A DNA stretch of 64,000 bases from contig NZ_CP014544.1 in the NCBI RefSeq assembly GCF_001586255.1, forward strand, positions 1,209,501-1,273,500. The letters run 5' to 3'. A program made the position numbers and the translations under genes. Shown here in pieces: positions 1 to 64,000 of this stretch. How positions within the stretch are numbered: the stretch's first letter is position 1; each line of letters starts with the position of its first letter. This DNA comes from Zhongshania aliphaticivorans. Its GTDB lineage: Bacteria; Pseudomonadota; Gammaproteobacteria; Pseudomonadales; Spongiibacteraceae. The notes under the pieces were generated by a model, which did not search any database, was not told the origin of the DNA, and was given only the letters and a program-made list of their open reading frames with translations.

Positions 1-1
1 C

Positions 2-202
2 GCCGATTTAGCAGCAAAAAACAGCATACAAGTCCACGGCGCCATGGGTTACACCTGGGAAATGGATTTACATATTTTTATGAAACGCGCCTGGGCATTA
101 AACAGCAGCTACGGCACTGCGGGATTTCATAAACAGCGTTTAGCCGCTTATGTATTTGGTGATGACGCGCTATTGGGGGCGGGGAATACCTTTGCAGCGT
201 GA
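2..202 (+). CDS. Acyl-CoA dehydrogenase, C-terminal fragment (cut by window edge)
   Basis: An open frame enters from the left edge and stops at the TGA at 200-202. The visible 66 residues contain IQVHGAMGYTWEMDLHIFMK, the C-terminal helix segment of acyl-CoA dehydrogenases, where the HGxxGxTWE signature contacts FAD across the dimer interface. The same segment occurs in the 384-residue dehydrogenase at 3100-4254. The visible part has no Glu at the canonical C-terminal catalytic site, so this may be the non-catalytic partner of a heteromeric enzyme; that is inference from a fragment. It is followed on the same strand by a thiolase and an SDR, consistent with CoA-thioester beta-oxidation. The N-terminal part lies outside the window. 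Confidence 0.85.
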   Translation, partial: ADLAAKNSIQVHGAMGYTWEMDLHIFMKRAWALNSSYGTAGFHKQRLAAYVFGDDALLGAGNTFAA

Positions 203-210
203 GTTGCTTG

Positions 211-293
211 GTCGGATGTCTGCCGTCGGACGCACGTCGAGCCCTATATAAACTAGTAATTACACGTCAGACATCAGACCTCCGACGTCCGAC
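211..293. repeat. Heptad-periodic inverted repeat, copy a
   Basis: The left arm (211-235) reads as 7-bp units of the type GTCGGAT GTCTGCC GTCGGAC. The right arm (263-293) is made of complementary units such as CGTCAGA CATCAGA CCTCCGA CGTCCGA. The arms can fold into an imperfect hairpin with a short A/T-rich loop. It fills the gap between the dehydrogenase fragment and the thiolase. Confidence 0.7.
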
Positions 294-311
294 TAACAAA
301 GAGGAATAATC

Positions 312-1460
312 ATGGCTGAAGCCTATATCGTTGATGCAGTACGCAGTCCAACTGGACGCCGCAAGGGTGGTCTTGCTCATGTGCACGGCGCAGATTTGGG
401 TGCCCATGTTTTAAAAGCCATCGTCGAGCGCAATGGTATTCCGGATAATGAATACGACGATGTGATCTTTGGCTGTGTCGACGCCATCGGTCCATTGGCT
501 GGGGATATTGCCCGCAGTGCGTGGCTGGCGGCTGGTTTGTCTGACGAGGTGCCGGGCACCACGATCGATCGGCAGTGTGGTTCTTCGCAGCAGTCGGTGC
601 ATTTTGCCGCGCAGGCCATTATGTCCGGCACCATGGACGTGGTGGTCGCGGGTGGCGTGCAGACCATGACCCAGATTCCGATCTCTTCGGCAATGACCGC
701 GGCGATCCCAATGGGTTTTAGCGATCCGTTCTCGGGTTCAACTGGCTGGGTAGCGCGTTATGGCGCCGAGCCACCAACCCAGTTTAAATCAGCGCAAATG
801 ATTGCTGAGAAATGGGGCTTCTCCCGTCGGGATCTTGAAGAGTATTCGTTTGAGTCTCACCAGCGGGCCTTGCGCGCCATTGCTGAAGGCCGTTTTGATC
901 GGGAAATCATTCCTTTTGGCGACGTCAAAATGGATGAGACGCCACGCAACTCCAGTCTAGAAAAAATGGCTGAGCTGGATTTCCTTTTCGGCTGCGACAA
1001 AGTGACCGCCGCCGTATCGAGCCAGACCTGTGATGCGTCTAGTGCAATGTTATTGGTCAGCGAGGACGCCTTAAAGCGCTATAACCTAACGCCCCGCGCT
1101 CGTATTCATCATATCAGCGTGCGCGCCGACGACCCGATTTGGATGTTAACAGCGCCGATTGCCGCAACTGCTTACGCCTTAAAGAAAGCCGGTATGTCGA
1201 TGCAGGACATTGATCTTGTTGAAATCAATGAAGCCTTCGCGTCAGTGTCTATGGCCTGGTTAAAAGAAACCGGCTACGACCACGCTAAAACCAATGTTAA
1301 CGGTGGCGCCATCGCCCTTGGTCATCCACTGGGTGCCACCGGCACCAAACTTATGACCACGCTATTGCATGAGCTCGAGCGCACTGGTGGCCGCTACGGC
1401 CTGCAGACGATGTGCGAAGGCGGCGGGCAGGCGAATGTAACAATTATCGAGAGACTTTAG
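312..1460 (+). CDS. Thiolase (acetyl-CoA acetyltransferase family)
   Basis: This 382-residue thiolase would cleave a 3-oxoacyl-CoA with CoA, or run in reverse. Catalytic residues are visible: nucleophile Cys89 in DRQCGSS, His338 in NGGAIALGHPLG and Cys368 in TMCEGGG. The length suits the family. A GAGGAA ribosome site lies about 8 bases before the ATG at 312. It follows an acyl-CoA dehydrogenase and precedes an SDR, so the three could supply consecutive beta-oxidation steps. The cluster suggests a steroid or other bulky CoA ester as substrate, but the sequence does not settle that. The TAG stop shares its last G with the first unit of a heptad repeat. Confidence 0.93.
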   Translation: MAEAYIVDAVRSPTGRRKGGLAHVHGADLGAHVLKAIVERNGIPDNEYDDVIFGCVDAIGPLAGDIARSAWLAAGLSDEVPGTTIDRQCGSSQQSVHFAAQAIMSGTMDVVVAGGVQTMTQIPISSAMTAAIPMGFSDPFSGSTGWVARYGAEPPTQFKSAQMIAEKWGFSRRDLEEYSFESHQRALRAIAEGRFDREIIPFGDVKMDETPRNSSLEKMAELDFLFGCDKVTAAVSSQTCDASSAMLLVSEDALKRYNLTPRARIHHISVRADDPIWMLTAPIAATAYALKKAGMSMQDIDLVEINEAFASVSMAWLKETGYDHAKTNVNGGAIALGHPLGATGTKLMTTLLHELERTGGRYGLQTMCEGGGQANVTIIERL

Positions 1461-1529
1461 TCGGACGTCAGAAGTCGGGTGTCGGACGAGTTGGTTTAGC
1501 GTCAGACCTCTGACTTCCGACATCAGACC
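1460..1529. repeat. Heptad-periodic inverted repeat, copy b
   Basis: Starting on the last base of the thiolase stop codon, four 7-bp units run in register: GTCGGAC, GTCAGAA, GTCGGGT, GTCGGAC. From 1500 to 1529 the complementary set follows: CGTCAGA, CCTCTGA, CTTCCGA, CATCAGA. Together they form an imperfect hairpin with arms of nearly 30 bp. There is no T-tract, so it is not a classical intrinsic terminator. Confidence 0.75.
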
Positions 1530-1556
1530 CAGCATCAACATAAAGGATTCGGAACT

Positions 1557-2441
1557 ATGGGTATTTGTGACAACAGAGTGGTGATTATCACCGGTGCAGG
1601 TGGCGGCCTTGGTGCGGCACATGCCAAAGTTTTTGCCGCCGAGGGCGCCTCGGTGATTGTGAATGATATTAACGAAGAAGCTGCCCAAAAGGTTGTTGAA
1701 GAGATTACTGCAGCCGGTGGTAAGGCTGTGGTGAATACCTCTGACATTACCAATTATGACGACAGCTTGAATGCAGTTAAACAGGCCATTGAGACCTACG
1801 GTGATCTGCATATTGTCTTGAATAACGCCGGTGTGAATCGCGACCGTATGTTTGCGTCAATGACGGAAGCCGAGTGGGACACTATTATGGCGGTGCATTT
1901 GAAAGGTCACTTCTGTATTACTTCTCACGCAGTGCACTACTGGCGCGGTAAGTCGAAAGAAGGCAAAGCCGTGGACGCGCGTATTATCAATACGACTTCG
2001 GGCGCTGGCCTGCAAGGTTCCGTTGGTCAGTCGAATTACGCTGCGGCTAAAGCGGGTATTGCGGCACTGACCTTGAATCAGGGCGTGGAATTGGCGCGCT
2101 ACGGCATTACTGCCAATGCGGTTGCGCCAGCGGCAAGAACTAATATGACGACCTCTGTTGAAGCGATGGCCGCGCGTATGGCTAAGCCAGAAGACGGTAG
2201 CTTTGACTTTTTTGCCCCAGAGAATGTGTCTTCGCTCTTGGTTTGGCTGGGTAGCAGTGAATCTGCTCATGTCACTGGCTGTGTGTTTGAAGCCGAGGGC
2301 GGGAAAATATCCCTAGCCGACGGTTGGCGCAAAGGCCCAGAGGTAGATAAAGGTGATCGCTGGGCGCCCAGTGAAGTGGGTGGTGCAGTAAAAACCTTGC
2401 TAGAACAGGCAGTTCCGGCTCAGAAAGTGTATGGTAGCTGA
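1557..2441 (+). CDS. Short-chain dehydrogenase/reductase, 3-hydroxyacyl-CoA dehydrogenase type
   Basis: The 294-residue protein has a classical SDR core: TGAGGGLG (12-19) for NAD(P), NNAG (89-92), and the catalytic set Ser148, Tyr161 and Lys165 (SNYAAAK). An insertion at about 128-142 (WRGKSKEGKAVDAR) and a long C-terminal tail past residue 250 are seen in SDRs related to the dehydrogenase half of peroxisomal multifunctional enzyme 2, which act on hydroxyacyl-CoAs; the assignment to that branch is inferred. It sits between a thiolase and a YfaZ-like porin on the same strand and would oxidise the 3-hydroxyacyl-CoA ahead of thiolysis. Confidence 0.87.
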   Translation: MGICDNRVVIITGAGGGLGAAHAKVFAAEGASVIVNDINEEAAQKVVEEITAAGGKAVVNTSDITNYDDSLNAVKQAIETYGDLHIVLNNAGVNRDRMFASMTEAEWDTIMAVHLKGHFCITSHAVHYWRGKSKEGKAVDARIINTTSGAGLQGSVGQSNYAAAKAGIAALTLNQGVELARYGITANAVAPAARTNMTTSVEAMAARMAKPEDGSFDFFAPENVSSLLVWLGSSESAHVTGCVFEAEGGKISLADGWRKGPEVDKGDRWAPSEVGGAVKTLLEQAVPAQKVYGS

Positions 2442-2480
2442 TTTTATCCTTAGATCTTTATAAACAGGAGAATCACTACC

Positions 2481-3020
2481 ATGAAAGCCCCCTTTATTGC
2501 AGCTTTACTCTTGGCAACGGCGAGCAGTTCGGCACTGGCTGGCGGCGTCGCGTTTCGTTTTGGCGCTGATACCTTTGGCGTTTCGCTTGCCGGCGATATG
2601 AGCCCAGAGAGTAGTGCGCAACTGGATTGGTTTCACCATGAAGACGATGCCGACATGGTTGCGCTGGGCTTATACGCCAACGGTCAGCGCGGTGCGCTTA
2701 CTGGCCGCGTCGGTGCAAAGGCAATTGCTTTGGACGGCGACGACACCGATATAAACGGTGGTGCAGTGGCCTTTGGCGGCGATTTGAGCCTGCCATTAAA
2801 CGAAATCGTACGCCTGCGGGCGGGTTTATATTACGCGCCAGAGGCCTCCAGTTTCGGCGATATTGAAGGTTACGACGAGTGGTCGGTGAGTGCCGAATTT
2901 AGTTTGTTCCAAAATTCGGCTATTCAAGTTGGTTACGGCAGCATGGATTTTGATGCCGATATTGGCAAAAGATTTGAATTTGAAGACGGCGCCTTTGTGC
3001 GTTTGCAGCTGCGTTTGTAA
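2481..3020 (+). CDS. YfaZ-like outer-membrane protein
   Basis: This 179-residue protein has a signal peptide with likely cleavage after ALA at residue 20. The mature part is rich in alternating hydrophobic and polar strands with Gly and aromatic residues, and ends in a short amphipathic strand, LQLRL. This matches small YfaZ-type outer-membrane beta-barrels, whose function is not established. AGGAG lies just before the ATG (2481). Its place within a CoA-degradation cluster suggests a role in uptake or tolerance of a hydrophobic substrate, but this is only context. An autotransporter or OmpW-like barrel is less likely given the length. Confidence 0.7.
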   Translation: MKAPFIAALLLATASSSALAGGVAFRFGADTFGVSLAGDMSPESSAQLDWFHHEDDADMVALGLYANGQRGALTGRVGAKAIALDGDDTDINGGAVAFGGDLSLPLNEIVRLRAGLYYAPEASSFGDIEGYDEWSVSAEFSLFQNSAIQVGYGSMDFDADIGKRFEFEDGAFVRLQLRL

Positions 3021-3099
3021 TGCTATCGCGCTTATTGCTTGAGCGATAAGCGCTATTACATCACTGCCGTGAAAGCCGCCGTCGTGTTTCGGAGACAGT

Positions 3100-4254
3100 A
3101 TGGATTTCGCATTTACTGAAGAACAGCAAATGATACGCGACACGGCGGCGGCGTTTTTAAAAGCCTCGTCGTCCAGTGCGGCAGTGCGCACCGCGATGGT
3201 CAGTGACAAAGGTTTCGATCCCGCGCTGTGGCAAAGCATTTGTGCCGATATGTATTGGCAGGCACTGCATATCCCTGAACAATACGGTGGCATGGGGCTA
3301 GGCTATGTTGAACTCGTGGCCGTGCTGGAGCAAATGGGGCGCTACCTGCTTTGCGCGCCGTATATGTCGAGCGTTGCTATGGCTACTAACGCCCTGTTAG
3401 TGGCGGGCACCGACGCACAAAAAACGCTGTATTTACCGCAAATAATCGAAGGCAAAATCGCCAGTCTCGCGTTTAACTCTGCAAACCGCAATTGGGATGC
3501 ATGCGCGGTATCGGTGACCTATCGCCGCGACGGCAATGATTTTATTCTCAATGGCAACTACCGTTACGTGTTAGATGGCGATAACGCCGATGTTATGGTA
3601 TTTGCGGCAAGAGAAGAGGGCAGTGTTGGCGAAAATGGCATTAGCCTTTTTGTCTGTCCTACGGATCTAAATGGTATTGAACGTGCTGCTTTACCCACTA
3701 TGGATCAAACCCGCCGCCAGGCGACTATTACGGTCACCAATCTGCGCCTAGACGAAAGCACTGTCATGGGCGATCTCGGTAAGGCGGCTAAGCATTTAAA
3801 TAAAATATTAGATCTAGCCACCATTGCTCTGGCCGCCGAACAAGCCGGCGGCATGCAGGAAGTGCTGGATATGTCAGTGGAATACAGTAAAAGTCGCAGC
3901 CAATTTGGTCGCACGATTGCGGGATTCCAAGCGATTAAACACAAGGCCGCCGACATGATGCTACGCGGCGAAGTTGCCCGTTCGGCGGTTTATTACGCCG
4001 CGTGTATTGCCGACGAAGCCCTGAACGACGGCCCCCTCGCCAATGAATTAAGCGAAGCCGCCAGTATCGCTAAATCCCACTGCTCAGAAGCCTATTTTAA
4101 AAATGCCGGTGAAGCGCTACAGATTCACGGTGGTGTGGGCTTTACCTGGGAATACGACGTGCATCTGTATTTCAAACGCGCTAAAGCGAGTGAACATTTT
4201 CTCGGCGATAGCGGTTATCACCGCGAGCGCGTGGCGAAGATACTACTTGATTAG
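3100..4254 (+). CDS. Acyl-CoA dehydrogenase, probable non-catalytic partner subunit
   Basis: The 384 residues cover the full acyl-CoA dehydrogenase fold. FAD-binding features include RSQFGR (266-271) with the following FQAIKHKAADM helix, and HGGVGFTWEYDVHLYFKRA (343-361). Neither usual catalytic glutamate position holds Glu: the helix-G segment reads LDLATIALAAEQ, and the C-terminal YEGT-type site is absent. The next gene encodes a second dehydrogenase that does carry a helix-G Glu. Paired genes with this division are known for heteromeric alpha2beta2 steroid acyl-CoA dehydrogenases of actinobacteria; assigning this pair to that class is inference. The stop TAG at 4252-4254 again joins a heptad repeat. 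Confidence 0.88.
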   Translation: MDFAFTEEQQMIRDTAAAFLKASSSSAAVRTAMVSDKGFDPALWQSICADMYWQALHIPEQYGGMGLGYVELVAVLEQMGRYLLCAPYMSSVAMATNALLVAGTDAQKTLYLPQIIEGKIASLAFNSANRNWDACAVSVTYRRDGNDFILNGNYRYVLDGDNADVMVFAAREEGSVGENGISLFVCPTDLNGIERAALPTMDQTRRQATITVTNLRLDESTVMGDLGKAAKHLNKILDLATIALAAEQAGGMQEVLDMSVEYSKSRSQFGRTIAGFQAIKHKAADMMLRGEVARSAVYYAACIADEALNDGPLANELSEAASIAKSHCSEAYFKNAGEALQIHGGVGFTWEYDVHLYFKRAKASEHFLGDSGYHRERVAKILLD

Positions 4255-4333
4255 TCGGACGTCTGAAGTCGGATGTTGGAGGAAAGCAAATAGCGGTGCT
4301 TTATCTTCCGACGTCAGACACCCGGCGTCCGAC
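4254..4333. repeat. Heptad-periodic inverted repeat, copy c
   Basis: From the final base of the stop codon, units GTCGGAC, GTCTGAA, GTCGGAT and GTTGGAG run in 7-bp register. The opposite arm (4306-4333) reads CTTCCGA CGTCAGA CACCCGG CGTCCGA C. The arms pair imperfectly over a loop of about 25 bases. It occupies most of the gap between the two dehydrogenase genes. Confidence 0.75.
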
Positions 4334-4363
4334 GCGCTTGTAAACTAATTTGAGCATGACATT

Positions 4364-5554
4364 ATGAAACTACAATTCAGCCCTGAAGACGAACAATTCC
4401 GCGCCGAGATTGCAGGCTGGTTAGCGGACAATTTAGTTGGTGAGTTTGCCCAGCTGAAATTCCGTGGCGGCCCAGGTGATGAACACATGTTCCCTGAGGA
4501 GCGTAAGGCGTGGGAGCGCAAGCTCGCCGAAGGCGGTTGGACCTGTGTGGGGTGGCCGAAGGAAGTCGGCGGGCGTGGTTTATCAATTGAACAGCAGGTC
4601 ATCTTTTTTGAGGAATACGCACGGGCTGGTGCACCGGGGCGTATGGGGCATATCGGTGAGGGCTTAGCGGGCCCAACGCTGATTGCCTTTGGTAGCGAAG
4701 AACAAAAAAGCAAATATTTGCCCGGTATTTTGTCCGGCACTGAATTCTGGTGCCAGGGATACTCGGAGCCAAGCGCCGGTTCAGATTTAGCCAATGTTAA
4801 AACCAAGGCGCGCTTCGACGAAGCCAGTGGCAAGTGGTTAATCAATGGTCAGAAGGTCTGGACCTCATTGGCTCACGAGTCTGAATACTGCTTTGTGATT
4901 GCCCGTACGGACCCTGAATCTAAAGCCCATAAAGGCTTGGGTTTTTTCTTGATAAAAATGGATCAACCCGGCGTAACCGTCCGCCCGATTGAACAAATCA
5001 CCGGCACCTCTGAATTTAACGAAGTGTTTTTTGACGATGCCGAGTGCGCGGCTGAGGATATTGTCGGCCAGCCCGGTGACGGCTGGAAAGTGGCCATGGG
5101 CCTGCTGGGCTTTGAGCGCGGTGTGTCTACCCTAGGCCAGCAAATGGCTTTTCAAAATGAATTGAACGAAGTCATTAAACTCGCTAAAGAAAATGGCGCG
5201 GCTAAAGATCCGCTAATCCGCCAACGCATTGCCGACGCCCATATTGGCCTAAAGATAATGCGCTATAACAGCCTGCGTATGCTCTCTGGCGGCGGTGACG
5301 GCAGTCTGCAAAAAGAAGCGCTGATTTATAAATTGTACTGGGCCACTTGGCACCGCGACCTCGGCGAACTCGCCGTGGATATACTCGGCCCCGAAGCGGA
5401 TATCTTGGCCGACACGCCCTATGAATTAAATCGCTTGCAGTCGCTATTCTTGTTCACGCGATCGGACACTATTTACGGCGGTACTAACCAAATTCAGCGC
5501 AATATTATTGCCGAGCGGGGCTTGGGAATGCCGAAGGAATTGAGGCTTGCTTGA
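4364..5554 (+). CDS. Acyl-CoA dehydrogenase, probable catalytic subunit
   Basis: This 396-residue protein has an N-terminal helical domain, the mid-beta FAD/substrate segment YSEPSAGSDLANV (133-145), the helix-G segment GFERG with Glu251, and the C-terminal TIYGGTNQIQRNI. At the medium-chain-type catalytic site Gly replaces Glu (YGGT), so Glu251, in the isovaleryl-CoA dehydrogenase-type position, is the likely base. With the upstream gene, which lacks both Glu positions, it probably forms a mixed complex. The fatty acyl or steroid side-chain substrate cannot be read directly. The gene is followed by the 1.3-kb repeat array rather than an ordinary spacer. Confidence 0.9.
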   Translation: MKLQFSPEDEQFRAEIAGWLADNLVGEFAQLKFRGGPGDEHMFPEERKAWERKLAEGGWTCVGWPKEVGGRGLSIEQQVIFFEEYARAGAPGRMGHIGEGLAGPTLIAFGSEEQKSKYLPGILSGTEFWCQGYSEPSAGSDLANVKTKARFDEASGKWLINGQKVWTSLAHESEYCFVIARTDPESKAHKGLGFFLIKMDQPGVTVRPIEQITGTSEFNEVFFDDAECAAEDIVGQPGDGWKVAMGLLGFERGVSTLGQQMAFQNELNEVIKLAKENGAAKDPLIRQRIADAHIGLKIMRYNSLRMLSGGGDGSLQKEALIYKLYWATWHRDLGELAVDILGPEADILADTPYELNRLQSLFLFTRSDTIYGGTNQIQRNIIAERGLGMPKELRLA

Positions 5555-5555
5555 G

Positions 5556-6861
5556 GTGGGAGACGCTGGACGGGAGACGCAAAGGCGGAGAAGATTGCGC
5601 AGTAACTCTAGCGTCATACCTACGAAGGCAGGTACCCAAGTGAGCGAAGCGAATGCCTTTGATATGAAACGCTGGACGGGAGACGGGAGACGCAAAGGCG
5701 GCAAGGTAGCGCAATCACTCTAGCGTCATACCTGCGAAGGCAGGTATCCATGTGAGCGAAGCGAATGGTTGAGGCGAATAGCCAATGTGCTGGCTTGGTG
5801 GTAAGTGGACTCCTACCTACGCAGGAGTGACGGTGGATATAGATAGATGTCACCGTTGAGTCCTACTTGCGAAGGCAGGTATCCAGGTTAGCGAAGCGAA
5901 TGCTTTTGCTATGAAACGCTGGACGGGAAACGGGAGACGCAAAGGCGGCAAGGTAGCGCAATCACTCTAGCGTCATACCTGCGTAGGCAGGTATCCAGAT
6001 GAGCGAAGCGAATGGCTTAAGCGAATAGCCAGTGTGCTGGCTTGGTGGTAAATGGACTCCTGCCTACGCAGGAGTGACGGTGGATACAGATAGATGTCAC
6101 CTTTGAGTCATACCTGCGCAGGCAGGTATCTAGGTGAGCGAGGCGAATGGTGTAAGCGAATAGTCAGTGTGCTGGCTTGGTGGTAAGTGGACTCCTGCCT
6201 ACGCAGGAGTGACGTTGGGTATAGATAGATGTCACGGTTGAGTCATACCTGCGCAGGCAGGTATTGACGTGAGCGAAGCGAATGGTTTAAGCGAATAGCC
6301 AGTGTGCTGGCTTGGTGGTAAATGGACTCCTGCCTACGCAGGAGTGACGATGGATACAGATAGATGTCACCGTTGAGTCATACCTGCGGAGGCAGGTATC
6401 CATGTGAGCGAAGCGAATGGTTGAAGAGAATAGCTAATGTGCTGGCTTGGTGGGAAGTGGACTCCTGCGTACGCAGGAGTGACGTTGGGTATAGATAGAT
6501 GTCACGGTTGAGTCATACCTGCGCAGGCAGGTATTCACGTGAGCGAAGCGAATGATTTAAGCGAATAGCCAGTGTGTTGGCTTGGTGGTAAATGGACTCG
6601 TGCCTACGCATGAGTGACGTTGAATATAGATAGAATTAACCATCACGTCATACCTGCGTAGGCAGGTATCCACGTGAGCGAAGCGAATGCTTTTGATATG
6701 AAATGCTTGACGAGAGAAGGAAGACGCTAAGGTCGATTTTTTTGCGTTTACCGTCTCCCGTTTAGCGCCTGAATAGAAATGTTAAAACACGAATTAACCA
6801 TAGATATAGTGATGACGGGCAATACTAAGAATTGAACTTTGCGTCTCCCGTCTCCCATTTA
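5556..6861. repeat. GACGGGA-heptad inverted repeats bracketing the tandem array
   Basis: The gap between the dehydrogenase and the SDR begins with GGGAGACGCTGGACGGGAGAC at its start (5558 onward) followed by GCAAAGG. It ends with the complementary TTTGCGTCTCCCGTCTCCC (6838-6856). Internal copies of GACGGGA GACGGGA GACGCAA lie near 5674-5695, with a diverged copy near 5915-5945; another CCGTCTCCCG is at 6751. The 7-bp periodicity matches that of the GTCGGAC hairpins elsewhere in this cluster, though the unit differs. The end-to-end inverted arrangement could mark the limits of one inserted element. Confidence 0.6.
5612..6690. repeat. Tandem array of about nine palindrome-rich units (~113-136 bp)
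   Basis: The core GTCATACCTGCG-N-AGGCAGGTAT, or close variants, recurs near 5612, 5725, 5859, 5982, 6107, 6242, 6378, 6512 and 6648. Later units are about 135 bp apart. Each full unit holds three short hairpins: TACCTGC/GCAGGTA, AGCCAG-TGTG-CTGGCT and ACTCCTGC/GCAGGAGT. Between them are the conserved words GTGAGCGAAGCGAATG and GATATAGATAGATGTCAC. No open frame of note and no unique spacers are visible, so this is not CRISPR. The first hairpin resembles the dispersed palindromes (TCATTCCCGCG-type) common in proteobacteria. Confidence 0.85.
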
Positions 6862-6880
6862 GCATCAAGCGGAGCAATCA

Positions 6881-7669
6881 ATGAACATCAAAGTCCCAGA
6901 ATACGTAAAAGGCCACGGCTTATTAAAAGGTAAGTCGGTACTCATTACCGCAGCGGCGGGCGCGGGTATTGGCTTTTCGGCGGCGCAGCGCGCCATTGAG
7001 GAAGGGTGTCGGGGTATCGTTATTTCTGATATCCACGAGGGCCGTTTGAATGCCTCGGTAGAAAAGCTAAAAGCAGAAACCGGCTGCGAGCAGGTCTATG
7101 GCAAAGTCTGTAACGTTGCTGTTGAAGACGACGTGCAGGCACTAATCAATACCGCCGAGGAGTTACTGGGCGGCGTCGATGTGCTGATCAATAACGCGGG
7201 TTTGGGCACGACAAAACTGCTTATCGAGATGGAAGACCCCGAGTGGAATAAGGTGATCGACGTTACGCTCAACGGCACCATGCGCATGACCCGTTACATG
7301 ATGAAGGTCATGAAAACCCGTGGTGAGGGCGTCATTGTTAATAACGCTTCAGTACTCGGTTGGCGCGCCCAAAAAGAACAGGCCCATTACGCTGCCGCTA
7401 AAGCGGGGGTAATGGCCCTGACCCGTTGTGCCGCCTTAGAAGCCGCTGACTTCGGTGTGCGCATCAATGCCGTAGCGCCATCCTTGGCGGTTCACGCCAT
7501 GCTTAAAAAATCAGCACCGGAAGAATTGTTGGCGGAACTTGAGGCCCGCGAGGCCTATGGCCGCGGCGCCGAAGTATGGGAAGTTGCCAATATTATGATG
7601 TTCCTCGCCTCGGATTATTCCAGTTATATGACCGGCGAAATTGTAAGTTGCTCGTCACAGCGAGCGTAA
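6881..7669 (+). CDS. SDR family oxidoreductase (steroid CD-ring degradation type suspected)
   Basis: The 262-residue SDR has an unusual cofactor loop, TAAAGAGIG (23-31), in place of the standard TGxxxGxG. It also has NNAG (104-107), Ser157, Tyr170 and Lys174. This alanine-rich loop is remembered from SDRs of the mycobacterial KstR2 steroid-ring cluster (Rv3549c-like), so a role in CD-ring degradation is plausible but inferred. Immediately downstream is a thiolase, giving an oxidation-then-thiolysis pair. The ATG at 6881 follows GGAG about 9 bases upstream. The gene lies between the tandem array and heptad repeat d. Confidence 0.85.
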   Translation: MNIKVPEYVKGHGLLKGKSVLITAAAGAGIGFSAAQRAIEEGCRGIVISDIHEGRLNASVEKLKAETGCEQVYGKVCNVAVEDDVQALINTAEELLGGVDVLINNAGLGTTKLLIEMEDPEWNKVIDVTLNGTMRMTRYMMKVMKTRGEGVIVNNASVLGWRAQKEQAHYAAAKAGVMALTRCAALEAADFGVRINAVAPSLAVHAMLKKSAPEELLAELEAREAYGRGAEVWEVANIMMFLASDYSSYMTGEIVSCSSQRA

Positions 7670-7673
7670 TGTT

Positions 7674-7703
7674 CGTCAGACGCCCGACGTCGGACGTCTG
7701 ACG
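7674..7703. repeat. Heptad-periodic palindrome, copy d
   Basis: Thirty bases consist of four in-register units, CGTCAGA CGCCCGA CGTCGGA CGTCTGA, plus CG. They form a near-perfect palindrome, with 28 of 30 positions self-complementary by eye. It starts 5 bases after the SDR stop. It is the most compact member of the family. Confidence 0.75.
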
Positions 7704-7770
7704 ATTCAGCGCCTGATTAAATATTGCGAATTAAAATGCAAAATCAAATTTCAAAAAGGATACAAACACC

Positions 7771-8973
7771 ATGAGAGAAGCTGTCATCGTTTCAACTGCC
7801 CGCACGGGTATGGGCAAATCATTTCGCGGCGCATTAAACAATACCGAAGCACCGGCTATGGGCGGCCATGTCGTGCGCGCAGCGGTTGAGCGCGCGGGTA
7901 TCGATCCGGCGTCTGTTGAAGATGTGATCTTTGGCGCTGCTGCCCAACAGGGTACTCAAGCTTATAACCTCGGGCGCTTGTGCGCTGTTGCTGGCGGTCT
8001 GCCAGACAGTGTTCCGGGCATGGCGATAGAGCGTCAGTGCTCGTCGGGTTTGATGTCAATCGCCTGGGCAGCAAAATCGATTATGTGTAATGAAATGGAT
8101 ATTGCCGTTGCTGGCGGTTTAGAATCTATTTCACTTGTTCAGACTAAGCATAAAAATTCACATCGTAATGTCTCACAGACGGTATTGGACATTGATCCTA
8201 CTGCTTATATCCCAATGATTGAGACCGCTGAGATCGTTGCCGGTCGTTATGGCATTAGCCGTGAAGCTCAGGACCTGTATTCTCTGCAAAGCCAGCAGCG
8301 AGTTGCGGCAGCGCAGCAAGCGGGCCTGTTTACCGACGAAATTGTGCCCTTTAAGGCCAGTATGTCGGTGTTCAACAAAGAAACTAAAGAGACCACATTT
8401 AAAGAGGTGCTGTTGGAGAAGGACGAGTGTAACCGTCCTACTACAACGCTTGAAAGCTTGTCAGTATTGGAGCCGGTTTGGAAAGACGGCCAATGGGTAA
8501 AGCAAGGTCGCTTCATTACCGCCGGTAACGCATCTCAGCTTTCTGATGGCGCCTCAGCCTGCGTCGTTATGGATCGTAAATTAGCTGAACAACAAGGGTT
8601 GGCGCCCTTAGGCTTATATCGCGGATTGGCTGTTTCTGGTTGCAAGGCGGACGAGATGGGCATTGGCCCAGTCTTCGCTGTACCTAAGCTATTAAAGCGC
8701 GCGGGTTTAAAAGTCAGCGATATCGGTTTGTGGGAATTGAACGAAGCTTTTGCGGCGCAGGTAATCTACTGCCGCGATCAACTGGGCATCGACAATGACA
8801 AACTTAACGTGAATGGCGGCGCAATCGCCATTGGTCATCCTTTCGGCATGAGCGGCGCGCGCATGGTTGGCCACGCACTGCTTGAAGGTAAACGTCGCGG
8901 TGTTAAATACGTGGTTGTTACCATGTGCATTGGCGGCGGCATGGGCGCGGCGGGTTTATTTGAAGTACTGTAA
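7771..8973 (+). CDS. Thiolase (FadA-like acetyl-CoA C-acyltransferase)
   Basis: A complete 400-residue thiolase with nucleophile Cys90 (ERQCSSG), His356 ([11 protein letters not shown]) and Cys386 (TMCIGGGMG), a fuller catalytic signature than in the first thiolase at 312-1460. AAAAAGGA precedes the ATG at 7771. It follows the SDR on the same strand and ends in a clear intrinsic terminator. Family membership is certain. Action on a ring-derived CoA ester in steroid breakdown is a reasonable reading of the cluster, but a general fatty-acid thiolase cannot be excluded. Confidence 0.93.
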
Positions 8974-9009
8974 AGCATTATAAAATGCCGAAAAGGCAGG
9001 AAAGGGAAG

Positions 9010-9040
9010 CCGCTGTAGCGCAAGCTGCAGCGGTTTTTTT
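9010..9040 (+). terminator. Intrinsic terminator after the thiolase
   Basis: A 10-bp stem, CCGCTGTAGC with GCTGCAGCGG (one wobble), closes a GCAA tetraloop and is followed directly by seven T residues. It marks the end of the transcript from 7771. Confidence 0.9.
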
Positions 9041-9159
9041 ATGCCGAAGATTGCCGCAATAAGAACGCGCTGAGTAAATAATGCAGATCTAAATGTAGCC
9101 TGTTAACGTAGGTGCTACACATAAAGATATAACTACAATGTAAAACAGAAAGGACGGCA

Positions 9160-9792
9160 ATGATGATCACAATATACCACCTGGGCGCATCGCAATCGGA
9201 TCGGATTGTGTGGCTGATGGAAGAGCTGAATCTACCTTATAACTTAGAATGGTTTGATCGCGGCGCAGATATGCTGGCGCCGCCGGAATACCGCGCCTTA
9301 CACCCAGTGGGTACATCGCCAATTATTCGCGACGGCGAGCGAGTTATGGCGGAGTCTGCGGCGATTGTTGAGTATATTAGCCAGCGCTACGGTCAGGCGA
9401 AGCTGAGTATTGCCCCAGACCACGAGTGTTACCCAGATTATCTGTACTGGATGCAATTCAATAATAATTTACAGCAACTGTTTTTCACCAAATTGGGCAT
9501 GGGTGAGGGTGGCGGCGCGGTCGATATTATTAAGGCAATGACCAAACGCCGTGAAGATGCTTACTACCATTATTTGAACGACAGACTTGCGGAGTCGGCC
9601 TACTTGGCGGGGCCAGAGTTCAGTTGCGCCGATATTATGGTAATGTTTAATTTAACGGCATTGCCGCTATTTGGCGGCCGCGGTATTGATGACCTTGAAC
9701 ATGTTAAAGCTTATGTAGATCGCGTTTCTCAGCGTCCAGCGTATATTAAGGCGATGGCGATTGCTGGGCCTGCGGCGGCAAGACCAGCCTAG
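9160..9792 (+). CDS. Glutathione S-transferase family protein
   Basis: The 210 residues show an N-terminal thioredoxin-like domain (ITIYHLGASQSDRIVWLMEE) with the cis-Pro turn VGTSPII and the glutathione-contacting AESAAIVEYI at about 68-77, then an all-helical C-terminal domain. This is the usual two-domain cytosolic GST layout and length. It likely conjugates or isomerises an electrophile, or detoxifies products of the upstream CoA pathway; the substrate is unknown. It is separated from that pathway by a terminator, so it probably has its own promoter in 9041-9159. It converges with pilE. Confidence 0.9.
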   Translation: MMITIYHLGASQSDRIVWLMEELNLPYNLEWFDRGADMLAPPEYRALHPVGTSPIIRDGERVMAESAAIVEYISQRYGQAKLSIAPDHECYPDYLYWMQFNNNLQQLFFTKLGMGEGGGAVDIIKAMTKRREDAYYHYLNDRLAESAYLAGPEFSCADIMVMFNLTALPLFGGRGIDDLEHVKAYVDRVSQRPAYIKAMAIAGPAAARPA

Positions 9793-9806
9793 TGTCGTCT
9801 TTACGC

Positions 9807-10277
9807 TTAACGTCGCCAGCACTTGGCGACGGTATAAGCAGACGCGGCCGAGTCTAAAGACAGCGTCCCAGACTGGTTAATCTGAAAGTTTCCGCACTTA
9901 TCACCCGCCATGCTTCCAGTGCGGCTTGCCCGCAATGTGTAAGTATTGGCGGAGGGCGTGCCGGTAACGGCAATAGTGTAATAGCTCGCACCACTGTTGG
10001 GGACGCGAGTCGGGTATATCGCCGGTAGGCTGCCGCTGCTATTAATATAGCGGCCGTTGACGCTGTAATAGCGCTCCAGGGCTTGGGCTGCCTCTTGTAA
10101 TGCTCCTGCGGCGTCATTGCGACGGGCTTTGGCGACTGATTCTTGATAAGACGGATAGGCAATGCCGGCTAATATGCCGACTATGGCAATAACAATTAAG
10201 AGTTCGATTAAGCTAAAGCCGAGGGTGTGCTTTGATACAATGAATCGGGCGCAGCGGTCAATGAGTGTTTTTTTCAT
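9807..10277 (-). CDS. pilE: Type IV pilin-like protein PilE
   Basis: A prepilin with a class III leader ending at Gly before FSLIELLIVIAIVGILAGIA, the conserved N-terminal helix with Glu5 of the mature protein. The C-terminal region has two Cys (DKCGNF and AKCWRR) that could form the D-region disulfide. The start MKKT at 10277 is preferred because its ATG overlaps the pilY1 TGA as ATGA and gives a shorter leader; an upstream in-frame start at 10292 is possible. As the last gene of pilVWXY1E, it is likely a minor pilin incorporated into the pilus tip complex. Confidence 0.9.
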   Translation of the reverse strand: MKKTLIDRCARFIVSKHTLGFSLIELLIVIAIVGILAGIAYPSYQESVAKARRNDAAGALQEAAQALERYYSVNGRYINSSGSLPAIYPTRVPNSGASYYTIAVTGTPSANTYTLRASRTGSMAGDKCGNFQINQSGTLSLDSAASAYTVAKCWRR

Positions 10278-13200
10278 CGCAGCTGCCACCAAGATTGCCG
10301 CCCCAATTCCTTGCCGGTTCCGCGCTCTAGGGTAAGGCCAATACTTCCGCGGGAGCCGGAGGTGTATTTGTACTCTTTTTCACCGGCGCCAATAATGCCT
10401 GGTTGGGAGATTAATTGGTCAAATTTTTTGCCGCTCGGTGGGAAGAAATCGCCATTAATATTGACCATATCATCGTCATTAATTAAGCCGTCGCCATTGA
10501 TGTCGAGCACGGTATTGGCGAGGCGACCGCCAGTGATGGTGTCGATTTCCATTAGGTGGCTGGTGCCACCGAAGTTGCAGGGGTCTGCTGAGGGAATCAG
10601 TGTGTTGAAAATAACGCGGCCATTGCGCAATATGGCTTGATCGGTGACCCGCTCCCCAGCGCCATTGGTGGCGTTGGGGTTTTTTAGGTCGAGAACCCAA
10701 CCTTTTTTGGCGCTGTAGTTTACGGCAGTGTCCGACACTACCCGGACAGGAAACTCGGCGGTGCCGCCGCGCAGTGTGGGGGTAGCCTCGTAAATAATAC
10801 TTTGCAGCTGCAAATCGCTACGTGCGCTGATTCGGCTGCCGTTGTCTCGAATACCGTAAAAGCTTTGCAGTTGTGGCGAGCTACTGACTACTGAATCGCC
10901 CTGTTCAAAATATTTGCCGGTGCCGAAGTAAATCATAATACCGCCGTCGGGGTGACGGCCAGATGTCATGGCGGCCGTGATCGCCTGCCTGTTGCCGTCA
11001 ACATCTTTCGCAACGAATAATGGTGCGGGATCACTGCCGGTTTTAAACGCGGAATCCCACTGGCTGCTGTTGGTGGCGCTCAGATCAAATTTCCAAACAT
11101 TTCCGCTGAGGTCGCCAGCATAGACATAGTCGGTAATGCGGTCGTTGTCAGTGTCTACGGCCAAGATGTCGCCGAGGCCGTTGTCGGCGCCATCGATTTT
11201 GGTGTCCAGCGCTGTAATCAAGGCGCCGGTATTAAGATTCACCACAAACAATTTTACGGTGTCGTCGCTATTGTAGCCGTTGCCAAAAATCGCTACCCAG
11301 TCGCCCGTGGCGAGACGAGTGAGTACTGGATTGCTCATGCTTAAGCCCAGTTTGTTAGTGGCGGTCGGCGCAGTATGAAAATCCCAAAGAATATCGTTGG
11401 TGTCGATATTGGCGGGGTCACTAACATCAATAGCAAAGACCGATCCGCCGCCGGCGCCGCTAGCACCGACTAATACAGAACGCCATGCATCGTTCCAATA
11501 GGCATCAATAACAAGGGGGGAACCGTCTACAAAGAATTTGTGCTCGTAGTCGGGCTTGGTCAATGTGTATAAGGCGCTGTACGCGCGTTTGGGAATATAG
11601 GCAAATTCTTCGGCGCCGGTATTGGCATTAAAACCGTGTAGCATACCGTCGTTGGCGCCAACAAATAGCATAGCCGGTTTGGCTTTTTTTGCGGAAAGAT
11701 AGGCTGCGTAACTACTGCCTTCGGTACCGGACAAACGCGAAAACCCGTAGTTCTGGTCCCAGTGGAAATATGGGTTAGAGTGGACAATATCACCGAGCAA
11801 GTGTGAGCGAATGCGATAGTCGGGATTAGTGCCTTCTAAGCTCCTGTCGCCACGCAGCCAGTTGACTCGTCGTGGTCCCTCTATTGCCGCGTCAGCTGAC
11901 GTCAGGTCGGCGGTAAGCGCTGATTTTTCAGCAGTGGCAAGGTTCGCCCAGGTGAAATTAACGGCACTGTCGGACCACGTGAGTATGTTGCGGTCACCGT
12001 GAGAGGCAATGCCATTACTGGTGTTACTGTCCCACTTTACGTCGGCTAAGGCGCCATCGCTGGCGACTTCATAGGCCAATATTTGCCCAGACCAGTCGCG
12101 GCTGTCATAACGCGCTTGAAATATTAAGGTGTCGGAATCTAAACGAGTGGAGTTGCTGGCAATAGCGGATGACGAGCCAATTGACTGGAGAATACGGGTG
12201 ATTGCCGATTTTAATTTTGTGGCAATTTCTACTGGCTTACTGGCAATAAGGAGCGCGCCACGACCATTAATTGTGGCGTGCCACAGGTCGTCGATTGCGG
12301 TTGGGCTGCGGTTTTCAAATGTGGTGTGCCAGTTAGGGGGATTTGCATACGGGTCTGCCGGATTGTCTGGGTCGTACAAAATGCCACCGGTACCCAAGGT
12401 GACGGCATAAGTGAGCATATGTAAATTGGTTTTGCAGTCTAAAGCGGGTGGCCGACTTTGTCGGTTACAGGCCGCCGCCACGGGCACTTGGCCGGTGGCG
12501 AGGTCTGAACGCAAGTGATTGTCGTAATATTTCATGGCGATATCGGCCATGGTAGAACTCGCGGAGTCTTGGTAGGGCGCGCCTTTACCGCCATCTTCAT
12601 TACCGACGCCACTAATGCTGCTGACATTGCTGTAGCCGTCGGTAAAGAGAATGGCGGCATTAGCTTGGCAGGCGTGGGTGATTGGAGCGCCATTATTTGA
12701 GCGCTGAAATTGCTGGCCAGCGTGATTGAGTGCTTCGCGATTGGGCGTGCCACCGCCATTCCCGCCGCGGGAATAAATGGTGTCATAAAAGCTAATGCGG
12801 TCGCTGCTATCCGCTAAGGCGTTCATGCTAACGTTGTTGCGATTGTTAATGGTAAATTCGCCAACTCGGGCGTTATTTACGTCGAAAAAAGACAAGGCCA
12901 CACCGGCGCGAGTGGCTAAATGACGTTTGCGGTAATAGGAAAACCAATTAGCGAAGTTCTGCATCATGGCATTGTAGTTTGCGGTTGACGAAAAATTCGC
13001 CGATTTGATTTCGTAACCATACAGCACTGTTGTGCCGTCAGGTGCATAGCCGCTTAGTGGCGCGCTGGTGTAAGCAAAGCGGCTGGGCAGCGGTTCCGTT
13101 AAATAAAAAGTAGCGGGGTAGTAGCTCAGGGCTTCGTTGGTGGTGCTCGTGGCGGTATCGCCATTGGGTAAGCGCATTCCCGGCTGAAATCTGAATTTAT

Positions 13201-13801
13201 GATTGTTATTGCTGTTGTTTATATTTTGCGTAAGGTCGAAGCTGGATGAGTTCTGCGTTGGGTCGCTGGGCGCGCTCGTTGCGATAATATTACTAAAAGT
13301 CGCACTGCCAGCACTAGGCCAGGGTACGTAAATGTCCTCTGGATTAAAATAGGCTTTGTTGTAATCCGGTGAGCGGGCAAAGGCAAATTGCGCGGTCGGC
13401 GGTACGGCGTAGTGGTCGTTATCACTGTCGCCGTAGACGCGATTGCCGCTGCCGGTACCGTTGGGAAAAAGATAAGTGTATTTCTTCCAGGTGCCGTTGG
13501 CGCCACCCACCTTATTAAAGTTAAGCACGCCAGCAGTGATGACATCGTCCTTATCTCGGCCGACGAAACTCTTGCTCCCGGTATGCCACCACAGCGCGCC
13601 ATCGTTGGTGGGCATAAGGAGTTCTGCGTCCATGCTGCCCGAGTCGTCAATCGCCATGATGATATTTGGACTTACACCAGTAGCAAACGATAACGGGGTG
13701 TTTGCTATATTAAGTGCAGCTAAGCTCTTAGGCGAGATAGCGGTGAGCAGTATTGGGCCAATAATAAGCAGTAAACAGCGTAAGCCAGCTTTAGCGATCA
13801 T
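10274..13801 (-). CDS. pilY1: PilY1-type pilus tip adhesin/assembly protein
   Basis: This 1175-residue secreted protein has a signal peptide (about 1-29) and an N-terminal von Willebrand A-like region with the MIDAS motif DDSGS (52-56). It ends in a C-terminal beta-propeller typical of PilY1, with the calcium loop DTDNDRITDYVYAGDLSG. A further EF-hand-like segment, DINGDGLINDDDMVNINGDF, lies near the C-terminus and could be a second Ca site. PilY1 works at the pilus tip in assembly, retraction control and surface sensing. It lies between pilX and pilE with a 4-bp overlap into pilE, so they are translationally coupled. Confidence 0.95.
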   Translation of the reverse strand: MIAKAGLRCLLLIIGPILLTAISPKSLAALNIANTPLSFATGVSPNIIMAIDDSGSMDAELLMPTNDGALWWHTGSKSFVGRDKDDVITAGVLNFNKVGGANGTWKKYTYLFPNGTGSGNRVYGDSDNDHYAVPPTAQFAFARSPDYNKAYFNPEDIYVPWPSAGSATFSNIIATSAPSDPTQNSSSFDLTQNINNSNNNHKFRFQPGMRLPNGDTATSTTNEALSYYPATFYLTEPLPSRFAYTSAPLSGYAPDGTTVLYGYEIKSANFSSTANYNAMMQNFANWFSYYRKRHLATRAGVALSFFDVNNARVGEFTINNRNNVSMNALADSSDRISFYDTIYSRGGNGGGTPNREALNHAGQQFQRSNNGAPITHACQANAAILFTDGYSNVSSISGVGNEDGGKGAPYQDSASSTMADIAMKYYDNHLRSDLATGQVPVAAACNRQSRPPALDCKTNLHMLTYAVTLGTGGILYDPDNPADPYANPPNWHTTFENRSPTAIDDLWHATINGRGALLIASKPVEIATKLKSAITRILQSIGSSSAIASNSTRLDSDTLIFQARYDSRDWSGQILAYEVASDGALADVKWDSNTSNGIASHGDRNILTWSDSAVNFTWANLATAEKSALTADLTSADAAIEGPRRVNWLRGDRSLEGTNPDYRIRSHLLGDIVHSNPYFHWDQNYGFSRLSGTEGSSYAAYLSAKKAKPAMLFVGANDGMLHGFNANTGAEEFAYIPKRAYSALYTLTKPDYEHKFFVDGSPLVIDAYWNDAWRSVLVGASGAGGGSVFAIDVSDPANIDTNDILWDFHTAPTATNKLGLSMSNPVLTRLATGDWVAIFGNGYNSDDTVKLFVVNLNTGALITALDTKIDGADNGLGDILAVDTDNDRITDYVYAGDLSGNVWKFDLSATNSSQWDSAFKTGSDPAPLFVAKDVDGNRQAITAAMTSGRHPDGGIMIYFGTGKYFEQGDSVVSSSPQLQSFYGIRDNGSRISARSDLQLQSIIYEATPTLRGGTAEFPVRVVSDTAVNYSAKKGWVLDLKNPNATNGAGERVTDQAILRNGRVIFNTLIPSADPCNFGGTSHLMEIDTITGGRLANTVLDINGDGLINDDDMVNINGDFFPPSGKKFDQLISQPGIIGAGEKEYKYTSGSRGSIGLTLERGTGKELGRQSWWQLR

Positions 13802-13818
13802 GTTTAATTCTCATTTTT

Positions 13819-14331
13819 TTATTCGCGGCGATAAATTGTGCGCAGTACCACTATTGATCTGTCACTGACGCCAAAACCGCGTGCGGTGATGCGGTAATTG
13901 GTAATGACCTTTACGGGTTTGCCAGCGTCGAGCGCAGCAAGGGGGTCATCCAGCTGTGTAAGTTCTTCAAGGTAAAATTGTGGTGCACTGGAGACTCCAC
14001 TTATACCGCTGGCAGTTCGCCAGCCGGTGGAGGCAATATCGTTCCAGTCGGGTGGAGTGCATTCAATGCCAGTTCCGCTGCATTGCTTGTATAAACCGTT
14101 GCTGCCGTTAAAGGGCCCAACAGACGTGGCCTGCAAAACTTTTTCGCCTTCGCGCAGCGCGGCTTCAGCAGCTTGGAATGCGGAATTGGTGTCTCTTGCA
14201 TTACCGGCCATGCGTTCTTGCAAGGTGGTGGACTGCAGCGCGCTGGCGCAAATAATAGTGAGAATCAGCATAAAAACGAGGCTGATAAGCAGCGCGGCAC
14301 CTCGCTGAAATGAGGGGTTAATTTGGCTCAT
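13819..14331 (-). CDS. pilX: PilX-type minor pilin
   Basis: The short leader MSQINPSFQRG precedes AALLISLVFMLILTIICASA, the hydrophobic N-terminus of PilX-family minor pilins, then QERMAGNARDTNSAFQAAEA, which is highly typical of the family. The start at 14331 is preferred: AGGA lies 7 bases upstream and the leader length fits. A longer form from 14370, whose ATG overlaps the pilW stop (ATGA), is also open. PilX primes pilus assembly together with PilV, PilW and PilY1. Confidence 0.9.
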   Translation of the reverse strand: MSQINPSFQRGAALLISLVFMLILTIICASALQSTTLQERMAGNARDTNSAFQAAEAALREGEKVLQATSVGPFNGSNGLYKQCSGTGIECTPPDWNDIASTGWRTASGISGVSSAPQFYLEELTQLDDPLAALDAGKPVKVITNYRITARGFGVSDRSIVVLRTIYRRE

Positions 14332-14366
14332 GTGCTTGTCCTGTTGTCCCATAGCGGCGGCGACCC

Positions 14367-15425
<1,059 letters not shown>

Positions 15426-15435
15426 AGACTTGCCC

Positions 15436-15891
15436 TCATAGCTCAGTTGTAAACACAAATGACTGGAGGTGGGTGCCATTGGCATCGGCCTGCCTGCTAC
15501 TGCTAATACGGCTCTCGTCCCACTGTACGACGATGGTAAAAATATTGCCGCTTCGGGCGACGCTGCCATCGCCCTCGCTTAAATAGGAGGTCAGCGCATT
15601 GAACCAGTCATGTAGATCAACTTCAGCAATGGTGCTGGGCGTGCCGGTGGGTGCGTTAGCGCTAAGGGTAATATCGTAGTGGCCCGATAATGCTGCCGTG
15701 CGATTGGCACGCATGCGGTCCGCGATTTCATACGCCAACATAGTGGCGTGAGAGCGCACGTCAGATGTCTGATTAAATTTAATGGTATTGATATGAGTGG
15801 CGACGGTGCCCATGACGCCGAGGGCTGTAATCAGAAGAGCGATTAAAACTTCAATTAAACTAAAGCCATTCGAGTTTTGGCGTGTCGGCAT
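15436..15891 (-). CDS. pilV: PilV-type minor pilin, first gene of the pil operon
   Basis: The prepilin leader MPTRQNSNG precedes FSLIEVLIALLITALGVMGT, the typical PilV N-terminus, followed by the MLAYEIADRMRANR segment shared by PilV proteins. The start at 15891 is chosen because a GGAA lies 7 bases upstream; an ATG 12 bases further up (15903) has no evident ribosome site. It heads pilV-pilW-pilX-pilY1-pilE, whose products form the priming complex at the pilus tip. The fimT/fimU genes that often precede pilV are not next to it. Confidence 0.92.
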   Translation of the reverse strand: MPTRQNSNGFSLIEVLIALLITALGVMGTVATHINTIKFNQTSDVRSHATMLAYEIADRMRANRTAALSGHYDITLSANAPTGTPSTIAEVDLHDWFNALTSYLSEGDGSVARSGNIFTIVVQWDESRISSSRQADANGTHLQSFVFTTEL

Positions 15892-16228
15892 AGCAAATTC
15901 CATTTGCAGTGTGGATACGTCGTTACATGTAAATACAGCGATCCGAGTTTGTTATGGCAGGCTACTTCCTGTACTGCCATATTGCTTGTTACAGCAGCCA
16001 ATTTACTTGCTGCACTTCATACATAATGCATTTTTATTTACGTTAACGCATAAATTTTTGTAGCGCAGATTCTGGCAGAGGTTTGCGGTGCTTGTCTACC
16101 GTATGATTTCTTAGTGTGACCTTAGCCACACTTATTCGGCTCAGTATTACACAAAAGAGTCTTACGACATTCCAGAACAAGCTTATTGCTTGGCGCCTTG
16201 GTCTGTGATGTTGCGGCCAGCATAGTAA
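15892..16228. other. Non-coding gap upstream of the pil operon
   Basis: About 340 bases without a convincing gene. It must hold the pil operon promoter, reading leftward, and it ends at the terminator of the giant lipoprotein gene. Strand symmetry and A/T-rich stretches are visible, but no promoter could be assigned with confidence. Confidence 0.6.
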
Positions 16229-16263
16229 TAAAAAAGGCCAATACCGGAATGGGTATTGGCCTT
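16229..16263 (-). terminator. Intrinsic terminator of the giant lipoprotein gene
   Basis: A 12-bp stem, AAGGCCAATACC with GGTATTGGCCTT, and a 6-base loop. On the minus strand the stem is followed by a run of T. It lies about 65 bases past the stop at 16330. Confidence 0.9.
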
Positions 16264-16329
16264 TGAATTTGCGCCTATTAACTATTGCAGTGCTTTTGTC
16301 CTATTTGCTTTAGTTGTGATCGGCGTCAT

Positions 16330-19300
16330 TTATGGTATTGCTGGCAGTTGCGGGCAGAGATCATCACGAGTCACGCCGTTAACGTTTAGTACCGCACTTA
16401 TTGGGTATAAAAAATGCGACTTCTGACATTTTGCCGAGGGCTCACGACGTGGACATTCGTGGGGGTCATCGTTGCTTTGCCCGGCTGGCATCGATTCTGG
16501 GTTACGCGGAGGAACGTTGCCGATAGGTGCCGGCAAGGTGCTTTGGGTTGCGCAGCGGTCATCGGGCGCGGCATCCCACGAGGCATCGAAAATGGCCAGC
16601 GCAGAACCGACGTACTGCTTGTCAATGTACTGCGCACCACTGGCAACGGTGAGGTCGTCAAGTAGCGCGTATTCCTGCTCATCGGGGTGACGGTTGGGAA
16701 ACGCTAAATCTTGACGGTCAACACCTGCATGAATAGTACGTGCCATTACATCGGCGCTCCACATAGTGACCTGATGATCAGAGAAGCCAACTTGCAATAA
16801 AAGTTCGTTGTCAGGTGTATTGGGGTAGGGCGTATTGCTTGAACTGGCGGTACCCATATGGTGGGCGTAGCCGTTGTTTTCAGCGCGCTCCCAGAGCATC
16901 TCCATTAAAGAGAACACCAAACTGCGATCGAGGTCATCGTGATAGGCGAGATTTAAGGGAGTGGCGTAAATGTCAAAATCCACGCTGCGTCTCAGCAGGG
17001 TTGAATAATTCATACCCGGCACGCCCAGTACCCCGCGATTAACATCGCGAGATACCGCAACAACCGCGCCGCCCATAATGCCACCCTGGCTGTTGCCGTC
17101 GTAGTAGACTTCGTTAGTGGTAAATAATGCTTTGCCATCGCCATCTTGGAATGCAGGCTGCGCGGCAAAACCCTCGGGGTGTTTCATGGCACGGGCCAAG
17201 AACATCATGTTCAGCATGCCCTGCTGAGAGCTGTCGGTAAGTGAGGGTAGATTAGAAACATCCAGCAATATTGCGACGATGCTTGCGATATCCCCCTCGG
17301 AAAAGCCAAACCAATCGACCGCGCAGAACATCATATTATGGGCATCGGCCATGTCGGCCACATGCCCCGAGTTCACTTCGCCACGACTGCCGAGTAAACC
17401 GTGCCCGTAGAGTGAAGGCCGTGCCGGGCTAATAAGGGCCGAGTTTGGAATATTACAAATATACTTGCGGGTCATGGTGGCTTGCGGGCTAGCTCTATCG
17501 GGCAAGCCATCGCCAAACACGGATCGCGAGTCCGGTGCATCGGTGGGATTATAGAAAAAGCGATTTGGCGGTGCACTCACGGCGCGGCCGAACTCCGGTG
17601 CATCGGGATCAAGCGGCAGACAAACGTCACGCAGGTCCCCGGCAAGGTCACGCAGGTCCCGAGCAAAGGAACGACACTGGTTGTAAAGTTCTGCAAGTGC
17701 TGCGGGGTAATCCTCGCGCAAACGATTAAATAAGTCGTTGATCGCGCCGCCTTCAAGTGGCGAAGGGTCGCTCGGCATTATATAGCTAGGCACGGTAATC
17801 GTGCCTTCTATACGACGCGCGATGCGCGGGTTGGAGGAGTTAGTGTTACTGTCGACGGTAATGGTCGGCGCCTGTCCCATTTCATAGCCGGCTTGCCCCG
17901 GTAATATATTCACGGTTTCGCCCAGTGTCGCAAAGGCGTCATCACGAATATGCAATAAGCGGCCAGCGAGGCTGCGCTCGCTGGCAACGGTGAAATCCCA
18001 GGCGAGGTAGAGTTCGTCGCGATGAATATCCTGAGGCAAATAGTCAAAGACCTGGGTTTCTAATTGCGCGCAGCGGTCGTTGAGTTGCGGAAGTAGAGTG
18101 GCGTCGCCGTCGCGACACATACGAAAAGCCGGGCCAGCCGCAATGGTTTCGCCGCTATTATTTTTTAATTTGCGCAGCGCAACAATATAACGAGTGCTCT
18201 CTTCAAAGTTTTGCGCGGGGCGAATAATCAGCGCAGGCCGTGTTTCGCCTTTGGTCGGCGGCGACGGTATAGGTTGATCGGTTTCGGGTATTTTGCCCTG
18301 AACAAAAATGCCTGCGTTCAAATCAATTTCTGCCCAGATCGGATGGCGCTCGCCCGTCGCTGTATTAATGACCACTATTGGCGCGTCGCTGGCGGTGTAA
18401 TCGGCCAAACGAGTAATGGGCACTGCGCCTTCAATGGGGCCGATGGGTTTGCCGCTTTGATCTTTCACAGTAGCAATATCCGGAACATAGGTCAGGATCA
18501 TTTGACCGGGAGAGAAACCGTCGTTGCGGTTCCACTCAGTAGGGTCAATTGGTTTCCCTGCAACATTGCGCGGCATCGCTAAGGGATTAAAGTTTACCCG
18601 GCGGCCGGTGCCGCCCATGTCGGCTGATTGCGGCGAGCCGACTTGGGCCTGGGTGGTGTATTGATCGCTCGGGAAGGGGAATAGGCAATGTGCCGGGTCG
18701 AGTACATCACAGCCCTGTACACTGGCTTTTGCCGCTTCCAGTAACAAGGCGCTGTTGTCTGCCGACAAGGCGCCAGTGTTATTGATTAAGTTGTACAGCT
18801 GATTCACTGCAGACTGCAGTTCCTCGCCGACGAGTGGTGTTTCGCTAAGGCAGGGGCCATCGTCGGGTACGCAGACTTGGAATTCAGCTAGGCTTGGGGC
18901 TGGCGAGAATACATCGCTGGGTTTGCCTAGTTCGGGTTGCGGGTCACCATTGCTGTCGACACTGTACAAGGGCAAATCTACGGTGCCGTTGACGGTGACC
19001 GCTGCAATGCTGGCATCGCGGGAGAATGTCGCAACAAATTGCACGTGCTGACCAAAGAGCAGAAGCGCGATGCTATCGCCAGGTAGTAAACGTTCGGCAA
19101 CGCCGACCAAGTCGACACTGTGCTCGCCTAAGCCACGCAGTGGCGTGAGCTGGTCGTCGATCAGTTCCCAGTTAGCGGTTCCGGCATACTTTATACCCAG
19201 GCCAGCAAAGATAATGCTGTCGCAGCCAGTGGTATTGGTGCCAAGGTCGGGGGAATCGCAATTGAATGCCGTTTCATTGATGCTTGCAGGCGCCGCAATG

Positions 19301-22300
19301 TTAACGTTCAAATGCGCGATACCCGCAAGAATGGTTTCGTTCAAAATCTCGCCCAATTCCACCGCTACTGGTGCCGCGCCAACACCGTTAGTGGCTGCGG
19401 CATAACCGTTTGGCACAGGAGTAGTGGTATTTATTACTCTGGTGCTGAAGTTGCTGCTAGGGGCGCTGAGATTTGGTTGCGGTGCCAATAGTGCGGTGTC
19501 GTCAAAGTAAACCGTGTCGCCGTCACCGAGCACCATGCACACATCGTCAAGGGCGACGAGGCTTTGTGCTGGACGTAATTTGCTATTAAACCATTTCAGC
19601 TCGTCTGTGCTGCAGCCAGCGCCACCAACCGGTGTTGCCGGGCCGTCTGGGGCTTGGGCGTAGGGTAGTGCGTGACCGCTGGTATGGGTGTAAAGATTTA
19701 CGTCGGCACCCGCTGCGGTCAGACACTGCAGATTCCACCAAGCTTCGTTGAAGTTAAATAAGGTGTCGGGCATGCCTTGGGTGAGTAAAACGCTCACACC
19801 CCTTAGGTAATCAGCTGCAGAACCGTTGGGCAAGACCAGTGCACCTGGATCAAAACTGCCGTTGAGAATCATCGCTATGGTGTCGGCAGGGTATTGTTTG
19901 TAAGGCATGCTGGGTAGGCCAGCCGCCTGACACCAGTAGCCTAAGCCGTGAAATTGGAACCAATCGAGGGCGCTGCGCGGGAACTCATTACTTGAGACGC
20001 CCCGAGCGAGCGTTTCTTTGATAAAGGGGTCTTGCCCGCGGTTATCCGGTGTTTGGCCATTGCTCAAACCAACGCCGTAGCTCGCGCTTTCACCAAGCCC
20101 GACCAGTGCCGCCGTCCACATTGATTTAACGGTATCGCCTGGATTTAATGAATTACGCAAATCATGCCAGGTTATATCGGGTTGCAGTGCATCGAGACGT
20201 TTTTTCTCATCAACGGTGAGCAGCAGTAGTTGGTAGCCACCGCCGTAACTTCCACCCGTGGCACCGACCAGTAAATTGTCGCCACCAGCTACACTCTCGC
20301 CAGACGTTGGCCGCGCGACAAGTTCACCGCTCGCGTCATTTTTCCACGCGAGATAATCAAGGTTTTGTTCAGCCCAATCTAATATTGCGAGTAAATATTG
20401 CCCTTCAAACTCCGGGTCCATAACCCTGATGGTGCCGGAGCTGGCGCCAAAGCCTCGCTGATCAATACTGATAACCGTGTAGCCGTCGTTGCGATACTCA
20501 GCAAAACCCGACTCGCTGCGTGAGCCACCGTAGCCATGCCCTTGCAAAAGCAGAGGGTGGGCTGCAGTCGCGCGCTTGCTACAATCGAAGTTTGTTGGTT
20601 CCAGCACTTGAAAACTGACCACCTGATTAATGCCGTCATGATCCACTAGCGGCAGCTGAACGTGGTAGCTGCGATTGCCTTGCAGATTGCTCTGCTGCTC
20701 GCAAGATGCATTCTGTACCTGTGGCGGGGCGACTTCACCAATATCACCAAATACCGAACACATGCCGTCGGGAAATCCGGCGGCAAGGCACTGGCTGGCG
20801 AGCGGCGTATTGGGGTTTACTAACTCGCAGAACATAGCGGCGTCTTCGCCGCCAAACTCATGGCAGCGGTCAGCGTATTCGCGCTGCACATAGTCAACGC
20901 GGAATCCCGCCATACTAAACAAGCATTCGTTACTCGCGGGGTCCGTCTGACAGGCCGCCAGATACGGTGGTAAATAGGCTTGCGCCTCTTCTTCCCGCTC
21001 AAACAGCGGAATATAACCTTGGGTTCTCAGCAGCGGTGCGGTTAAGGGCCCTAAGGAGACAAACTCTTCGTAGCCAGTAAATGGCACACCGGCTAGCCCG
21101 CCGTCACCGGAGGCATCAAGTGCGCTGAATTCTTCTTCAGGAATAATATAACCAAAGCTGTTCTGGGTTAGTCCGAGCAGCATGGTGTGGGCGTTCGGGT
21201 TTGCCAGCGAGCGAATCCACTTACCAAAGGTCCCGGTCGCCTCACCGGGAATGGTGACAATTTCCAGTCCGGTTTCAGCATCACCTAAGGTAATGCGCGT
21301 AACGTTCGTGGTGGTATACGGGGTGGCTTGGGGTAAGTACTGGGCCTGCGCGCGGGCTTCCTCGGGCAGTTGACCATTAGTGCCGGTAAAGTCGTAATAC
21401 TGGTTAAAGGCGCCAAGCAGGCCTGCGCCAACAAACAGCGGGTTTGTGACTGGCAGCAGCACTTCCTCGTTGCGAATGCTAAGGCCGTGGCTAATGCGGC
21501 GCTCTATAGGAAAACCGAGCCCACCGTCTGCGATGCCTTCACCTTTACAGTGCTGGTTGCCGTAATCGGCAGAGACATTGTCGTATTTAGGATCATTCAC
21601 GCAGCCTTCACGGCGGCCTGATGAAGAAGCGTCGGCAATGGGACCATTAAAGTAAAGCGCAACGCCGCCAAGCGATTCTAAGTAATCAGTAACGCCAAGC
21701 GGATAGTCGGGATGTGGAATTCGCGGCGACTCATTGATGGAGACGGGGTGCCCATTAAATTGCATAAAATGCGCAACGGGTTCGCCACTGCTTAGCGATA
21801 TTGCTTGCATCAGTGTGCCAATAACATCGGCGTCAACGTTCGGGTCAGTCTGACGTGGACGTCGATAATTGTTGAATTCCGGCAGAGCGCCGCTGCGCAC
21901 AGTGAGTTCAACATCCTGTTTGCGCGAGCGCGCTTCGATCACTGCGGCAACTGCTTGCGGATATAAAACATTGTTAAGCCAGCTTTGCGGAACGCCGCCC
22001 CACAAACCTTGAAGGTCGGCACCTGCGTGACTGTGGGTTTGGCCAAAAACAATATTTGTCGATGGAATGCCGGTGGCAGCAACAATCGCTGCGCGAACAT
22101 TATTTTGAATAACATTACCGGCGCCAATAGCGTCTAAGACTAAAAACACCACTTCCTGATTATTGGCGATATTTTCTGGGTCGGGCTGTTCGATAACCAA
22201 CGCGCGAATCCAGGTGCTTTCTAAACACTGACTTTCGGTAAAACTGGCAGGATCGTAGCTGCTTTGGTCTTGCAGTAAACAGGGCTGCTCGGCGGCTTGT

Positions 22301-24192
22301 GTAAGCTGGTCGCCAGCCATGTTGAACGGGTCAGAGAAATTTTGCAGGGGGTTTAGGCCAAAGCCGCCAAGATTGAATTTTTGGGTGCGCGGGGCAGCGC
22401 CTAAGCGCTGCTCCGTTTCGCCGCTAATCTGGCTGGCGTTTGGATTGACGCGTTGTTTACTCGCGCCAACGCGCAGTGTGCTCTGCGTGGTGTCGTTGTC
22501 ATAGAGCGTAATTGATGCCGTTGCGGATTCGCCAATAACAGCAAAATCAGAGGAGTCGACGTTCAGCTCAAAGGTTTCGGTACCTTCAAGTTCCTCGTCG
22601 TCAATTACATTGACCGTGACACTCGCGGTGGTATTTCCCGCTGCAATCACCGCGCTGCCGCTGCTCGCGCTATAGTCCGTTCCCGCCTGTGCGCTGCGGT
22701 CAATGGTATGAAAGCTAAATGAAATGTCGAAATCTTGGGCTGCGCTAATAGCTACCTGAATTTGAACAGTGGCGTCATTTTCACTGGCGTTAGTATTGGC
22801 GGCCGAGATGGTAGGCCGCTGGGATTCTGAACAACCGCGAATAATCTGGCCATCGTTTGCCGGTGTGTTAGCACAGCTGTCGCTGTTGTCGCCAACGCCA
22901 TCACTGTCGGCATCACTGGTTTCATTTTTGTCTTCGGGGAAGGCGTCATCTTCATCGGTTACACCGTCGTTGTCATCGTCGTCGTCAGCATTGTCGCCAA
23001 TGCCGTCCAGATCATTGTCTTTGCTTTCGCTCGGGTCGTAGGGGAAGGCATCGTCTTCGTCTTTAACGCCGTCATTGTCATCGTCGTCGTCAGCATTGTC
23101 GCCAATGCCGTCAAGATCATTGTCTTTGCTTTCACTCGAGTCGTAAGGGAATACATCGCTGTCGTTTGCGACGCCGTCATTGTCGATGTCGTCATCGCAG
23201 GCATCGCCAATCCCATCGTTGTCAGTATCGTTTTGCTGGGCGTTGCCAATGGTCGGGCAATTATCAGCGCCGTCTTTAATACCATCACCGTCGGTATCCG
23301 CTAGGCGCGGGTCGGTATCGGTTTCGTCTTCATCAAGGATACCGTCGCCATCAGCGTCGGCGTCGCAAGCATCGCCGCGCTCGTCGCCATCAAGATTGAG
23401 CTGGTCAGGGTTTGCGGTATTGGGACAGTTGTCTTCACTATTCACCACGCCGTCATTATCGCTGTCTTGCGCCTCGTCGACTTGGTCAATGCAGCCATTG
23501 GCGTTCACGGTGGCCCCAGTCGGGGTATTTGGGCATTGATCGTCGGCGTTATTTACACCGTCGCCATCCCTGTCGGTGCCGTTGTCGGAGTTGCTGTCAT
23601 AGTCGTATTGGCCGTCGCTAATATCAGCTTCGCTGGCATCTAGGTGAGCCTTTGCCGTTTCTTTGCTTACCAGCTCGCGGTTGCCGTCGTTATTTGCACT
23701 GCGGGCAAATTCCGCTAAGGCGCTGTCGTCAAAGTTCAGAAAATCGACGGCGCCACTAAATCGTTCAGCGGCCTGCTGTGCGACGGTGCTAATGTCGATC
23801 CCGTTGCGTGGATCTTTATCGGAATCTAAGGTGATAAGAAAGCGACCGATGTTAATGCGGATCGTCTCATTGTTATTGGCTAGCTGTTTGGGGGTAATAA
23901 ACACGGTGTCACCCGACGTCAGCACCGCGCCGAGGGGAATTTTTCCCAAGGTGAAACGGAGGGTTTCGCCCGCGTTAAATCGAAAACTGCCGTCAGTAGG
24001 GGTAATCGATGGGAAGAGATTATTTCGGGTGTATAGTAGGCCTTTTACCGGCCCATCAATCACGTAGCCAGTCAGGCTAGTTTGAGGTGACGTTGGACGT
24101 TCGGTGGTCGCACTACTGCCTCCGCCCCCACCACAAGCCGATAGAATCAGGCTAGAAATAAGGAATGTGAGCGGTTTAATTGTGTGCTTCAT
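16330..24192 (-). CDS. Giant surface lipoprotein with ceramidase-like and two alpha/beta-hydrolase modules
   Basis: Start at 24192: GAGGTG lies 5 bases upstream, giving 2620 residues. A lipoprotein signal ends in LSAC (Cys20) and a poly-Gly linker. Residues ~207-455 are TSP3 calcium repeats (DxDxDG...D), ~460-567 a Calx-beta domain. Residues ~575-1160 resemble neutral ceramidase: THSHAG (719-724), NGHPV (813-817), then GYIIPEEEF. Residues ~1165-1590 form an X-Pro peptidase/CocE-like alpha/beta hydrolase: HGYGG (1219-1223), nucleophile elbow GGSYGG (Ser1315), a possible acid Asp1448 and base His1507, followed by a beta-sandwich. Residues ~1825-2620 form a second hydrolase: PFPSDQ (1839-1844), YGHGLLGS (2262-2269), GNSQGG (Ser2368). 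The likely role is extracellular breakdown of lipids or other esters and amides. Substrates are unknown; module boundaries are approximate. Confidence 0.85.
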   Translation of the reverse strand: MKHTIKPLTFLISSLILSACGGGGGSSATTERPTSPQTSLTGYVIDGPVKGLLYTRNNLFPSITPTDGSFRFNAGETLRFTLGKIPLGAVLTSGDTVFITPKQLANNNETIRINIGRFLITLDSDKDPRNGIDISTVAQQAAERFSGAVDFLNFDDSALAEFARSANNDGNRELVSKETAKAHLDASEADISDGQYDYDSNSDNGTDRDGDGVNNADDQCPNTPTGATVNANGCIDQVDEAQDSDNDGVVNSEDNCPNTANPDQLNLDGDERGDACDADADGDGILDEDETDTDPRLADTDGDGIKDGADNCPTIGNAQQNDTDNDGIGDACDDDIDNDGVANDSDVFPYDSSESKDNDLDGIGDNADDDDDNDGVKDEDDAFPYDPSESKDNDLDGIGDNADDDDDNDGVTDEDDAFPEDKNETSDADSDGVGDNSDSCANTPANDGQIIRGCSESQRPTISAANTNASENDATVQIQVAISAAQDFDISFSFHTIDRSAQAGTDYSASSGSAVIAAGNTTASVTVNVIDDEELEGTETFELNVDSSDFAVIGESATASITLYDNDTTQSTLRVGASKQRVNPNASQISGETEQRLGAAPRTQKFNLGGFGLNPLQNFSDPFNMAGDQLTQAAEQPCLLQDQSSYDPASFTESQCLESTWIRALVIEQPDPENIANNQEVVFLVLDAIGAGNVIQNNVRAAIVAATGIPSTNIVFGQTHSHAGADLQGLWGGVPQSWLNNVLYPQAVAAVIEARSRKQDVELTVRSGALPEFNNYRRPRQTDPNVDADVIGTLMQAISLSSGEPVAHFMQFNGHPVSINESPRIPHPDYPLGVTDYLESLGGVALYFNGPIADASSSGRREGCVNDPKYDNVSADYGNQHCKGEGIADGGLGFPIERRISHGLSIRNEEVLLPVTNPLFVGAGLLGAFNQYYDFTGTNGQLPEEARAQAQYLPQATPYTTTNVTRITLGDAETGLEIVTIPGEATGTFGKWIRSLANPNAHTMLLGLTQNSFGYIIPEEEFSALDASGDGGLAGVPFTGYEEFVSLGPLTAPLLRTQGYIPLFEREEEAQAYLPPYLAACQTDPASNECLFSMAGFRVDYVQREYADRCHEFGGEDAAMFCELVNPNTPLASQCLAAGFPDGMCSVFGDIGEVAPPQVQNASCEQQSNLQGNRSYHVQLPLVDHDGINQVVSFQVLEPTNFDCSKRATAAHPLLLQGHGYGGSRSESGFAEYRNDGYTVISIDQRGFGASSGTIRVMDPEFEGQYLLAILDWAEQNLDYLAWKNDASGELVARPTSGESVAGGDNLLVGATGGSYGGGYQLLLLTVDEKKRLDALQPDITWHDLRNSLNPGDTVKSMWTAALVGLGESASYGVGLSNGQTPDNRGQDPFIKETLARGVSSNEFPRSALDWFQFHGLGYWCQAAGLPSMPYKQYPADTIAMILNGSFDPGALVLPNGSAADYLRGVSVLLTQGMPDTLFNFNEAWWNLQCLTAAGADVNLYTHTSGHALPYAQAPDGPATPVGGAGCSTDELKWFNSKLRPAQSLVALDDVCMVLGDGDTVYFDDTALLAPQPNLSAPSSNFSTRVINTTTPVPNGYAAATNGVGAAPVAVELGEILNETILAGIAHLNVNIAAPASINETAFNCDSPDLGTNTTGCDSIIFAGLGIKYAGTANWELIDDQLTPLRGLGEHSVDLVGVAERLLPGDSIALLLFGQHVQFVATFSRDASIAAVTVNGTVDLPLYSVDSNGDPQPELGKPSDVFSPAPSLAEFQVCVPDDGPCLSETPLVGEELQSAVNQLYNLINNTGALSADNSALLLEAAKASVQGCDVLDPAHCLFPFPSDQYTTQAQVGSPQSADMGGTGRRVNFNPLAMPRNVAGKPIDPTEWNRNDGFSPGQMILTYVPDIATVKDQSGKPIGPIEGAVPITRLADYTASDAPIVVINTATGERHPIWAEIDLNAGIFVQGKIPETDQPIPSPPTKGETRPALIIRPAQNFEESTRYIVALRKLKNNSGETIAAGPAFRMCRDGDATLLPQLNDRCAQLETQVFDYLPQDIHRDELYLAWDFTVASERSLAGRLLHIRDDAFATLGETVNILPGQAGYEMGQAPTITVDSNTNSSNPRIARRIEGTITVPSYIMPSDPSPLEGGAINDLFNRLREDYPAALAELYNQCRSFARDLRDLAGDLRDVCLPLDPDAPEFGRAVSAPPNRFFYNPTDAPDSRSVFGDGLPDRASPQATMTRKYICNIPNSALISPARPSLYGHGLLGSRGEVNSGHVADMADAHNMMFCAVDWFGFSEGDIASIVAILLDVSNLPSLTDSSQQGMLNMMFLARAMKHPEGFAAQPAFQDGDGKALFTTNEVYYDGNSQGGIMGGAVVAVSRDVNRGVLGVPGMNYSTLLRRSVDFDIYATPLNLAYHDDLDRSLVFSLMEMLWERAENNGYAHHMGTASSSNTPYPNTPDNELLLQVGFSDHQVTMWSADVMARTIHAGVDRQDLAFPNRHPDEQEYALLDDLTVASGAQYIDKQYVGSALAIFDASWDAAPDDRCATQSTLPAPIGNVPPRNPESMPAGQSNDDPHECPRREPSAKCQKSHFLYPISAVLNVNGVTRDDLCPQLPAIP
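22930..23160. repeat. Internal ~102-bp direct duplication within the TSP3 region
   Basis: A segment coding KDNDLDGIGDNADDDDDNDG and the following 14 residues occurs twice in tandem with a 102-bp period and very few base differences. This indicates recent in-frame expansion of the calcium-binding stalk. Confidence 0.8.
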
Positions 24193-24545
24193 GCATACAC
24201 CTCGGGCTGAGTGTAAAAGAGTCGGTTTTGTCACCACGGACGGCCAAGGGCGGGCTGGGGCGAGTTAAGGATAGTCATTTTTATTATTCGCACTTCACGT
24301 CGGGTACGGCATGGGGATGCGTACTGTTCGGTGTTCTCGGTGCATATATTGCCCGTAGTATACATTCTGGCTGGCTTGTGACAACACGAATAAGAAGCGA
24401 GACTTGGCGGCTAATGTCGCCGAATTGACGGAAAGTGATAGTAATCAATAGGCTAACGGCAAAAGTTGTTGGCGAATATTTGATCAAATTACGGTAATTT
24501 AATACTGGCTGGGCTAGAACGTATTCATGCGGAGAACTTGCGCTC
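24193..24545. other. Non-coding gap upstream of the giant lipoprotein gene
   Basis: About 350 bases with no credible gene; a 67-codon minus-strand frame here lacks a ribosome site and recognisable features. It should contain the promoter of the lipoprotein gene and the 3' end of the ygjP-like transcript. No regulatory motif was recognised. Confidence 0.55.
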
Positions 24546-25184
24546 TTACTCGCTTACAAGCTCCCGGGCGGTGAGATAAATCCGTAAATCAAATTCCAGT
24601 TGGTGGTAATTGGGCAGTATGTATTCACAAAGTTTGTAAAAGGCTTTGTTGTGGTCAGCTTCCTTTAAGTGGGCCAGCTCGTGGACCGCAATCATTTCTA
24701 AGAACTCCGGCGGCGCATGTTTAAACAGCGAGGCGATTCGGATTTCCCTTTTGGCTTTTAATTTTCCGCCCTGCACTCGGGACACAGCAGTGTGCAGGCC
24801 TAGGGCGCGGTGGGTAAGGTCGAGACGATTGTCGTATAAAACTTTGTCTATTTGCGGGGCGTTGCGAAGGTGGTTTTGTTTTAAGTCATTAATATATTTG
24901 TATAGGGCTTTGTCACTTTGAATGGGGTGTTGCTGCCCGTAGCGCCGCTCAATATAGGCGGCTAGGCGCCGCTCGCTAATGAGTTGGCGCACCTGATTTT
25001 GCAGCTGCTCTGAATAGCCCTGCAAATATTTTAGTGTGATGTCGCTGGCGGCTTGGTTCACAATTTTATGTTTGCCACTTTGAGTAAGTTTGGCCGGTTT
25101 GTCATGCTTAGGTACCGCAAAAAGTTTGGTGCACTTGCTGCTCAGGTTTTGCGGGCATAGCGTAGCGCGACTTAGTAGGGTCAA
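24546..25184 (-). CDS. YgjP-type zinc metallopeptidase-like protein
   Basis: The C-terminal half carries a zinc-binding HELAH (168-172 of the longest frame) followed by H178, as in the YgjP/DUF45 (WLM-like) family. The family reaction is unproven. The longest frame (212 residues) starts inside selO and overlaps it by 77 bases. A GTG at 25059-25061 would remove the overlap and give 171 residues, close to the usual YgjP length, but has only a weak ribosome site; I cannot decide between them. It lies directly downstream of selO on the same strand, so it is probably co-transcribed. Confidence 0.8.
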   Translation of the reverse strand: MTLLSRATLCPQNLSSKCTKLFAVPKHDKPAKLTQSGKHKIVNQAASDITLKYLQGYSEQLQNQVRQLISERRLAAYIERRYGQQHPIQSDKALYKYINDLKQNHLRNAPQIDKVLYDNRLDLTHRALGLHTAVSRVQGGKLKAKREIRIASLFKHAPPEFLEMIAVHELAHLKEADHNKAFYKLCEYILPNYHQLEFDLRIYLTARELVSE

Positions 25185-26607
25185 ATTCGCCGGGTTTTGC
25201 TAATACATCGACTAGCTGATTAAAAAAGCTGAAATCGCCATTTTGTTCTGCGGCGGCAATCGCTTCTTGTACGAGATGGTTGCGGGGAATAAACACTGGA
25301 TTGGCGGCAAACATCTGCGTTTGGCGCTGGGCAGGGCTTTGTGGGTCTTCGCTGATACGCTGGCGCCATTGTTGTAAGCACGGTGTAAAAGCTTCGTTAA
25401 ATTCAAACAACTCGCGAACGCTGCTATTAATACAGGCGGTCTCGTTACTTAACTCTGCTAGGCGTCTAAAACACAGCGTAAAGTCCGATTTTTGTGCTTC
25501 CATAATACTTAGCAGCGTTTGAAATAAGGCGTCGTCACTGTCTTTAAACTCACTTAGCCCGAGCTTGTCTTTAATAATAGTTTGATAGGCTGTTAGAAAT
25601 TGCGCAGGGAAGGCATTAATGGCTTCTTGGGCAATGGCCACGGCACGGTCGTCGTCCGCTGTGGCGCTATTGTCGAGAATCGGCAGCAGCGCTTGGGCCA
25701 ATTGTATTAGGTTCCAGTGCGCGATACTGGGCTGGTTGCCATAGGCGTAGCGGCCGTTGTGGTCTATTGAGCTGAATACCGTGGCCGGGTCGTAGCTGTC
25801 CATAAACGCGCAGGGGCCGTAGTCGATGGTCTCGCCGCACAGCAGCATATTGTCGGTGTTCATTACCCCATGAATAAAGCCAATACTCTGCCATTTTGCT
25901 ATTAGGCTGGCTTGGCGACTAATAATCTTATTGAGCATCGCCAGTACGGGGTTTTCGGCCTCGGCAGCGTCAGGGAAGTGACGTTGAATAAGGTAGTCGC
26001 TGAGAGTTTGCAGGGCTTCATTGTCTCGGCGCGCGGCAAAGAATTGCATGGTGCCCACGCGAATATGGCTCTGCGCCACGCGGCTGAAGACAGCGCCGGG
26101 TAAGCCTTGGTCGCGAAACACCATTTCGCCACTGGTGACGGCACCTAAGGCTCGCGTGGTTGGTACGCCCAAGGCCGCCATGGCTTCACACAGAATATAT
26201 TCACGAAGCACTGGCCCCAATGGCGATTTACCGTCGCCACCGCGGGAATAAGGCGTGCGCCCTGAACCTTTAAGTTGCCAGTCGTAACGTACACCGTCAG
26301 TGCCTATTAACTCGCCAAGTAAAACCGCGCGGCCGTCGCCGAGCTGGGGATTCCAGCCGCCAAACTGATGACCTGCATAGACCGCAGCAAGACTTTGGGC
26401 GCCATCGGGAACGTGATTGCCCGCCATGGTGGCAATGCCCTCGGGGGAGGCCAGCCAGTCTGGGGAAATATTCAATTGCTCTGCTAACGCGGTGTTAATA
26501 CGAATGAGGCCGGGGTTTGGCACCGAACTTGGCGCTTGCGCGGTATAGAATGGCCCAGAAAGGCGGGCGAAACTATTGTCAAACACGGGGCTGCGGGATT
26601 CGCTCAT
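25108..26607 (-). CDS. selO: Protein adenylyltransferase SelO (YdiU)
   Basis: This 499-residue pseudokinase-fold protein transfers AMP from ATP to Ser/Thr/Tyr of target proteins, a redox-linked activity known for SelO. Family hallmarks are YAGHQFGGWNPQLGDGRA (77-94), QLKGSGRTPYSRGGDG (111-126), HGVMNTDNM (246-254) and the metal-binding DYGPCAFMD (262-270). The C-terminus is FCGT, with Cys497 where eukaryotic SelO has selenocysteine; here it is a normal Cys codon. Length fits bacterial SelO. The ATG at 26607 begins a two-gene unit with the ygjP-like gene downstream. Confidence 0.95.
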   Translation of the reverse strand: MSESRSPVFDNSFARLSGPFYTAQAPSSVPNPGLIRINTALAEQLNISPDWLASPEGIATMAGNHVPDGAQSLAAVYAGHQFGGWNPQLGDGRAVLLGELIGTDGVRYDWQLKGSGRTPYSRGGDGKSPLGPVLREYILCEAMAALGVPTTRALGAVTSGEMVFRDQGLPGAVFSRVAQSHIRVGTMQFFAARRDNEALQTLSDYLIQRHFPDAAEAENPVLAMLNKIISRQASLIAKWQSIGFIHGVMNTDNMLLCGETIDYGPCAFMDSYDPATVFSSIDHNGRYAYGNQPSIAHWNLIQLAQALLPILDNSATADDDRAVAIAQEAINAFPAQFLTAYQTIIKDKLGLSEFKDSDDALFQTLLSIMEAQKSDFTLCFRRLAELSNETACINSSVRELFEFNEAFTPCLQQWRQRISEDPQSPAQRQTQMFAANPVFIPRNHLVQEAIAAAEQNGDFSFFNQLVDVLAKPGEFDPTKSRYAMPAKPEQQVHQTFCGT

Positions 26608-26885
26608 GGTATCGACCTGTATAAAAACGGTAAAACAACGGGTGTAGGCTAAGCTTTAAAGCTATTGAGTGAATTGTACCTCCAATAGCGAGGACTTACC
26701 TGTTATCCCTAAGACGGCTTTTGCGTGACCGAGAGTGTGGCCTTTAGCGAAAAACGCGACGGGAGCGTGCAGACCAAGTAAAATTGCCGCCAGCGGCCAC
26801 AATGGCCCTCATCTAAGCGCTCACTCGGCGTTAAAACGACAAATATAATTGAGTGGACGCAGAATTGACTAAGGATTTGAGCATC

Positions 26886-29357
26886 ATGCCGTGGTTTACC
26901 CGTTTGTATTTTGTGCTGTGTCGAATGTTGTCGGCGCCTTTTCTTGCTGGCGTAAAACCAAAGTTAATTCAATTTGACGAAGCGCTGTACGATCAGCTTC
27001 GCGGTAAGCCGGTGTGTTACGTACTGCGCTTGCACAGCTGGACTGATCGCTTTTTGCTTGAGCGCATCTTTAAAGCCCATGACCTGCCCCTGTTGCGCAC
27101 CTCGCCGGGTAAATTGCCGGATGCCGGACGCGCCAGCTGCCTTTATTTGCCTGTTTTAGCTGGACAGCGCGGCGGTTCTCGCGGCCAGCAAACTATGGCC
27201 GGGCTAATTGAGCAGGCTGCGCAAGGCGATTATCCCTTGCAGATTGTACCAGTATCGATTTTTTGGGGGCGTAACCCCGGCAGTGAGACCTCGTTCTTTA
27301 AATTACTGCTCGGGGATGGCGAGCGCGCCGGTGCGCTGCGTAAATTGCTGATTATTATTGCCCAGCGCCGCAATGTACTGGTGCATGTCGCCCAGCCCTT
27401 AACCTTTGATAAATTTGTGGCGCGCAAGAAAGACCCCGTGGCCGCGGCGGCCATGCTGGCCCGCATGATGTCCTTTTACTTTTCGCGTCGGGCAACCGCG
27501 AGCCTTGGGCCGCGTTCACTGTCGCGCCAGCAAATTATTGATGTTGTGCTGCGTCGTCAAACAGTGAAAGACGCAATCGCTGCCGAACTCAATGGGCCAG
27601 AAGACGACGTGAGCGCCATAAAAAAGAAGGCGCGGAAAATGGCCGAAGAAGTAGCGGCCAATTACAACGACCGCATGATTCGCGCACTAGAATTGATTTT
27701 GAGTTGGGTGTTTCGTAAGATTTTTTCGGGCTTAAATATCCATCATGTTGAGCGTCTACGCGAGACCGCAAATAGTCAGCAGCTGATATATATGCCTTCT
27801 CATCGCAGCCATTTCGATTATTTGCTCATCTCTTACACGCTTTATGTGCAGGGTTTGTTGGCACCGCATATTGCCGCTGGCGTGAATTTAAATTTTTGGC
27901 CGGTGGGCGGCATGTTGCGCCGGGGCGGCGCGTTTTATATTCGCCGCAGCTTCTCTGGGCAACCGCTTTATACTGCCGTGTTTCAATCCTATTTAGATGT
28001 AATTTTGAGCCGGGGCTACCCCGTGGAATTTTTCCCCGAGGGTGGCCGTAGCCGCACTGGGCGATTATTGCCGCCCAAAAAGGGCATGTTGCGAATGACG
28101 GTAGACAGCTTTATTCAGCAGCCTGGCCGCTCGGTGGCTTTAGTTCCTATTTACATTTGCTACGACAAACTGGTGGAAAGCGCCTCCTATGTTAAAGAGC
28201 TGCGTGGCGCCGCCAAGCAAAGTGAATCGGCGGGCGGCTTGTTAAAGGCCCGCAAAATTTTTAAATCGTCTTACGGCAGCCCCCATATCGCCTTCGGTGA
28301 GCCACTAAGTCTGGATGAATGTTTTAGTCATATTGAGCCTAATTGGCGCAAGTTGAATCAGCAGGGCGACCAGAGTTTTGTGCCTGCGGTAGTCGATTAT
28401 ATCGCCCAAGAAAATATGGAGCGGATCAACGCGGCGGCGGTGGTGAATCCCATTGGCCTAGTGTCCATGATCTTATTATCCAGTCCTCAGCGGGCGATGG
28501 CCGAAGACGAGTTGCTTTTGCAAATAGATCATTTTATTGCACTCTTAAAACGTCTGCCGTATAGCCCAGACGTGACGCTGCCTGAAGGCAGTGCTATTGA
28601 AATATTTGAGCAGGCAGCGCGCACGGCGGGACTTTCGCGTATTGAACACCCCTGGGGGCCGATTATTACCGCGACCGGAAAAGAAGCGGTAATGTTAACC
28701 TATTACCGCAATTCAGTGATGCACGTACTGGCTTTGCCGAGTTTGATCGCACGCTTTTTCCGCCACAGTCAGACCGTTAACGAGGCCGAGTTAATTCAGG
28801 CCTGTGTTTTGCTTTACCCTTTTGTGAAACAAGAATTGTTTTTGCGTGTGAGTATTGCTGATTGTGCCGAGGCGGTTGCTGAACAAATAAATAATTTGGT
28901 CGACCTCAATTTGCTGAGTCGCAATGAGGCAGGCGGCAGCTTGAGCCGCGCCAATGTCGGCACCGAGACCTACGCCGTGTTGACCGGGCTTGGTCGTATT
29001 CTGCGGGAAACCTTTGAACGCTACACCGTAACGAGTCTGTTATTGGTACAAGAAATTTCTGACACCCCAGCACCTCGCAAAGACATTGAACAACACACCA
29101 TTGAAATGGCGCAGCGCTTAGCGATACTAAGTGGCCGCGAGGCGCCGGAATATTTCGATAAAAACCTGTTTCGTGTTTATATGGACACCCTCATAAAGCA
29201 GGGCCTGTTAGTGCTTGAAGAGGGGAGTGACGAGGAGTTGCTCCGGGTAGATAAACGTCTGGAGTCTTTGTCGCAGCGCTGGGTGGCCTTGTTAGGGCCC
29301 GATGTGCAACAAAGTATGCAGCAGTTAATACGTAAGCAGACAATTCAGGGTAGTTGA
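26886..29357 (+). CDS. plsB: Glycerol-3-phosphate 1-O-acyltransferase PlsB
   Basis: It acylates sn-glycerol-3-phosphate at position 1 on the inner membrane, the first step of phospholipid synthesis. With the ATG at 26886, the acyltransferase blocks are HRSHFD (306-311, HX4D), GGAFYIRRSF, FPEGGRSRTGRLLPP and VALVPIYICYD. The His306/Asp311 numbering equals that of E. coli PlsB, which supports this start over a GTG at 26853 with no good ribosome site; AGGA lies 10 bases before the ATG. At 823 residues it is close to the family length. It stands alone, divergent from selO. Confidence 0.95.
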   Translation: MPWFTRLYFVLCRMLSAPFLAGVKPKLIQFDEALYDQLRGKPVCYVLRLHSWTDRFLLERIFKAHDLPLLRTSPGKLPDAGRASCLYLPVLAGQRGGSRGQQTMAGLIEQAAQGDYPLQIVPVSIFWGRNPGSETSFFKLLLGDGERAGALRKLLIIIAQRRNVLVHVAQPLTFDKFVARKKDPVAAAAMLARMMSFYFSRRATASLGPRSLSRQQIIDVVLRRQTVKDAIAAELNGPEDDVSAIKKKARKMAEEVAANYNDRMIRALELILSWVFRKIFSGLNIHHVERLRETANSQQLIYMPSHRSHFDYLLISYTLYVQGLLAPHIAAGVNLNFWPVGGMLRRGGAFYIRRSFSGQPLYTAVFQSYLDVILSRGYPVEFFPEGGRSRTGRLLPPKKGMLRMTVDSFIQQPGRSVALVPIYICYDKLVESASYVKELRGAAKQSESAGGLLKARKIFKSSYGSPHIAFGEPLSLDECFSHIEPNWRKLNQQGDQSFVPAVVDYIAQENMERINAAAVVNPIGLVSMILLSSPQRAMAEDELLLQIDHFIALLKRLPYSPDVTLPEGSAIEIFEQAARTAGLSRIEHPWGPIITATGKEAVMLTYYRNSVMHVLALPSLIARFFRHSQTVNEAELIQACVLLYPFVKQELFLRVSIADCAEAVAEQINNLVDLNLLSRNEAGGSLSRANVGTETYAVLTGLGRILRETFERYTVTSLLLVQEISDTPAPRKDIEQHTIEMAQRLAILSGREAPEYFDKNLFRVYMDTLIKQGLLVLEEGSDEELLRVDKRLESLSQRWVALLGPDVQQSMQQLIRKQTIQGS

Positions 29358-29404
29358 GATTAAAACTTAGCCTCTCGGTGTATTTATAAAATAGGAATAA
29401 GAAA

Positions 29405-29794
29405 ATGGCATTAGTTAGCGTTGTAATAGGTGTGATTTTACTCGAGTACATTGTGTTTGTGATGATGGTTGGAATGACCCGCGGTAAAACCGGTATTCAG
29501 GCTCCGGCCATGACCGGAGACCCAAAGTTGGAAAGAATGATTCGTGTGCAGCTAAATACCCTAGAGCAAATGGTAGTGGTGATTCCCGCGATGTGGCTAT
29601 TTGCTAGCTATGTTAGTGAACCGGTAGCAGCGGGCTTAGGTGCCCTGTTTGTTCTTGGCCGTGCGCTGTATTGCCGGGGCTACCTAATGGCGGCAGAAAA
29701 ACGCAGCCTAGGCTTTGGTATTGGTGGCCTGGCAACACTGGTATTAGTACTTGGTGGCCTCTATGGCAGTGTAATAGCCGCGTTAGCTAGCTGA
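29405..29794 (+). CDS. MAPEG family membrane protein
   Basis: A 129-residue protein with four hydrophobic segments and the MAPEG signature RVQLNTLEQMVVVIPAMW (48-65). In eukaryotes the family includes glutathione-dependent eicosanoid enzymes; the bacterial YecN-type members have no settled function. AATAGGAATAAGAAA precedes the ATG. It follows plsB by under 50 bases on the same strand and may be co-transcribed. A perfect hairpin follows the gene. Confidence 0.85.
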   Translation: MALVSVVIGVILLEYIVFVMMVGMTRGKTGIQAPAMTGDPKLERMIRVQLNTLEQMVVVIPAMWLFASYVSEPVAAGLGALFVLGRALYCRGYLMAAEKRSLGFGIGGLATLVLVLGGLYGSVIAALAS

Positions 29795-29802
29795 GTTTAC
29801 TG

Positions 29803-29839
29803 GCCTCGAGTGGCGCGATACCGCCGTGTCACTCGAGGC
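29803..29839 (+). terminator. Hairpin after the MAPEG gene, probable terminator
   Basis: A perfect 10-bp stem, GCCTCGAGTG with CACTCGAGGC, encloses a 17-base loop and is followed by TTAAT. The T-tract is short, so termination is likely but not certain. Confidence 0.6.
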
Positions 29840-30000
29840 TTAATATGTGCTACTTTCATCGTAAAAGTCCCTTCCCAGTTTACCTACTCACTCGATAATC
29901 CATACAGACGATAGCTCGCCAATAGCGGGAGCTGCGATTATCCCTTGTTAAATGGTGCGGTTTTGATTCCGCAATAATAAAAATGACAAGTGAGACAGTT

Positions 30001-32193
30001 ATGAGCAATTTTGTTTACCGAGTATCGGCTCTCGCGATGGCGATTGCGCTCAACTCGAGTGGCGCGCTGGCTGCAAACGATTTGGCGCTAGAAGAAATTT
30101 TGGTTACCGCCGAAAAGCGGGAAAGTTCTTTGCAGGACACCCCAATTTCAATTCTGGCATTTTCAAGTGAGCGCCTCGAGCGCTTTGGCATTAGCGATCT
30201 TGGCGACATTGCGGGCTTGGCGCCCAACGTCACCATTACACCCTTCCCCAATAGTCGCAGCTCCCTTGTGGTATTTATGCGTGGGGTTGGCAATAACGAC
30301 AGCCAGTCGACTCAAGATCCCGCTGTGGGCATTTATTTAGACGGCGTTTACGTCGCGCGCAGTATTGGCTTAACCAGTGATGTTGCCGACCTTGAGCGCA
30401 TTGAAGTACTGCGTGGCCCGCAAGGCACCTTATACGGCCGCAATACCACCGGCGGCGCCATCAATTTAATTACCGCAAAGCCCGGCGAAGAATTTGCCAT
30501 TAGCCAGCAGTTTAGTGCGGGTAATCGCGATTACTGGCGCTTATTAAGCAAAATTGAAAGCGGAAAAGTTGGCGGCTTTTCGGCCAAGCTAAGTTACTTA
30601 GAGTCTGGCCACGACGGCTGGGTTGAGAATACCGGCGAAGGTAAAAACTTTGGCGAAGAAGAAAAACAAGCTGGCCGCGCCGCCGTGCGCTGGGATCTCA
30701 GCGAGCGAGTAAGTATTGATTACGCTTACGACTTCTCCGAAATTGACGGCCCCCAGCATTATTACCAAACCACATCCTCTACTGGCAATGCTATTCCGGC
30801 GAATGAACAGCGCAGTGACACTGGTAGTTGGGATGGCGGCGTAACACCAAGCCACACCGAAATTAGCGGTCACAGCTTTATTGTTAGCATCGATACCGGC
30901 TGGGGCGAGCTAAAGTCCATTAGCGGCTACCGTGAGCTTGCTGAAGATATTGTGCAGAATTACGGTGGCGGCTTGCCCGGCTTTAAAATTGGTGTCGACA
31001 TTGAACAAGATCAGCTCTCGCAAGAGTTTCAGTTTGTCGGTGAGAGCGGCGAAAACTGGCGCTATGTCGCCGGGCTATATTACTTTAAAGAACACGGCAG
31101 CGAGCTAGAAACCGACACCGTGCCGGTGCTAATTCCCGACCCCAATCCACTCTTGCCGCCCACCTTACTCACCGTGACGCTTGAAGATCGGCAAATCTAT
31201 TCAACCTCTGAGGCCTATGCTGCCTACGGTCAGCTGACTTGGTCCCCAGCGATGCTTGCGCATCGCTTAGATGTGACTTTGGGTGGACGCTACACCGTTG
31301 ATAAGCGCGAAGCGCGCAAAGACAGTGCAGTGTATTTTACTGGCGGCGAACAGTCAGACAGCGAGACTTGGAGCAACTTTAACCCCAGCCTCACCCTAGA
31401 CTATAACTGGACCGACGAGCTGAGTACCTTTGCTAAGGTGGTCACCGCCTATAAGTCGGGTGGTTACAATGTGCGTAGTACCGAAGACGGATTTACCCCG
31501 CCTTTTGATGAAGAGCATATGGTGTCCTACGAGTTTGGGGTCAAGTCGAGCTGGCTTAATAATCGCGTCAGCGTCAACGCCTCGGTGTTTCGCGCTGAAT
31601 ACGAAGACATGCAATTGCAGCAGATCACCAATAACGCCACCATCTTCCTCACCGACGTATTCAACGTAGGTGAGGCTCAGATCGACGGCTTTGAAATTGA
31701 TGTCATGGCGGTGTTAATGCGCGGCCTAACCATGCAGCTGTCTTACGGCTATACCGATGCCGATTTCATCGAATATATCGACCAGCGCGGCGCTAGCCCA
31801 ACCCAGGGCGAAAACGTCGCCAATCAGGCCGAAATGCCCTATGCACCAGAACACAATTACACTCTTGGCTTGGATTATGAGCGCGCGGTGGGCAGTGTAT
31901 CTAGCCCCATGATGCTGAATGCGAGTATTGACTATCAATGGACCGACGAGCGCTACGGCACGGCTTTTAATGACGATATGAGCGGCTTTTTCCTCGACGA
32001 TTACGGCCTAGTAAACGCACGGCTCGCGCTGTCGGATATCAGCCTCGGACGCCTTGGTCTAGAAGTCGCACTGTGGGGGCGCAACCTCGATGATCAGGAA
32101 TACAAAGTGCACAGCATTAGCCTGGGCGCCTACCAAGCGGGCTATTTTGGCGAGCCCAAAAGCTATGGCATGGATATTCGCCTGAGTTTCTAA
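30001..32193 (+). CDS. TonB-dependent receptor
   Basis: With the ATG at 30001 (GAG 9 bases upstream; an ATG 18 bases earlier lacks a ribosome site) the protein has 730 residues. There is a signal peptide ending near GALA, a TonB box-like LEEILVTAEKRESSLQDTPI, the plug motif DLERIEVLRGPQGTLYGRNT and NTTGGAINLIT, and a 22-strand-type barrel ending in aromatic Phe (DIRLSF). This subtype is abundant in marine gammaproteobacteria and sphingomonads that use terpenoids, steroids or polyphenols. The ligand is not readable from sequence. No partner transporter is adjacent. Confidence 0.93.
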   Translation: MSNFVYRVSALAMAIALNSSGALAANDLALEEILVTAEKRESSLQDTPISILAFSSERLERFGISDLGDIAGLAPNVTITPFPNSRSSLVVFMRGVGNNDSQSTQDPAVGIYLDGVYVARSIGLTSDVADLERIEVLRGPQGTLYGRNTTGGAINLITAKPGEEFAISQQFSAGNRDYWRLLSKIESGKVGGFSAKLSYLESGHDGWVENTGEGKNFGEEEKQAGRAAVRWDLSERVSIDYAYDFSEIDGPQHYYQTTSSTGNAIPANEQRSDTGSWDGGVTPSHTEISGHSFIVSIDTGWGELKSISGYRELAEDIVQNYGGGLPGFKIGVDIEQDQLSQEFQFVGESGENWRYVAGLYYFKEHGSELETDTVPVLIPDPNPLLPPTLLTVTLEDRQIYSTSEAYAAYGQLTWSPAMLAHRLDVTLGGRYTVDKREARKDSAVYFTGGEQSDSETWSNFNPSLTLDYNWTDELSTFAKVVTAYKSGGYNVRSTEDGFTPPFDEEHMVSYEFGVKSSWLNNRVSVNASVFRAEYEDMQLQQITNNATIFLTDVFNVGEAQIDGFEIDVMAVLMRGLTMQLSYGYTDADFIEYIDQRGASPTQGENVANQAEMPYAPEHNYTLGLDYERAVGSVSSPMMLNASIDYQWTDERYGTAFNDDMSGFFLDDYGLVNARLALSDISLGRLGLEVALWGRNLDDQEYKVHSISLGAYQAGYFGEPKSYGMDIRLSF

Positions 32194-32209
32194 TTACAGA
32201 TACAACACC

Positions 32210-32256
32210 AATGCCAGCAGCGGCAACCATTTGTTCATGACGCAGCTGTTGGCATT
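32210..32256. other. Hairpin between the TonB receptor and GNAT genes
   Basis: AATGCCAGCAGC (32210-32221) pairs with GCTGTTGGCATT (32245-32256), with one wobble, over a 23-base loop. There is no clear T-tract. It may be a weak terminator or an mRNA-stabilising structure for the receptor transcript. Confidence 0.5.
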
Positions 32257-32306
32257 CGCTTTGCATTTCCAACTGTAGTTAAATTGGCTATAGACATGGA
32301 GGTGTT

Positions 32307-32897
32307 ATGGTATTCGACAAGATAGTGTTAGACGGTCCCAACGTGCGACTAGAGCCGCTGTCGATTAGCCATAAGCAGGGCCTAGCCGAAGCCATCGCCG
32401 ACGGCGAATTGTGGCGAATCTTCGTTACCAAAGTTCCTCACCCCGACGACCTCGACGAATTTATCGGCAACGCCTATTATGCGCTAGAAGAGGGCGACGG
32501 CCTCGTATTCGCCATCATCGATAAACGCAGTGGCAGGGTAGTTGGCTCCAGTCGCTATATGCGCGCCAGCCCGCCAAATAAGCGTGTAGAAATAGGCTTT
32601 AGCTTCATTGCCAAATCCCATCAAAAAACCCACATCAATACCGAAGCCAAACTCTTGATGCTGGAACACGCCTTTGAAAACCTAAAAGTAAACCGGGTCG
32701 AGTTCGTCACCGATTTTCTTAATCAAAACTCCCGCAACGCCATATTGCGCCTAGGCGCCAAGCAAGAAGGCATTCTGCGCAACCACATGGTAATGGCCGA
32801 CGGCCGAATTCGAGACTCCGTGGTGTTCACCATTATCAGTAATGAATGGCCGGGAGTTAAGCAGCATCTTACGGCGAAATTGGCACAGACTGCTTAG
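32307..32897 (+). CDS. GNAT family N-acetyltransferase (RimJ/RimL type)
   Basis: This 196-residue protein resembles RimL-type acetyltransferases: N-terminal RLEPLSISHKQGLAEAI, a central VEIGFSFIAKSHQKTHINTE segment covering the acetyl-CoA loop region, and NRVEFVTDFLNQNSRNAILR with the usual Asn-Ser/Ala-Ile helix. It would acetylate an amino group of a protein N-terminus or small molecule; the target is unknown. A GGAGG site precedes the ATG. It is the last intact gene before the decayed accessory patch. Confidence 0.88.
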   Translation: MVFDKIVLDGPNVRLEPLSISHKQGLAEAIADGELWRIFVTKVPHPDDLDEFIGNAYYALEEGDGLVFAIIDKRSGRVVGSSRYMRASPPNKRVEIGFSFIAKSHQKTHINTEAKLLMLEHAFENLKVNRVEFVTDFLNQNSRNAILRLGAKQEGILRNHMVMADGRIRDSVVFTIISNEWPGVKQHLTAKLAQTA

Positions 32898-33030
32898 GGT
32901 GAGCTTGGTGTGAAGCTTGTTGGTTTTCTCAATAGCAGCCAGCCCGCAATTAGCGAGCTAACGTCTAACTGGGTTCGTGCTATGCCATCGCTGGAGGTGT
33001 GCTATCTTCAAAAAGGACAGGCATCTTCCT
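32898..33030. other. Non-coding flank of the RAYT element
   Basis: No gene is visible. It ends with GGACAGGCA at 33015-33023, an extra partial copy of the terminal motif of the neighbouring mobile element. Confidence 0.5.
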
Positions 33031-34277
33031 AATAACGGACAGGCACTTTTTAAAAGCTAAGAAAAGCCCCCCTCATCATAAATATCACGCCCTACTTTTA
33101 CGCTGAGTATTCACAACACCGACGACAAAATCTCGGAAATTACCGTTGAAAGCCGGTTTTGCAATGCAGAAGCCCCTGAGCCAAACCGCCCATCGGGTTT
33201 TAGGTGAGAGTTTGAATTATTAAGCGACTTTGTTTGTACCTTGCCGCGTTTTCGCAAAGCGTTTCCGATAAATCTGCTCAAAGGCAGTGGCATTGTTCAG
33301 CCATGTTTTTTGGTCAATACCCAAGCGCTTTAGAATTGGGGGCAGGTTTTGAGCGATAGCGCCGCGTTTGTCATTGCAAACTTGCCTGCCAGTGTAGTCC
33401 ACTAATTCTAGGTAATCTTTGAGCTTAAAACGAATGCCGTGTTGGTGTTTATCGGTGGCATTTCCGTCAAAGGGCAGCATGGGTTTGAGGGTGAAATTAA
33501 AATGATTAAGTTGATGGCTTTGAATAAGGTTGGTGATGCTCTTTGCTAAGTTCAATGAGGGGCGAATACGCTCTTTAATACTAGTGTGCTCAGATTATTC
33601 TGGGATCGGTGCTATCGCTGCACGTACTGGATTCAAATCCACATAGGCCATACAACTTAATAGTGCTTCTTCGCTTAACAATGCTTGGGAGCAATAGCGG
33701 GCTTCCCAAAAATGGCCTCGGCAGCCATCTTCCTTATTCGCCATGCGGGCAATCGGCTCGTTTAAACATTTCATAAACCAACCCAAATTCGCTAAGCGCT
33801 GCCGATAGATCGAAATAATTTCATTTAGCACCTGCTGTTCCGGGGCAGGAAGCTCGACACCTTTAAGGTATTGCTGAACCAAGAACGGCCCTTTGAATAA
33901 GCTCGTCCAGCGCTCCAGTACCTCGCGATCAGACCAATCATTGGCCACGTCCGGCGAGAGCTTGACGACCAAATGCAAGTGATTAGCCATCACTGCATAG
34001 GCGGCAATATCAAGAGCAAACAGGCTACTGAGTAAATGGATGCGCTGCTCAATAAAGAGTCGGCGATGGGAATAGTCTTTGCCACTGGCATGATCGACGC
34101 CGCAGAGAAACGAGCGTCGAACACAGCGAGAAGTGACGTGGTAGTAGGGTGTATCGTCGACACAGACTAGGGCTTTTCTAGGTAAAGTCATCGTAATTCC
34201 TTTTACGATTTGGTGAATTAAACGTAAAGCAGAGTTATTATTTTGTCAATTTTAGAGTGCCTGTCCTTATTAAATTA
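33031..34277. mobile_element. RAYT/Y1-transposase element with imperfect inverted ends
   Basis: The left end reads inward AATAACGGACAGGCACTTTTTAAAA split around 33031-33055, and the right end, read on the minus strand from about 34270, AATAAGGACAGGCACTCTAAAA. These match except for one inserted base and small changes. Between them lies only a broken Y1-transposase gene. GGACAGGCAC-type ends beside such transposases fit REP-associated tyrosine transposases. The element sits next to a broken ccdA, suggesting insertion in or near a toxin-antitoxin locus. Confidence 0.6.
33220..34191 (-). pseudogene. REP-associated tyrosine transposase (RAYT, Y1/IS200-like), one internal stop
   Basis: From the start at 34191 the frame has the HUH motif ANHLHLVV and the RAYT-typical RGHFWEARYCSQALLSEEAL and MAYVDLNPVRAA. 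A TAA at 33595-33597 interrupts it. In the same frame the reading resumes as SEHTSIKERIRPS and continues through LKDYLELVDYTGRQVCNDKR and LPPILKRLGI, the conserved C-terminal part of this family, ending at 33220. A single nonsense codon therefore splits a gene of about 323 codons. The N-terminal 198-residue product retains the HUH motif but lacks the tail and is probably inactive; readthrough is possible. Confidence 0.85.
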
Positions 34278-34359
34278 GGGCGTGATTTCTAATATCGCTC
34301 TGTATGGGTATGAAGCCATTTAGAAAAAAGCGTGAACGAATTGTCGTAATGTAAGGCAA
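34278..34359 (-). pseudogene. Possible ccdB remnant
   Basis: Directly after the ccdA-like stop, one minus-strand frame reads FLNGFIPIQSDI, faintly like the PYLLDIQSD segment near the CcdB N-terminus. The rest is missing at the RAYT boundary. Position supports it more than sequence does. Confidence 0.3.
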
Positions 34360-34608
34360 TCAAAACTCCCTGAATTCGTCACCAAAACAGCCATGTTCAT
34401 CTATAAATTGATTGTAGGCTTGTATGGCGTTCTTGTTCTCATCGGTCCATTTTTCAGAATTTAACTTTGCTAATTTGTCGCTAAGGGCTTGCTCAAGTGT
34501 TGCCGAGAGATTGGTTTTTTAGTCTTTGCACTTTTTGAGTAAATTGCGGTTTAAACCAAGGTTTGTAGACTCTTTTGGGGATTTTTGGGCAAATAGGCGC
34601 TGTATGAT
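34360..34608 (-). pseudogene. Broken ccdA-type antitoxin gene
   Basis: Read leftward, the frame gives QKSPKESTNLGLNRNLLKKC, a stop, then KTNLSATLEQALSDKLAKLN and further SEKWTDENKNAIQAYNQFID EHGCFGDEFREF. This is the full CcdA pattern: TNLxLN DNA-binding ribbon, INLSATLEQAL, then W-ENxxAIxAYNxFIxEHGxFxDxxRxF, which wraps the CcdB toxin. The in-frame TAA (34519-34521) lies where family members have Leu (TTA to TAA), and the expected start region has ATA instead of ATG. Downstream, where ccdB should begin, only a degenerate stretch reaches the RAYT element. Confidence 0.75.
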
Positions 34609-34749
34609 TTTGTCCGCTAGCCGAATACATAGCTATCATTCTGCGCATGTATGGGGGTATTGCAAGCCCAAGCTAAATCTTAATGCCCGGAGCCTTTGTT
34701 GCCATTTAGTCCTTTGCCTCCCAGCTTAAAGTCGCTACAATCGCCCCAC
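34609..34749. other. Non-coding leader before the riboswitch
   Basis: No gene is visible. The promoter for the cobalamin operon should lie here, but no clear -35/-10 pair could be assigned. Confidence 0.4.
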
Positions 34750-34912
34750 CAAAGGTGCTCTGTAAAGAGATAATCGGGAAGTCTGGTGTGTATTTGAATC
34801 CAGCGCTGCCCCCGCATCGGTAATTAAGCTAGATTCGCCATAACCACTGTGCCACGGCATGGGAAGGGGTGAACCGAGGAGAGATCCGCTTATGAGCCCG
34901 AAGACCGGCCAT
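34750..34912 (+). promoter_or_regulatory. Cobalamin riboswitch upstream of the cbi operon
   Basis: Conserved elements appear in order: AGGTGCTC with GAGATAATCGGGAAGTCTGG, AATCCAGCGCTGCCCCCGCA, CGGTAAT, the ACTGTGCCACGGCATGGGAAGG B12-box region, and GAGCCCGAAGACCGGCC at the 3' side. This is the standard aptamer for adenosylcobalamin-type ligands, which represses downstream genes when the cofactor is abundant. The first coding regions are 50-320 bases downstream. A GAGGAG shortly after could be the sequestered ribosome site. Confidence 0.93.
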
Positions 34913-34957
34913 TGGTTTCATTCACAGAACATCGCACGGCGGGTGCGAGGAGATTTC

Positions 34958-35092
34958 ATGTACTCTCGGTTTTCTGCGCAATTTCCAGCGCTGGAATTCG
35001 GCTTTATTGCCGCTATTCCGCATATTCCCTCGTTTTTCATAACGCGTGTATTCCGCATACCGGCCTTATTCTACATCCCTAGCTTATTCTGA
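34958..35092 (+). CDS. Small ORF directly after the riboswitch (44 codons)
   Basis: ATG at 34958 has a strong GAGGAG 6 bases upstream, placed right behind the aptamer where a regulated ribosome site is expected. The predicted peptide is hydrophobic with repeated Ile-Pro turns (HIPSFF, FRIPALFYIPSLF). It matches nothing I recognise. It may be a leader peptide, the remnant of a small cobalt-transport protein, or a chance frame. Confidence 0.3.
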   Translation: MYSRFSAQFPALEFGFIAAIPHIPSFFITRVFRIPALFYIPSLF

Positions 35093-35164
35093 GTTTTATT
35101 GTATCGCGTCGTCGTTAATTTAACGGCGATATAAGTACGTTCAGAATTTCTAAAGGAGTAGGAA

Positions 35165-35245
35165 ATGACACTGCGTTTGCACGTTCAAAAGTTGGCTATT
35201 GCTCGTTCTCTTTTAACAAAGGGCGGGGTGACATATGCCTGCTGA
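35165..35245 (+). CDS. Small ORF overlapping the cbiA start (26 codons)
   Basis: ATG at 35165 follows AAAGGAGTAGGAA, one of the best ribosome sites in the region. The frame (MTLRLHVQKLAIARSLLTKG and six more) runs 11 bases past the cbiA ATG at 35235 before TGA. The overlap suggests translational coupling of cbiA to a leader peptide. Function is unknown and the reading may be fortuitous. Confidence 0.35.
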   Translation: MTLRLHVQKLAIARSLLTKGGVTYAC

Positions 35246-36569
35246 TATTTTATGTCCGGCGGTGTTTTTGACTGCGCCCGCCTCGGGCCAAGGTAAAACC
35301 ACGATTACTGCGGCTATTGCCCGCTACCATCGCTTGCAGGGCCGCGAGGTGCGCATTTTTAAAATGGGCCCCGATTATTTAGACCCGCAAATTTTAGAGC
35401 AGGCCTCTGGTCATCCCGTGGCTCAGCTCGATCTGTGGATGGCGGGCGAGGCCTATTGCCGAGATCAGTTTTATCGCGCTGCGCAAACCGCCGATTTGAT
35501 TTTGGTGGAAGGCGCCATGGGTATGTTCGACGGCGATCCCTCGAGTGCGGATTTGGCGCGCACCTTTGGCATTCCCATTGTGCTGATTATGGACGTGAAG
35601 GGCATGGCGCAAACGGCGGCGGCGCTGGCCTGTGGCCTAGCCAATTACCGCGACGACGTTGCGGTGACGGGTTTAATTGTCAATCACTGCGCTTCTGAGC
35701 GCCATCGGCAACTGATTGCCGACGCCCTGCCAGCAAGCCTGCCTTTGTTAGCGAGTTTTGCCAATACGCCGAATATTCACCTGCCGGAACGTCATCTCGG
35801 CTTGGTGCAAGCCTGTGAAGTGCGCGAGGAATTAGAGGCCTGCTTTAATGCCGCCGCCGAGCTGGTTGCTGCCAGTAGCTTGGCGAGCCTGCCGCCGCCG
35901 GTGAAATTTTCTGCCCAGTCAATTATGCCGCCACCGCGCTTATTGGCGGGGGTGAGCATTGCGATTGCGCAGGATGAAGCCTTTAGTTTTATTTACCCCG
36001 CTAATACCCGGTTGTTAACCGCGATGGGTGCCGAATTGTTATTTTTCTCGCCAATTCACGATGCTAAATTGCCCGAGGCCGACGCCCTGTGGTTGCCCGG
36101 CGGCTACCCAGAATTACACGCAGATGCGTTGGCGGCGAACACCGCAATGCACAGGGAAATTCAGCAGTTTTTTCAAAGCGGCAAAGGGATTTTGGCCGAG
36201 TGTGGCGGCTTTATGTATTGCCTAGAAAACCTCAAAGATTTGGCGGGTACGCGCCATACCATGCTGGGGCTGTTGGCTGGTCAGGCAGCCATGCGTGGCC
36301 GTGGTGGTTGCCAAGGTATGCAGAGCGCGGTATTGCCCGAGGGCGAGCTGCGCGCCCACGCCCATCATCGCTCCCAGTCAGAAAACACCCCAGAACCGAT
36401 TGGCTACGGCAGGCGGCCAAAGCACCCCGCACCGGGCGAGTCCATATACCGGCAGCGGGGTTTAACCGCCTCGTACTTGCACTTGTTCTTTCTCTCGGCA
36501 CCCGAGGTAATCGCCAAGGTATTTTTGCCGCATACGCAAATAAAGGATGCAGATTGTGTCAGGGATTAA
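35235..36569 (+). CDS. cbiA: Cobyrinate a,c-diamide synthase CbiA
   Basis: CbiA uses ATP and glutamine to amidate the a and c side chains of the corrin ring. The 444-residue protein has an N-terminal P-loop, APASGQGKTT (14-23), a dethiobiotin-synthase-like domain with KMGPDYLDP, and a C-terminal class I glutaminase with nucleophile Cys323 (LAECGGFMYC) and a late His in SYLHLFF. In view of CbiX, CbiD and CbiG in the same operon, the cobalt-containing substrate (CbiA rather than CobB) is likely. It heads the cbi operon behind the riboswitch. Confidence 0.93.
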   Translation: MPADILCPAVFLTAPASGQGKTTITAAIARYHRLQGREVRIFKMGPDYLDPQILEQASGHPVAQLDLWMAGEAYCRDQFYRAAQTADLILVEGAMGMFDGDPSSADLARTFGIPIVLIMDVKGMAQTAAALACGLANYRDDVAVTGLIVNHCASERHRQLIADALPASLPLLASFANTPNIHLPERHLGLVQACEVREELEACFNAAAELVAASSLASLPPPVKFSAQSIMPPPRLLAGVSIAIAQDEAFSFIYPANTRLLTAMGAELLFFSPIHDAKLPEADALWLPGGYPELHADALAANTAMHREIQQFFQSGKGILAECGGFMYCLENLKDLAGTRHTMLGLLAGQAAMRGRGGCQGMQSAVLPEGELRAHAHHRSQSENTPEPIGYGRRPKHPAPGESIYRQRGLTASYLHLFFLSAPEVIAKVFLPHTQIKDADCVRD

Positions 36570-37314
36570 TCTTTCAATTCTCGCCTTGGGTTTCTCGCTG
36601 GGCTTTGTTCACGCCATGGATGCAGATCATGTTATGGCGGTGTCGGCCTTGAGCAATCGCCATCACGACAACGGCAAACAGCGCGGTATAGCGGCCAATT
36701 TGGCGCTGACCTTGCGCCACTGTAGTCATTGGGCATTGGGCCACGGCGCGGTACTGTTGCTGAGCGCTGGCGTGGTGTTTGGGCTGGGGCTGAGCTTGCC
36801 TGCGAGCCTAGGTCATTTTGCCGAGCTTGCGGTGGGTTTGGTGCTGGTCGTGATTGGCGGTTCGCTGTTGTGGCAATTACGACGGGAACGGGTGGTGGTG
36901 TTGCGTCATAAGCACCAGCACGAGCATGGCGAGCTGGAGCATGTTCATTTAGTAAAAAGCAGTACCGTGAATGATGCCGGTGCCAATTCCTCAAACTCTA
37001 CAAAACACAGCGCAATGCCTGCGGCCATAGCCCATACCCCAGTTATGGTTGGCGCTCTGCACGGCTTGGCGGGCAGCGCGCCAGCCTTGGCCTTGGTGCC
37101 GGTGATAAATGATATGGCGCTATTGTCGGCGCTGCTTTATGTCTTGGTTTTCTCCTGCTCGGTGCTATTGGGCATGGTGGTGTTCGGCTTGGGCCTTGGT
37201 AGTGTGCAATCGTATTTGGCTCAGCGCCACAGCAATTTATTTGATTTGTTCAGGCAGGCCTTAGGCGCGGCCACGGTGGTATTTGGCGCGGTGTGGTTTG
37301 TGCAGGCGCTATAA
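36556..37314 (+). CDS. NiCoT-like cobalt/nickel permease with His-rich loop
   Basis: A membrane protein of about 252 residues with six or more hydrophobic segments and the metal-permease signature HAMDADH (19-25), as in HoxN/NiCoT transporters. A cytosolic or periplasmic loop contains HKHQHEHGELEHVH, a probable metal-collecting tract. The GTG at 36556 is preferred because AAAGGA lies 8 bases upstream; an ATG at 36547 sits directly on that site. The gene overlaps the cbiA end. Within a riboswitch-controlled cobalamin operon it most likely imports Co2+ for CbiX. Confidence 0.85.
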   Translation: MSGINLSILALGFSLGFVHAMDADHVMAVSALSNRHHDNGKQRGIAANLALTLRHCSHWALGHGAVLLLSAGVVFGLGLSLPASLGHFAELAVGLVLVVIGGSLLWQLRRERVVVLRHKHQHEHGELEHVHLVKSSTVNDAGANSSNSTKHSAMPAAIAHTPVMVGALHGLAGSAPALALVPVINDMALLSALLYVLVFSCSVLLGMVVFGLGLGSVQSYLAQRHSNLFDLFRQALGAATVVFGAVWFVQAL

Positions 37315-37317
37315 ATT

Positions 37318-38457
37318 ATGTGGCCAGAGAGCGCAGATGCCAGCCAAAACGCTAGCCCAGTTACGCCGCTGCGCAGCGGCTTAACCACGGGTAGCTGCGC
37401 CACAGCCTGTGCGGTAGCGGCAGCGAGAAAGTTGTTTTTCAATGAATCGATAAGCTGCGCCAGCATTACCTTGCCCAAGGGCAAAATAGTGGACTTGCCC
37501 ATTGTGTATTTGTCCCCCGCAGGCGCAGGGGTACTGGCCAAAACCATTAAAGACGCGGGTGATGACCCCGACGTTACCCACGGCGCCACGGTGTTTGTTC
37601 ATCTCGCTTTAAGCGCCAACAGCGGCATGCATTTTCGTGCCGAGCGCGGCGTGGGCACGGTGACTCGTAGTGGCTTGGCTTTGGCGGTGGGGGAGCCAGC
37701 GATTAATCCGGTACCACGGCAAATGATTAGCCAGCATTTGCAAGGTATTGCGGCGGGTGCGGATTATCACGGCGGTTTTGATATTGGTATTGGCATAGAA
37801 AACGGCGAAGCCCTCGCCTTAAAAACCATGAATCCACGTTTGGGGATTCTTGGTGGTTTGTCGGTACTAGGCACCAGCGGCATTGTGCGGCCGTTTTCCT
37901 GTAGCGCATACATCGCCTCTATTCATCAGGGCATTGATGTGGCGGCGAGCAATGGCTACGAGCATATCGCCGCTAGCACCGGCAACCAAAGCGAAGATTA
38001 TATTCGCCGCCATTATCAGTTGGCGGATATGGCGCTCATCGAAATGGGTGACTTTGTTGGCGCGGTTTTAAAGTACTTGCGCCGTAAGCCCATCGCGAAA
38101 TTAAGTCTCTGCGGCGGCTTTGGCAAAATCAGTAAATTGGCGGCGGGGCATTTAGATTTACACAGCCGCGCCTCAAGCATCGACTTTATGCAGTTGGCCG
38201 ACTGGGCTGCGCAAGCAGGGGCTAATGATGCACTTTGCAGCCAAGTAAAAAATGCTAACACCAGCATAAAGGCGTTAAATCTCTGCCATGCGGAAGGGCT
38301 AGACCTCGCTGCCGTTGTTTGCAATCAAGCTCTAGTCCAAGCGCGGCGCATTGTGCCGCACACCACCGAATTAGAAGTTTGGGCAATAAATCGCCGTGGT
38401 GAAGTCGTCGGCCATGCCAGTGATTTCTCGGCTAACACTACGGCACTAGCGCAATGA
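37318..38457 (+). CDS. cbiD: Cobalt-precorrin-5B C1-methyltransferase CbiD
   Basis: The 379-residue protein begins with [20 protein letters not shown] (18-37), the diagnostic CbiD N-terminus, and continues with [10 protein letters not shown] and [14 protein letters not shown]. It adds the C1 methyl group in the early-cobalt route. It starts 4 bases after the permease stop and overlaps cbiJ by 4 bases (ATGA). Presence of CbiD with CbiG supports the oxygen-independent pathway. Confidence 0.95.
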
Positions 38458-39233
38458 CGATTTTAATATTGGGCGGCACCAGCGAGGCCAAGGCGATTTG
38501 CCAGCAGTTAGCCAATATTGGCCGACCGCTGATTTATAGCCTTGCTGGCATCGTGCGCCAGCCAGTCTTGCCTTGCGAGGTCATTAGTGGCGGCTTCAGC
38601 CAATACGGCGGCTTGGCCGCGTGGTGTCAGCGGCGCGGGGTGCAAGGCATTGTCGATGCCACCCATCCCTTTGCCAGCAGAATACGCGCCAGTGCCAGTG
38701 CTGCGAGTACCGAACTAGGTATTTCCTGTTGGCGCTTTACGCGCCCGCTGTGGCAGGCGGGGCCGAATGATAATTGGCATGAGTTTAATCATTTGGCGGA
38801 GTTGCCGTGCTTGTTTAAGGCGAGTGCTCAGACAAGCCCACAGCGTATTTTTATGAGCCTAGGCCAGCTCGATAGCGATGATTTGGCGCTGTTTAAAGAT
38901 CGCCAATTGCTGCTCATTCGCAGCGCTATTCCGCTGCAAGGCGGGCTTACAAATAACGCGTCTTGGGTGCAGGCCGTGGGGCCGTTTTCTTTAGCGGGCG
39001 AACTTGCGCTGCTGCGCAACTACGGTATTGACGCCATCGTCTGCAAAAACAGTGGCGGCGACGCAGTGGCAGCAAAATTGGCGGCGGCGCGGCAATTATC
39101 CCTGCCGGTGTATATGCAGCGGCGGCCAGAGCCTGTGCTGGGTGATGAAAGATGGTGTACAGAATTTAGTACCGAACAGGCCTTGGTGTTAGCGCTTAAA
39201 CAAAGCTATTTGGCGAGTAGCCCTAATGAATAG
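38454..39233 (+). CDS. cbiJ: Precorrin-6A / cobalt-precorrin-6A reductase
   Basis: 259 residues beginning [19 protein letters not shown], a Rossmann loop typical of CobK/CbiJ, with [14 protein letters not shown] (63-76) and a C-terminal [14 protein letters not shown]. It reduces one double bond of the corrin precursor using NAD(P)H. The cbiD stop and its start overlap as ATGA. The cobalt form of the substrate is inferred from neighbours. Confidence 0.92.
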
Positions 39234-39253
39234 TTTTTGGACGTGGTTTTAAA

Positions 39254-39901
39254 ATGACATTCGATTACGAAATAGACCCGCAAGCAATAGAGCGCAATAG
39301 CTTTGCGATGATTCGCGAACTGGCTGATTTGTCGGCCTTTGACGCTGTGCAAACACAGGTCGCAATGCGGGTAATTCATAGCGCGGGTGATCCTGCATTG
39401 GCAGCACAGCTGCGGTTTAGTGTGGGCGCTTGCGATGCTGGGCGGCGGGCCTTGGCCGCGCAGGCGCCAATACTCTGCGATGTAGAAATGCTTAAGCAGG
39501 GGCTGACCAAGCGCATGTTGGCGCGCCCAGCCCAGTGCTTTTTAAATGCCGAGGGCGTGAGTGCAATAGCCCAAGCGCGGGGCGAAACCCGCAGCATGGC
39601 GGCACTGGAGTTTTGGGGGCCGCACTTAGCGGGCAGCGTGGTGATTATCGGTAATGCCCCCACCGCCTTATTTCGTTTGTTAGAAATGCTGGCGAGTGAT
39701 TCGAGTTTGGGCCGCCCCGCACTGGTGATTGGCATTCCAGTAGGCTTTGTCGGCGCGGCGGAATCCAAACAGGCGCTGTGGGATTGCCATCAAACACTCG
39801 GTATAGAGTGTATTACCCTATTGGGCCGTCAAGGGGGCAGCGCTATTGCCGCCTCGGTGTGCAATGCCCTGCTGCGCTGTAATCGCGGGGAGCTGTATTG
39901 A
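39254..39901 (+). CDS. cbiC: Precorrin-8X / cobalt-precorrin-8 methylmutase
   Basis: A 215-residue protein that moves the methyl group from C11 to C12 to form (cobalto)hydrogenobyrinate. The catalytic His is His42 in MRVIHSAGDP, with the substrate-contacting ERNSFAMIRE near the N-terminus and GIPVGFVGAAESK near 176. The stop codon overlaps the start of the next gene as TGATG, so translation is coupled. Confidence 0.95.
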   Translation: MTFDYEIDPQAIERNSFAMIRELADLSAFDAVQTQVAMRVIHSAGDPALAAQLRFSVGACDAGRRALAAQAPILCDVEMLKQGLTKRMLARPAQCFLNAEGVSAIAQARGETRSMAALEFWGPHLAGSVVIIGNAPTALFRLLEMLASDSSLGRPALVIGIPVGFVGAAESKQALWDCHQTLGIECITLLGRQGGSAIAASVCNALLRCNRGELY

Positions 39902-41238
39902 TGCCGCTAGATAAGGCGATGCCGTCATTAAGCCAAACGCGTCTTTCCCCCGTGGATGTCATTGGTTTGGGCGTGGGCAATTCAGCTGGCGAGGAATTGC
40001 ATTTAAGCGCCACCGCGCAAGCGGCACTGGGCGCTGCAGATTGGGTTATCGGCAGTGCGCGGCAATTGGCGCTGGTTGCGCCGTGGGTTCCTGAGCAGCG
40101 AGCGCGTCTGCTGCCGAAAATTCCAGAACTACTCGCCCAGCTTGAGGACATGCCAGACAAGCGGGTGGTGGTTCTGGCCTCGGGCGATCCACTGTACTAC
40201 GGCATTGGTCGCTGTTTGATCGCCCACTTTGGCGCTGATGCGCTGCGCTTCCATGCAGGGGTATCCAGTATTCAGGCGGCTTGCCATCGCTTGGCTTTGT
40301 CGCTGCAGGATGTAGACGTACTGAGTTTGCATGGCCGTCCGGTTTCAGTTTTACGGCGTTATTTGCGCGCTGGCGCGCGCTTGCTGATATTGACCGACAA
40401 ACACAGTCATCCCCGCCAGCTGGCTCAGCTCTGTGTGGAGTGCGGTTTTAGCCAAGCGCGAATCAGTGTGTGCGAGAACTTGGGCTACCCGCAGGAAGCG
40501 ATTAGCCATTGGACTGTCACTGAATTGCTGGCAGAGGGGAGCGGGCAGAATCGCGAGTTTGCTGCGCTGCATGTTTCGGTGATTTATGCGGGGGTGGGCG
40601 ATGGCGTCTTACCGGTATTCCCCGGTATTGCCGACGCGCAGTTTTTTACCGACGGCGCCAGTGGTCAGGGCATGCTCACCAAGCGCGAAGTGCGTTTGAA
40701 CATATTGTCGCTAATGCAAGTTCAGGCCGGCGATGTGGTGTGGGATATCGGCGCAGGCTGCGGTGGTGTGGCGGTAGAGTTGGCGCGCTGGGGCGGCGGG
40801 GCGCAGGTGTTTGCGGTGGAATCTAAAGCGCAGCGCCTAGCGTGTTTGCTGCAAAATAGGGATCACTTTGGGGTGCCAGATCGCCTGCATATTATTGCGG
40901 GGCGCGCGCCTGCGGCCTTGGCTGAGTTGCCGCCAGCGAATAAGGTGTTTATCGGCGGCAGTGGTGGTGAGCTTACTCAGATTTTACAGCAAGTGTGGTC
41001 GGGTATTCCGCGTGGGGGCTGCGTGGTAGTGAGCGCGGTTACCGAGACCAGTCAGCAGTTGTTACGCAGTTTTGAACAGCAATTAGTGGCTGGCCAATAT
41101 CGCAGCGAAGCCCTTCAAATTGCGGTGAGTCGCCGTGGAGAGCTGGCCGGTGAACCCTGCTTTAGACCACTATTGCCGGTGTATTTGTACCGTTTTGAAA
41201 AAACGGCGGCGCGCAGCGAGGTTATCGACAATGTCTGA
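39901..41238 (+). CDS. cbiET: Fused C5/C15-methyltransferase and decarboxylase (CbiE-CbiT, CobL)
   Basis: A 445-residue fusion. The N-terminal half is a CbiE-type tetrapyrrole methylase (VIGLGVGNSAGEE, then VVVLASGDPLYYGIG). The C-terminal half is a CbiT-type class I SAM domain (VVWDIGAGCGGVAVELAR), which methylates C15 and decarboxylates the acetate at C12. Start at the ATG 39901 rather than the TTG one codon earlier. The cbiL start lies inside its last codons. Confidence 0.95.
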   Translation: MPLDKAMPSLSQTRLSPVDVIGLGVGNSAGEELHLSATAQAALGAADWVIGSARQLALVAPWVPEQRARLLPKIPELLAQLEDMPDKRVVVLASGDPLYYGIGRCLIAHFGADALRFHAGVSSIQAACHRLALSLQDVDVLSLHGRPVSVLRRYLRAGARLLILTDKHSHPRQLAQLCVECGFSQARISVCENLGYPQEAISHWTVTELLAEGSGQNREFAALHVSVIYAGVGDGVLPVFPGIADAQFFTDGASGQGMLTKREVRLNILSLMQVQAGDVVWDIGAGCGGVAVELARWGGGAQVFAVESKAQRLACLLQNRDHFGVPDRLHIIAGRAPAALAELPPANKVFIGGSGGELTQILQQVWSGIPRGGCVVVSAVTETSQQLLRSFEQQLVAGQYRSEALQIAVSRRGELAGEPCFRPLLPVYLYRFEKTAARSEVIDNV

Positions 41239-41989
41239 GCATTTGCCGGAAACGCAAACTCCCACTCTACTCCCAGCCCAAGCAAAAGGTATTTTTTACG
41301 GGGTGGGGGTGGGGCCTGGCGACCCAGAGCTACTGACCTTAAAAGCCCATCGCCTAATTGCCCAAGCCGATGTGATTGCCTTTTTAGAAAATGCCGACGG
41401 TCACTCTCAAGCGGCTGAAATTGCGGCGGCGTCTATGAGTGCGAGTATAGCTTTACGACTTGCTATTTATATGCCCATGAACCGCGACCGCGCGCTGGCA
41501 AATGCTGCCTACGACGATGCCGCGCTGCGGATTAGCGAGCAGCTATGTGCGGGCCGTAATGTGGTGTTTTTGTGTGAGGGCGACCCGCTGTTCTTTGGTT
41601 CCTTTGCGTATTTAATGGCGCGTTTTGCTGAGGGGTTTCACTGCGAAGTGGTGCCCGGCATTAGCTCGATTAATGCCGCCGCTGCTCGCAGTAAAACACC
41701 ACTCGCCATGCTTGCCGAGTCGTTTGCGGTACTTAGCGGTCGCCACGCCCCAGATGAATTACGCGCGGCCCTTGAGCGCCACGATACGGTGGTTATTTTA
41801 AAAGCAGGGCAGGCGCGGCCGCAAATTCTCGCTGCGCTGAGCGAGGCGGGGCGGCAAGCCGATGCCCGCTATCTTGAATTTGTGGGACGGCCCAATGAGC
41901 GCATTGTTGAGGATGTTAGGCAATTGGAGGCAGTGCCGGGGCCGTATTTCTCGCTGTTTTTGGTGAGTCGTAGCGGGGCGCGGGCATGA
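41231..41989 (+). CDS. cbiL: Precorrin-2 / cobalt-factor II C20-methyltransferase
   Basis: A 252-residue tetrapyrrole methylase with GVGVGPGDPELLTLKAHRLI, the P-loop-like SAM segment, plus CEGDPLFFGSFAYL and VPGISSINAAAA. It adds the C20 methyl group later lost on ring contraction. The ATG at 41231, with GAGG about 10 bases upstream, is preferred over a far upstream frame start at 41135 that would lie deep in cbiET. It overlaps cbiG by 4 bases. Confidence 0.93.
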   Translation: MSEHLPETQTPTLLPAQAKGIFYGVGVGPGDPELLTLKAHRLIAQADVIAFLENADGHSQAAEIAAASMSASIALRLAIYMPMNRDRALANAAYDDAALRISEQLCAGRNVVFLCEGDPLFFGSFAYLMARFAEGFHCEVVPGISSINAAAARSKTPLAMLAESFAVLSGRHAPDELRAALERHDTVVILKAGQARPQILAALSEAGRQADARYLEFVGRPNERIVEDVRQLEAVPGPYFSLFLVSRSGARA

Positions 41990-42774
41990 TTCGGATTTTT
42001 GCTTTAACGCCAACGGGGAAGTGTTTAGGTGAGCACTTACTGTCGCGGATTCCATTGTCTGTGCTGAGCTATCGTCCGGATAATTTTGCTAGCACTGTGC
42101 AGCAGGCCTTTTTGCGCGGTGAGCGCTTAATTTTAATTTGTGCGACCGGTATTGCGGTGCGCTGCTTGGCGCCGGTGCTGGTGAGTAAGCATCAAGACCC
42201 CGCCGTACTGGTGTTAGATGAGCAGGGCGAGTTTGTGATTCCGCTATTGTCTGGTCACGAGGGCGGCGCCAACGACTGGGGTTTTGACGTGGCGCAGCTG
42301 CTCGGCGCGCAATTTGTGCAAACCACGGCCAAACCCTATCTCAAGCCAGTGTATACCGTGGGCATGGGCTGCGAGCGACATTGCCCTGAAGACGTCTTGG
42401 CAGAGTTACTGGCGAGCTGCCTGCAGCAAGCAGGATTGTCGATGGTCGATATTCACAGCCTGAACAGCATTGATATTAAGGCTGACGAAATGGGTTTAAT
42501 CAGTTTGGCCGCAAAGCACCGCTTGGCGTTTCAAACTTGGTCGGTGCCGCAACTCACGACGGTTGAGGGGCTGCTTAGTCAGCGCTCGGATTATGTATTT
42601 GCAACGGTGGGTGTATACGGCGTGGCCGAATCCGCCGCCTTGTACGCGGCCCAAGACTACGCCGGCGACAGCCCAGAATTACTGCTAAGCAAGCAGAAAA
42701 ATGCCAAGGCGACCTGCGCGATAGCGCGAGCCTACCCCAAGTTGAATTCGATAGAAGCACAAAAAGGACATTGA
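41986..42774 (+). CDS. cbiG: Cobalt-precorrin-5A hydrolase CbiG
   Basis: CbiG opens the delta-lactone of cobalt-precorrin-5A and releases acetaldehyde, a step specific to the early-cobalt pathway. The 262 residues contain CATGIAVRCLAPVL, LLSGHEGGANDWG (86-98) and the C-terminal VGMGCERHCPEDVL and FATVGVYGVAESAA regions shared with CobE. A central domain common in long CbiG proteins appears reduced. It overlaps cbiL by ATGA. Confidence 0.9.
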   Translation: MIRIFALTPTGKCLGEHLLSRIPLSVLSYRPDNFASTVQQAFLRGERLILICATGIAVRCLAPVLVSKHQDPAVLVLDEQGEFVIPLLSGHEGGANDWGFDVAQLLGAQFVQTTAKPYLKPVYTVGMGCERHCPEDVLAELLASCLQQAGLSMVDIHSLNSIDIKADEMGLISLAAKHRLAFQTWSVPQLTTVEGLLSQRSDYVFATVGVYGVAESAALYAAQDYAGDSPELLLSKQKNAKATCAIARAYPKLNSIEAQKGH

Positions 42775-42780
42775 GCGATT

Positions 42781-43557
42781 GTGAGTAAATTATATTTAGT
42801 AGGTATGGGCCCAGGCGACGAGCGCTTGATTACGCCGCTGGCTAGCGCCGTTATCGCCCAGTGTAGCGACGTGGTGGCCTACGGCTTGTATTTGGATTTG
42901 CTGGCAGACATGACCACCGGTAAACGCTGCCATGATTTGCCCTTGGGCGAGGAGATTGGCCGAGCGCGGTTGGCGCTAGATCTTGCCGCCAGTGGCAAGG
43001 CCACGGCGCTGGTGTCCAGCGGCGATATTGGTATTTACGCCATGGCCACTTTGGTGTTTGAGCTATTAGATCAGCAGCTTAACGGCGCAGAGCATCACCC
43101 CGAATGGCTGGCGGTCGATATTGAAGTGGTGCCGGGTATTTCGGCGATGCAGGCGGCGGCGAGCCGTGTTGGCGCCATGTTAGGCCACGATTTTTGCACG
43201 ATCTCGCTCTCGGATTTGCTCACGCCTTGGCAAGTGATTGAGCAGCGTTTACACGGCGCTGGCAGCGGCGATTTTGTGGTGTCTTTTTATAATCCAGTAT
43301 CTAAAAAGCGGGACTGGCAGCTGAATACCGCCCGCGACATTTTATTGCAGTATCGCCCTGCAAATACCCCAGTGGTAATCGGCCGCCAGCTCACTCGCAG
43401 CGACGAAGATATTCGTTTTACGTGCTTGGGCGATCTTAAGGCCGGCGACGTTGATATGTTCACCTTGGTGTCGGTGGGCAATCGCGAAACCCGTCATATT
43501 GTTAACGGCCGTAAAGAATGGATTTACACGCCTCGCGGTTATGCCAGCAAAGCGTAA
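42781..43557 (+). CDS. cbiH: Precorrin-3B / cobalt-factor III C17-methyltransferase
   Basis: 258 residues, starting at a GTG (42781) 6 bases after the cbiG stop. The N-terminal LYLVGMGPGDERLITPLA and the LVSSGDIGIYAMATLVFE and VPGISAMQAAASRVGAMLGH segments are those of CobJ/CbiH methylases that also drive ring contraction at C20. No Fe-S extension, as seen in some CbiH60-type enzymes, is present. Confidence 0.93.
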   Translation: MSKLYLVGMGPGDERLITPLASAVIAQCSDVVAYGLYLDLLADMTTGKRCHDLPLGEEIGRARLALDLAASGKATALVSSGDIGIYAMATLVFELLDQQLNGAEHHPEWLAVDIEVVPGISAMQAAASRVGAMLGHDFCTISLSDLLTPWQVIEQRLHGAGSGDFVVSFYNPVSKKRDWQLNTARDILLQYRPANTPVVIGRQLTRSDEDIRFTCLGDLKAGDVDMFTLVSVGNRETRHIVNGRKEWIYTPRGYASKA

Positions 43558-43601
43558 ATTTTACGACTGGCTTGCTTAAAGATTTTTAAAAAGGAAACGC
43601 T

Positions 43602-44426
43602 GTGAAAGTATTTTTTATAGGCGCCGGCCCCGGCGACCCAGAGTTAATCACGGTAAAAGGCCAGCGCTTAATCAGTGCCTGTCCGGTGTTGCTTTACGCT
43701 GGTTCATTGGTGCCCACCGATATTTTTGCTGGACGGCAAGGCGATGCCCTGCGGATTGTCGATACCGCGTCTTTAGACCTTGATGAAATCATGGCACATA
43801 TTTCTTGGGCCAGTGAGGAGGGCCATGATGTGGCGCGGATTCACTCCGGCGACCCCTCGGTTTACGGCGCCATCGGCGAGCAAATCCGCCGCTTGCAGGC
43901 CCTAAATATTGACTATGAGATTATTCCCGGCGTGACCGCAACCTCGGCCTCGGCGGCGTGGCTCGGCAAGGAGTTAACCCTATCTGGGGTGTCGCAAACC
44001 ATTATTCACACCCGCTACGAAGGCAAAACCCCATTTCCCGAGCGCGAGCGACTGCCTGCCTTGGCCGCCAGCGGCGCGACTTTGGCGATTCATTTGGGGG
44101 TGACCCGTATTCATAAAATTGTGGAGGAGCTAATTCCCCACTACGGCGCCGACTGCCCAGTGGCAGTTTGCTACCGCACCTCCTGGCCGGATCAAGATAA
44201 AGTTGTTGGCACCTTAAGCGATATTGTTGCCAAGGTACGCGACAAGAAATTTACCCGCACCAGTTTGATTTTAGTGGGCTGGGTTTTGGCCAGTGAAGAC
44301 TTTAGCGACTCGTATTTATACGACCACGATAAGGCCCATGTGTATCGCCCCAAAGTTAAGCCCGCTCGTCTGCGCGATGTGAATAGCAGCGCCGCCCATC
44401 CCAGCTTAAAACAGCCGGTGCTTTAA
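43602..44426 (+). CDS. cbiF: Precorrin-4 / cobalt-precorrin-4 C11-methyltransferase
   Basis: 274 residues from a GTG (43602) with AAAGGA 7 bases upstream. VFFIGAGPGDPELITVKGQR is the SAM-binding N-terminus, and HSGDPSVYGAIGEQ and PGVTATSASAAWLGKEL are typical of CobM/CbiF. It is the last plus-strand gene of the operon and meets cbiX head-on 22 bases later, with no evident terminator between them. Confidence 0.95.
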   Translation: MKVFFIGAGPGDPELITVKGQRLISACPVLLYAGSLVPTDIFAGRQGDALRIVDTASLDLDEIMAHISWASEEGHDVARIHSGDPSVYGAIGEQIRRLQALNIDYEIIPGVTATSASAAWLGKELTLSGVSQTIIHTRYEGKTPFPERERLPALAASGATLAIHLGVTRIHKIVEELIPHYGADCPVAVCYRTSWPDQDKVVGTLSDIVAKVRDKKFTRTSLILVGWVLASEDFSDSYLYDHDKAHVYRPKVKPARLRDVNSSAAHPSLKQPVL

Positions 44427-44448
44427 GTTTGGAATGGGCCGAATGGTG

Positions 44449-45615
44449 TTAAGCAGACCGCTTCTTGCAGGCAGGTATACCGTCTAGGGCGGGCTTGCGC
44501 GCCTGCTCTTCGGCAATGAGTTCTGCTGGGAATTGGCTCATAAAACAGCAGCAGACATTGTCGTTAATCATGGTGCGGGGGCCGTGGGGATGGGCGATAT
44601 GTTGGTAGCGGGCATGGCTATGGCCATGTTCATGTTGCTTTTCATATTCATGGGAATGCTCGTGCTCATGTGAATGACTGTGGGGGTGATCGTGATCGTG
44701 ACTGTGCTGATACGCTGCATTGGGTTCTTGGTATTCGGCGTGGTGGTGATGTAAGTCAACTTCGCCTCGGGCGAGCCGAGCGCTAAAGTCGGCGAGTAGA
44801 CCGGTTTGTTGTTGGCTGCCGTTCATGGTTTCGGCAAAGCGGGCCACAAAGGTATCGATGACTTTGGGGTGGTCGCGGAGATAATCGGCTTTGATGAACT
44901 GCACCTCGGGCTGTTCGGCGGCGACTTTATCAATATAGCTGTGAATGCGGTCAATAAGCCGGCCGCCAAACAAGAAGTAAGGAGCGACAACAATTTTTTT
45001 AAAGCCGAGCTTGCAGGCCATTTCTAAGCCCCGGCCAACCGAGGGAAAGGTGACGCCAGAGTAGACCGTCTCGGACCAGCCGAAGCCCAGGCTCTCGGCG
45101 GCGATACGGCAGAGCTTGGCGGCGTCGGCATTGGCATTAACGACCGAGGTGCCGCGACCGACGACCACCAGCATGGTGTCGTAGAGGGCGCCGGGGGCGG
45201 GAATCTCAGTGTGGCCAAGAGAATTGAGAATGCGCTGCTGAAAGGCGGCAATCATATTGCTGTGTAGGCCCAGTTCACGGCCGTAGTGAATATGCAGATC
45301 TGGGTGCTTTTGCTGGTAACTGGTGAGTACCGAGGGAATATCGTTCTGGGCGTGGGTGGCGGCAAACAGCATACCGGGAACGGCGTAAATGGTTTTTACA
45401 CCTTGCTCGCGAAGCGCGTCGAGGGCCATGTGAATATTGGGCGCGGAATACTCTAAAAAGCCGTATTCGATTTTGAGTTTGGGGTAGCGCTGGCGCAGGT
45501 TTTTAGCGAGTAGGCTAAATTCCTGCTCAGCGATTTTGGCGCGGCTGCCGTGACCACAGATAAGTAAGCCGCAATTGTTGGGCAGGTTTTCTAAATTCGT
45601 CATGCGGGTGTCCAT
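44449..45615 (-). CDS. cbiX: Sirohydrochlorin cobaltochelatase CbiX, long form with His-rich tail
   Basis: CbiX inserts Co2+ into sirohydrochlorin, committing it to the early-cobalt pathway. The 388 residues have two CbiX-like lobes: the catalytic His22 in ICGHGSR, and VVAPYFLFGGRLIDRI in the second lobe. Residues 289-346 are an extreme His-rich tract (HSHDHDHPHSHSHEHEHSHE and similar), followed by CCC at 355-357 and a late Cys in PACKK, a possible metal or Fe-S site. The start at 45615 is uncertain; ATG at 45603 has a better GGA. It is transcribed against the cbi operon and needs its own promoter in the A/T-rich gap. Confidence 0.93.
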   Translation of the reverse strand: MDTRMTNLENLPNNCGLLICGHGSRAKIAEQEFSLLAKNLRQRYPKLKIEYGFLEYSAPNIHMALDALREQGVKTIYAVPGMLFAATHAQNDIPSVLTSYQQKHPDLHIHYGRELGLHSNMIAAFQQRILNSLGHTEIPAPGALYDTMLVVVGRGTSVVNANADAAKLCRIAAESLGFGWSETVYSGVTFPSVGRGLEMACKLGFKKIVVAPYFLFGGRLIDRIHSYIDKVAAEQPEVQFIKADYLRDHPKVIDTFVARFAETMNGSQQQTGLLADFSARLARGEVDLHHHHAEYQEPNAAYQHSHDHDHPHSHSHEHEHSHEYEKQHEHGHSHARYQHIAHPHGPRTMINDNVCCCFMSQFPAELIAEEQARKPALDGIPACKKRSA

Positions 45616-45967
45616 TGCGTAGAAGTGATTGAAGTAAAAGGATTGATGTAACTGATTAGCATTGAGGGATTAAGTTTGTTGATGGCGCGTAAATAAATTA
45701 ATTTTTTAATAGATTTGTACTTGAATGGCTCCATATTGTTGGAGGGATTTGTGTCGTCTTTAGTTTTTGTTTTGAGAGCGGTTGGATTGTTGCGTGTTGT
45801 GCTTTTTAGGTAAAAATAGTTTTTATTTACAGGCATTTAATTCGGTTTTTGGGTTTCGATACCATATTGTTTCATTTATTTTTGGCGGTTTAAAGTAACT
45901 TTTTTAAATAGTTTTTTTTGATGAATTTAAATATTACTTAGGTTAAAGTCGCTGCGCATTTTTAGGT
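45616..45967. other. A/T-rich divergent regulatory gap
   Basis: About 350 bases, clearly richer in A/T than the neighbouring genes, without a credible gene. It separates cbiX (leftward) from the second riboswitch (rightward) and should hold both promoters. No aptamer is visible on the cbiX side. Confidence 0.6.
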
Positions 45968-46192
45968 TCCAAGGTGATATTTTCACCGTAGCGATTAATA
46001 GGGAATTCAGTGCGTAAAATTGACTTTCGGTTTTGCGAGATTAATTGAAGCTGTCCCCGCAACTGTATGCGATGAGTGCTAATCACGGCCACTGAGTAAG
46101 GTGTTGTCACTGAACTTGGGAAGGCGATTAGCGCATTTTCTGGCGTTTTCTTAAACGCGTAGAATGAAGTCGTGAGCCAGTAGACCTGCCTG
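45968..46192 (+). promoter_or_regulatory. Second cobalamin riboswitch, upstream of a TonB receptor
   Basis: Elements in order: AAGGTGATATTTTCACC, GATTAATAGGGAATTCAGTG, AGCTGTCCCCGCAACTGTA, GCCACTG, CTTGGGAAGGCG (B12 box) and GTGAGCCAGTAGACCTGCCT. This is a full cobalamin aptamer. It lies 130 bases before the receptor start, so receptor synthesis should fall when cobalamin is plentiful. Confidence 0.95.
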
Positions 46193-46321
46193 ATATGCAT
46201 TTACCTGATGGTCGGGGTGTGCAATCAGGCGAGTATAATCAGAGTCATTTCTGTGGCTTCTGCTATTTCCTCGTTAATTTCCCGCCGCCATTGAGATTGT
46301 TGCAATCAAGAGGCGATTCCT

Positions 46322-48415
46322 TTGAAAAATTCGATATTTAATCCGCTAGTAATAAGTTGTTTTGTCTTTGCATGTCCAGCATACGCGGCTGGCTTGAGTG
46401 GTGTGAGCGAGCGCAGCGCTGGTCAGCTTGAAGAAGTGCAGGTTACAGGTAGCTCGCTCGCCAATAGGGGGCTAGCCGACGCTGAGGCTGCTTCGGTAGG
46501 TACGGTTCTGGCAGCGCAAATTGCGCACCGCCCAGCGCTGCGTCCCGCCGAGTTATTAGAAACCATACCGGGTATGGTGGTGACCCAGCACAGCGGTGAC
46601 GGCAAGGCGAATCAATATTTTTTGCGGGGCTTTAATTTGGATCACGGCAGCGACTTTGCTAATTATGTCGACGGCATGCCCATCAATATGGTGAGTCACG
46701 GTCATGGCCAAGGTTATACCGATCTTAATTTTTTAATTCCCGAATTGGTCGACCGCATTGTTTATCGCAAAGGTCCCTATTATGCCGAGGCGGGGGATTT
46801 TTCCTCGGCGGGTACAGCGCGAACATCTTATGCGCGGGCTATGGCAAATCAGACCGTGAAACTTACCGCGGGCGAAAACGATTATGCGCGTCTCTTGGCC
46901 TTTGGCGGAGTGGCGGCGGCAGATGGCCAGCTGGTTTATGCTTTTGAGTCTCAGCAAAACGACGGCCCATGGCAGCTGCCAGAGGGCTTTGATAAAGCCA
47001 ATGGTGTATTGAAATACAGCGGTGGTGATCGCAAGCAAGGTTATTCGCTGACGGCCATGGCCTATGAAGCGGATTGGACCTCGACAGATCAGATTCCCCA
47101 GCGCCTAGTGGCTGAGGGCAGCGTGGATCGCTATGGTTCCCTAGATGACAGCACGGGTGGCGACACCCACCGCTATAGCCTGTCGGCTGAAATTTGGTCG
47201 GTATTGAACGATGGTCTGAATCTGCAAAGTCAATTTTACGTGGTGGATTATGCGCTGCGTTTAAGCTCTAACGCGAGTTATTACTCCCGCGATAACAGTG
47301 ACGACCCCGAGGTGCGCGGTGACCAATTTACCCAATTCGATAATCGCCTGACTCTCGGCGGCCAGCTAGATTTTACGCAGGCCCTAAGCGCGGTACATGA
47401 ATTGCGCTACGGCGGTGAATGGCGACTGGACGATATTAACGACGTGGGTGTGGGCTTTAGCCAGCGAGGCCTAATATACGATCTGTTTGCCAGCGCGGCG
47501 GTGGAAGAGCAGGCGCTCGGTGTATACAGCAGCGTACACAGCCAATGGACGGCGTGGTTTGCCTCAATCGCGGGTTTGCGCTACCAAACCATTGATGTGG
47601 CGGTAGCCGATAAGCTTGACGCGACGGCGGGTGGCAGCGACCGCGAGGCCTTGTTGTCGCCCAAATTATCACTGCGCTTTGGCCCATTCGCGACCACGGA
47701 GTTCTTCATTAATTATGGCGAGGGCTTTCACAGCAATGATGCGCGGGGTGTAGTGAGAAGGGAAAGTGCAGTGCCGCTGATATCTTCGTCGGTCGGCTAT
47801 GAATTGGGGATGCGCAGCTTGCTGGCCAATGATATTCAGCTGTCGGTGGTGGCGTTTCGTTTAGATTTAGACTCAGAGTTGGTGTTTGTTGGCGATGAGT
47901 CGACAACCGAACCTCGGGATGCCAGCCGTCGCCAAGGCCTTGAGGTGAGCGTATTTTATCAGCCGGTGGACTGGTTTGTATTGGATATGGATGTTGCCTC
48001 GTCGGAAACCGAGTTTAAGCAACTGCAGGTCGACGAGGGGCAGGTATTGGGCAAATATGTGCCCGACAGCGTTGAACAGGTCTTTGCTATGGGCGCGAGT
48101 ATCGATTTAGATAACGGCGTGTACGGGGGGCTTAGACTGCGCTATTTCGGCCCTCGCAAGCTTACCGAAGGCGGTGATGTTGAATCGGCGGCCTCGAAGA
48201 GCGTCAATGCCAATATTGGCTACCGCTTTAGCAATGGTATATCGCTGGGGCTTGAGATTGTCAATGCCTTGGATGAGCGTGATGACGATATCACTTATTA
48301 CTATGCCTCACGGACTTTATCCGAGCGCAACGCCGGTATTGAACCCCAGCTAGACCGCCACTCGCACCCTATGGAACCTCGTACTTATCGGGGGACATTG
48401 GCTTACCACTTTTAG
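46322..48415 (+). CDS. TonB-dependent receptor under riboswitch control (corrinoid or cobalt uptake candidate)
   Basis: 697 residues from a TTG start (46322) with AGAGG about 9 bases upstream. Signal peptide ends near CPAYA; the TonB box region is LEEVQVTG, and the plug has TIPGMVVTQHSGDGKANQYF and VDRIVYRKGPYYAEAGDFSS. The plug carries MVSHGHGQGYTD and the C-terminus LDRHSHPMEPRTYRG, both His-containing. It lacks the usual BtuB plug sequence, resembling broad TonB receptors instead. The preceding cobalamin riboswitch indicates a role in cobalamin economy: uptake of corrinoids, or of chelated cobalt. The second is favoured by the His motifs but unproven. Confidence 0.88.
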   Translation: MKNSIFNPLVISCFVFACPAYAAGLSGVSERSAGQLEEVQVTGSSLANRGLADAEAASVGTVLAAQIAHRPALRPAELLETIPGMVVTQHSGDGKANQYFLRGFNLDHGSDFANYVDGMPINMVSHGHGQGYTDLNFLIPELVDRIVYRKGPYYAEAGDFSSAGTARTSYARAMANQTVKLTAGENDYARLLAFGGVAAADGQLVYAFESQQNDGPWQLPEGFDKANGVLKYSGGDRKQGYSLTAMAYEADWTSTDQIPQRLVAEGSVDRYGSLDDSTGGDTHRYSLSAEIWSVLNDGLNLQSQFYVVDYALRLSSNASYYSRDNSDDPEVRGDQFTQFDNRLTLGGQLDFTQALSAVHELRYGGEWRLDDINDVGVGFSQRGLIYDLFASAAVEEQALGVYSSVHSQWTAWFASIAGLRYQTIDVAVADKLDATAGGSDREALLSPKLSLRFGPFATTEFFINYGEGFHSNDARGVVRRESAVPLISSSVGYELGMRSLLANDIQLSVVAFRLDLDSELVFVGDESTTEPRDASRRQGLEVSVFYQPVDWFVLDMDVASSETEFKQLQVDEGQVLGKYVPDSVEQVFAMGASIDLDNGVYGGLRLRYFGPRKLTEGGDVESAASKSVNANIGYRFSNGISLGLEIVNALDERDDDITYYYASRTLSERNAGIEPQLDRHSHPMEPRTYRGTLAYHF

Positions 48416-48631
48416 CAGAAAAGCCTCGGTGACTAGGGGCGGTTGCCGACGGCTAAGTTCTGCCTTTATAGCGATAACTACCTATTTGATTTTGACTCCG
48501 GATAATAGCTATCGGCATTCTTATTGCCTATAGTAGAACAACGGGATTGCGTAGTTATTATTGCGCCTTAGCCGCGACTCAACTGCGATAAGTTGCCTAA
48601 TGGTAGGTAATCTTACATCACGAGCCTTTAT

Positions 48632-50632
48632 ATGCCTGCTTCCGAGCATATGCCGATACTCGGCAAACGAAAAAGTATTACTCGGCGTATTCTGTTCCCT
48701 TTCGCTGCACTCATCGTTCTCAGTAATGCGGTGATAATTTACATCATTATTGGGCAGTTAGACGAGCAGCTACTTAACGCAACTGAACAAGATCTGATCA
48801 GCGAGTCAGAGCTGCAAGCGGTGCAGTTTCGCGCCAATATGGCTGAATTGGTTAGAGATCTGCGGTTTGTGACAGGAACCCCGCCTATTCAGGGGCTAAT
48901 TCGGGCGGAGCGCAATGGTGGTGCCGATCCTTCAGATGGTTCTAGTGAAGCAGAATGGGTAGCTCGGCTTGGGGTAATCTTTAGCGAAATGCTCAAGGCA
49001 AAGCCTCAAAACGTGCAAATTCGTTTTATTCGCGCTAACGGCCTAGAGTTAATTAGGGTTGATCGTTACGGGCCTAACGGCACTATCCAGCGCGTTTCGC
49101 AAAATGAATTACAAGATAAAAGCGCGAGTAAATATTTGTCGGAAACCCTAAGTTTAGATGCCGGTCAGGTCTATCTTTCTGATATTGAGCTCAACCGTGA
49201 ATTTGGCAAAATTGTGGAGCCTTTGCAACCAGTTATTCGCGCAGCAACGCCGGTGTACACCACCGATGGCGAACTATTCGGGATTGTGGTTATTAATCAC
49301 AATTTGCAAACCAGCTTTGATGCCTTGAAATCGATAGCAGGGGTAGATCATCAGTTTGTTATCGCCAATGGTAGAGGTGAATATTTAGCGCACCCCGAGG
49401 CTGAACGTCGCTTTGCCTTTGAATATGGTCGCAGTAGCAATATAAGCCAAGATTTTCCTGCCACTCAGCGTCTATTGGACAACCCTCAGCTCGAGGTGGT
49501 AAACGGTAAAGGTAATGCTAATGGTAAGGCGTCGGTATATTCCTTGCGCAGTATTGCCTATAACCCTGAAGACAGCACCGATCGATTAATTTTAGCCACC
49601 AGCCATGACTTTCAAGACGCCCTCGCCATCAAGGAACGCGTGCTCAGTAAGATTTATCTGTTTCTGATTTTTGTGCTGTTAATGTCCGGGGTATTGGCAA
49701 TATATGCGTCGCGACGTATCGCCGGGCCTATTATCTCTATGCGCAACACCCTGAATCGCGATGGCTTGGCAACCCAAAGTGAGGACTTGCCGATTCATGA
49801 TGGTGGAGAGTTGGGCGAACTGGCGCGAGTTTTTGACAATCTATTGCAAGAATTGTCGAGCAAGCAGGCCCTCCTGGCCACTGAGGTGGCTGAGCGTAAA
49901 GGCGCTGAGCTTGAGCTGCGCGTAAATAATCAAAAACTGAAAGTAGCATACAAAGAATTGGAGCAATTTACTTATATTGCGTCACATGATTTGCAGGAAC
50001 CACTGCGCACAGTACAAAGCTTAGTAGAAATGTTTGAAGAGAACTACGGTTCTGAGATGGATGAACAAGCTAAAACCTTTTTGGGTTTTATTAAAGAATC
50101 GACTATGCGGATGACGGCCTTGATCCGTGGGCTACTGGATTACGGCCGCTTAGGGAGCGAGTCAGATCTCACTGAGGTGAATTGTCAAGAATTGGTGGAC
50201 GCGGTATGTGTGGATCTTAGCTTACGGCTAGATGAAGTGGGCGGCAGTGTTGAATATAAGGACCTGCCAGTTATTACCGGGAAGATAACGGAGTTGCGCT
50301 TATTATTTCAAAATTTAATTAGCAACGGGCTTAAGTTTCGACGTCCCGATGTGTCCCCGAAAATCGTTATTGCGGCGGAGCGAGGCTTAGACTGCTGGCA
50401 GTTTAGCGTCAGTGATAACGGTATTGGTATTGCCCCTGAACATTTCCAACACATTTTTATGATTTTTCAGCGCTTACATGGGCGCGATGAATTTGAGGGA
50501 AGTGGCATCGGTTTGGCCCACTGTAAAAAAGTGGTAGAGTTACACGGTGGTGAAATTTGGGTAGAATCTCAGCTGAATGTGGGCACGGTGTTTTATTTTT
50601 CGCTCAGGGATAATCGTGATGAACAAGCTTAA
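48632..50632 (+). CDS. Membrane sensor histidine kinase
   Basis: 666 residues: TM1 at about 19-41 (ILFPFAALIVLSNAVIIYII), a large periplasmic double-Cache-like domain, TM2 (IYLFLIFVLLMSGVLAIYA), a HAMP linker, a HisKA dimerisation helix with phosphoacceptor His452 in ASHDLQEP, and a HATPase with DNGIGI and GSGIGLAHCKKV. The HisKA subtype is that of phytochrome-like kinases. The signal is unknown. The response regulator gene overlaps its end, making a coupled two-component pair. Confidence 0.93.
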   Translation: MPASEHMPILGKRKSITRRILFPFAALIVLSNAVIIYIIIGQLDEQLLNATEQDLISESELQAVQFRANMAELVRDLRFVTGTPPIQGLIRAERNGGADPSDGSSEAEWVARLGVIFSEMLKAKPQNVQIRFIRANGLELIRVDRYGPNGTIQRVSQNELQDKSASKYLSETLSLDAGQVYLSDIELNREFGKIVEPLQPVIRAATPVYTTDGELFGIVVINHNLQTSFDALKSIAGVDHQFVIANGRGEYLAHPEAERRFAFEYGRSSNISQDFPATQRLLDNPQLEVVNGKGNANGKASVYSLRSIAYNPEDSTDRLILATSHDFQDALAIKERVLSKIYLFLIFVLLMSGVLAIYASRRIAGPIISMRNTLNRDGLATQSEDLPIHDGGELGELARVFDNLLQELSSKQALLATEVAERKGAELELRVNNQKLKVAYKELEQFTYIASHDLQEPLRTVQSLVEMFEENYGSEMDEQAKTFLGFIKESTMRMTALIRGLLDYGRLGSESDLTEVNCQELVDAVCVDLSLRLDEVGGSVEYKDLPVITGKITELRLLFQNLISNGLKFRRPDVSPKIVIAAERGLDCWQFSVSDNGIGIAPEHFQHIFMIFQRLHGRDEFEGSGIGLAHCKKVVELHGGEIWVESQLNVGTVFYFSLRDNRDEQA

Positions 50633-51038
50633 ACGGGTCTTGCTTATAGACGACTGCAAGGCCACAAATTACATTCATCGTCTGGTGATAGAGAAATACG
50701 GCTGCGCTGAGGCGGTCGTAGAAGTGAATAATGGCCGCGAAGCACTGGAATATTTAACCACCGAAGTAGATGGTAGCTACCCCAAGCCAGAGTTGGTTTT
50801 TTTGGATATTAATATGCCAGTGATGAACGGTTGGCAGTTTTTGGAAAAATACGCCGATGTACCCGAGGCGCAGCAGGCTGGTGTGGTTGTAGTAATGCTC
50901 ACTACGTCACTTAACCCTGATGATGCATCCTTGGCTCAAAGCAAGGCGGCGGTTAAATCTTTTTCTAGTAAGCCGCTTACTGAGAGTCGCTTAGACGATG
51001 TACTCGCCGAGTATTACCCTGAGGCGTTGCGGCGCTAA
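50619..51038 (+). CDS. Single-domain response regulator (Rcp1-like)
   Basis: 139 residues from ATG 50619, overlapping the kinase stop by 14 bases. A REC domain with the acidic pocket DD (11-12), phosphoacceptor Asp63 in FLDINMP, and Lys118 in FSSKPL. No output domain follows, so it acts through protein contacts, as in Rcp1 or CheY. The longer upstream frame start at 50577 would lie within the kinase and is not preferred. Confidence 0.93.
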   Translation: MNKLKRVLLIDDCKATNYIHRLVIEKYGCAEAVVEVNNGREALEYLTTEVDGSYPKPELVFLDINMPVMNGWQFLEKYADVPEAQQAGVVVVMLTTSLNPDDASLAQSKAAVKSFSSKPLTESRLDDVLAEYYPEALRR

Positions 51039-51167
51039 GCTGCCTGTAGCCCCTCGTTCGCTCTTCGTTAAATCCCGTCTTTGTCATAAAACTGTCCTCG
51101 TTTAGTCCTGCTATTGTCATACTAAAACCCTAATCTTGGCCCAAATGGGCAAAGAGGATACACACGG

Positions 51168-51986
51168 GTGGAGCTAGGACAGCGTTATAAAACCGTTTGG
51201 TTATCTGACATCCACCTCGGCTTTAAAGATTGCCGAGCTGATTATCTTCTCGATTTTTTGGCGAAAACAGAGTGTGAAACGCTGTACTTGGTTGGCGATG
51301 TTGTCGACCTTTGGGCGCTAAAGCGCAGTCTGTATTGGCCCTCAAGTCACTACGAAGTGGTACGCAGCTTATTTAAAAAGGCTAGCACTGGCACGCGCGT
51401 GGTGTACATTCCGGGTAATCACGACGAGCCTCTGCGCGATTATGTCGGCCACATTCTTGGCCCCATTGAAATAAAACGTGAAGCCATACACACCACCGTA
51501 AACGGCAAACGATTGCTGATGTTTCACGGTGATTGCTTGGACGAGCATATGCGTTTGAGTAAGTGGGAGGGCCTGGTTGGCGACGCAGCCTACGATCTTT
51601 TGTTATTTCTTAATCGCTGGGCCAATTTTATTCGTCGGCGCTTCGGCCGCAATTATTGGTCCCTCGCTACCTATATAAAACAGCGTATTCCCAACGCTCG
51701 TCAGGTCATTAGTGTGTTTGAAGAGGCCGCTATCCGCGAGGCATCTCGGCGGGGGCTCGACGGCGTCGTGTGCGGTCATATTCACCAGCCAGCGCTTAAG
51801 AAAGTAAAGGGTTTGCTGTACTGCAACGACGGCGATTGGATAGAGAACTGCACCCTGCTAGGGGAGACCTTTGAGGGCAATTTAGAACTGCTGCAGTGGA
51901 CAGAGCATCAAACGCTGCTGCAAAGCATGACCGGCAACGGCGGCCGGGTAAAAGCCGATGTTGTGCCTTTGCGTCGCGCCGGTTAA
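51168..51986 (+). CDS. LpxH-like calcineurin-type phosphoesterase
   Basis: 272 residues from GTG 51168, with AGAGGA about 10 bases upstream. Metal-binding motifs are SDIHLG (14-19), GDVVDLW, PGNHDE, FHGDCLDEH and GHIHQP. This is the UDP-2,3-diacylglucosamine hydrolase (LpxH/LpxH2) type, which makes lipid X in lipid A synthesis; an unrelated substrate is possible because a main lpxH may be elsewhere. It precedes the olsF-like acyltransferase by 16 bases, so a joint role in envelope lipid remodelling is plausible. Confidence 0.88.
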   Translation: MELGQRYKTVWLSDIHLGFKDCRADYLLDFLAKTECETLYLVGDVVDLWALKRSLYWPSSHYEVVRSLFKKASTGTRVVYIPGNHDEPLRDYVGHILGPIEIKREAIHTTVNGKRLLMFHGDCLDEHMRLSKWEGLVGDAAYDLLLFLNRWANFIRRRFGRNYWSLATYIKQRIPNARQVISVFEEAAIREASRRGLDGVVCGHIHQPALKKVKGLLYCNDGDWIENCTLLGETFEGNLELLQWTEHQTLLQSMTGNGGRVKADVVPLRRAG

Positions 51987-52002
51987 CTAATAGGAGTTAC
52001 AT

Positions 52003-53739
52003 ATGATATCGGTTGATTCAGTCATAGATGAGCAGTTTCCCCGGATATCTAAGGGCAGCCCGCGCATTAAGAAAACCTTGTCGGCGCTACTTAAATACCT
52101 ATTTCACGAAGCGGAGTTCAAGCAGTTTGAGCGCGACTACCCCTATTTGCAGGGACTGGATTTTGTTGAAAAAGGCCTAGAATATTTTGATTTTGGCTAC
52201 GCGGTAAGCGCGCTAGACAAAGAGCGTATACCGGTCACCGGCCGCGTGGTGATTATTTCTAATCATCCTATTGGTAGCTTGGATGGTCTGGCACTCTTAA
52301 AACTGGTGTCAGAGGTGCGCTCTGATGTCAAAGTGGTAGCGAATGAACTGCTCTATGCGATAAAGCCGCTGCGGAGTTTGTTGCTGCCTGTCGACAATAT
52401 GAGCGGTAAACGCAATCGCAAGGAAAACTTACAGGCAATCCACGGCCATTTGAATAGTGAAGGTGCCGTCATTATTTTTCCGGCCGGGGAGGTTTCCCGA
52501 TTTAGTCCGACAGGTATCCGTGATGGCCGTTGGCGCAATGGCTTTATTAAGTTTGCCGTCAAGGCTAAAGCGCCAATCTTACCGGTTCACATAAATGCCC
52601 GAAATTCGGTGTTCTTCTACGCATTGTCTTTACTGGCAAAGCCATTATCTACTCTGTGGTTGATTCGGGAAATGTTTAAGCAAAATAATCGAACTGTGCG
52701 AGTGACTATTGGCTCGGCGATCGAGTTTGATGTCTATGAAAAGTTACCGCTTACCGCACCAGCTAAAGCGCGTCTGTTTAAAAAACATCTATATAAACTG
52801 GGGCGACGTAAACGCGCGGGTGAGCCTTGCTTTATGCCGGTTGCCCAGGCAGTTGCGCATCCGGAAGATCGCCAGGAATTGCGAGCCGCTATTCGTCAAT
52901 GTGACCACTTGGGTAATACCCGAGACGGTATGGAAATTTACTGTTATCAATACAGCGGTGATTGCACGGTAATGCGGGAGATTGGTCGACTGCGAGAGGT
53001 GAGTTTTCGCGCGGTTGGCGAAGGCACCGGCCGTCGTCGCGATGTGGATCGCTTTGATGCTTATTACGACCATATTGTGCTGTGGGATGAGAACCAGTTA
53101 GAGCTCGTTGGCGCCTACCGTTTAAAGCGCATCGCGAGTTTAGACGACGGCCAGACCCTGTACAGCGAATCTTTATTTGACTATCAAATTCCTTATGCCG
53201 AAGAATATTTTGAATGCGGCGCGGAGCTTGGTCGCAGTTTTGTGCAGCCCCGCTACTGGGGGCGCAATGGTCTGGATTATCTTTGGCAGGGGCTGGGCAC
53301 GTATTTGCAGCGCTATCCAGACGTGCGCTATTTATTTGGGCCGGTGAGTTTGAGCGATAGCCTACCCCGAGCGGCGAAGGATCTGCTAATCCCATTTTAT
53401 CAAACTTATTTCCCCACCACTCAAGCCTGGGCTAGTGCGAAAAGCCCTTACCGCGCGGAAACGAGCATTTTGCAATTTTGCGGTGACGATTATCGCGCTG
53501 AATTTACACAGCTAAAGCAAGAGCTTGCCGATCTGTCCTGCGCAGTGCCGACGCTTTATAAGCAGTATACCGAACTCTGTGAGCCGGGCGGTGTTAGCTT
53601 CGCCGCATTTAATGTTGACCCCGACTTTGCCGATTGTATTGATGGTTTGGTGCTGGTGGATCTTAGCAAAATGAAAGCGGCGCGGCGCAAGCGGTATTTG
53701 GGGGGCGAGGTCGGACGTCTGATGTCTGACGTGGGGTAA
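52003..53739 (+). CDS. Two-domain acyltransferase, OlsF-like ornithine lipid synthase candidate
   Basis: 578 residues. The N-terminal half is a lysophospholipid acyltransferase-like domain with SNHPIGSLDG (HX5D) and FPAGEVSRF. The C-terminal half resembles OlsB/hemolysin-type N-acyltransferases: MREIGRLREVSFRAVGEGTG, LVGAYRL and ELGRSFVQPRYW. This arrangement is that of OlsF, in which one protein makes both acylations of ornithine lipid; identity is inferred. The last residues, EVGRLMSDVG, are encoded by a copy of the GTCGGAC heptad repeat, so the repeat has entered or extended the coding end. Confidence 0.83.
   Translation: MISVDSVIDEQFPRISKGSPRIKKTLSALLKYLFHEAEFKQFERDYPYLQGLDFVEKGLEYFDFGYAVSALDKERIPVTGRVVIISNHPIGSLDGLALLKLVSEVRSDVKVVANELLYAIKPLRSLLLPVDNMSGKRNRKENLQAIHGHLNSEGAVIIFPAGEVSRFSPTGIRDGRWRNGFIKFAVKAKAPILPVHINARNSVFFYALSLLAKPLSTLWLIREMFKQNNRTVRVTIGSAIEFDVYEKLPLTAPAKARLFKKHLYKLGRRKRAGEPCFMPVAQAVAHPEDRQELRAAIRQCDHLGNTRDGMEIYCYQYSGDCTVMREIGRLREVSFRAVGEGTGRRRDVDRFDAYYDHIVLWDENQLELVGAYRLKRIASLDDGQTLYSESLFDYQIPYAEEYFECGAELGRSFVQPRYWGRNGLDYLWQGLGTYLQRYPDVRYLFGPVSLSDSLPRAAKDLLIPFYQTYFPTTQAWASAKSPYRAETSILQFCGDDYRAEFTQLKQELADLSCAVPTLYKQYTELCEPGGVSFAAFNVDPDFADCIDGLVLVDLSKMKAARRKRYLGGEVGRLMSDVG
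53710..53732. repeat. Heptad-periodic repeat, copy e, inside the olsF-like C-terminus
   Basis: GTCGGAC GTCTGAT GTCTGAC GT lies within the coding sequence just ahead of the TAA stop. It encodes part of the last ten residues. Confidence 0.75.
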
Positions 53740-53813
53740 AACCACCGGACGGATCGTTGTGTGCGGATTACTGCTAAAGTAAATCTTTTTAAATGTCATG
53801 GCAAACTCGAGCC

Positions 53814-53869
53814 ACGTCCGATGTCAGCTACGAGCGTTGACGTCAGGCATCCGACACCCGACGTCCGAC
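53814..53869. repeat. Heptad-periodic repeat, copy f, between convergent genes
   Basis: Units CGTCCGA, TGTCAGC, then CGTCAGG CATCCGA CACCCGA CGTCCGA C run toward TTTTT at 53870. They are complementary in type to copy e about 100 bases upstream, so e and f could pair as a large hairpin with a downstream T-run. Confidence 0.7.
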
Positions 53870-53872
53870 TTT

Positions 53873-54616
53873 TTAAACATTTCTCTTAAACACCTCAATC
53901 AACCACGCCGGATCATCAATCGGCAGGTCGTGGCCAGCGCTGCTATGTAATACAAGCGGCCAGCGATATTTTGCCGCTAAGTATTCACTGCATTGATATG
54001 AAACCATGCGGTCGGCGCGGCTGCTGATAAGGAGTTGTGAGGCGCCGGGCAATTCGGGCGGTGCACGATAGCGGGCGGCAGCGAATAATTGCCTCAGGAC
54101 ATTTATTTTCTTTATTGCTTGGGTCGTGCTGATTTTATACCAGGCTTGTAATAACGCGGGATCATTTGCGTGATGATTGCTGACCATTTTTAAGGCAGCC
54201 CTTTCTCGCTGGTGTTCATGGGGGGCAAGCAATGCGCTGAGAGCGGTTGGGAGTGCTGCAAATCTTAAGCGCTGAAATAGTGGGCAGTCACCGGTACTGG
54301 TATTAATAAAAATAATTTTGGCTATTTGCTCTGGCGTAGTGGCCAGCCAGTCTAGGGCGACCATACCGCCGAGAGACAGCGCAACCACGCCGAAAGGGGT
54401 GTTGGCTTTTAATGGCTCGGGGAGTCGCTGCTGTAGGTCGTGGCGAATTTCGCTGATTCTTGTTGGTGATGGCCGCTGGTGTTCACTGCCAAAGCCTGGG
54501 AGGTCGAGGCAGTGGCAATGCCAGCCGAGCTGGATTTCGCAGCGCTGTATAAAATCGCCCCAATGTCCTTGTTCTCGACCAAGGCCACGCAAAAAGAGCC
54601 AGTGTTTGATGTTCAT
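53873..54616 (-). CDS. Alpha/beta hydrolase
   Basis: 247 residues with the oxyanion region LRGLGREQGHWG, nucleophile elbow ALSLGG (nucleophile Ser), a strand ending SSRADRMV carrying the likely acid, and His in SSAGHDLP. The fold is that of BioH/MenH-like esterases; the substrate is unknown. It is the last gene of a five-gene minus-strand group and starts 4 bases from the M14-like gene stop. Confidence 0.87.
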   Translation of the reverse strand: MNIKHWLFLRGLGREQGHWGDFIQRCEIQLGWHCHCLDLPGFGSEHQRPSPTRISEIRHDLQQRLPEPLKANTPFGVVALSLGGMVALDWLATTPEQIAKIIFINTSTGDCPLFQRLRFAALPTALSALLAPHEHQRERAALKMVSNHHANDPALLQAWYKISTTQAIKKINVLRQLFAAARYRAPPELPGASQLLISSRADRMVSYQCSEYLAAKYRWPLVLHSSAGHDLPIDDPAWLIEVFKRNV

Positions 54617-54619
54617 ATT

Positions 54620-55750
54620 TTATAGCTGCCGATACCAGAGACTCTGGGCCATTTGCTGCATTTCTCGTTCTTGCTCGCCCTTGGGTTGCCAGTGCTCCAT
54701 ATTGCGCGCGGCGGCGAGTAAAAAGTCGATCAGTAGTAAATGGCCACGTAACACCCTCGCGTGGCGATGGGGCACCGTGGGGTTGAACAAACCCGCAAAA
54801 CTAAATAATTGCTGGGGGTGCTTTTTTACCCATAACCACGAACCCATTTCTAAGGTGAGGGGTAGCAGGGTGATGCCTTGTGCTCGACAGCGCTGATAGA
54901 AGTAATCCCATATGTCGCCGTGACTGAGGTAGTGCATGGCTTGGGGGCCAAATACGTAATTGTGGTGGGGGAAATTGCGTTCCCACAATAATTTTAGGGC
55001 GACGTAGCTACCAATATCGGCGATGGGAAGGCGGCGGTAAGCGTAGGGTATCCACAGGTGGTCTTGGAAGCCGAAACCAGAGTGGAAGTCGACTACGATG
55101 CTTGGTCGGCCACGCTTGCAGTGTCGTCCGATAATATTTTGGAGGGCGATGAATTCGGGTTCAAAGTCGTCGTCGCGACGACCCCGATACCAGGGTATTT
55201 TGCGCCATAGACGTTGACCGCCGACGAGAAAGGGCACTTTGTCTTCGGCATCGATCGGCGCGTGGCGGTTAAGGTCAATGCCATTGGGGTTGCAGCGCGA
55301 GTCCCTGAGCATGCCGCCGGGATTCACAATGGGTACGGCAACAATACAGATTTCACTTTCAAATTGTTGGCGCCAGTGACTGTCCCAGCGACAGCGTTCT
55401 ACCACGCTTTCTAGCCATGCGAGTAAAACTTGCGTGCCAATGCGTTCTACGCCGTGAATGCCCGCAGTGACGAATAGGCAGTGTTTGGCGGTATCTGGAT
55501 TGCCAATGACCAGTGACACCAGCGGCAGGGTAAACTCGTCGACGTCAATTAGGGCTTCGGTTCTGCTCTGTATCAGTGAACCTGCTTGGCGGCAGAGCTG
55601 CTCTAATGACAGTAATTCCGACAGGCGTTTGTGCAGGCGCCCGCGACAGGCATCCATGACTGTGGTGAAGTCGGGCAACTGGGGGCCGATGTGCTCATGG
55701 CATTCATTTTCGAGCGGCGGCGTATTAATGCCTGAGTCGGTTTGGGGCAT
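54620..55750 (-). CDS. M14-family zinc carboxypeptidase/deacylase-like protein
   Basis: 376 residues. Zinc ligands are likely His99 and Glu102 (GIHGVERIG) and His224 (VVDFHSGFG), with the catalytic Glu302 in LTLEMG; NPNGIDLNRH (156-164) binds the substrate carboxylate. This is the M14/aspartoacylase-like (DUF2817) pattern, acting on an amino-acid or peptide amide. The start codon overlaps the glycosyltransferase stop (TAATG), so the two are coupled. Confidence 0.85.
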   Translation of the reverse strand: MPQTDSGINTPPLENECHEHIGPQLPDFTTVMDACRGRLHKRLSELLSLEQLCRQAGSLIQSRTEALIDVDEFTLPLVSLVIGNPDTAKHCLFVTAGIHGVERIGTQVLLAWLESVVERCRWDSHWRQQFESEICIVAVPIVNPGGMLRDSRCNPNGIDLNRHAPIDAEDKVPFLVGGQRLWRKIPWYRGRRDDDFEPEFIALQNIIGRHCKRGRPSIVVDFHSGFGFQDHLWIPYAYRRLPIADIGSYVALKLLWERNFPHHNYVFGPQAMHYLSHGDIWDYFYQRCRAQGITLLPLTLEMGSWLWVKKHPQQLFSFAGLFNPTVPHRHARVLRGHLLLIDFLLAAARNMEHWQPKGEQEREMQQMAQSLWYRQL

Positions 55751-56805
55751 TATGGCGTTAATAGTGGCATTGCCGTATGGATGCCGGTTTCTTGCCAGAG
55801 CTGATTAACCAGTGCCTCATTGTCGTGCCATTGCCCTTTTAATACCCAGTCGCAAATTGCTTCAGCGACATCGGGGTAGTGCTGTGGCGTTTGCGCTGGA
55901 ATATTTAAAAGCCATTGCTCAATGGTGTGCTGGCTAAATTCGTCCATGACACTGGCTAAGTTAAGTTGCTTGAGCGCAGCGGCGTTGCCGAGTTGTTCGG
56001 CTTGGCCGGAAACCGGTTTGGCGAGTGCCGGAATACCCATGTGCAGGCATTCGCTTATGAGCTCAAATCCAGCGTTGCAAATGACCGCGCGGGCGGAGCA
56101 AAGATCGTGCTTAAAATCGTGGAGACTGGTTTTACGCTGCGCGACATTGCCAATACTTGTGTCGCTGAGCTGCGGGGCGTACTGAATGAATTGATATTGG
56201 GGGATATTTTGTAAGGTGGCGCACACTCGCTGCTGATCTTCAAAGGGTAGGTAGACCAAAATATGTTCAGCAGCAGCGGCGCGACGTTCCTCAGGGTTGA
56301 TGATCGGCGGCGCGATGGCCGCATTAAAATGATTCCAGTGCAGCCCTAAGCGAAACCGAGCCGGTGCGAAATAGCGCATTATGAGGCGGTTGCGTAAGTC
56401 TGCGCCGCTTTCGGGAACCGCTGCGTTGCCGAAGGCGTATTGATGACCGATACCAATTACCGCTTTGTTTTGCAGGCGACCAGCCCACGCGGTAAGGGGT
56501 TCGAAATCGGTGATAACAGCGTCGAAGGGACTCAAGTCGATATTGCGCAGGTCGCGAATAAATTGCAGCGGACGCAGTTGGCGCAGGGTTTTTATACTGC
56601 TAATGCGGCCTTGTTCAGTAGCAAAGGTGAGTCCGGCGTAATGCCAGTAATCGCCGAAGGCGGCCATATCGAAATACTGTTCAGGTGGTCTGCCGCTAAA
56701 TAAATACTGAACCTCTATGCCGCGTTTGGCAAAGTGATGGGCCATCATTCGCGCGCGGGCAATATGGCCATTTCCTGTGCCCTGCACACCGTAAAGTAAT
56801 TTCAT
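55750..56805 (-). CDS. Glycosyltransferase, MJ1255/VC2487 type
   Basis: 351 residues with the GT-B N-terminal nucleotide fold MKLLYGVQGTGNGHIARARM, the GHIARA motif of the MJ1255/VC2487 family, and a C-terminal donor-binding segment CNAGFELISECLHMGIPALA followed by KPVSGQAEQ. It probably moves an activated sugar onto a lipid or cell-envelope acceptor. Its neighbours are a PAP2 phosphatase and two hydrolases, consistent with envelope metabolism; the acceptor is unknown. Confidence 0.88.
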   Translation of the reverse strand: MKLLYGVQGTGNGHIARARMMAHHFAKRGIEVQYLFSGRPPEQYFDMAAFGDYWHYAGLTFATEQGRISSIKTLRQLRPLQFIRDLRNIDLSPFDAVITDFEPLTAWAGRLQNKAVIGIGHQYAFGNAAVPESGADLRNRLIMRYFAPARFRLGLHWNHFNAAIAPPIINPEERRAAAAEHILVYLPFEDQQRVCATLQNIPQYQFIQYAPQLSDTSIGNVAQRKTSLHDFKHDLCSARAVICNAGFELISECLHMGIPALAKPVSGQAEQLGNAAALKQLNLASVMDEFSQHTIEQWLLNIPAQTPQHYPDVAEAICDWVLKGQWHDNEALVNQLWQETGIHTAMPLLTP

Positions 56806-56844
56806 AAGGGATTTTGTCCTGACAAGGTATGTGCAGCTGCGAGC

Positions 56845-57372
56845 TTAGGCGATGGCAATACTGTGACCCAGGTGTGCAATGCCAATACCAAGGCTAGCGC
56901 CTGCCAATGTGTCGGTAGGGAAGTGAACCCCTAAGATCACCCGCGAGGCGGCTACTGCTGCAGCCCAGATAAACAAGGGGGCGCCAATGACACCGAAGAA
57001 CAGTACGGTCATTGTGGCTAAAAGAAAGGCGGCAGCGGTGTGACCAGACGGAAAACTAAATTCATCGGAGGCGATGATCGATGCATTAAACGCCGGTATG
57101 GCCGCAGGTGGACGCCGTCTTCGGCAGGTGTTTTTCAGAACCCAGTAGGCGGGCAGCCAAGCGGCAAAACTGATTAGCACCGCGCTAAAATAGGCTAGGC
57201 CCTGTTGAATCCCTGCGGCATATACCAGAACCGGGAGGCCGAGTTGAGCGTAGCCATCTCCTGTTTTTGATACACTGCGGGCAATGCGGGATAAGTGTTG
57301 CTGGTGGCGAGTATTGACGCAGGCCAGAAACATTCTTACATCGAACTGATTAATCGACTGTATTAAACGCAT
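56845..57372 (-). CDS. PAP2-family membrane phosphatase
   Basis: 175 residues with several hydrophobic segments and the three PAP2 motifs: KX6RP (Lys80 to Pro88), PSGH (108-111) and SRX5HX3D (143-154, His150). Such enzymes dephosphorylate phosphatidate, undecaprenyl pyrophosphate or lipid A. GAGGAT lies 6 bases before the ATG. The gene is in series with the glycosyltransferase, 40 bases upstream of it. Confidence 0.92.
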   Translation of the reverse strand: MRLIQSINQFDVRMFLACVNTRHQQHLSRIARSVSKTGDGYAQLGLPVLVYAAGIQQGLAYFSAVLISFAAWLPAYWVLKNTCRRRRPPAAIPAFNASIIASDEFSFPSGHTAAAFLLATMTVLFFGVIGAPLFIWAAAVAASRVILGVHFPTDTLAGASLGIGIAHLGHSIAIA

Positions 57373-57459
57373 AGTATGATCCTCACACTTGAGACCATAC
57401 GCCGAGCTGTTTGCAGTTGTATGACGAAATTAAGTCACTTTTAAGACAGCCTTTTGGGC

Positions 57460-58080
57460 TTAGGCATTTTCAATTACCAGTATGCTGCCGCGATGGCGGC
57501 GACTTGTAATGACCTCGCGGGGCAGCAGTTCGGCAAAGAAATCGTCGATGCAGGCTTCAGCAACATCGAGAAATGGCGGGCGGTGGGGGTCGGCAATGAG
57601 AATTTGTTTCACCCCCGCATCGACGGCTCGCGCAATGAGTTCATATAGCGCCTCACTCATTTCATCCCAAAAGCAGATGTCGCTGGCGATAATGATGTCG
57701 TATTCGGCGAGCTCCTCAACGCTGAGCGAGGTAAAATCGCCACTCAAGGTGTTGATCGTCGTTTTATTATGGTCTGCTAATAGGGCGAGATAAGGGAAAA
57801 CGGCGGGGTCTGCGTCTAAGGCGGTAACATCTGCCCCCAAATACTTGGCGCAATAAATGCTGGCTAAACCCCAGCCGCAGCCCAGTTCGAGTACGCGGCT
57901 GCCGGGTTGCAGTGGGTGTTCTTGTAAATAGTCCATGAGGATGTAGGCACTGCCCCACAATTTATTGCCGTGGAGGTGGGTGGCTGAGGTACTGCGTTTT
58001 AGTTTGCGCATATCGGGGTGAGCGGCAAGCAGGCTGGTTACGCCAAAATACTCTCGGCTATGGGGTTTGAGGTCAGACAC
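57460..58080 (-). CDS. Class I SAM-dependent methyltransferase
   Basis: 206 residues from GTG 58080 with GGAG about 9 bases upstream. SAM motif I is VLELGCGWGLASIY, acidic motif II is VTALDADP and motif IV is IIIASDICFWDEM. The layout resembles METTL-type lysine or small-molecule methyltransferases, as in nicotinamide N-methyltransferase-like proteins. The substrate is unknown. It is the first gene of the minus-strand group, divergent from sthA. Confidence 0.87.
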   Translation of the reverse strand: MSDLKPHSREYFGVTSLLAAHPDMRKLKRSTSATHLHGNKLWGSAYILMDYLQEHPLQPGSRVLELGCGWGLASIYCAKYLGADVTALDADPAVFPYLALLADHNKTTINTLSGDFTSLSVEELAEYDIIIASDICFWDEMSEALYELIARAVDAGVKQILIADPHRPPFLDVAEACIDDFFAELLPREVITSRRHRGSILVIENA

Positions 58081-58230
58081 GATTTTTCTCCGGCTGCGCG
58101 CTGAATAATAGGGGTATTTTAGGGTTTGCCATTGTGGCGCGCGAGTTTTTATTAGCAGAAGGTCTAATTCCGATTGGGCAGGTGGTGGCGTAAGCTAGCA
58201 ACGGGCCTATATGACGACGAGGGAGTCACA

Positions 58231-59631
58231 GTGGTAAAGAAGTTTGATTACGATATGGTGGTATTGGGTAGCGGCCCGGCTGGCGAAAGCGCGGCATTAA
58301 ATGCAGTTAAACACGGTCGCAGTGTTGTGGTTGTTGAGGCGCAAGGTACGGTAGGTGGCGCCTGTACGCACCAAGGGACATTACCGTCTAAAGCACTACG
58401 TCATATGGTTCGGCAGGCAATTCGTTTTAATCAGACACCAATATTTCGCGATATTGGCGACCCTCGGACGCTGACTTACCCGCGCTTGTTGAGCCATGCC
58501 AATGAAGTTATTGCGCGTCAGGTCGCTATGCGCAGCCGGTTTTATCACCGCAATCAGATTCGTCTTATTCACGGTGAAGGTCGTTTTGTTGACCCACATA
58601 CTATTTCGGTAAAGGGTGAGGACGGCCAAAGCGAAATCATCACTGCCGCCAGTGTGGTGATCGCTACAGGATCTCGGCCTTACCAGCCCGCCAATATCGA
58701 CTTTAGTCACCCGCGGGTTTATGACAGCGATAGCATTCTGAAGATGAGTAATACCCCCAATAAAATCATTGTTTATGGGGCGGGGGTTATCGGTTGTGAA
58801 TATGCGTCGATTTTCGCCGGCATTGGCATGAAAGTGGAGTTGATTAATAGCCGAGATCGCTTGCTTGAGTTCTTGGACGATGAGATTTCTGATGCTTTGA
58901 GCTACCAGCTGCGCAACACCGGTGTGATGATTCGCCATCGGGAGGTCTATCAGTCAGTAGAGTTGAGCGACAAAGAAATTGTGTTGCATTTGGAGTCGGG
59001 GAAGCGCCTCCATGCGGATGCTCTGCTTTGGTGTAATGGCCGCAGTGGTAATACCGATGGCCTGGGTTTGGATGCCGTTGGTTTAGAAACTGATCACCGT
59101 GGCCAGCTGGTGGTAGACGAGCATTACCAAACAGCCGTGCCGACGATATTTGCGGCGGGCGATGTGATTGGTTGGCCCAGTTTAGCGAGCGCGGCATATG
59201 ACCAGGGGCGGTCAGCGGCGGCGTCGGCGCGGGGCAAAGAGCACTGCCGTTTTGTTGATGACGTCCCCACGGGGATTTACACCCTGCCCGAGATCAGCTC
59301 GGTCGGCCAAACTGAGCGGGAATTAACGGAAGGCAAAGTGCCTTATGAAGTCGGGCGGGCGTTCTTTAAAGATACCGCCCGGGGGCAGATTAGTGGCGAA
59401 ACTGTGGGCATGCTCAAACTGCTGTTTCACGTGGACACGCTGGAGATTCTTGGCATCCACTGTTTTGGCGCCGAGGCGGCGGAAATTATCCACATCGGCC
59501 AAGCTATTATGAAGCAGCAAAACGGGGGCAATACCTTACGCTATTTTGTGACCACAACCTTTAATTACCCAACCATGGCTGAAGCCTATCGTACTGCGGC
59601 CTTGAATGGTCTTAATCGGCTTGGTAAATGA
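58231..59631 (+). CDS. sthA: Soluble pyridine nucleotide transhydrogenase SthA
   Basis: SthA is an FAD enzyme exchanging hydride between NADPH and NAD+. The GTG at 58231 with a GAGGGAG site gives 466 residues, the length of E. coli SthA, whereas the open frame extends upstream without support. FAD motif GSGPAG (13-18); [17 protein letters not shown] keeps one Cys of the disulfide-reductase active site and lacks the second, as in SthA. The NAD(P) motif is [14 protein letters not shown], and C-terminal [11 protein letters not shown] completes the dimer site. Confidence 0.95.
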
Positions 59632-59881
59632 GCTGGGGTGGTGTGACATATACCTACCCTGTTTTCTTAAAAGTTAGTGCTTGCTAGCGGTAGTTAGCTA
59701 GCAAATATTGAGGAAAGGTTTTGAAAGGCTCGGGCATTATCGACGGACTTAAATTGCGCCAGTGAAATAATAAAAAATTTTTATTGACAGGGTCGCGTGT
59801 TCATCATAAATAGTGCCCTGAACCACCACGGTAAGCCGAGGTGTTCATTCTGTATATACGTGGTACTGGAGTGGGCAAGCA

Positions 59882-60064
59882 ATGGCAAGTGACCTAGCTG
59901 ATGACGATATCGATGATCTTGTAGAAGATGATTCGAGCGCCGATTTTGATGAGCGGCGTGATATGGGTGGGCGCGACAGTAGCATCCGCCGAAAAATTGA
60001 AGAGCGCCTAGAGCGTAAACGCCTAATGGATGAGCTGGATCTGCTTGACGATTTCGACCTGTAG
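59882..60064 (+). CDS. PA3496-family small acidic protein
   Basis: 60 residues, very acidic at both ends, with RRKIEERLERKRLMDELDLL in the middle. This matches the small PA3496-type proteins of Pseudomonas and relatives, annotated as putative envelope integrity proteins; function unclear. An intrinsic terminator follows. Confidence 0.8.
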   Translation: MASDLADDDIDDLVEDDSSADFDERRDMGGRDSSIRRKIEERLERKRLMDELDLLDDFDL

Positions 60065-60112
60065 CGCCTTGTTTTACTCGAATCGCTAGGTCGAGCACAG
60101 AGTTCACCACAT

Positions 60113-60137
60113 AAACGCCACGCTAAGTGGCGTTTTT
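60113..60137 (+). terminator. Intrinsic terminator after the PA3496-like gene
   Basis: AAACGCCAC pairs with GTGGCGTTT over a 5-base loop, the 3' arm merging into TTTTT. Confidence 0.9.
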
Positions 60138-60317
60138 CACTTATATCCGCGTAGTATAGCAATACCTAGTTGCTGATTTTTGGCCGCGGTAATACCATCA
60201 TGCCCCACGGCGTCTTATTTGCATGCTATCGCTGAGGGCGTTACGGTAGATGTCTGTGTCTGGTACAACTTTGTGGCACAACAATAAATTTGCCTCATTT
60301 AACGATAGGATTTTGTG

Positions 60318-61100
60318 ATGAACTGGAAAGCATTATCTGCGGTTGTTGTGATCGTCGGAATTGCCGCTTTTGTTTGGTTTGTTTTAGATCGCTCGGCGAC
60401 GAGTGAATTTAATGACGAGCCGACATCGGCGCTTATTGATGAAACGAACAAGCCAGAAAAAACGGTGAAGCAAACGCTCGCGGTAGAGTCTGAAGAAGAT
60501 TACAGCGAGAAAGCGGCAGAAGTGCCAGAGCCACCCGCTGCGGTCAACGGCAGTGACGAGCAAATCCGAGCCGCGGCTGCGAAATTGTCTGCACCTTTGG
60601 CTGGCTGGTTGCAACCTTCTGAGCAGGTTCGTAAATGGGTTTCTGCAGTAGACCAATTAGCCAACTACCGCTTGCCAACCAAACACTTGCCTTTTGTATA
60701 TAGCAAAGAACCGTTTTTGGTGATTAAAACAGAAGACGGCTTAGTGAATGACCCAGGCAATTTCACGCGTTGGGACAGTATGATCTCCACGGTTACGGCG
60801 GCAGATCCTAAGAGTTTGGCTATATTCTATAAAAAATGGTCGCCGTTTTTAGAAGGCACCTATAACGAACTGGGCAACCCTCAGTCCTTTGATAATCAGC
60901 TGCGGACCATGATTGAGCACTTGCTCATTGTTGAGCCGATTCCTGAAAATGCTGCCATGAAGCGTCCCAAGGTCATGTATCAATATGTTGATCCAGTCCT
61001 TGAAAACGCCGATCCCCTCAGCAAATGGATGTGGCGCTTGGGGCCAGAAAATATGAAGAAGCTCCAAGACTGGCTGCGTGAATTAGAGAGTTACCTGTAA
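60318..61100 (+). CDS. DUF3014 membrane-anchored protein
   Basis: 260 residues from ATG 60318 (AGGA 7 bases upstream; a GTG one codon earlier is less likely). One N-terminal TM (ALSAVVVIVGIAAFVWFVL), then an acidic Pro/Glu-rich linker to about 75, then a compact domain with PSEQVRKWVSAVDQLANYRL and FTRWDSMISTV. This is the DUF3014 domain, of unknown function and periplasmic by topology. It stands alone on the plus strand. Confidence 0.82.
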   Translation: MNWKALSAVVVIVGIAAFVWFVLDRSATSEFNDEPTSALIDETNKPEKTVKQTLAVESEEDYSEKAAEVPEPPAAVNGSDEQIRAAAAKLSAPLAGWLQPSEQVRKWVSAVDQLANYRLPTKHLPFVYSKEPFLVIKTEDGLVNDPGNFTRWDSMISTVTAADPKSLAIFYKKWSPFLEGTYNELGNPQSFDNQLRTMIEHLLIVEPIPENAAMKRPKVMYQYVDPVLENADPLSKWMWRLGPENMKKLQDWLRELESYL

Positions 61101-61213
61101 CACGCGCTGTAATCCTCGCAATATCTGGGTGCCATCCGTTTGGACGGTGCCCGACCTCCATTAGCCCCTATACACTCGTCTCAAAAGATAAATACTTGTG
61201 ATGAGGCGTGTTT

Positions 61214-62143
61214 ATGGCGGTAACTCCAGTTGATTTAAAAGGGGCGAAAATTCTGGTCACCGGGCCAACCGGCCAGGTTGCCGCGCCAGTGCTTGACGCC
61301 TTGTGCGATGTAGCGGAATTGACGGCGCTCGCCCGGTTTAGCGACAAAGCTGCGCGACTCGATTTAGAAAAACGCGGTATTCACACCGTTCGCGCCGATC
61401 TTGCCGATATGGACAGCTTAGCCGCATGCCCACAAGATTTTGACTATGTGTTGAATTTTGCCGTTGTGAAAACGGGGCTTTTTGATTACGACTTGGCCGC
61501 AAATGGCGAGGGCGTCGGCAATTTAATGGCCCATTGCCGCAACGTTAAAGCGTTTTTACATTTGTCATCTACTGCGGTTTACCAATATGCGGGACAGTCA
61601 CCGCGCTGTGAAAACGACGCTTTGGGTGATAATCACCGAGCAATGTTCCCCACCTATAGCATTGCCAAGATTGCGGCAGAAACGGTGTGCCGCTTTGCAG
61701 CCCACCAATTTAAAATACCAACGACTATTGCTCGATTAAGTGTGCCTTATGGCAATAACGGTGGTTGGCCCTATTTTCACCTGCTAATGATGAAAGAAAA
61801 TATGGCCATAGATTTACACCCCGATGCGCCGAATAACTATAATTTGCTGCACTCAGATGACTATGTTGCAAAAATACCCTATTTACTTGCGGCGGCAACG
61901 CCCGAGGTAACCACCACCAATTTTGGCGGCTCCCAAGCGGTGAGCATTGAAGAGTGGTGTGACTACTTGGCCGAGCTAACGGGATTCACGCCGCGTTTTC
62001 AGAATAACCCTAAGGCGTTTGGGAGTTTGTCGATTGATACTGGCACCATGCACGCACTGATTGGCGAAACTCGGGTTGACTGGCGCCAGGGTATTAGAGA
62101 AATGGTGCGCAATATGGCTCCGGACTTGCTACTTAAAAAGTAG
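61214..62143 (+). CDS. NAD-dependent epimerase/dehydratase (extended SDR)
   Basis: 309 residues from ATG 61214, with GAGG 7 bases upstream. Nucleotide loop VTGPTGQVA (TGxxGxxA), catalytic region LHLSSTAVYQY and YSIAK (Tyr and Lys of extended SDRs), and SVPYGNNGGWPYFHLLMM. It acts on a nucleotide sugar or a steroid/terpenoid 3-hydroxy compound. It converges with the MaoC-like gene, so CoA-linked lipid metabolism is a possible context. Confidence 0.83.
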   Translation: MAVTPVDLKGAKILVTGPTGQVAAPVLDALCDVAELTALARFSDKAARLDLEKRGIHTVRADLADMDSLAACPQDFDYVLNFAVVKTGLFDYDLAANGEGVGNLMAHCRNVKAFLHLSSTAVYQYAGQSPRCENDALGDNHRAMFPTYSIAKIAAETVCRFAAHQFKIPTTIARLSVPYGNNGGWPYFHLLMMKENMAIDLHPDAPNNYNLLHSDDYVAKIPYLLAAATPEVTTTNFGGSQAVSIEEWCDYLAELTGFTPRFQNNPKAFGSLSIDTGTMHALIGETRVDWRQGIREMVRNMAPDLLLKK

Positions 62144-62170
62144 GCGTGCCGGAGCTGCATTAATGGCGTC

Positions 62171-63046
62171 TTAGTTGCCGATGAGACGAATTGTGCCGAT
62201 AAGATGGGGCTTGGTGCCCGCCTTATCGCGAAGCTCAAAATCGACCCCGTCATTTTTAGTATCAAAGAGCAGCTGCACTTGTGTAGGTAGAAAAATGGGG
62301 GTTTTAAAGTCAATGTCGCAGCAGTAACTTTCGCCGTTAATCTCCTTGTTCAAGGCCGCAAGGCAGGCTGCTTTGCTCCACATGCCATGAATGACCATGC
62401 GCTTAAACCCCAAGACTTTGGCGCTGAGATCGTGGAGATGGATTGGATTGAAATCACCTGAGGCGCGGGCATAGCTGCGGGCGTCTTGGCGGCCAATGGC
62501 CAAGGTTTGCTGTTGACCATATACGCGGGCTTCGCTGCGAGCCGCTTTAGGGCTTGCTGCAACGTCAGTTTTACAGCGCGAAAGGTAGCGGCTGGTGTCT
62601 TCCCAGACTTTTTCCTGGTCGACAAAGGCCGCGCAGTGAAAGCTGAACTCTATGCCCTTATCAGTAACTTGGTGGTCAGACACCCGGCATTGCAAGCTTA
62701 AGGGGGTTTGGGCATTAATAGGCCGAAACTGGGTAATACTATTGCTCAAGTGCACGCAGCCCATTGGGGATACTGGAAACTGCGGGTCTAGCATCATTTT
62801 CATGTGCAGACGAAATGCCTGAACATGCAGAAATGTGATCGGCAATGTCTCGCTGTTAGCGGTAAAGCCACAAGTCTTGCGATAGCGTTGTAATTGGCTA
62901 TTAGAGCAGATGACTTTTGCAACCGTTAAGGTGTAACTGGGGAAGACAGGCGCTGAATTAGGCTTTTTGCGGGTAATAGCTGCTTTTAGTAGCATTGGTA
63001 GGGTGCTTGGCAGGCGTTTCAGTCTTAACTCATCACTTGCGGTCAT
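62171..63046 (-). CDS. MaoC-like hydratase/dehydratase
   Basis: 291 residues forming a double hot-dog protein. The C-terminal half holds the hydratase motif YARASGDFNPIHLHDLSAKV (Asp and His of the catalytic pair), followed by FKRMVIHGMWSKA. The N-terminal half is degenerate. It would add water to an enoyl-CoA, (R)-specifically in known relatives. Divergent from the AraC-type regulator across 63047-63212, so the regulator may control it. Confidence 0.87.
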   Translation of the reverse strand: MTASDELRLKRLPSTLPMLLKAAITRKKPNSAPVFPSYTLTVAKVICSNSQLQRYRKTCGFTANSETLPITFLHVQAFRLHMKMMLDPQFPVSPMGCVHLSNSITQFRPINAQTPLSLQCRVSDHQVTDKGIEFSFHCAAFVDQEKVWEDTSRYLSRCKTDVAASPKAARSEARVYGQQQTLAIGRQDARSYARASGDFNPIHLHDLSAKVLGFKRMVIHGMWSKAACLAALNKEINGESYCCDIDFKTPIFLPTQVQLLFDTKNDGVDFELRDKAGTKPHLIGTIRLIGN

Positions 63047-63212
63047 ACAACTCTATCTCCATACTGGGACAATTCCAGTGGTGTGTGACTGTGCAGTATA
63101 ATGAATAACTGCTCGTCTATAATTAGCCCGACCATGCCCTATTTTTTGGCAGCTCGGCCAATAGCCGCTGATTTAGTCCCGCTCACTTAGTATCCAGCAG
63201 AAACCGTGTTGA

Positions 63213-64000
63213 ATGATTGAAACAAGTCCAAAGAACCTTTCTGATTTAAGCGATTCCAGTTTTCTGATTCAGCTGGTGTATCCGGCTATGCAGGCAATGG
63301 GGCTGGATGTTGAACGCATCGTTAGCGAGTGTCGAATATCCACCACTTTGCTGCAAGACCGCAGTTCGCGTTTCCCGCATGCGGCGCAACAGCAGTTCTG
63401 GCGTGTACTAGAGGACGTTAGTGGCGATCACCATATTGGCTTGCATCTAGCGGACGCGGTGCAGGTGTATCGTGGTCAGGTGCTGGAATACTTATTTTTG
63501 AGTAGCCCGAATTTTGGCGAGGGCCTCAAGCGCGCCCAAAATTATCAGCGCTTGGTTACCGATGCCATGCAATTTGAGCTGCATGTCGGTGAAACTCAGT
63601 CGAAGTTAGTTCTGGCGTTTGCCGGTGACGAAGACGATGACGATGCCCTAATCTTTCGTCATCGTAACGAGTGCTTTGCGCGATTTTTAATACGTTACTT
63701 TCAAGCGGTCACCGATGGTGCGTTTGTTGCCGACGAAGTGAATCTACTACACGATGCGGTGGGTGATGCCGACGAATACAGTAAGGTTATGGGCTGTCCG
63801 GTGCACTTTAAACAGCAGGAAGCCTCATTGGTTTTTGCCAGCAGCATACTCGCCACACCCTCAACACATGCTGAACCCGATTTATTGCGATTGCATGAGA
63901 AATTGGCCAGCAAGCAATTAGAGCGCCTGTCTCGCCAAGACGTGGTGGGCGACGTGCGACAGATCATTGCCGAAATGCTCGAGCTGGGCCAGCCCAGTTT
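63213..64000 (+). CDS. AraC-family transcriptional regulator, N-terminal part (cut by window edge)
   Basis: An open frame from ATG 63213 runs off the right edge (262 codons visible). The visible residues match the arabinose-binding-like N-terminal domain of OruR/ArgR-type AraC regulators: FLIQLVYPAMQAMGLDVERI, RFPHAAQQQFWRVLEDVSGD and HIGLHLADAVQVYRGQVLEY. Near the end, VRQIIAEMLELGQPS enters the first helix of the DNA-binding domain, whose remainder is outside. It is divergent from the MaoC-like gene. Confidence 0.85.
   Translation, partial: MIETSPKNLSDLSDSSFLIQLVYPAMQAMGLDVERIVSECRISTTLLQDRSSRFPHAAQQQFWRVLEDVSGDHHIGLHLADAVQVYRGQVLEYLFLSSPNFGEGLKRAQNYQRLVTDAMQFELHVGETQSKLVLAFAGDEDDDDALIFRHRNECFARFLIRYFQAVTDGAFVADEVNLLHDAVGDADEYSKVMGCPVHFKQQEASLVFASSILATPSTHAEPDLLRLHEKLASKQLERLSRQDVVGDVRQIIAEMLELGQPS

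Follow-up and report, generated by a model that had tools for sequence, protein, structure and literature searches.

Lipases at the bacterial cell surface and chains that carry several enzymes have both been described. VolA of Vibrio cholerae is, in the accessible part of its description, a membrane-associated, extracellular lipase whose action makes fatty acids available to FadL (PMC12208996). The available portions of two further papers describe a TSP3-linked CAZyme, Lam16A of Saccharophagus degradans (PMC2386152), and the multicatalytic CAZymes of Teredinibacter (PMC12055684). Many-enzyme single chains are thus known for polysaccharides; our literature search, with most subscription papers outside it, showed no multi-lipase chain of the kind presented below among the papers listed, judged by titles and the starts of abstracts, and it gave no paper joining ceramidase with DUF3604 and none joining ceramidase with ornithine lipid.

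Here, we analyze a multi-hydrolase gene of Zhongshania aliphaticivorans within a window of 64,000 nucleotides, the whole stretch of DNA studied. With moderate confidence, we read its product as a surface-tethered multicatalytic lipid hydrolase from a family whose modules come and go in frame. What is new is the module-shuffled family itself, reshuffled versions of which are carried by related bacteria. The features are as follows, in the order of the gene and with positions in the window.

24357 to 24384, minus strand: promoter-like TTGTCA-16-TATACT upstream of the gene (consensus scan)
24133 to 24192, minus strand: signal peptide and lipobox, aa 1-20, ending LILSAC (translation; identical letters in the Zhongshania antarctica frame)
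23578 to 24069, minus strand: anchor domain N, aa 42-205 (matches to other frames in its own genome)
22828 to 23577, minus strand: TSP3 calcium-repeat array, aa 206-455 (Pfam TSP_3, six stretches, E 2.2e-24)
22492 to 22806, minus strand: Calx-beta domain, aa 463-567 (Pfam PF03160, E 3.6e-14)
20737 to 22476, minus strand: CER, divergent neutral-ceramidase-like module, aa 573-1152 (profile match via the related module CER2)
18913 to 20721, minus strand: COC, S15/CocE-type alpha/beta hydrolase, aa 1158-1760 (Pfam Peptidase_S15, fold and profile)
16333 to 18792, minus strand: CT, VolA/Pla-1-like alpha/beta hydrolase, aa 1801-2620 (profile match to TIGR03502-matching proteins)
16233 to 16264, minus strand: terminator-like hairpin with a 13-bp stem and a T run, about 65 nt past the stop codon

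On translation of the window, the minus-strand frame is free of stops from 24237 to 16330. Its natural starting point is the ATG at 24192, followed directly by a signal peptide that ends in LSAC before GG, and the coding region 24192-16330 yields a lipoprotein of 2,620 aa, 279.9 kDa and pI 4.2. The initial annotation had described a single lipoprotein chain of about 2620 residues with a clear lipobox, and both points hold, the lipobox being called by eye. The upstream site gets weak support from the promoter scan (7 sites found, 7.5 expected). Terminator-like hairpins number 12 against 10.2 expected, and the second-longest stem has 7 pairs. With this hairpin behind its stop codon, the gene is probably monocistronic. 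On the strength of the hairpin, and of the lack of CT in 13 of 18 genomes of the genus, we reject a shared operon with the adjoining pilus genes.

The anchor domain aligns at 34-37% in three of the four loci examined in the same genome. The calcium-binding TSP3 stalk proposed earlier stands, with 34% acidic residues; its extent is corrected to the array listed above, with the anchor domain in front of it. The Calx-beta domain claimed next to it is likewise recovered by Pfam. Over the whole protein, Pfam places TSP_3, Calx-beta, and Peptidase_S15 over cut-off and finds no match over cut-off for the first (CER) or the last (CT) catalytic module, and for this reason the identities of both had to be sought through relatives. 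All of the motifs quoted in the initial annotation are present: THSHAG (719), NGHPV (813), GGSYGG (1313), GHGLLG (2263), and GNSQGG (2366), together with PFPSDQ in the translated frame.

Judged from sequence, CER is a divergent relative of neutral ceramidases that keeps all candidate zinc ligands. Its kinship rests on intermediate modules; CER itself has no match to PF04734 in Pfam, and a PDB search with it, as a single sequence or as a profile, gives none up to E 1. The profile of CER matches that of CER2, a Ceramidase_alk-type module, at E 1.1e-6, and CER2 in turn matches the solved chain 2zws at E 1.1e-12, with the motif regions visible in the alignment. From CER to CER2, the motifs THSHAG, NGHP, and DAS stay in register, and the stretch with the E and Y residues is also aligned. 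Three relatives (L032, L072, and L074) score 22.1, 28.1, and 24.3 bits against PF04734, all under its cut-off of 32.1. H720, H722, H815, E984, and Y1015 are invariant in 7/7 relatives, as is S856; we take the former to be the zinc ligands and the serine to be the nucleophile, as in neutral ceramidase. The proposed ceramidase-like module is thereby upheld as a divergent one. This kinship leaves the acyl-amide substrate unfixed, and a sphingolipid would be conjectural.

COC is an S15/CocE-type hydrolase. Peptidase_S15 (PF02129) matches at aa 1199-1361 (E 3.5e-11; 43.7 bits against a cut-off of 23); with CocE_NonD (TIGR00976), the score stays at 16.9 bits, under the curated cut-off of 66.3. S1315, D1476, and H1507, invariant in 14/14 cases, would by analogy form its Ser-Asp-His triad. 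We ran the fold search on a model of CER and COC together and credited its support to COC alone, because the ceramidase half of the model is poor; in the COC part, mean pLDDT is at least 70 in 37 of 60 ten-residue blocks. The nearest solved structure is lipase 8yzn, which ranks first both in Foldseek (E 2.2e-17; TM by target 0.66; rmsd 6.0 over 644 columns) and in the profile search (E 3.6e-7). Its name suggests that this chain is PaL, a lipase of Pseudomonas alcaligenes treated in the accessible part of PMC9902596. The suggested CocE/X-Pro-peptidase-like module therefore stands as an S15/CocE hydrolase; we reject an X-Pro peptidase function, with no sign of a peptidase and a lipase nearest by both fold and profile.

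The breadth of this fold also feeds a different reading, in which the protein scavenges or detoxifies esters and amides at large, be they natural esters, lactones, xenobiotics or other N-acyl amides, with no preference for lipids. Cocaine esterase comes next after 8yzn in the fold ranking, and amino-acid ester hydrolases are also among the matches. A single-sequence PDB search with COC puts acetyl xylan esterase 6fkx first (E 4.6e-4), 8yzn not being among its matches, and the window protein weakly matches an N-acyl-homoserine lactonase model (19.5 against 400 bits). Some relatives, in addition, bear S9-like and DUF3604-like modules, as described below. We rate this broad scavenger as rather unlikely, for the three modules reach lipid families by separate routes, and they occur together in three other genomes.

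CT is, on profile evidence, a divergent and remote relative of the VolA/Pla-1 phospholipases, a family that the initial annotation had not named when it proposed a second, distinct alpha/beta-hydrolase. S2368 (in GNSQGG) and D2472-H2473 are invariant in 9/9 cases. We aligned CT by hhalign with a VolA set of eight TIGR03502-matching proteins (two over that model's cut-off, six below it) and obtained a local E of 4.8e-13 over 508 columns, with GNSQGG aligned to GxSxGG. TIGR03502 applied to the CT module gives E 5.7e-4 and 18.2 bits, below the curated 383.9. It matches three of five CT proteins tried and not the other two, is absent from the NCBIfam matches of the whole window protein, and in a six-frame search misses CT in the window genome and in G001, G002, G012, G013, and G019, results that weigh against our reading. 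A PDB sequence search with CT, single sequence or profile, finds nothing up to E 1, and its structure model (pLDDT 39, from six sequences) is too poor for a fold search.

Profile controls between modules give E values of 0.062 (CT/COC), 0.26 (CT/CER), 0.66 (CER/COC), and 0.21 (CER/VolA set). For E, a module of relatives, they are 0.098 (E/VolA set), 0.28 (E/COC), 0.011 (CER/E), and 0.020 (E/CER2). COC against the VolA set gives 2.7e-5, across just 58 columns. The domain searches leave the middle and C-terminal modules as hydrolases by homology, and all three modules trace to lipid or ester hydrolase families, with activities that are predicted from sequence.

TSP3 and Calx-beta are frequent in bacterial surface proteins with an adhesive role, and this would suit a chiefly adhesive or matrix-forming role, with the hydrolase folds used to bind and not to catalyze. 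That is very improbable: even distant relatives, stand-alone CER and CT modules included, show no change at the candidate catalytic residues.

Giant proteins with shuffled modules form a family to which the window protein belongs, with members in its own bacterial family and in at least one other (G167). The initial annotation knew each module from other proteins but no single chain that orders them in this way. The order, which with the anchor domain added runs from the lipobox through the TSP3 array and Calx-beta to CER, COC, and CT, is indeed not repeated in the architectures compared, but the protein is no one-off. In the ortholog of Zhongshania antarctica, a frame of 3,387 aa, modules N, Calx, CER, and CT are 92-98% identical to those of the window, with dN/dS of 0.105, 0.320, 0.045, and 0.154, respectively, which indicates purifying selection. 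This identity and these low ratios rule out a chance frame. The Z. antarctica gene has no ortholog of the window protein's COC. Two blocks of whole modules differ between the two genes, and one breakpoint falls inside the TSP3 array, where the DNA blocks break at aa 419/431.

Across the genus and its kin, the reading frame is kept while modules change order, drop out or grow in number. One relative in a metagenome-assembled genome (MAG) has a frame of 6,307 aa. UBA5047 has a frame of 8,600 aa and, upstream across an assembly gap, another of 1,544 aa; read across the gap, this is the longest version, a chain of about 10,000 residues with 13 modules, of which 12 are enzyme-like and 1 is unassigned. 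Two of the seven distinct architectures, those of SAT61 and 4_bin.30, are not ordered subsets of the UBA5047 chain, a finding that speaks against our reading. Other modules of the relatives are PHP/DUF3604-like, S9-like, and E, none obviously lipolytic, and the first two of these are the ones that would favor a broad scavenger. Module E has no match in Pfam, NCBIfam or 274 genomes of the class, a set without any known E genome. Subtype labels were assigned by hand: COC and CT types follow trees, and for CT3, PHP, CER2, E, and S9 we relied on BLAST and on reading. Pfam finds neither cohesin nor dockerin in the window protein or in the whole frames of five relatives (L029, L045, L043, L032, and L046), and on this basis we reject kinship with cellulosomes.

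Could the chain be a chance fusion or an assembly artefact with decaying modules? The UBA5047 giant does come from the draft assembly of a MAG, and two runs of N break up its sequence. However, the window gene lies in a single-contig genome of 4.2 Mb with a completeness of 100%, other genomes hold long stop-free frames, and dN/dS is low with catalytic residues retained, which leaves this explanation with next to no credibility.

A search of 273 other genomes of the class, at E up to 1e-3, gives 7 genomes with CT, 4 with CER, and 19 with COC; all three modules occur in 3 (G080, G093, and G167). Hypergeometric P values are 4e-5 (CT+CER), 1e-3 (COC+CER), and 8e-3 (COC+CT), a co-occurrence that rests on three genomes; stricter cut-offs (P 1e-6 and 3e-7) were picked after the results had been seen and are set aside. 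In G080 and G093, from other families, the modules are separate genes on different contigs, which suggests a common task; the three in G080 begin with lipobox-like signals, as judged by eye. COC occurs without CER and CT in 16 of its 19 genomes, mostly as weak matches. CT is strong in G228, where neither CER nor COC reaches E 1e-3, and on its own in G504, where CER was outside the scope; these lone occurrences count against our reading. A search with CT alone found it in none of 72,556 plasmid records.

The neighborhood raises a further alternative, namely that the protein remodels or recycles membrane lipids of its own cell or of neighboring bacteria, such as ornithine-type aminolipids, and not foreign lipid. 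The window encodes an ornithine-lipid synthase, OlsF (52003-53739), and PlsB is a near neighbor of the gene. Ornithine lipids have one acyl chain bound as an amide and one as an ester, and an amidase with a phospholipase would suit such a molecule. We nevertheless consider this improbable: there is no operon link, and the patchy presence of CT (7 of 21 family genomes) fits a niche better than a housekeeping function.

As a surface-tethered lipid hydrolase, the protein would be held on the outer membrane by its lipid anchor and anchor domain, and a calcium-loaded TSP3/Calx-beta stalk would bear the three hydrolases. CER would act as a ceramidase-type zinc amidase on N-acyl amide bonds, COC as a CocE/lipase-type esterase, and CT as a VolA/Pla-1-type phospholipase. 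Acting jointly on the outside of the cell, the three would release fatty acids from mixed marine lipids, and surface digestion, as proposed earlier, is the likely role. The freed fatty acids would enter through FadL-type channels for beta-oxidation. The genome encodes three such channels over cut-off, as well as GspD, likewise over cut-off, which may bear on secretion; no lipid-uptake genes were recognized in the ten neighbors scanned. Modules would come and go in frame, partly through recombination at the repetitive stalk linkers, and would leave related species with different module sets.

If the modules are active, this would be a lipid equivalent of the polysaccharide chains, and of unusual size. 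In this family, the gain and loss of modules can be read off from closely related species, and it is a tractable system for asking whether tethering different lipases helps. It bears on the use of lipid detritus by marine bacteria, and it points to ceramidase-like and VolA-like groups that score under present Pfam and NCBIfam cut-offs.

How, then, does the window protein compare with known systems? VolA carries a single catalytic module. It shares with the window protein a lipobox and an alpha/beta-hydrolase, CT being a profile-level homolog with its nucleophile aligned; CT differs in scoring far under the family cut-off and in being one of three enzymes carried by a stalk. The accessible part of PMC12208996 adds a functional likeness, in that surface lipoprotein VolA uses external lipid. 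Neutral ceramidases (PF04734; 2zws, 4wgk) share zinc-ligand and serine motifs that hold register through CER2, but CER lacks a Pfam or PDB sequence match and is joined in one chain to other enzymes. With S15/CocE hydrolases and lipase PaL (8yzn), COC shares the fold, the best sequence-profile match, and the Ser, Asp, and His; unlike them, it sits in a multi-enzyme chain and falls below the CocE_NonD cut-off. We tentatively suggest, with more doubt than conviction, that such proteins are the lipid counterpart of multicatalytic CAZymes: recombining single-chain machines of up to about 10,000 residues that digest lipids at the surface, with calcium-repeat linkers as recombination joints. Losing or adding whole enzymes in frame would let species adjust the lipids they feed on, perhaps with a long ancestral chain as the starting point. 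As far as the accessible parts of their papers go, Lam16A and the Teredinibacter enzymes likewise carry several modules per secreted chain in marine gammaproteobacteria, and Lam16A has TSP3 linkers, as here. Their targets are polysaccharides, whereas lipids or esters are indicated by those enzyme modules that were identified in the window protein.

The chief interest here lies in a family of shuffled multi-hydrolase lipoproteins, above the window protein's own module order. The genome is a single contig of 4.2 Mb (window, bases 1,209,501-1,273,500), and the gene and its anchor are placed as follows.

24237-16330, minus strand: uninterrupted open reading frame, by frame scan
aa 42-205, N-terminal of the TSP3 array: anchor domain (N), matching other frames of the same genome (three of four loci examined)

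The sensible start codon is the ATG at 24192, directly 5' of a signal peptide ending in LSAC, followed by GG. The computed translation has 2,620 aa, 279.9 kDa and a pI of 4.2. The initial annotation described a multi-module lipoprotein, and this is confirmed by the open frame, a lipobox judged by eye, and the Pfam domains that exceed their cut-offs: TSP3 in six stretches, a single Calx-beta and a single S15 hydrolase domain.

On one flank lie pilus-type genes, with PilV over its cut-off and PilC/PilY1-like and GspK-like proteins below theirs. The opposite flank carries a small HExxH protein, SprT-like by eye, followed by SelO/YdiU (YdiU cut-off passed) and PlsB (cut-off passed). A long terminator-like hairpin stands ~65 nt 3' of the stop codon, and no operon was seen on inspecting it and the neighbouring genes. 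Elsewhere in the window, the cobalamin-pathway genes CobB, CbiD and a CbiE/CbiT fusion cluster at 35235-41238 (+), and OlsF, a bifunctional ornithine-lipid synthase, is encoded at 52003-53739 (+; 829.7 bits, cut-off 620). With OlsF, the organism is probably able to synthesise amide-linked aminolipids, which may be a substrate class for a ceramidase-like enzyme.

The proposed ceramidase-like module (CER, aa 573-1152) gives no Pfam hit itself, and its kinship was traced stepwise, via relatives and a further module, CER2, found elsewhere in the protein family. Three CER relatives match Ceramidase_alk below cut-off (E 1.1e-6 to 6.8e-5). CER2 passes that cut-off (59.0 to 64.4 bits), misses that of the NCBIfam neutral-ceramidase model (51.4 against 1200 bits), and aligns with the solved neutral ceramidase 2zws at E 1.1e-12, motif regions in register. 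Profile alignment of CER with CER2 gave E 1.1e-6 over 336 columns (5.8e-4 with an earlier six-row CER alignment; controls, CER with COC 0.66 and with module E 0.011). Because of these stepwise matches, and because H720, H722, H815, E984, Y1015 and S856 are invariant in 7/7 sequences, fused and separate proteins alike, CER is predicted to be a remote ceramidase superfamily member with a complete candidate active site.

For the second module (COC, aa 1158-1760), thought at first to be CocE/X-Pro-peptidase-like, the S15/CocE-type hydrolase part stands, with the Pfam S15 cut-off passed; nothing points to a peptidase, and the nearest solved chain by both fold and profile is the lipase 8yzn. In the structure model, mean pLDDT reaches at least 70 in 37 of 60 ten-residue blocks of COC, and Foldseek with the COC-containing model placed 8yzn ('PaL') first (E 2.2e-17, TM by target 0.66, rmsd 6.0), ahead of cocaine esterase and amino-acid ester hydrolases. 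Against solved chains, a 14-row profile also put 8yzn, named 'Lipase', on top (E 3.6e-7); the single sequence retrieved acetyl xylan esterase first (E 4.6e-4), with 8yzn absent. S1315, D1476 and H1507 are invariant in all 14 rows. From the shared name we infer that 8yzn is Pseudomonas alcaligenes PaL, for which a review mentions menthyl propionate hydrolysis (PMC9902596). Sequence and modelled fold thus assign COC as a predicted lipase/esterase-type hydrolase.

The C-terminal module (CT, aa 1801-2620) bears out the second alpha/beta-hydrolase. TIGR03502 (VolA/Pla-1 phospholipase) was the sole NCBIfam match up to E 0.1 for three of five CT proteins tested, the window's included, at E 1.6e-4 to 5.7e-4, far below cut-off; the other two did not match it. 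A six-frame TIGR03502 search of 54 genomes matched 15 and passed the cut-off in two, with no CT module among the reported matches. It supplied eight proteins of order relatives (the VolA set; two over cut-off, six below), which CT matches at E 4.8e-13 over 508 columns (local) and 1.5e-19 (global), GNSQGG falling on their GxSxGG. Controls for CT gave 0.062 with COC and 0.26 with CER; those for the VolA set gave 0.21 with CER and 0.098 with E, and COC reached 2.7e-5, but over 58 columns only. In one order relative (G027:C243:11681-18188), three consecutive frames have VolA/Pla-1 matches below cut-off, the last holding one TGA. Frames of ~670-770 aa in 11 genomes (family f228, e.g. G336:C8, G385:C44) give short, weak CT matches (E 2e-6 to 6e-4) and perhaps belong to a wider CT superfamily.

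The same modules recur in relatives in other sets and orders.

Module architectures in relatives (frame lengths counted from stop to stop)
Zhongshania antarctica (same genus as the window's organism), 3,387 aa: N, COC, D, Calx, CER, CT
G001, 3,697 aa: N, COC, CT, CER2, E
G012 and G013, 2,751 and 2,819 aa: N, CER, CT, CER2
G018, 1,867 aa: N, COC, E
SAT61, at least 2,971 aa (frame reaches contig end): N, COC, PHP/DUF3604-like, COC, CT
4_bin.30, 6,307 aa: N, Calx repeats, CER, COC, COC, PHP, COC, CT, S9-like
UBA5047, first frame, 1,544 aa: N, COC, start of D
UBA5047, second frame, 8,600 aa: rest of D, CER, CT, COC, CT, COC, PHP, CER2, E, PHP, S9-like, CER3

The UBA5047 frames, separated by N runs inside a D module (alpha/beta-hydrolase-like, Pfam hits sub-threshold), presumably form one gene of ~10,000 codons. 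A separate, shorter COC frame (695-1,115 aa) occurs in at least 15 of 18 genus genomes; that of the window's genome has 778 aa, with TSP3-type repeats. Module E (~750 aa) is present in three giants (L045:1344-3644 (-), L047, L028), the L045 copy being 62% and 72% identical to the others; it matches no family in Pfam or NCBIfam, and searching 274 class genomes, none known to carry it, gave no hit. PHP/DUF3604-like modules within giants (L050:7998-9257 (-), L030:10053-11399, L032:13827-15194) have HEHS.YSDG-type motifs by eye; one narrowly passes the DUF3604 cut-off (22.1 against 20.4 bits), and two have no match.

Since the neighbouring proteins match at 92-98% on either flank, the window and Z. 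antarctica genes are, on sequence, orthologs at one locus; the SelO/PlsB flank is common to G001. Their DNA aligns in three main blocks (95.6, 94.3 and 93.5% identity). Between blocks 1 and 2, ~4.1 kb (COC, D, TSP3) is exclusive to Z. antarctica, the join in the window gene lying at aa 419-431 within a TSP3 array that also matches elsewhere in the Z. antarctica gene (76-85%); between blocks 2 and 3, COC and its linker are exclusive to the window. The COC trees resolve subtypes that cut across species: the COC of the window groups with UBA5047 position 2 and that of Z. antarctica with position 1 (support 100/100 each). Of the seven distinct architectures, five are contained in the UBA5047 chain as ordered subsets (P of at least five under random order 2.5e-4, module labels being author-assigned); SAT61 and 4_bin.30 are not. 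Most simply, the five would derive from one long ancestor by losses specific to each lineage, gain being the other possible direction, alongside additional rearrangement in SAT61 and 4_bin.30.

CT occurs in 7/21 genomes of the bacterial family (5/18 within the genus) and in 14/398 of the phylum, strongly in the window's genome and G504 and weakly in 12. At E up to 1e-3, 8 of 274 class genomes (the window's included) carry CT, 5 carry CER and 20 carry COC. Apart from the window's genome, three genomes combine all three modules: fused in G167, and as separate genes in G080 and G093, where lipobox-like starts were seen on all three proteins and on CT and CER, respectively. G228 has a strong CT without the other two, and COC is alone in 16 of 19 other genomes with COC, mostly as weak matches. 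That the modules are fused in one lineage and co-occur in others suggests that they serve one process.

Selection on the gene is purifying: dN/dS against Z. antarctica is 0.045 for CER, 0.154 for CT, 0.105 for N and 0.320 for Calx, and against UBA5047 0.05-0.08, with dS saturated. The predicted common theme is acyl-chain release from lipids. Surface digestion, as first proposed, is plausible as a prediction, its sphingolipid focus now giving way to lipids in general. As background only, Zhongshania is reported to correlate positively with the dinoflagellate Alexandrium at one of the two stations of a field study (PMC11149857). Because the genome has GspD (above cut-off) and three FadL-type proteins, routes for export and for uptake may be available, both unlinked to the gene. 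VolA itself is, according to published accounts, a membrane-associated extracellular lipase that releases fatty acids to be taken up by FadL (PMC12208996); it is also called a surface lipoprotein (PMC5500766).
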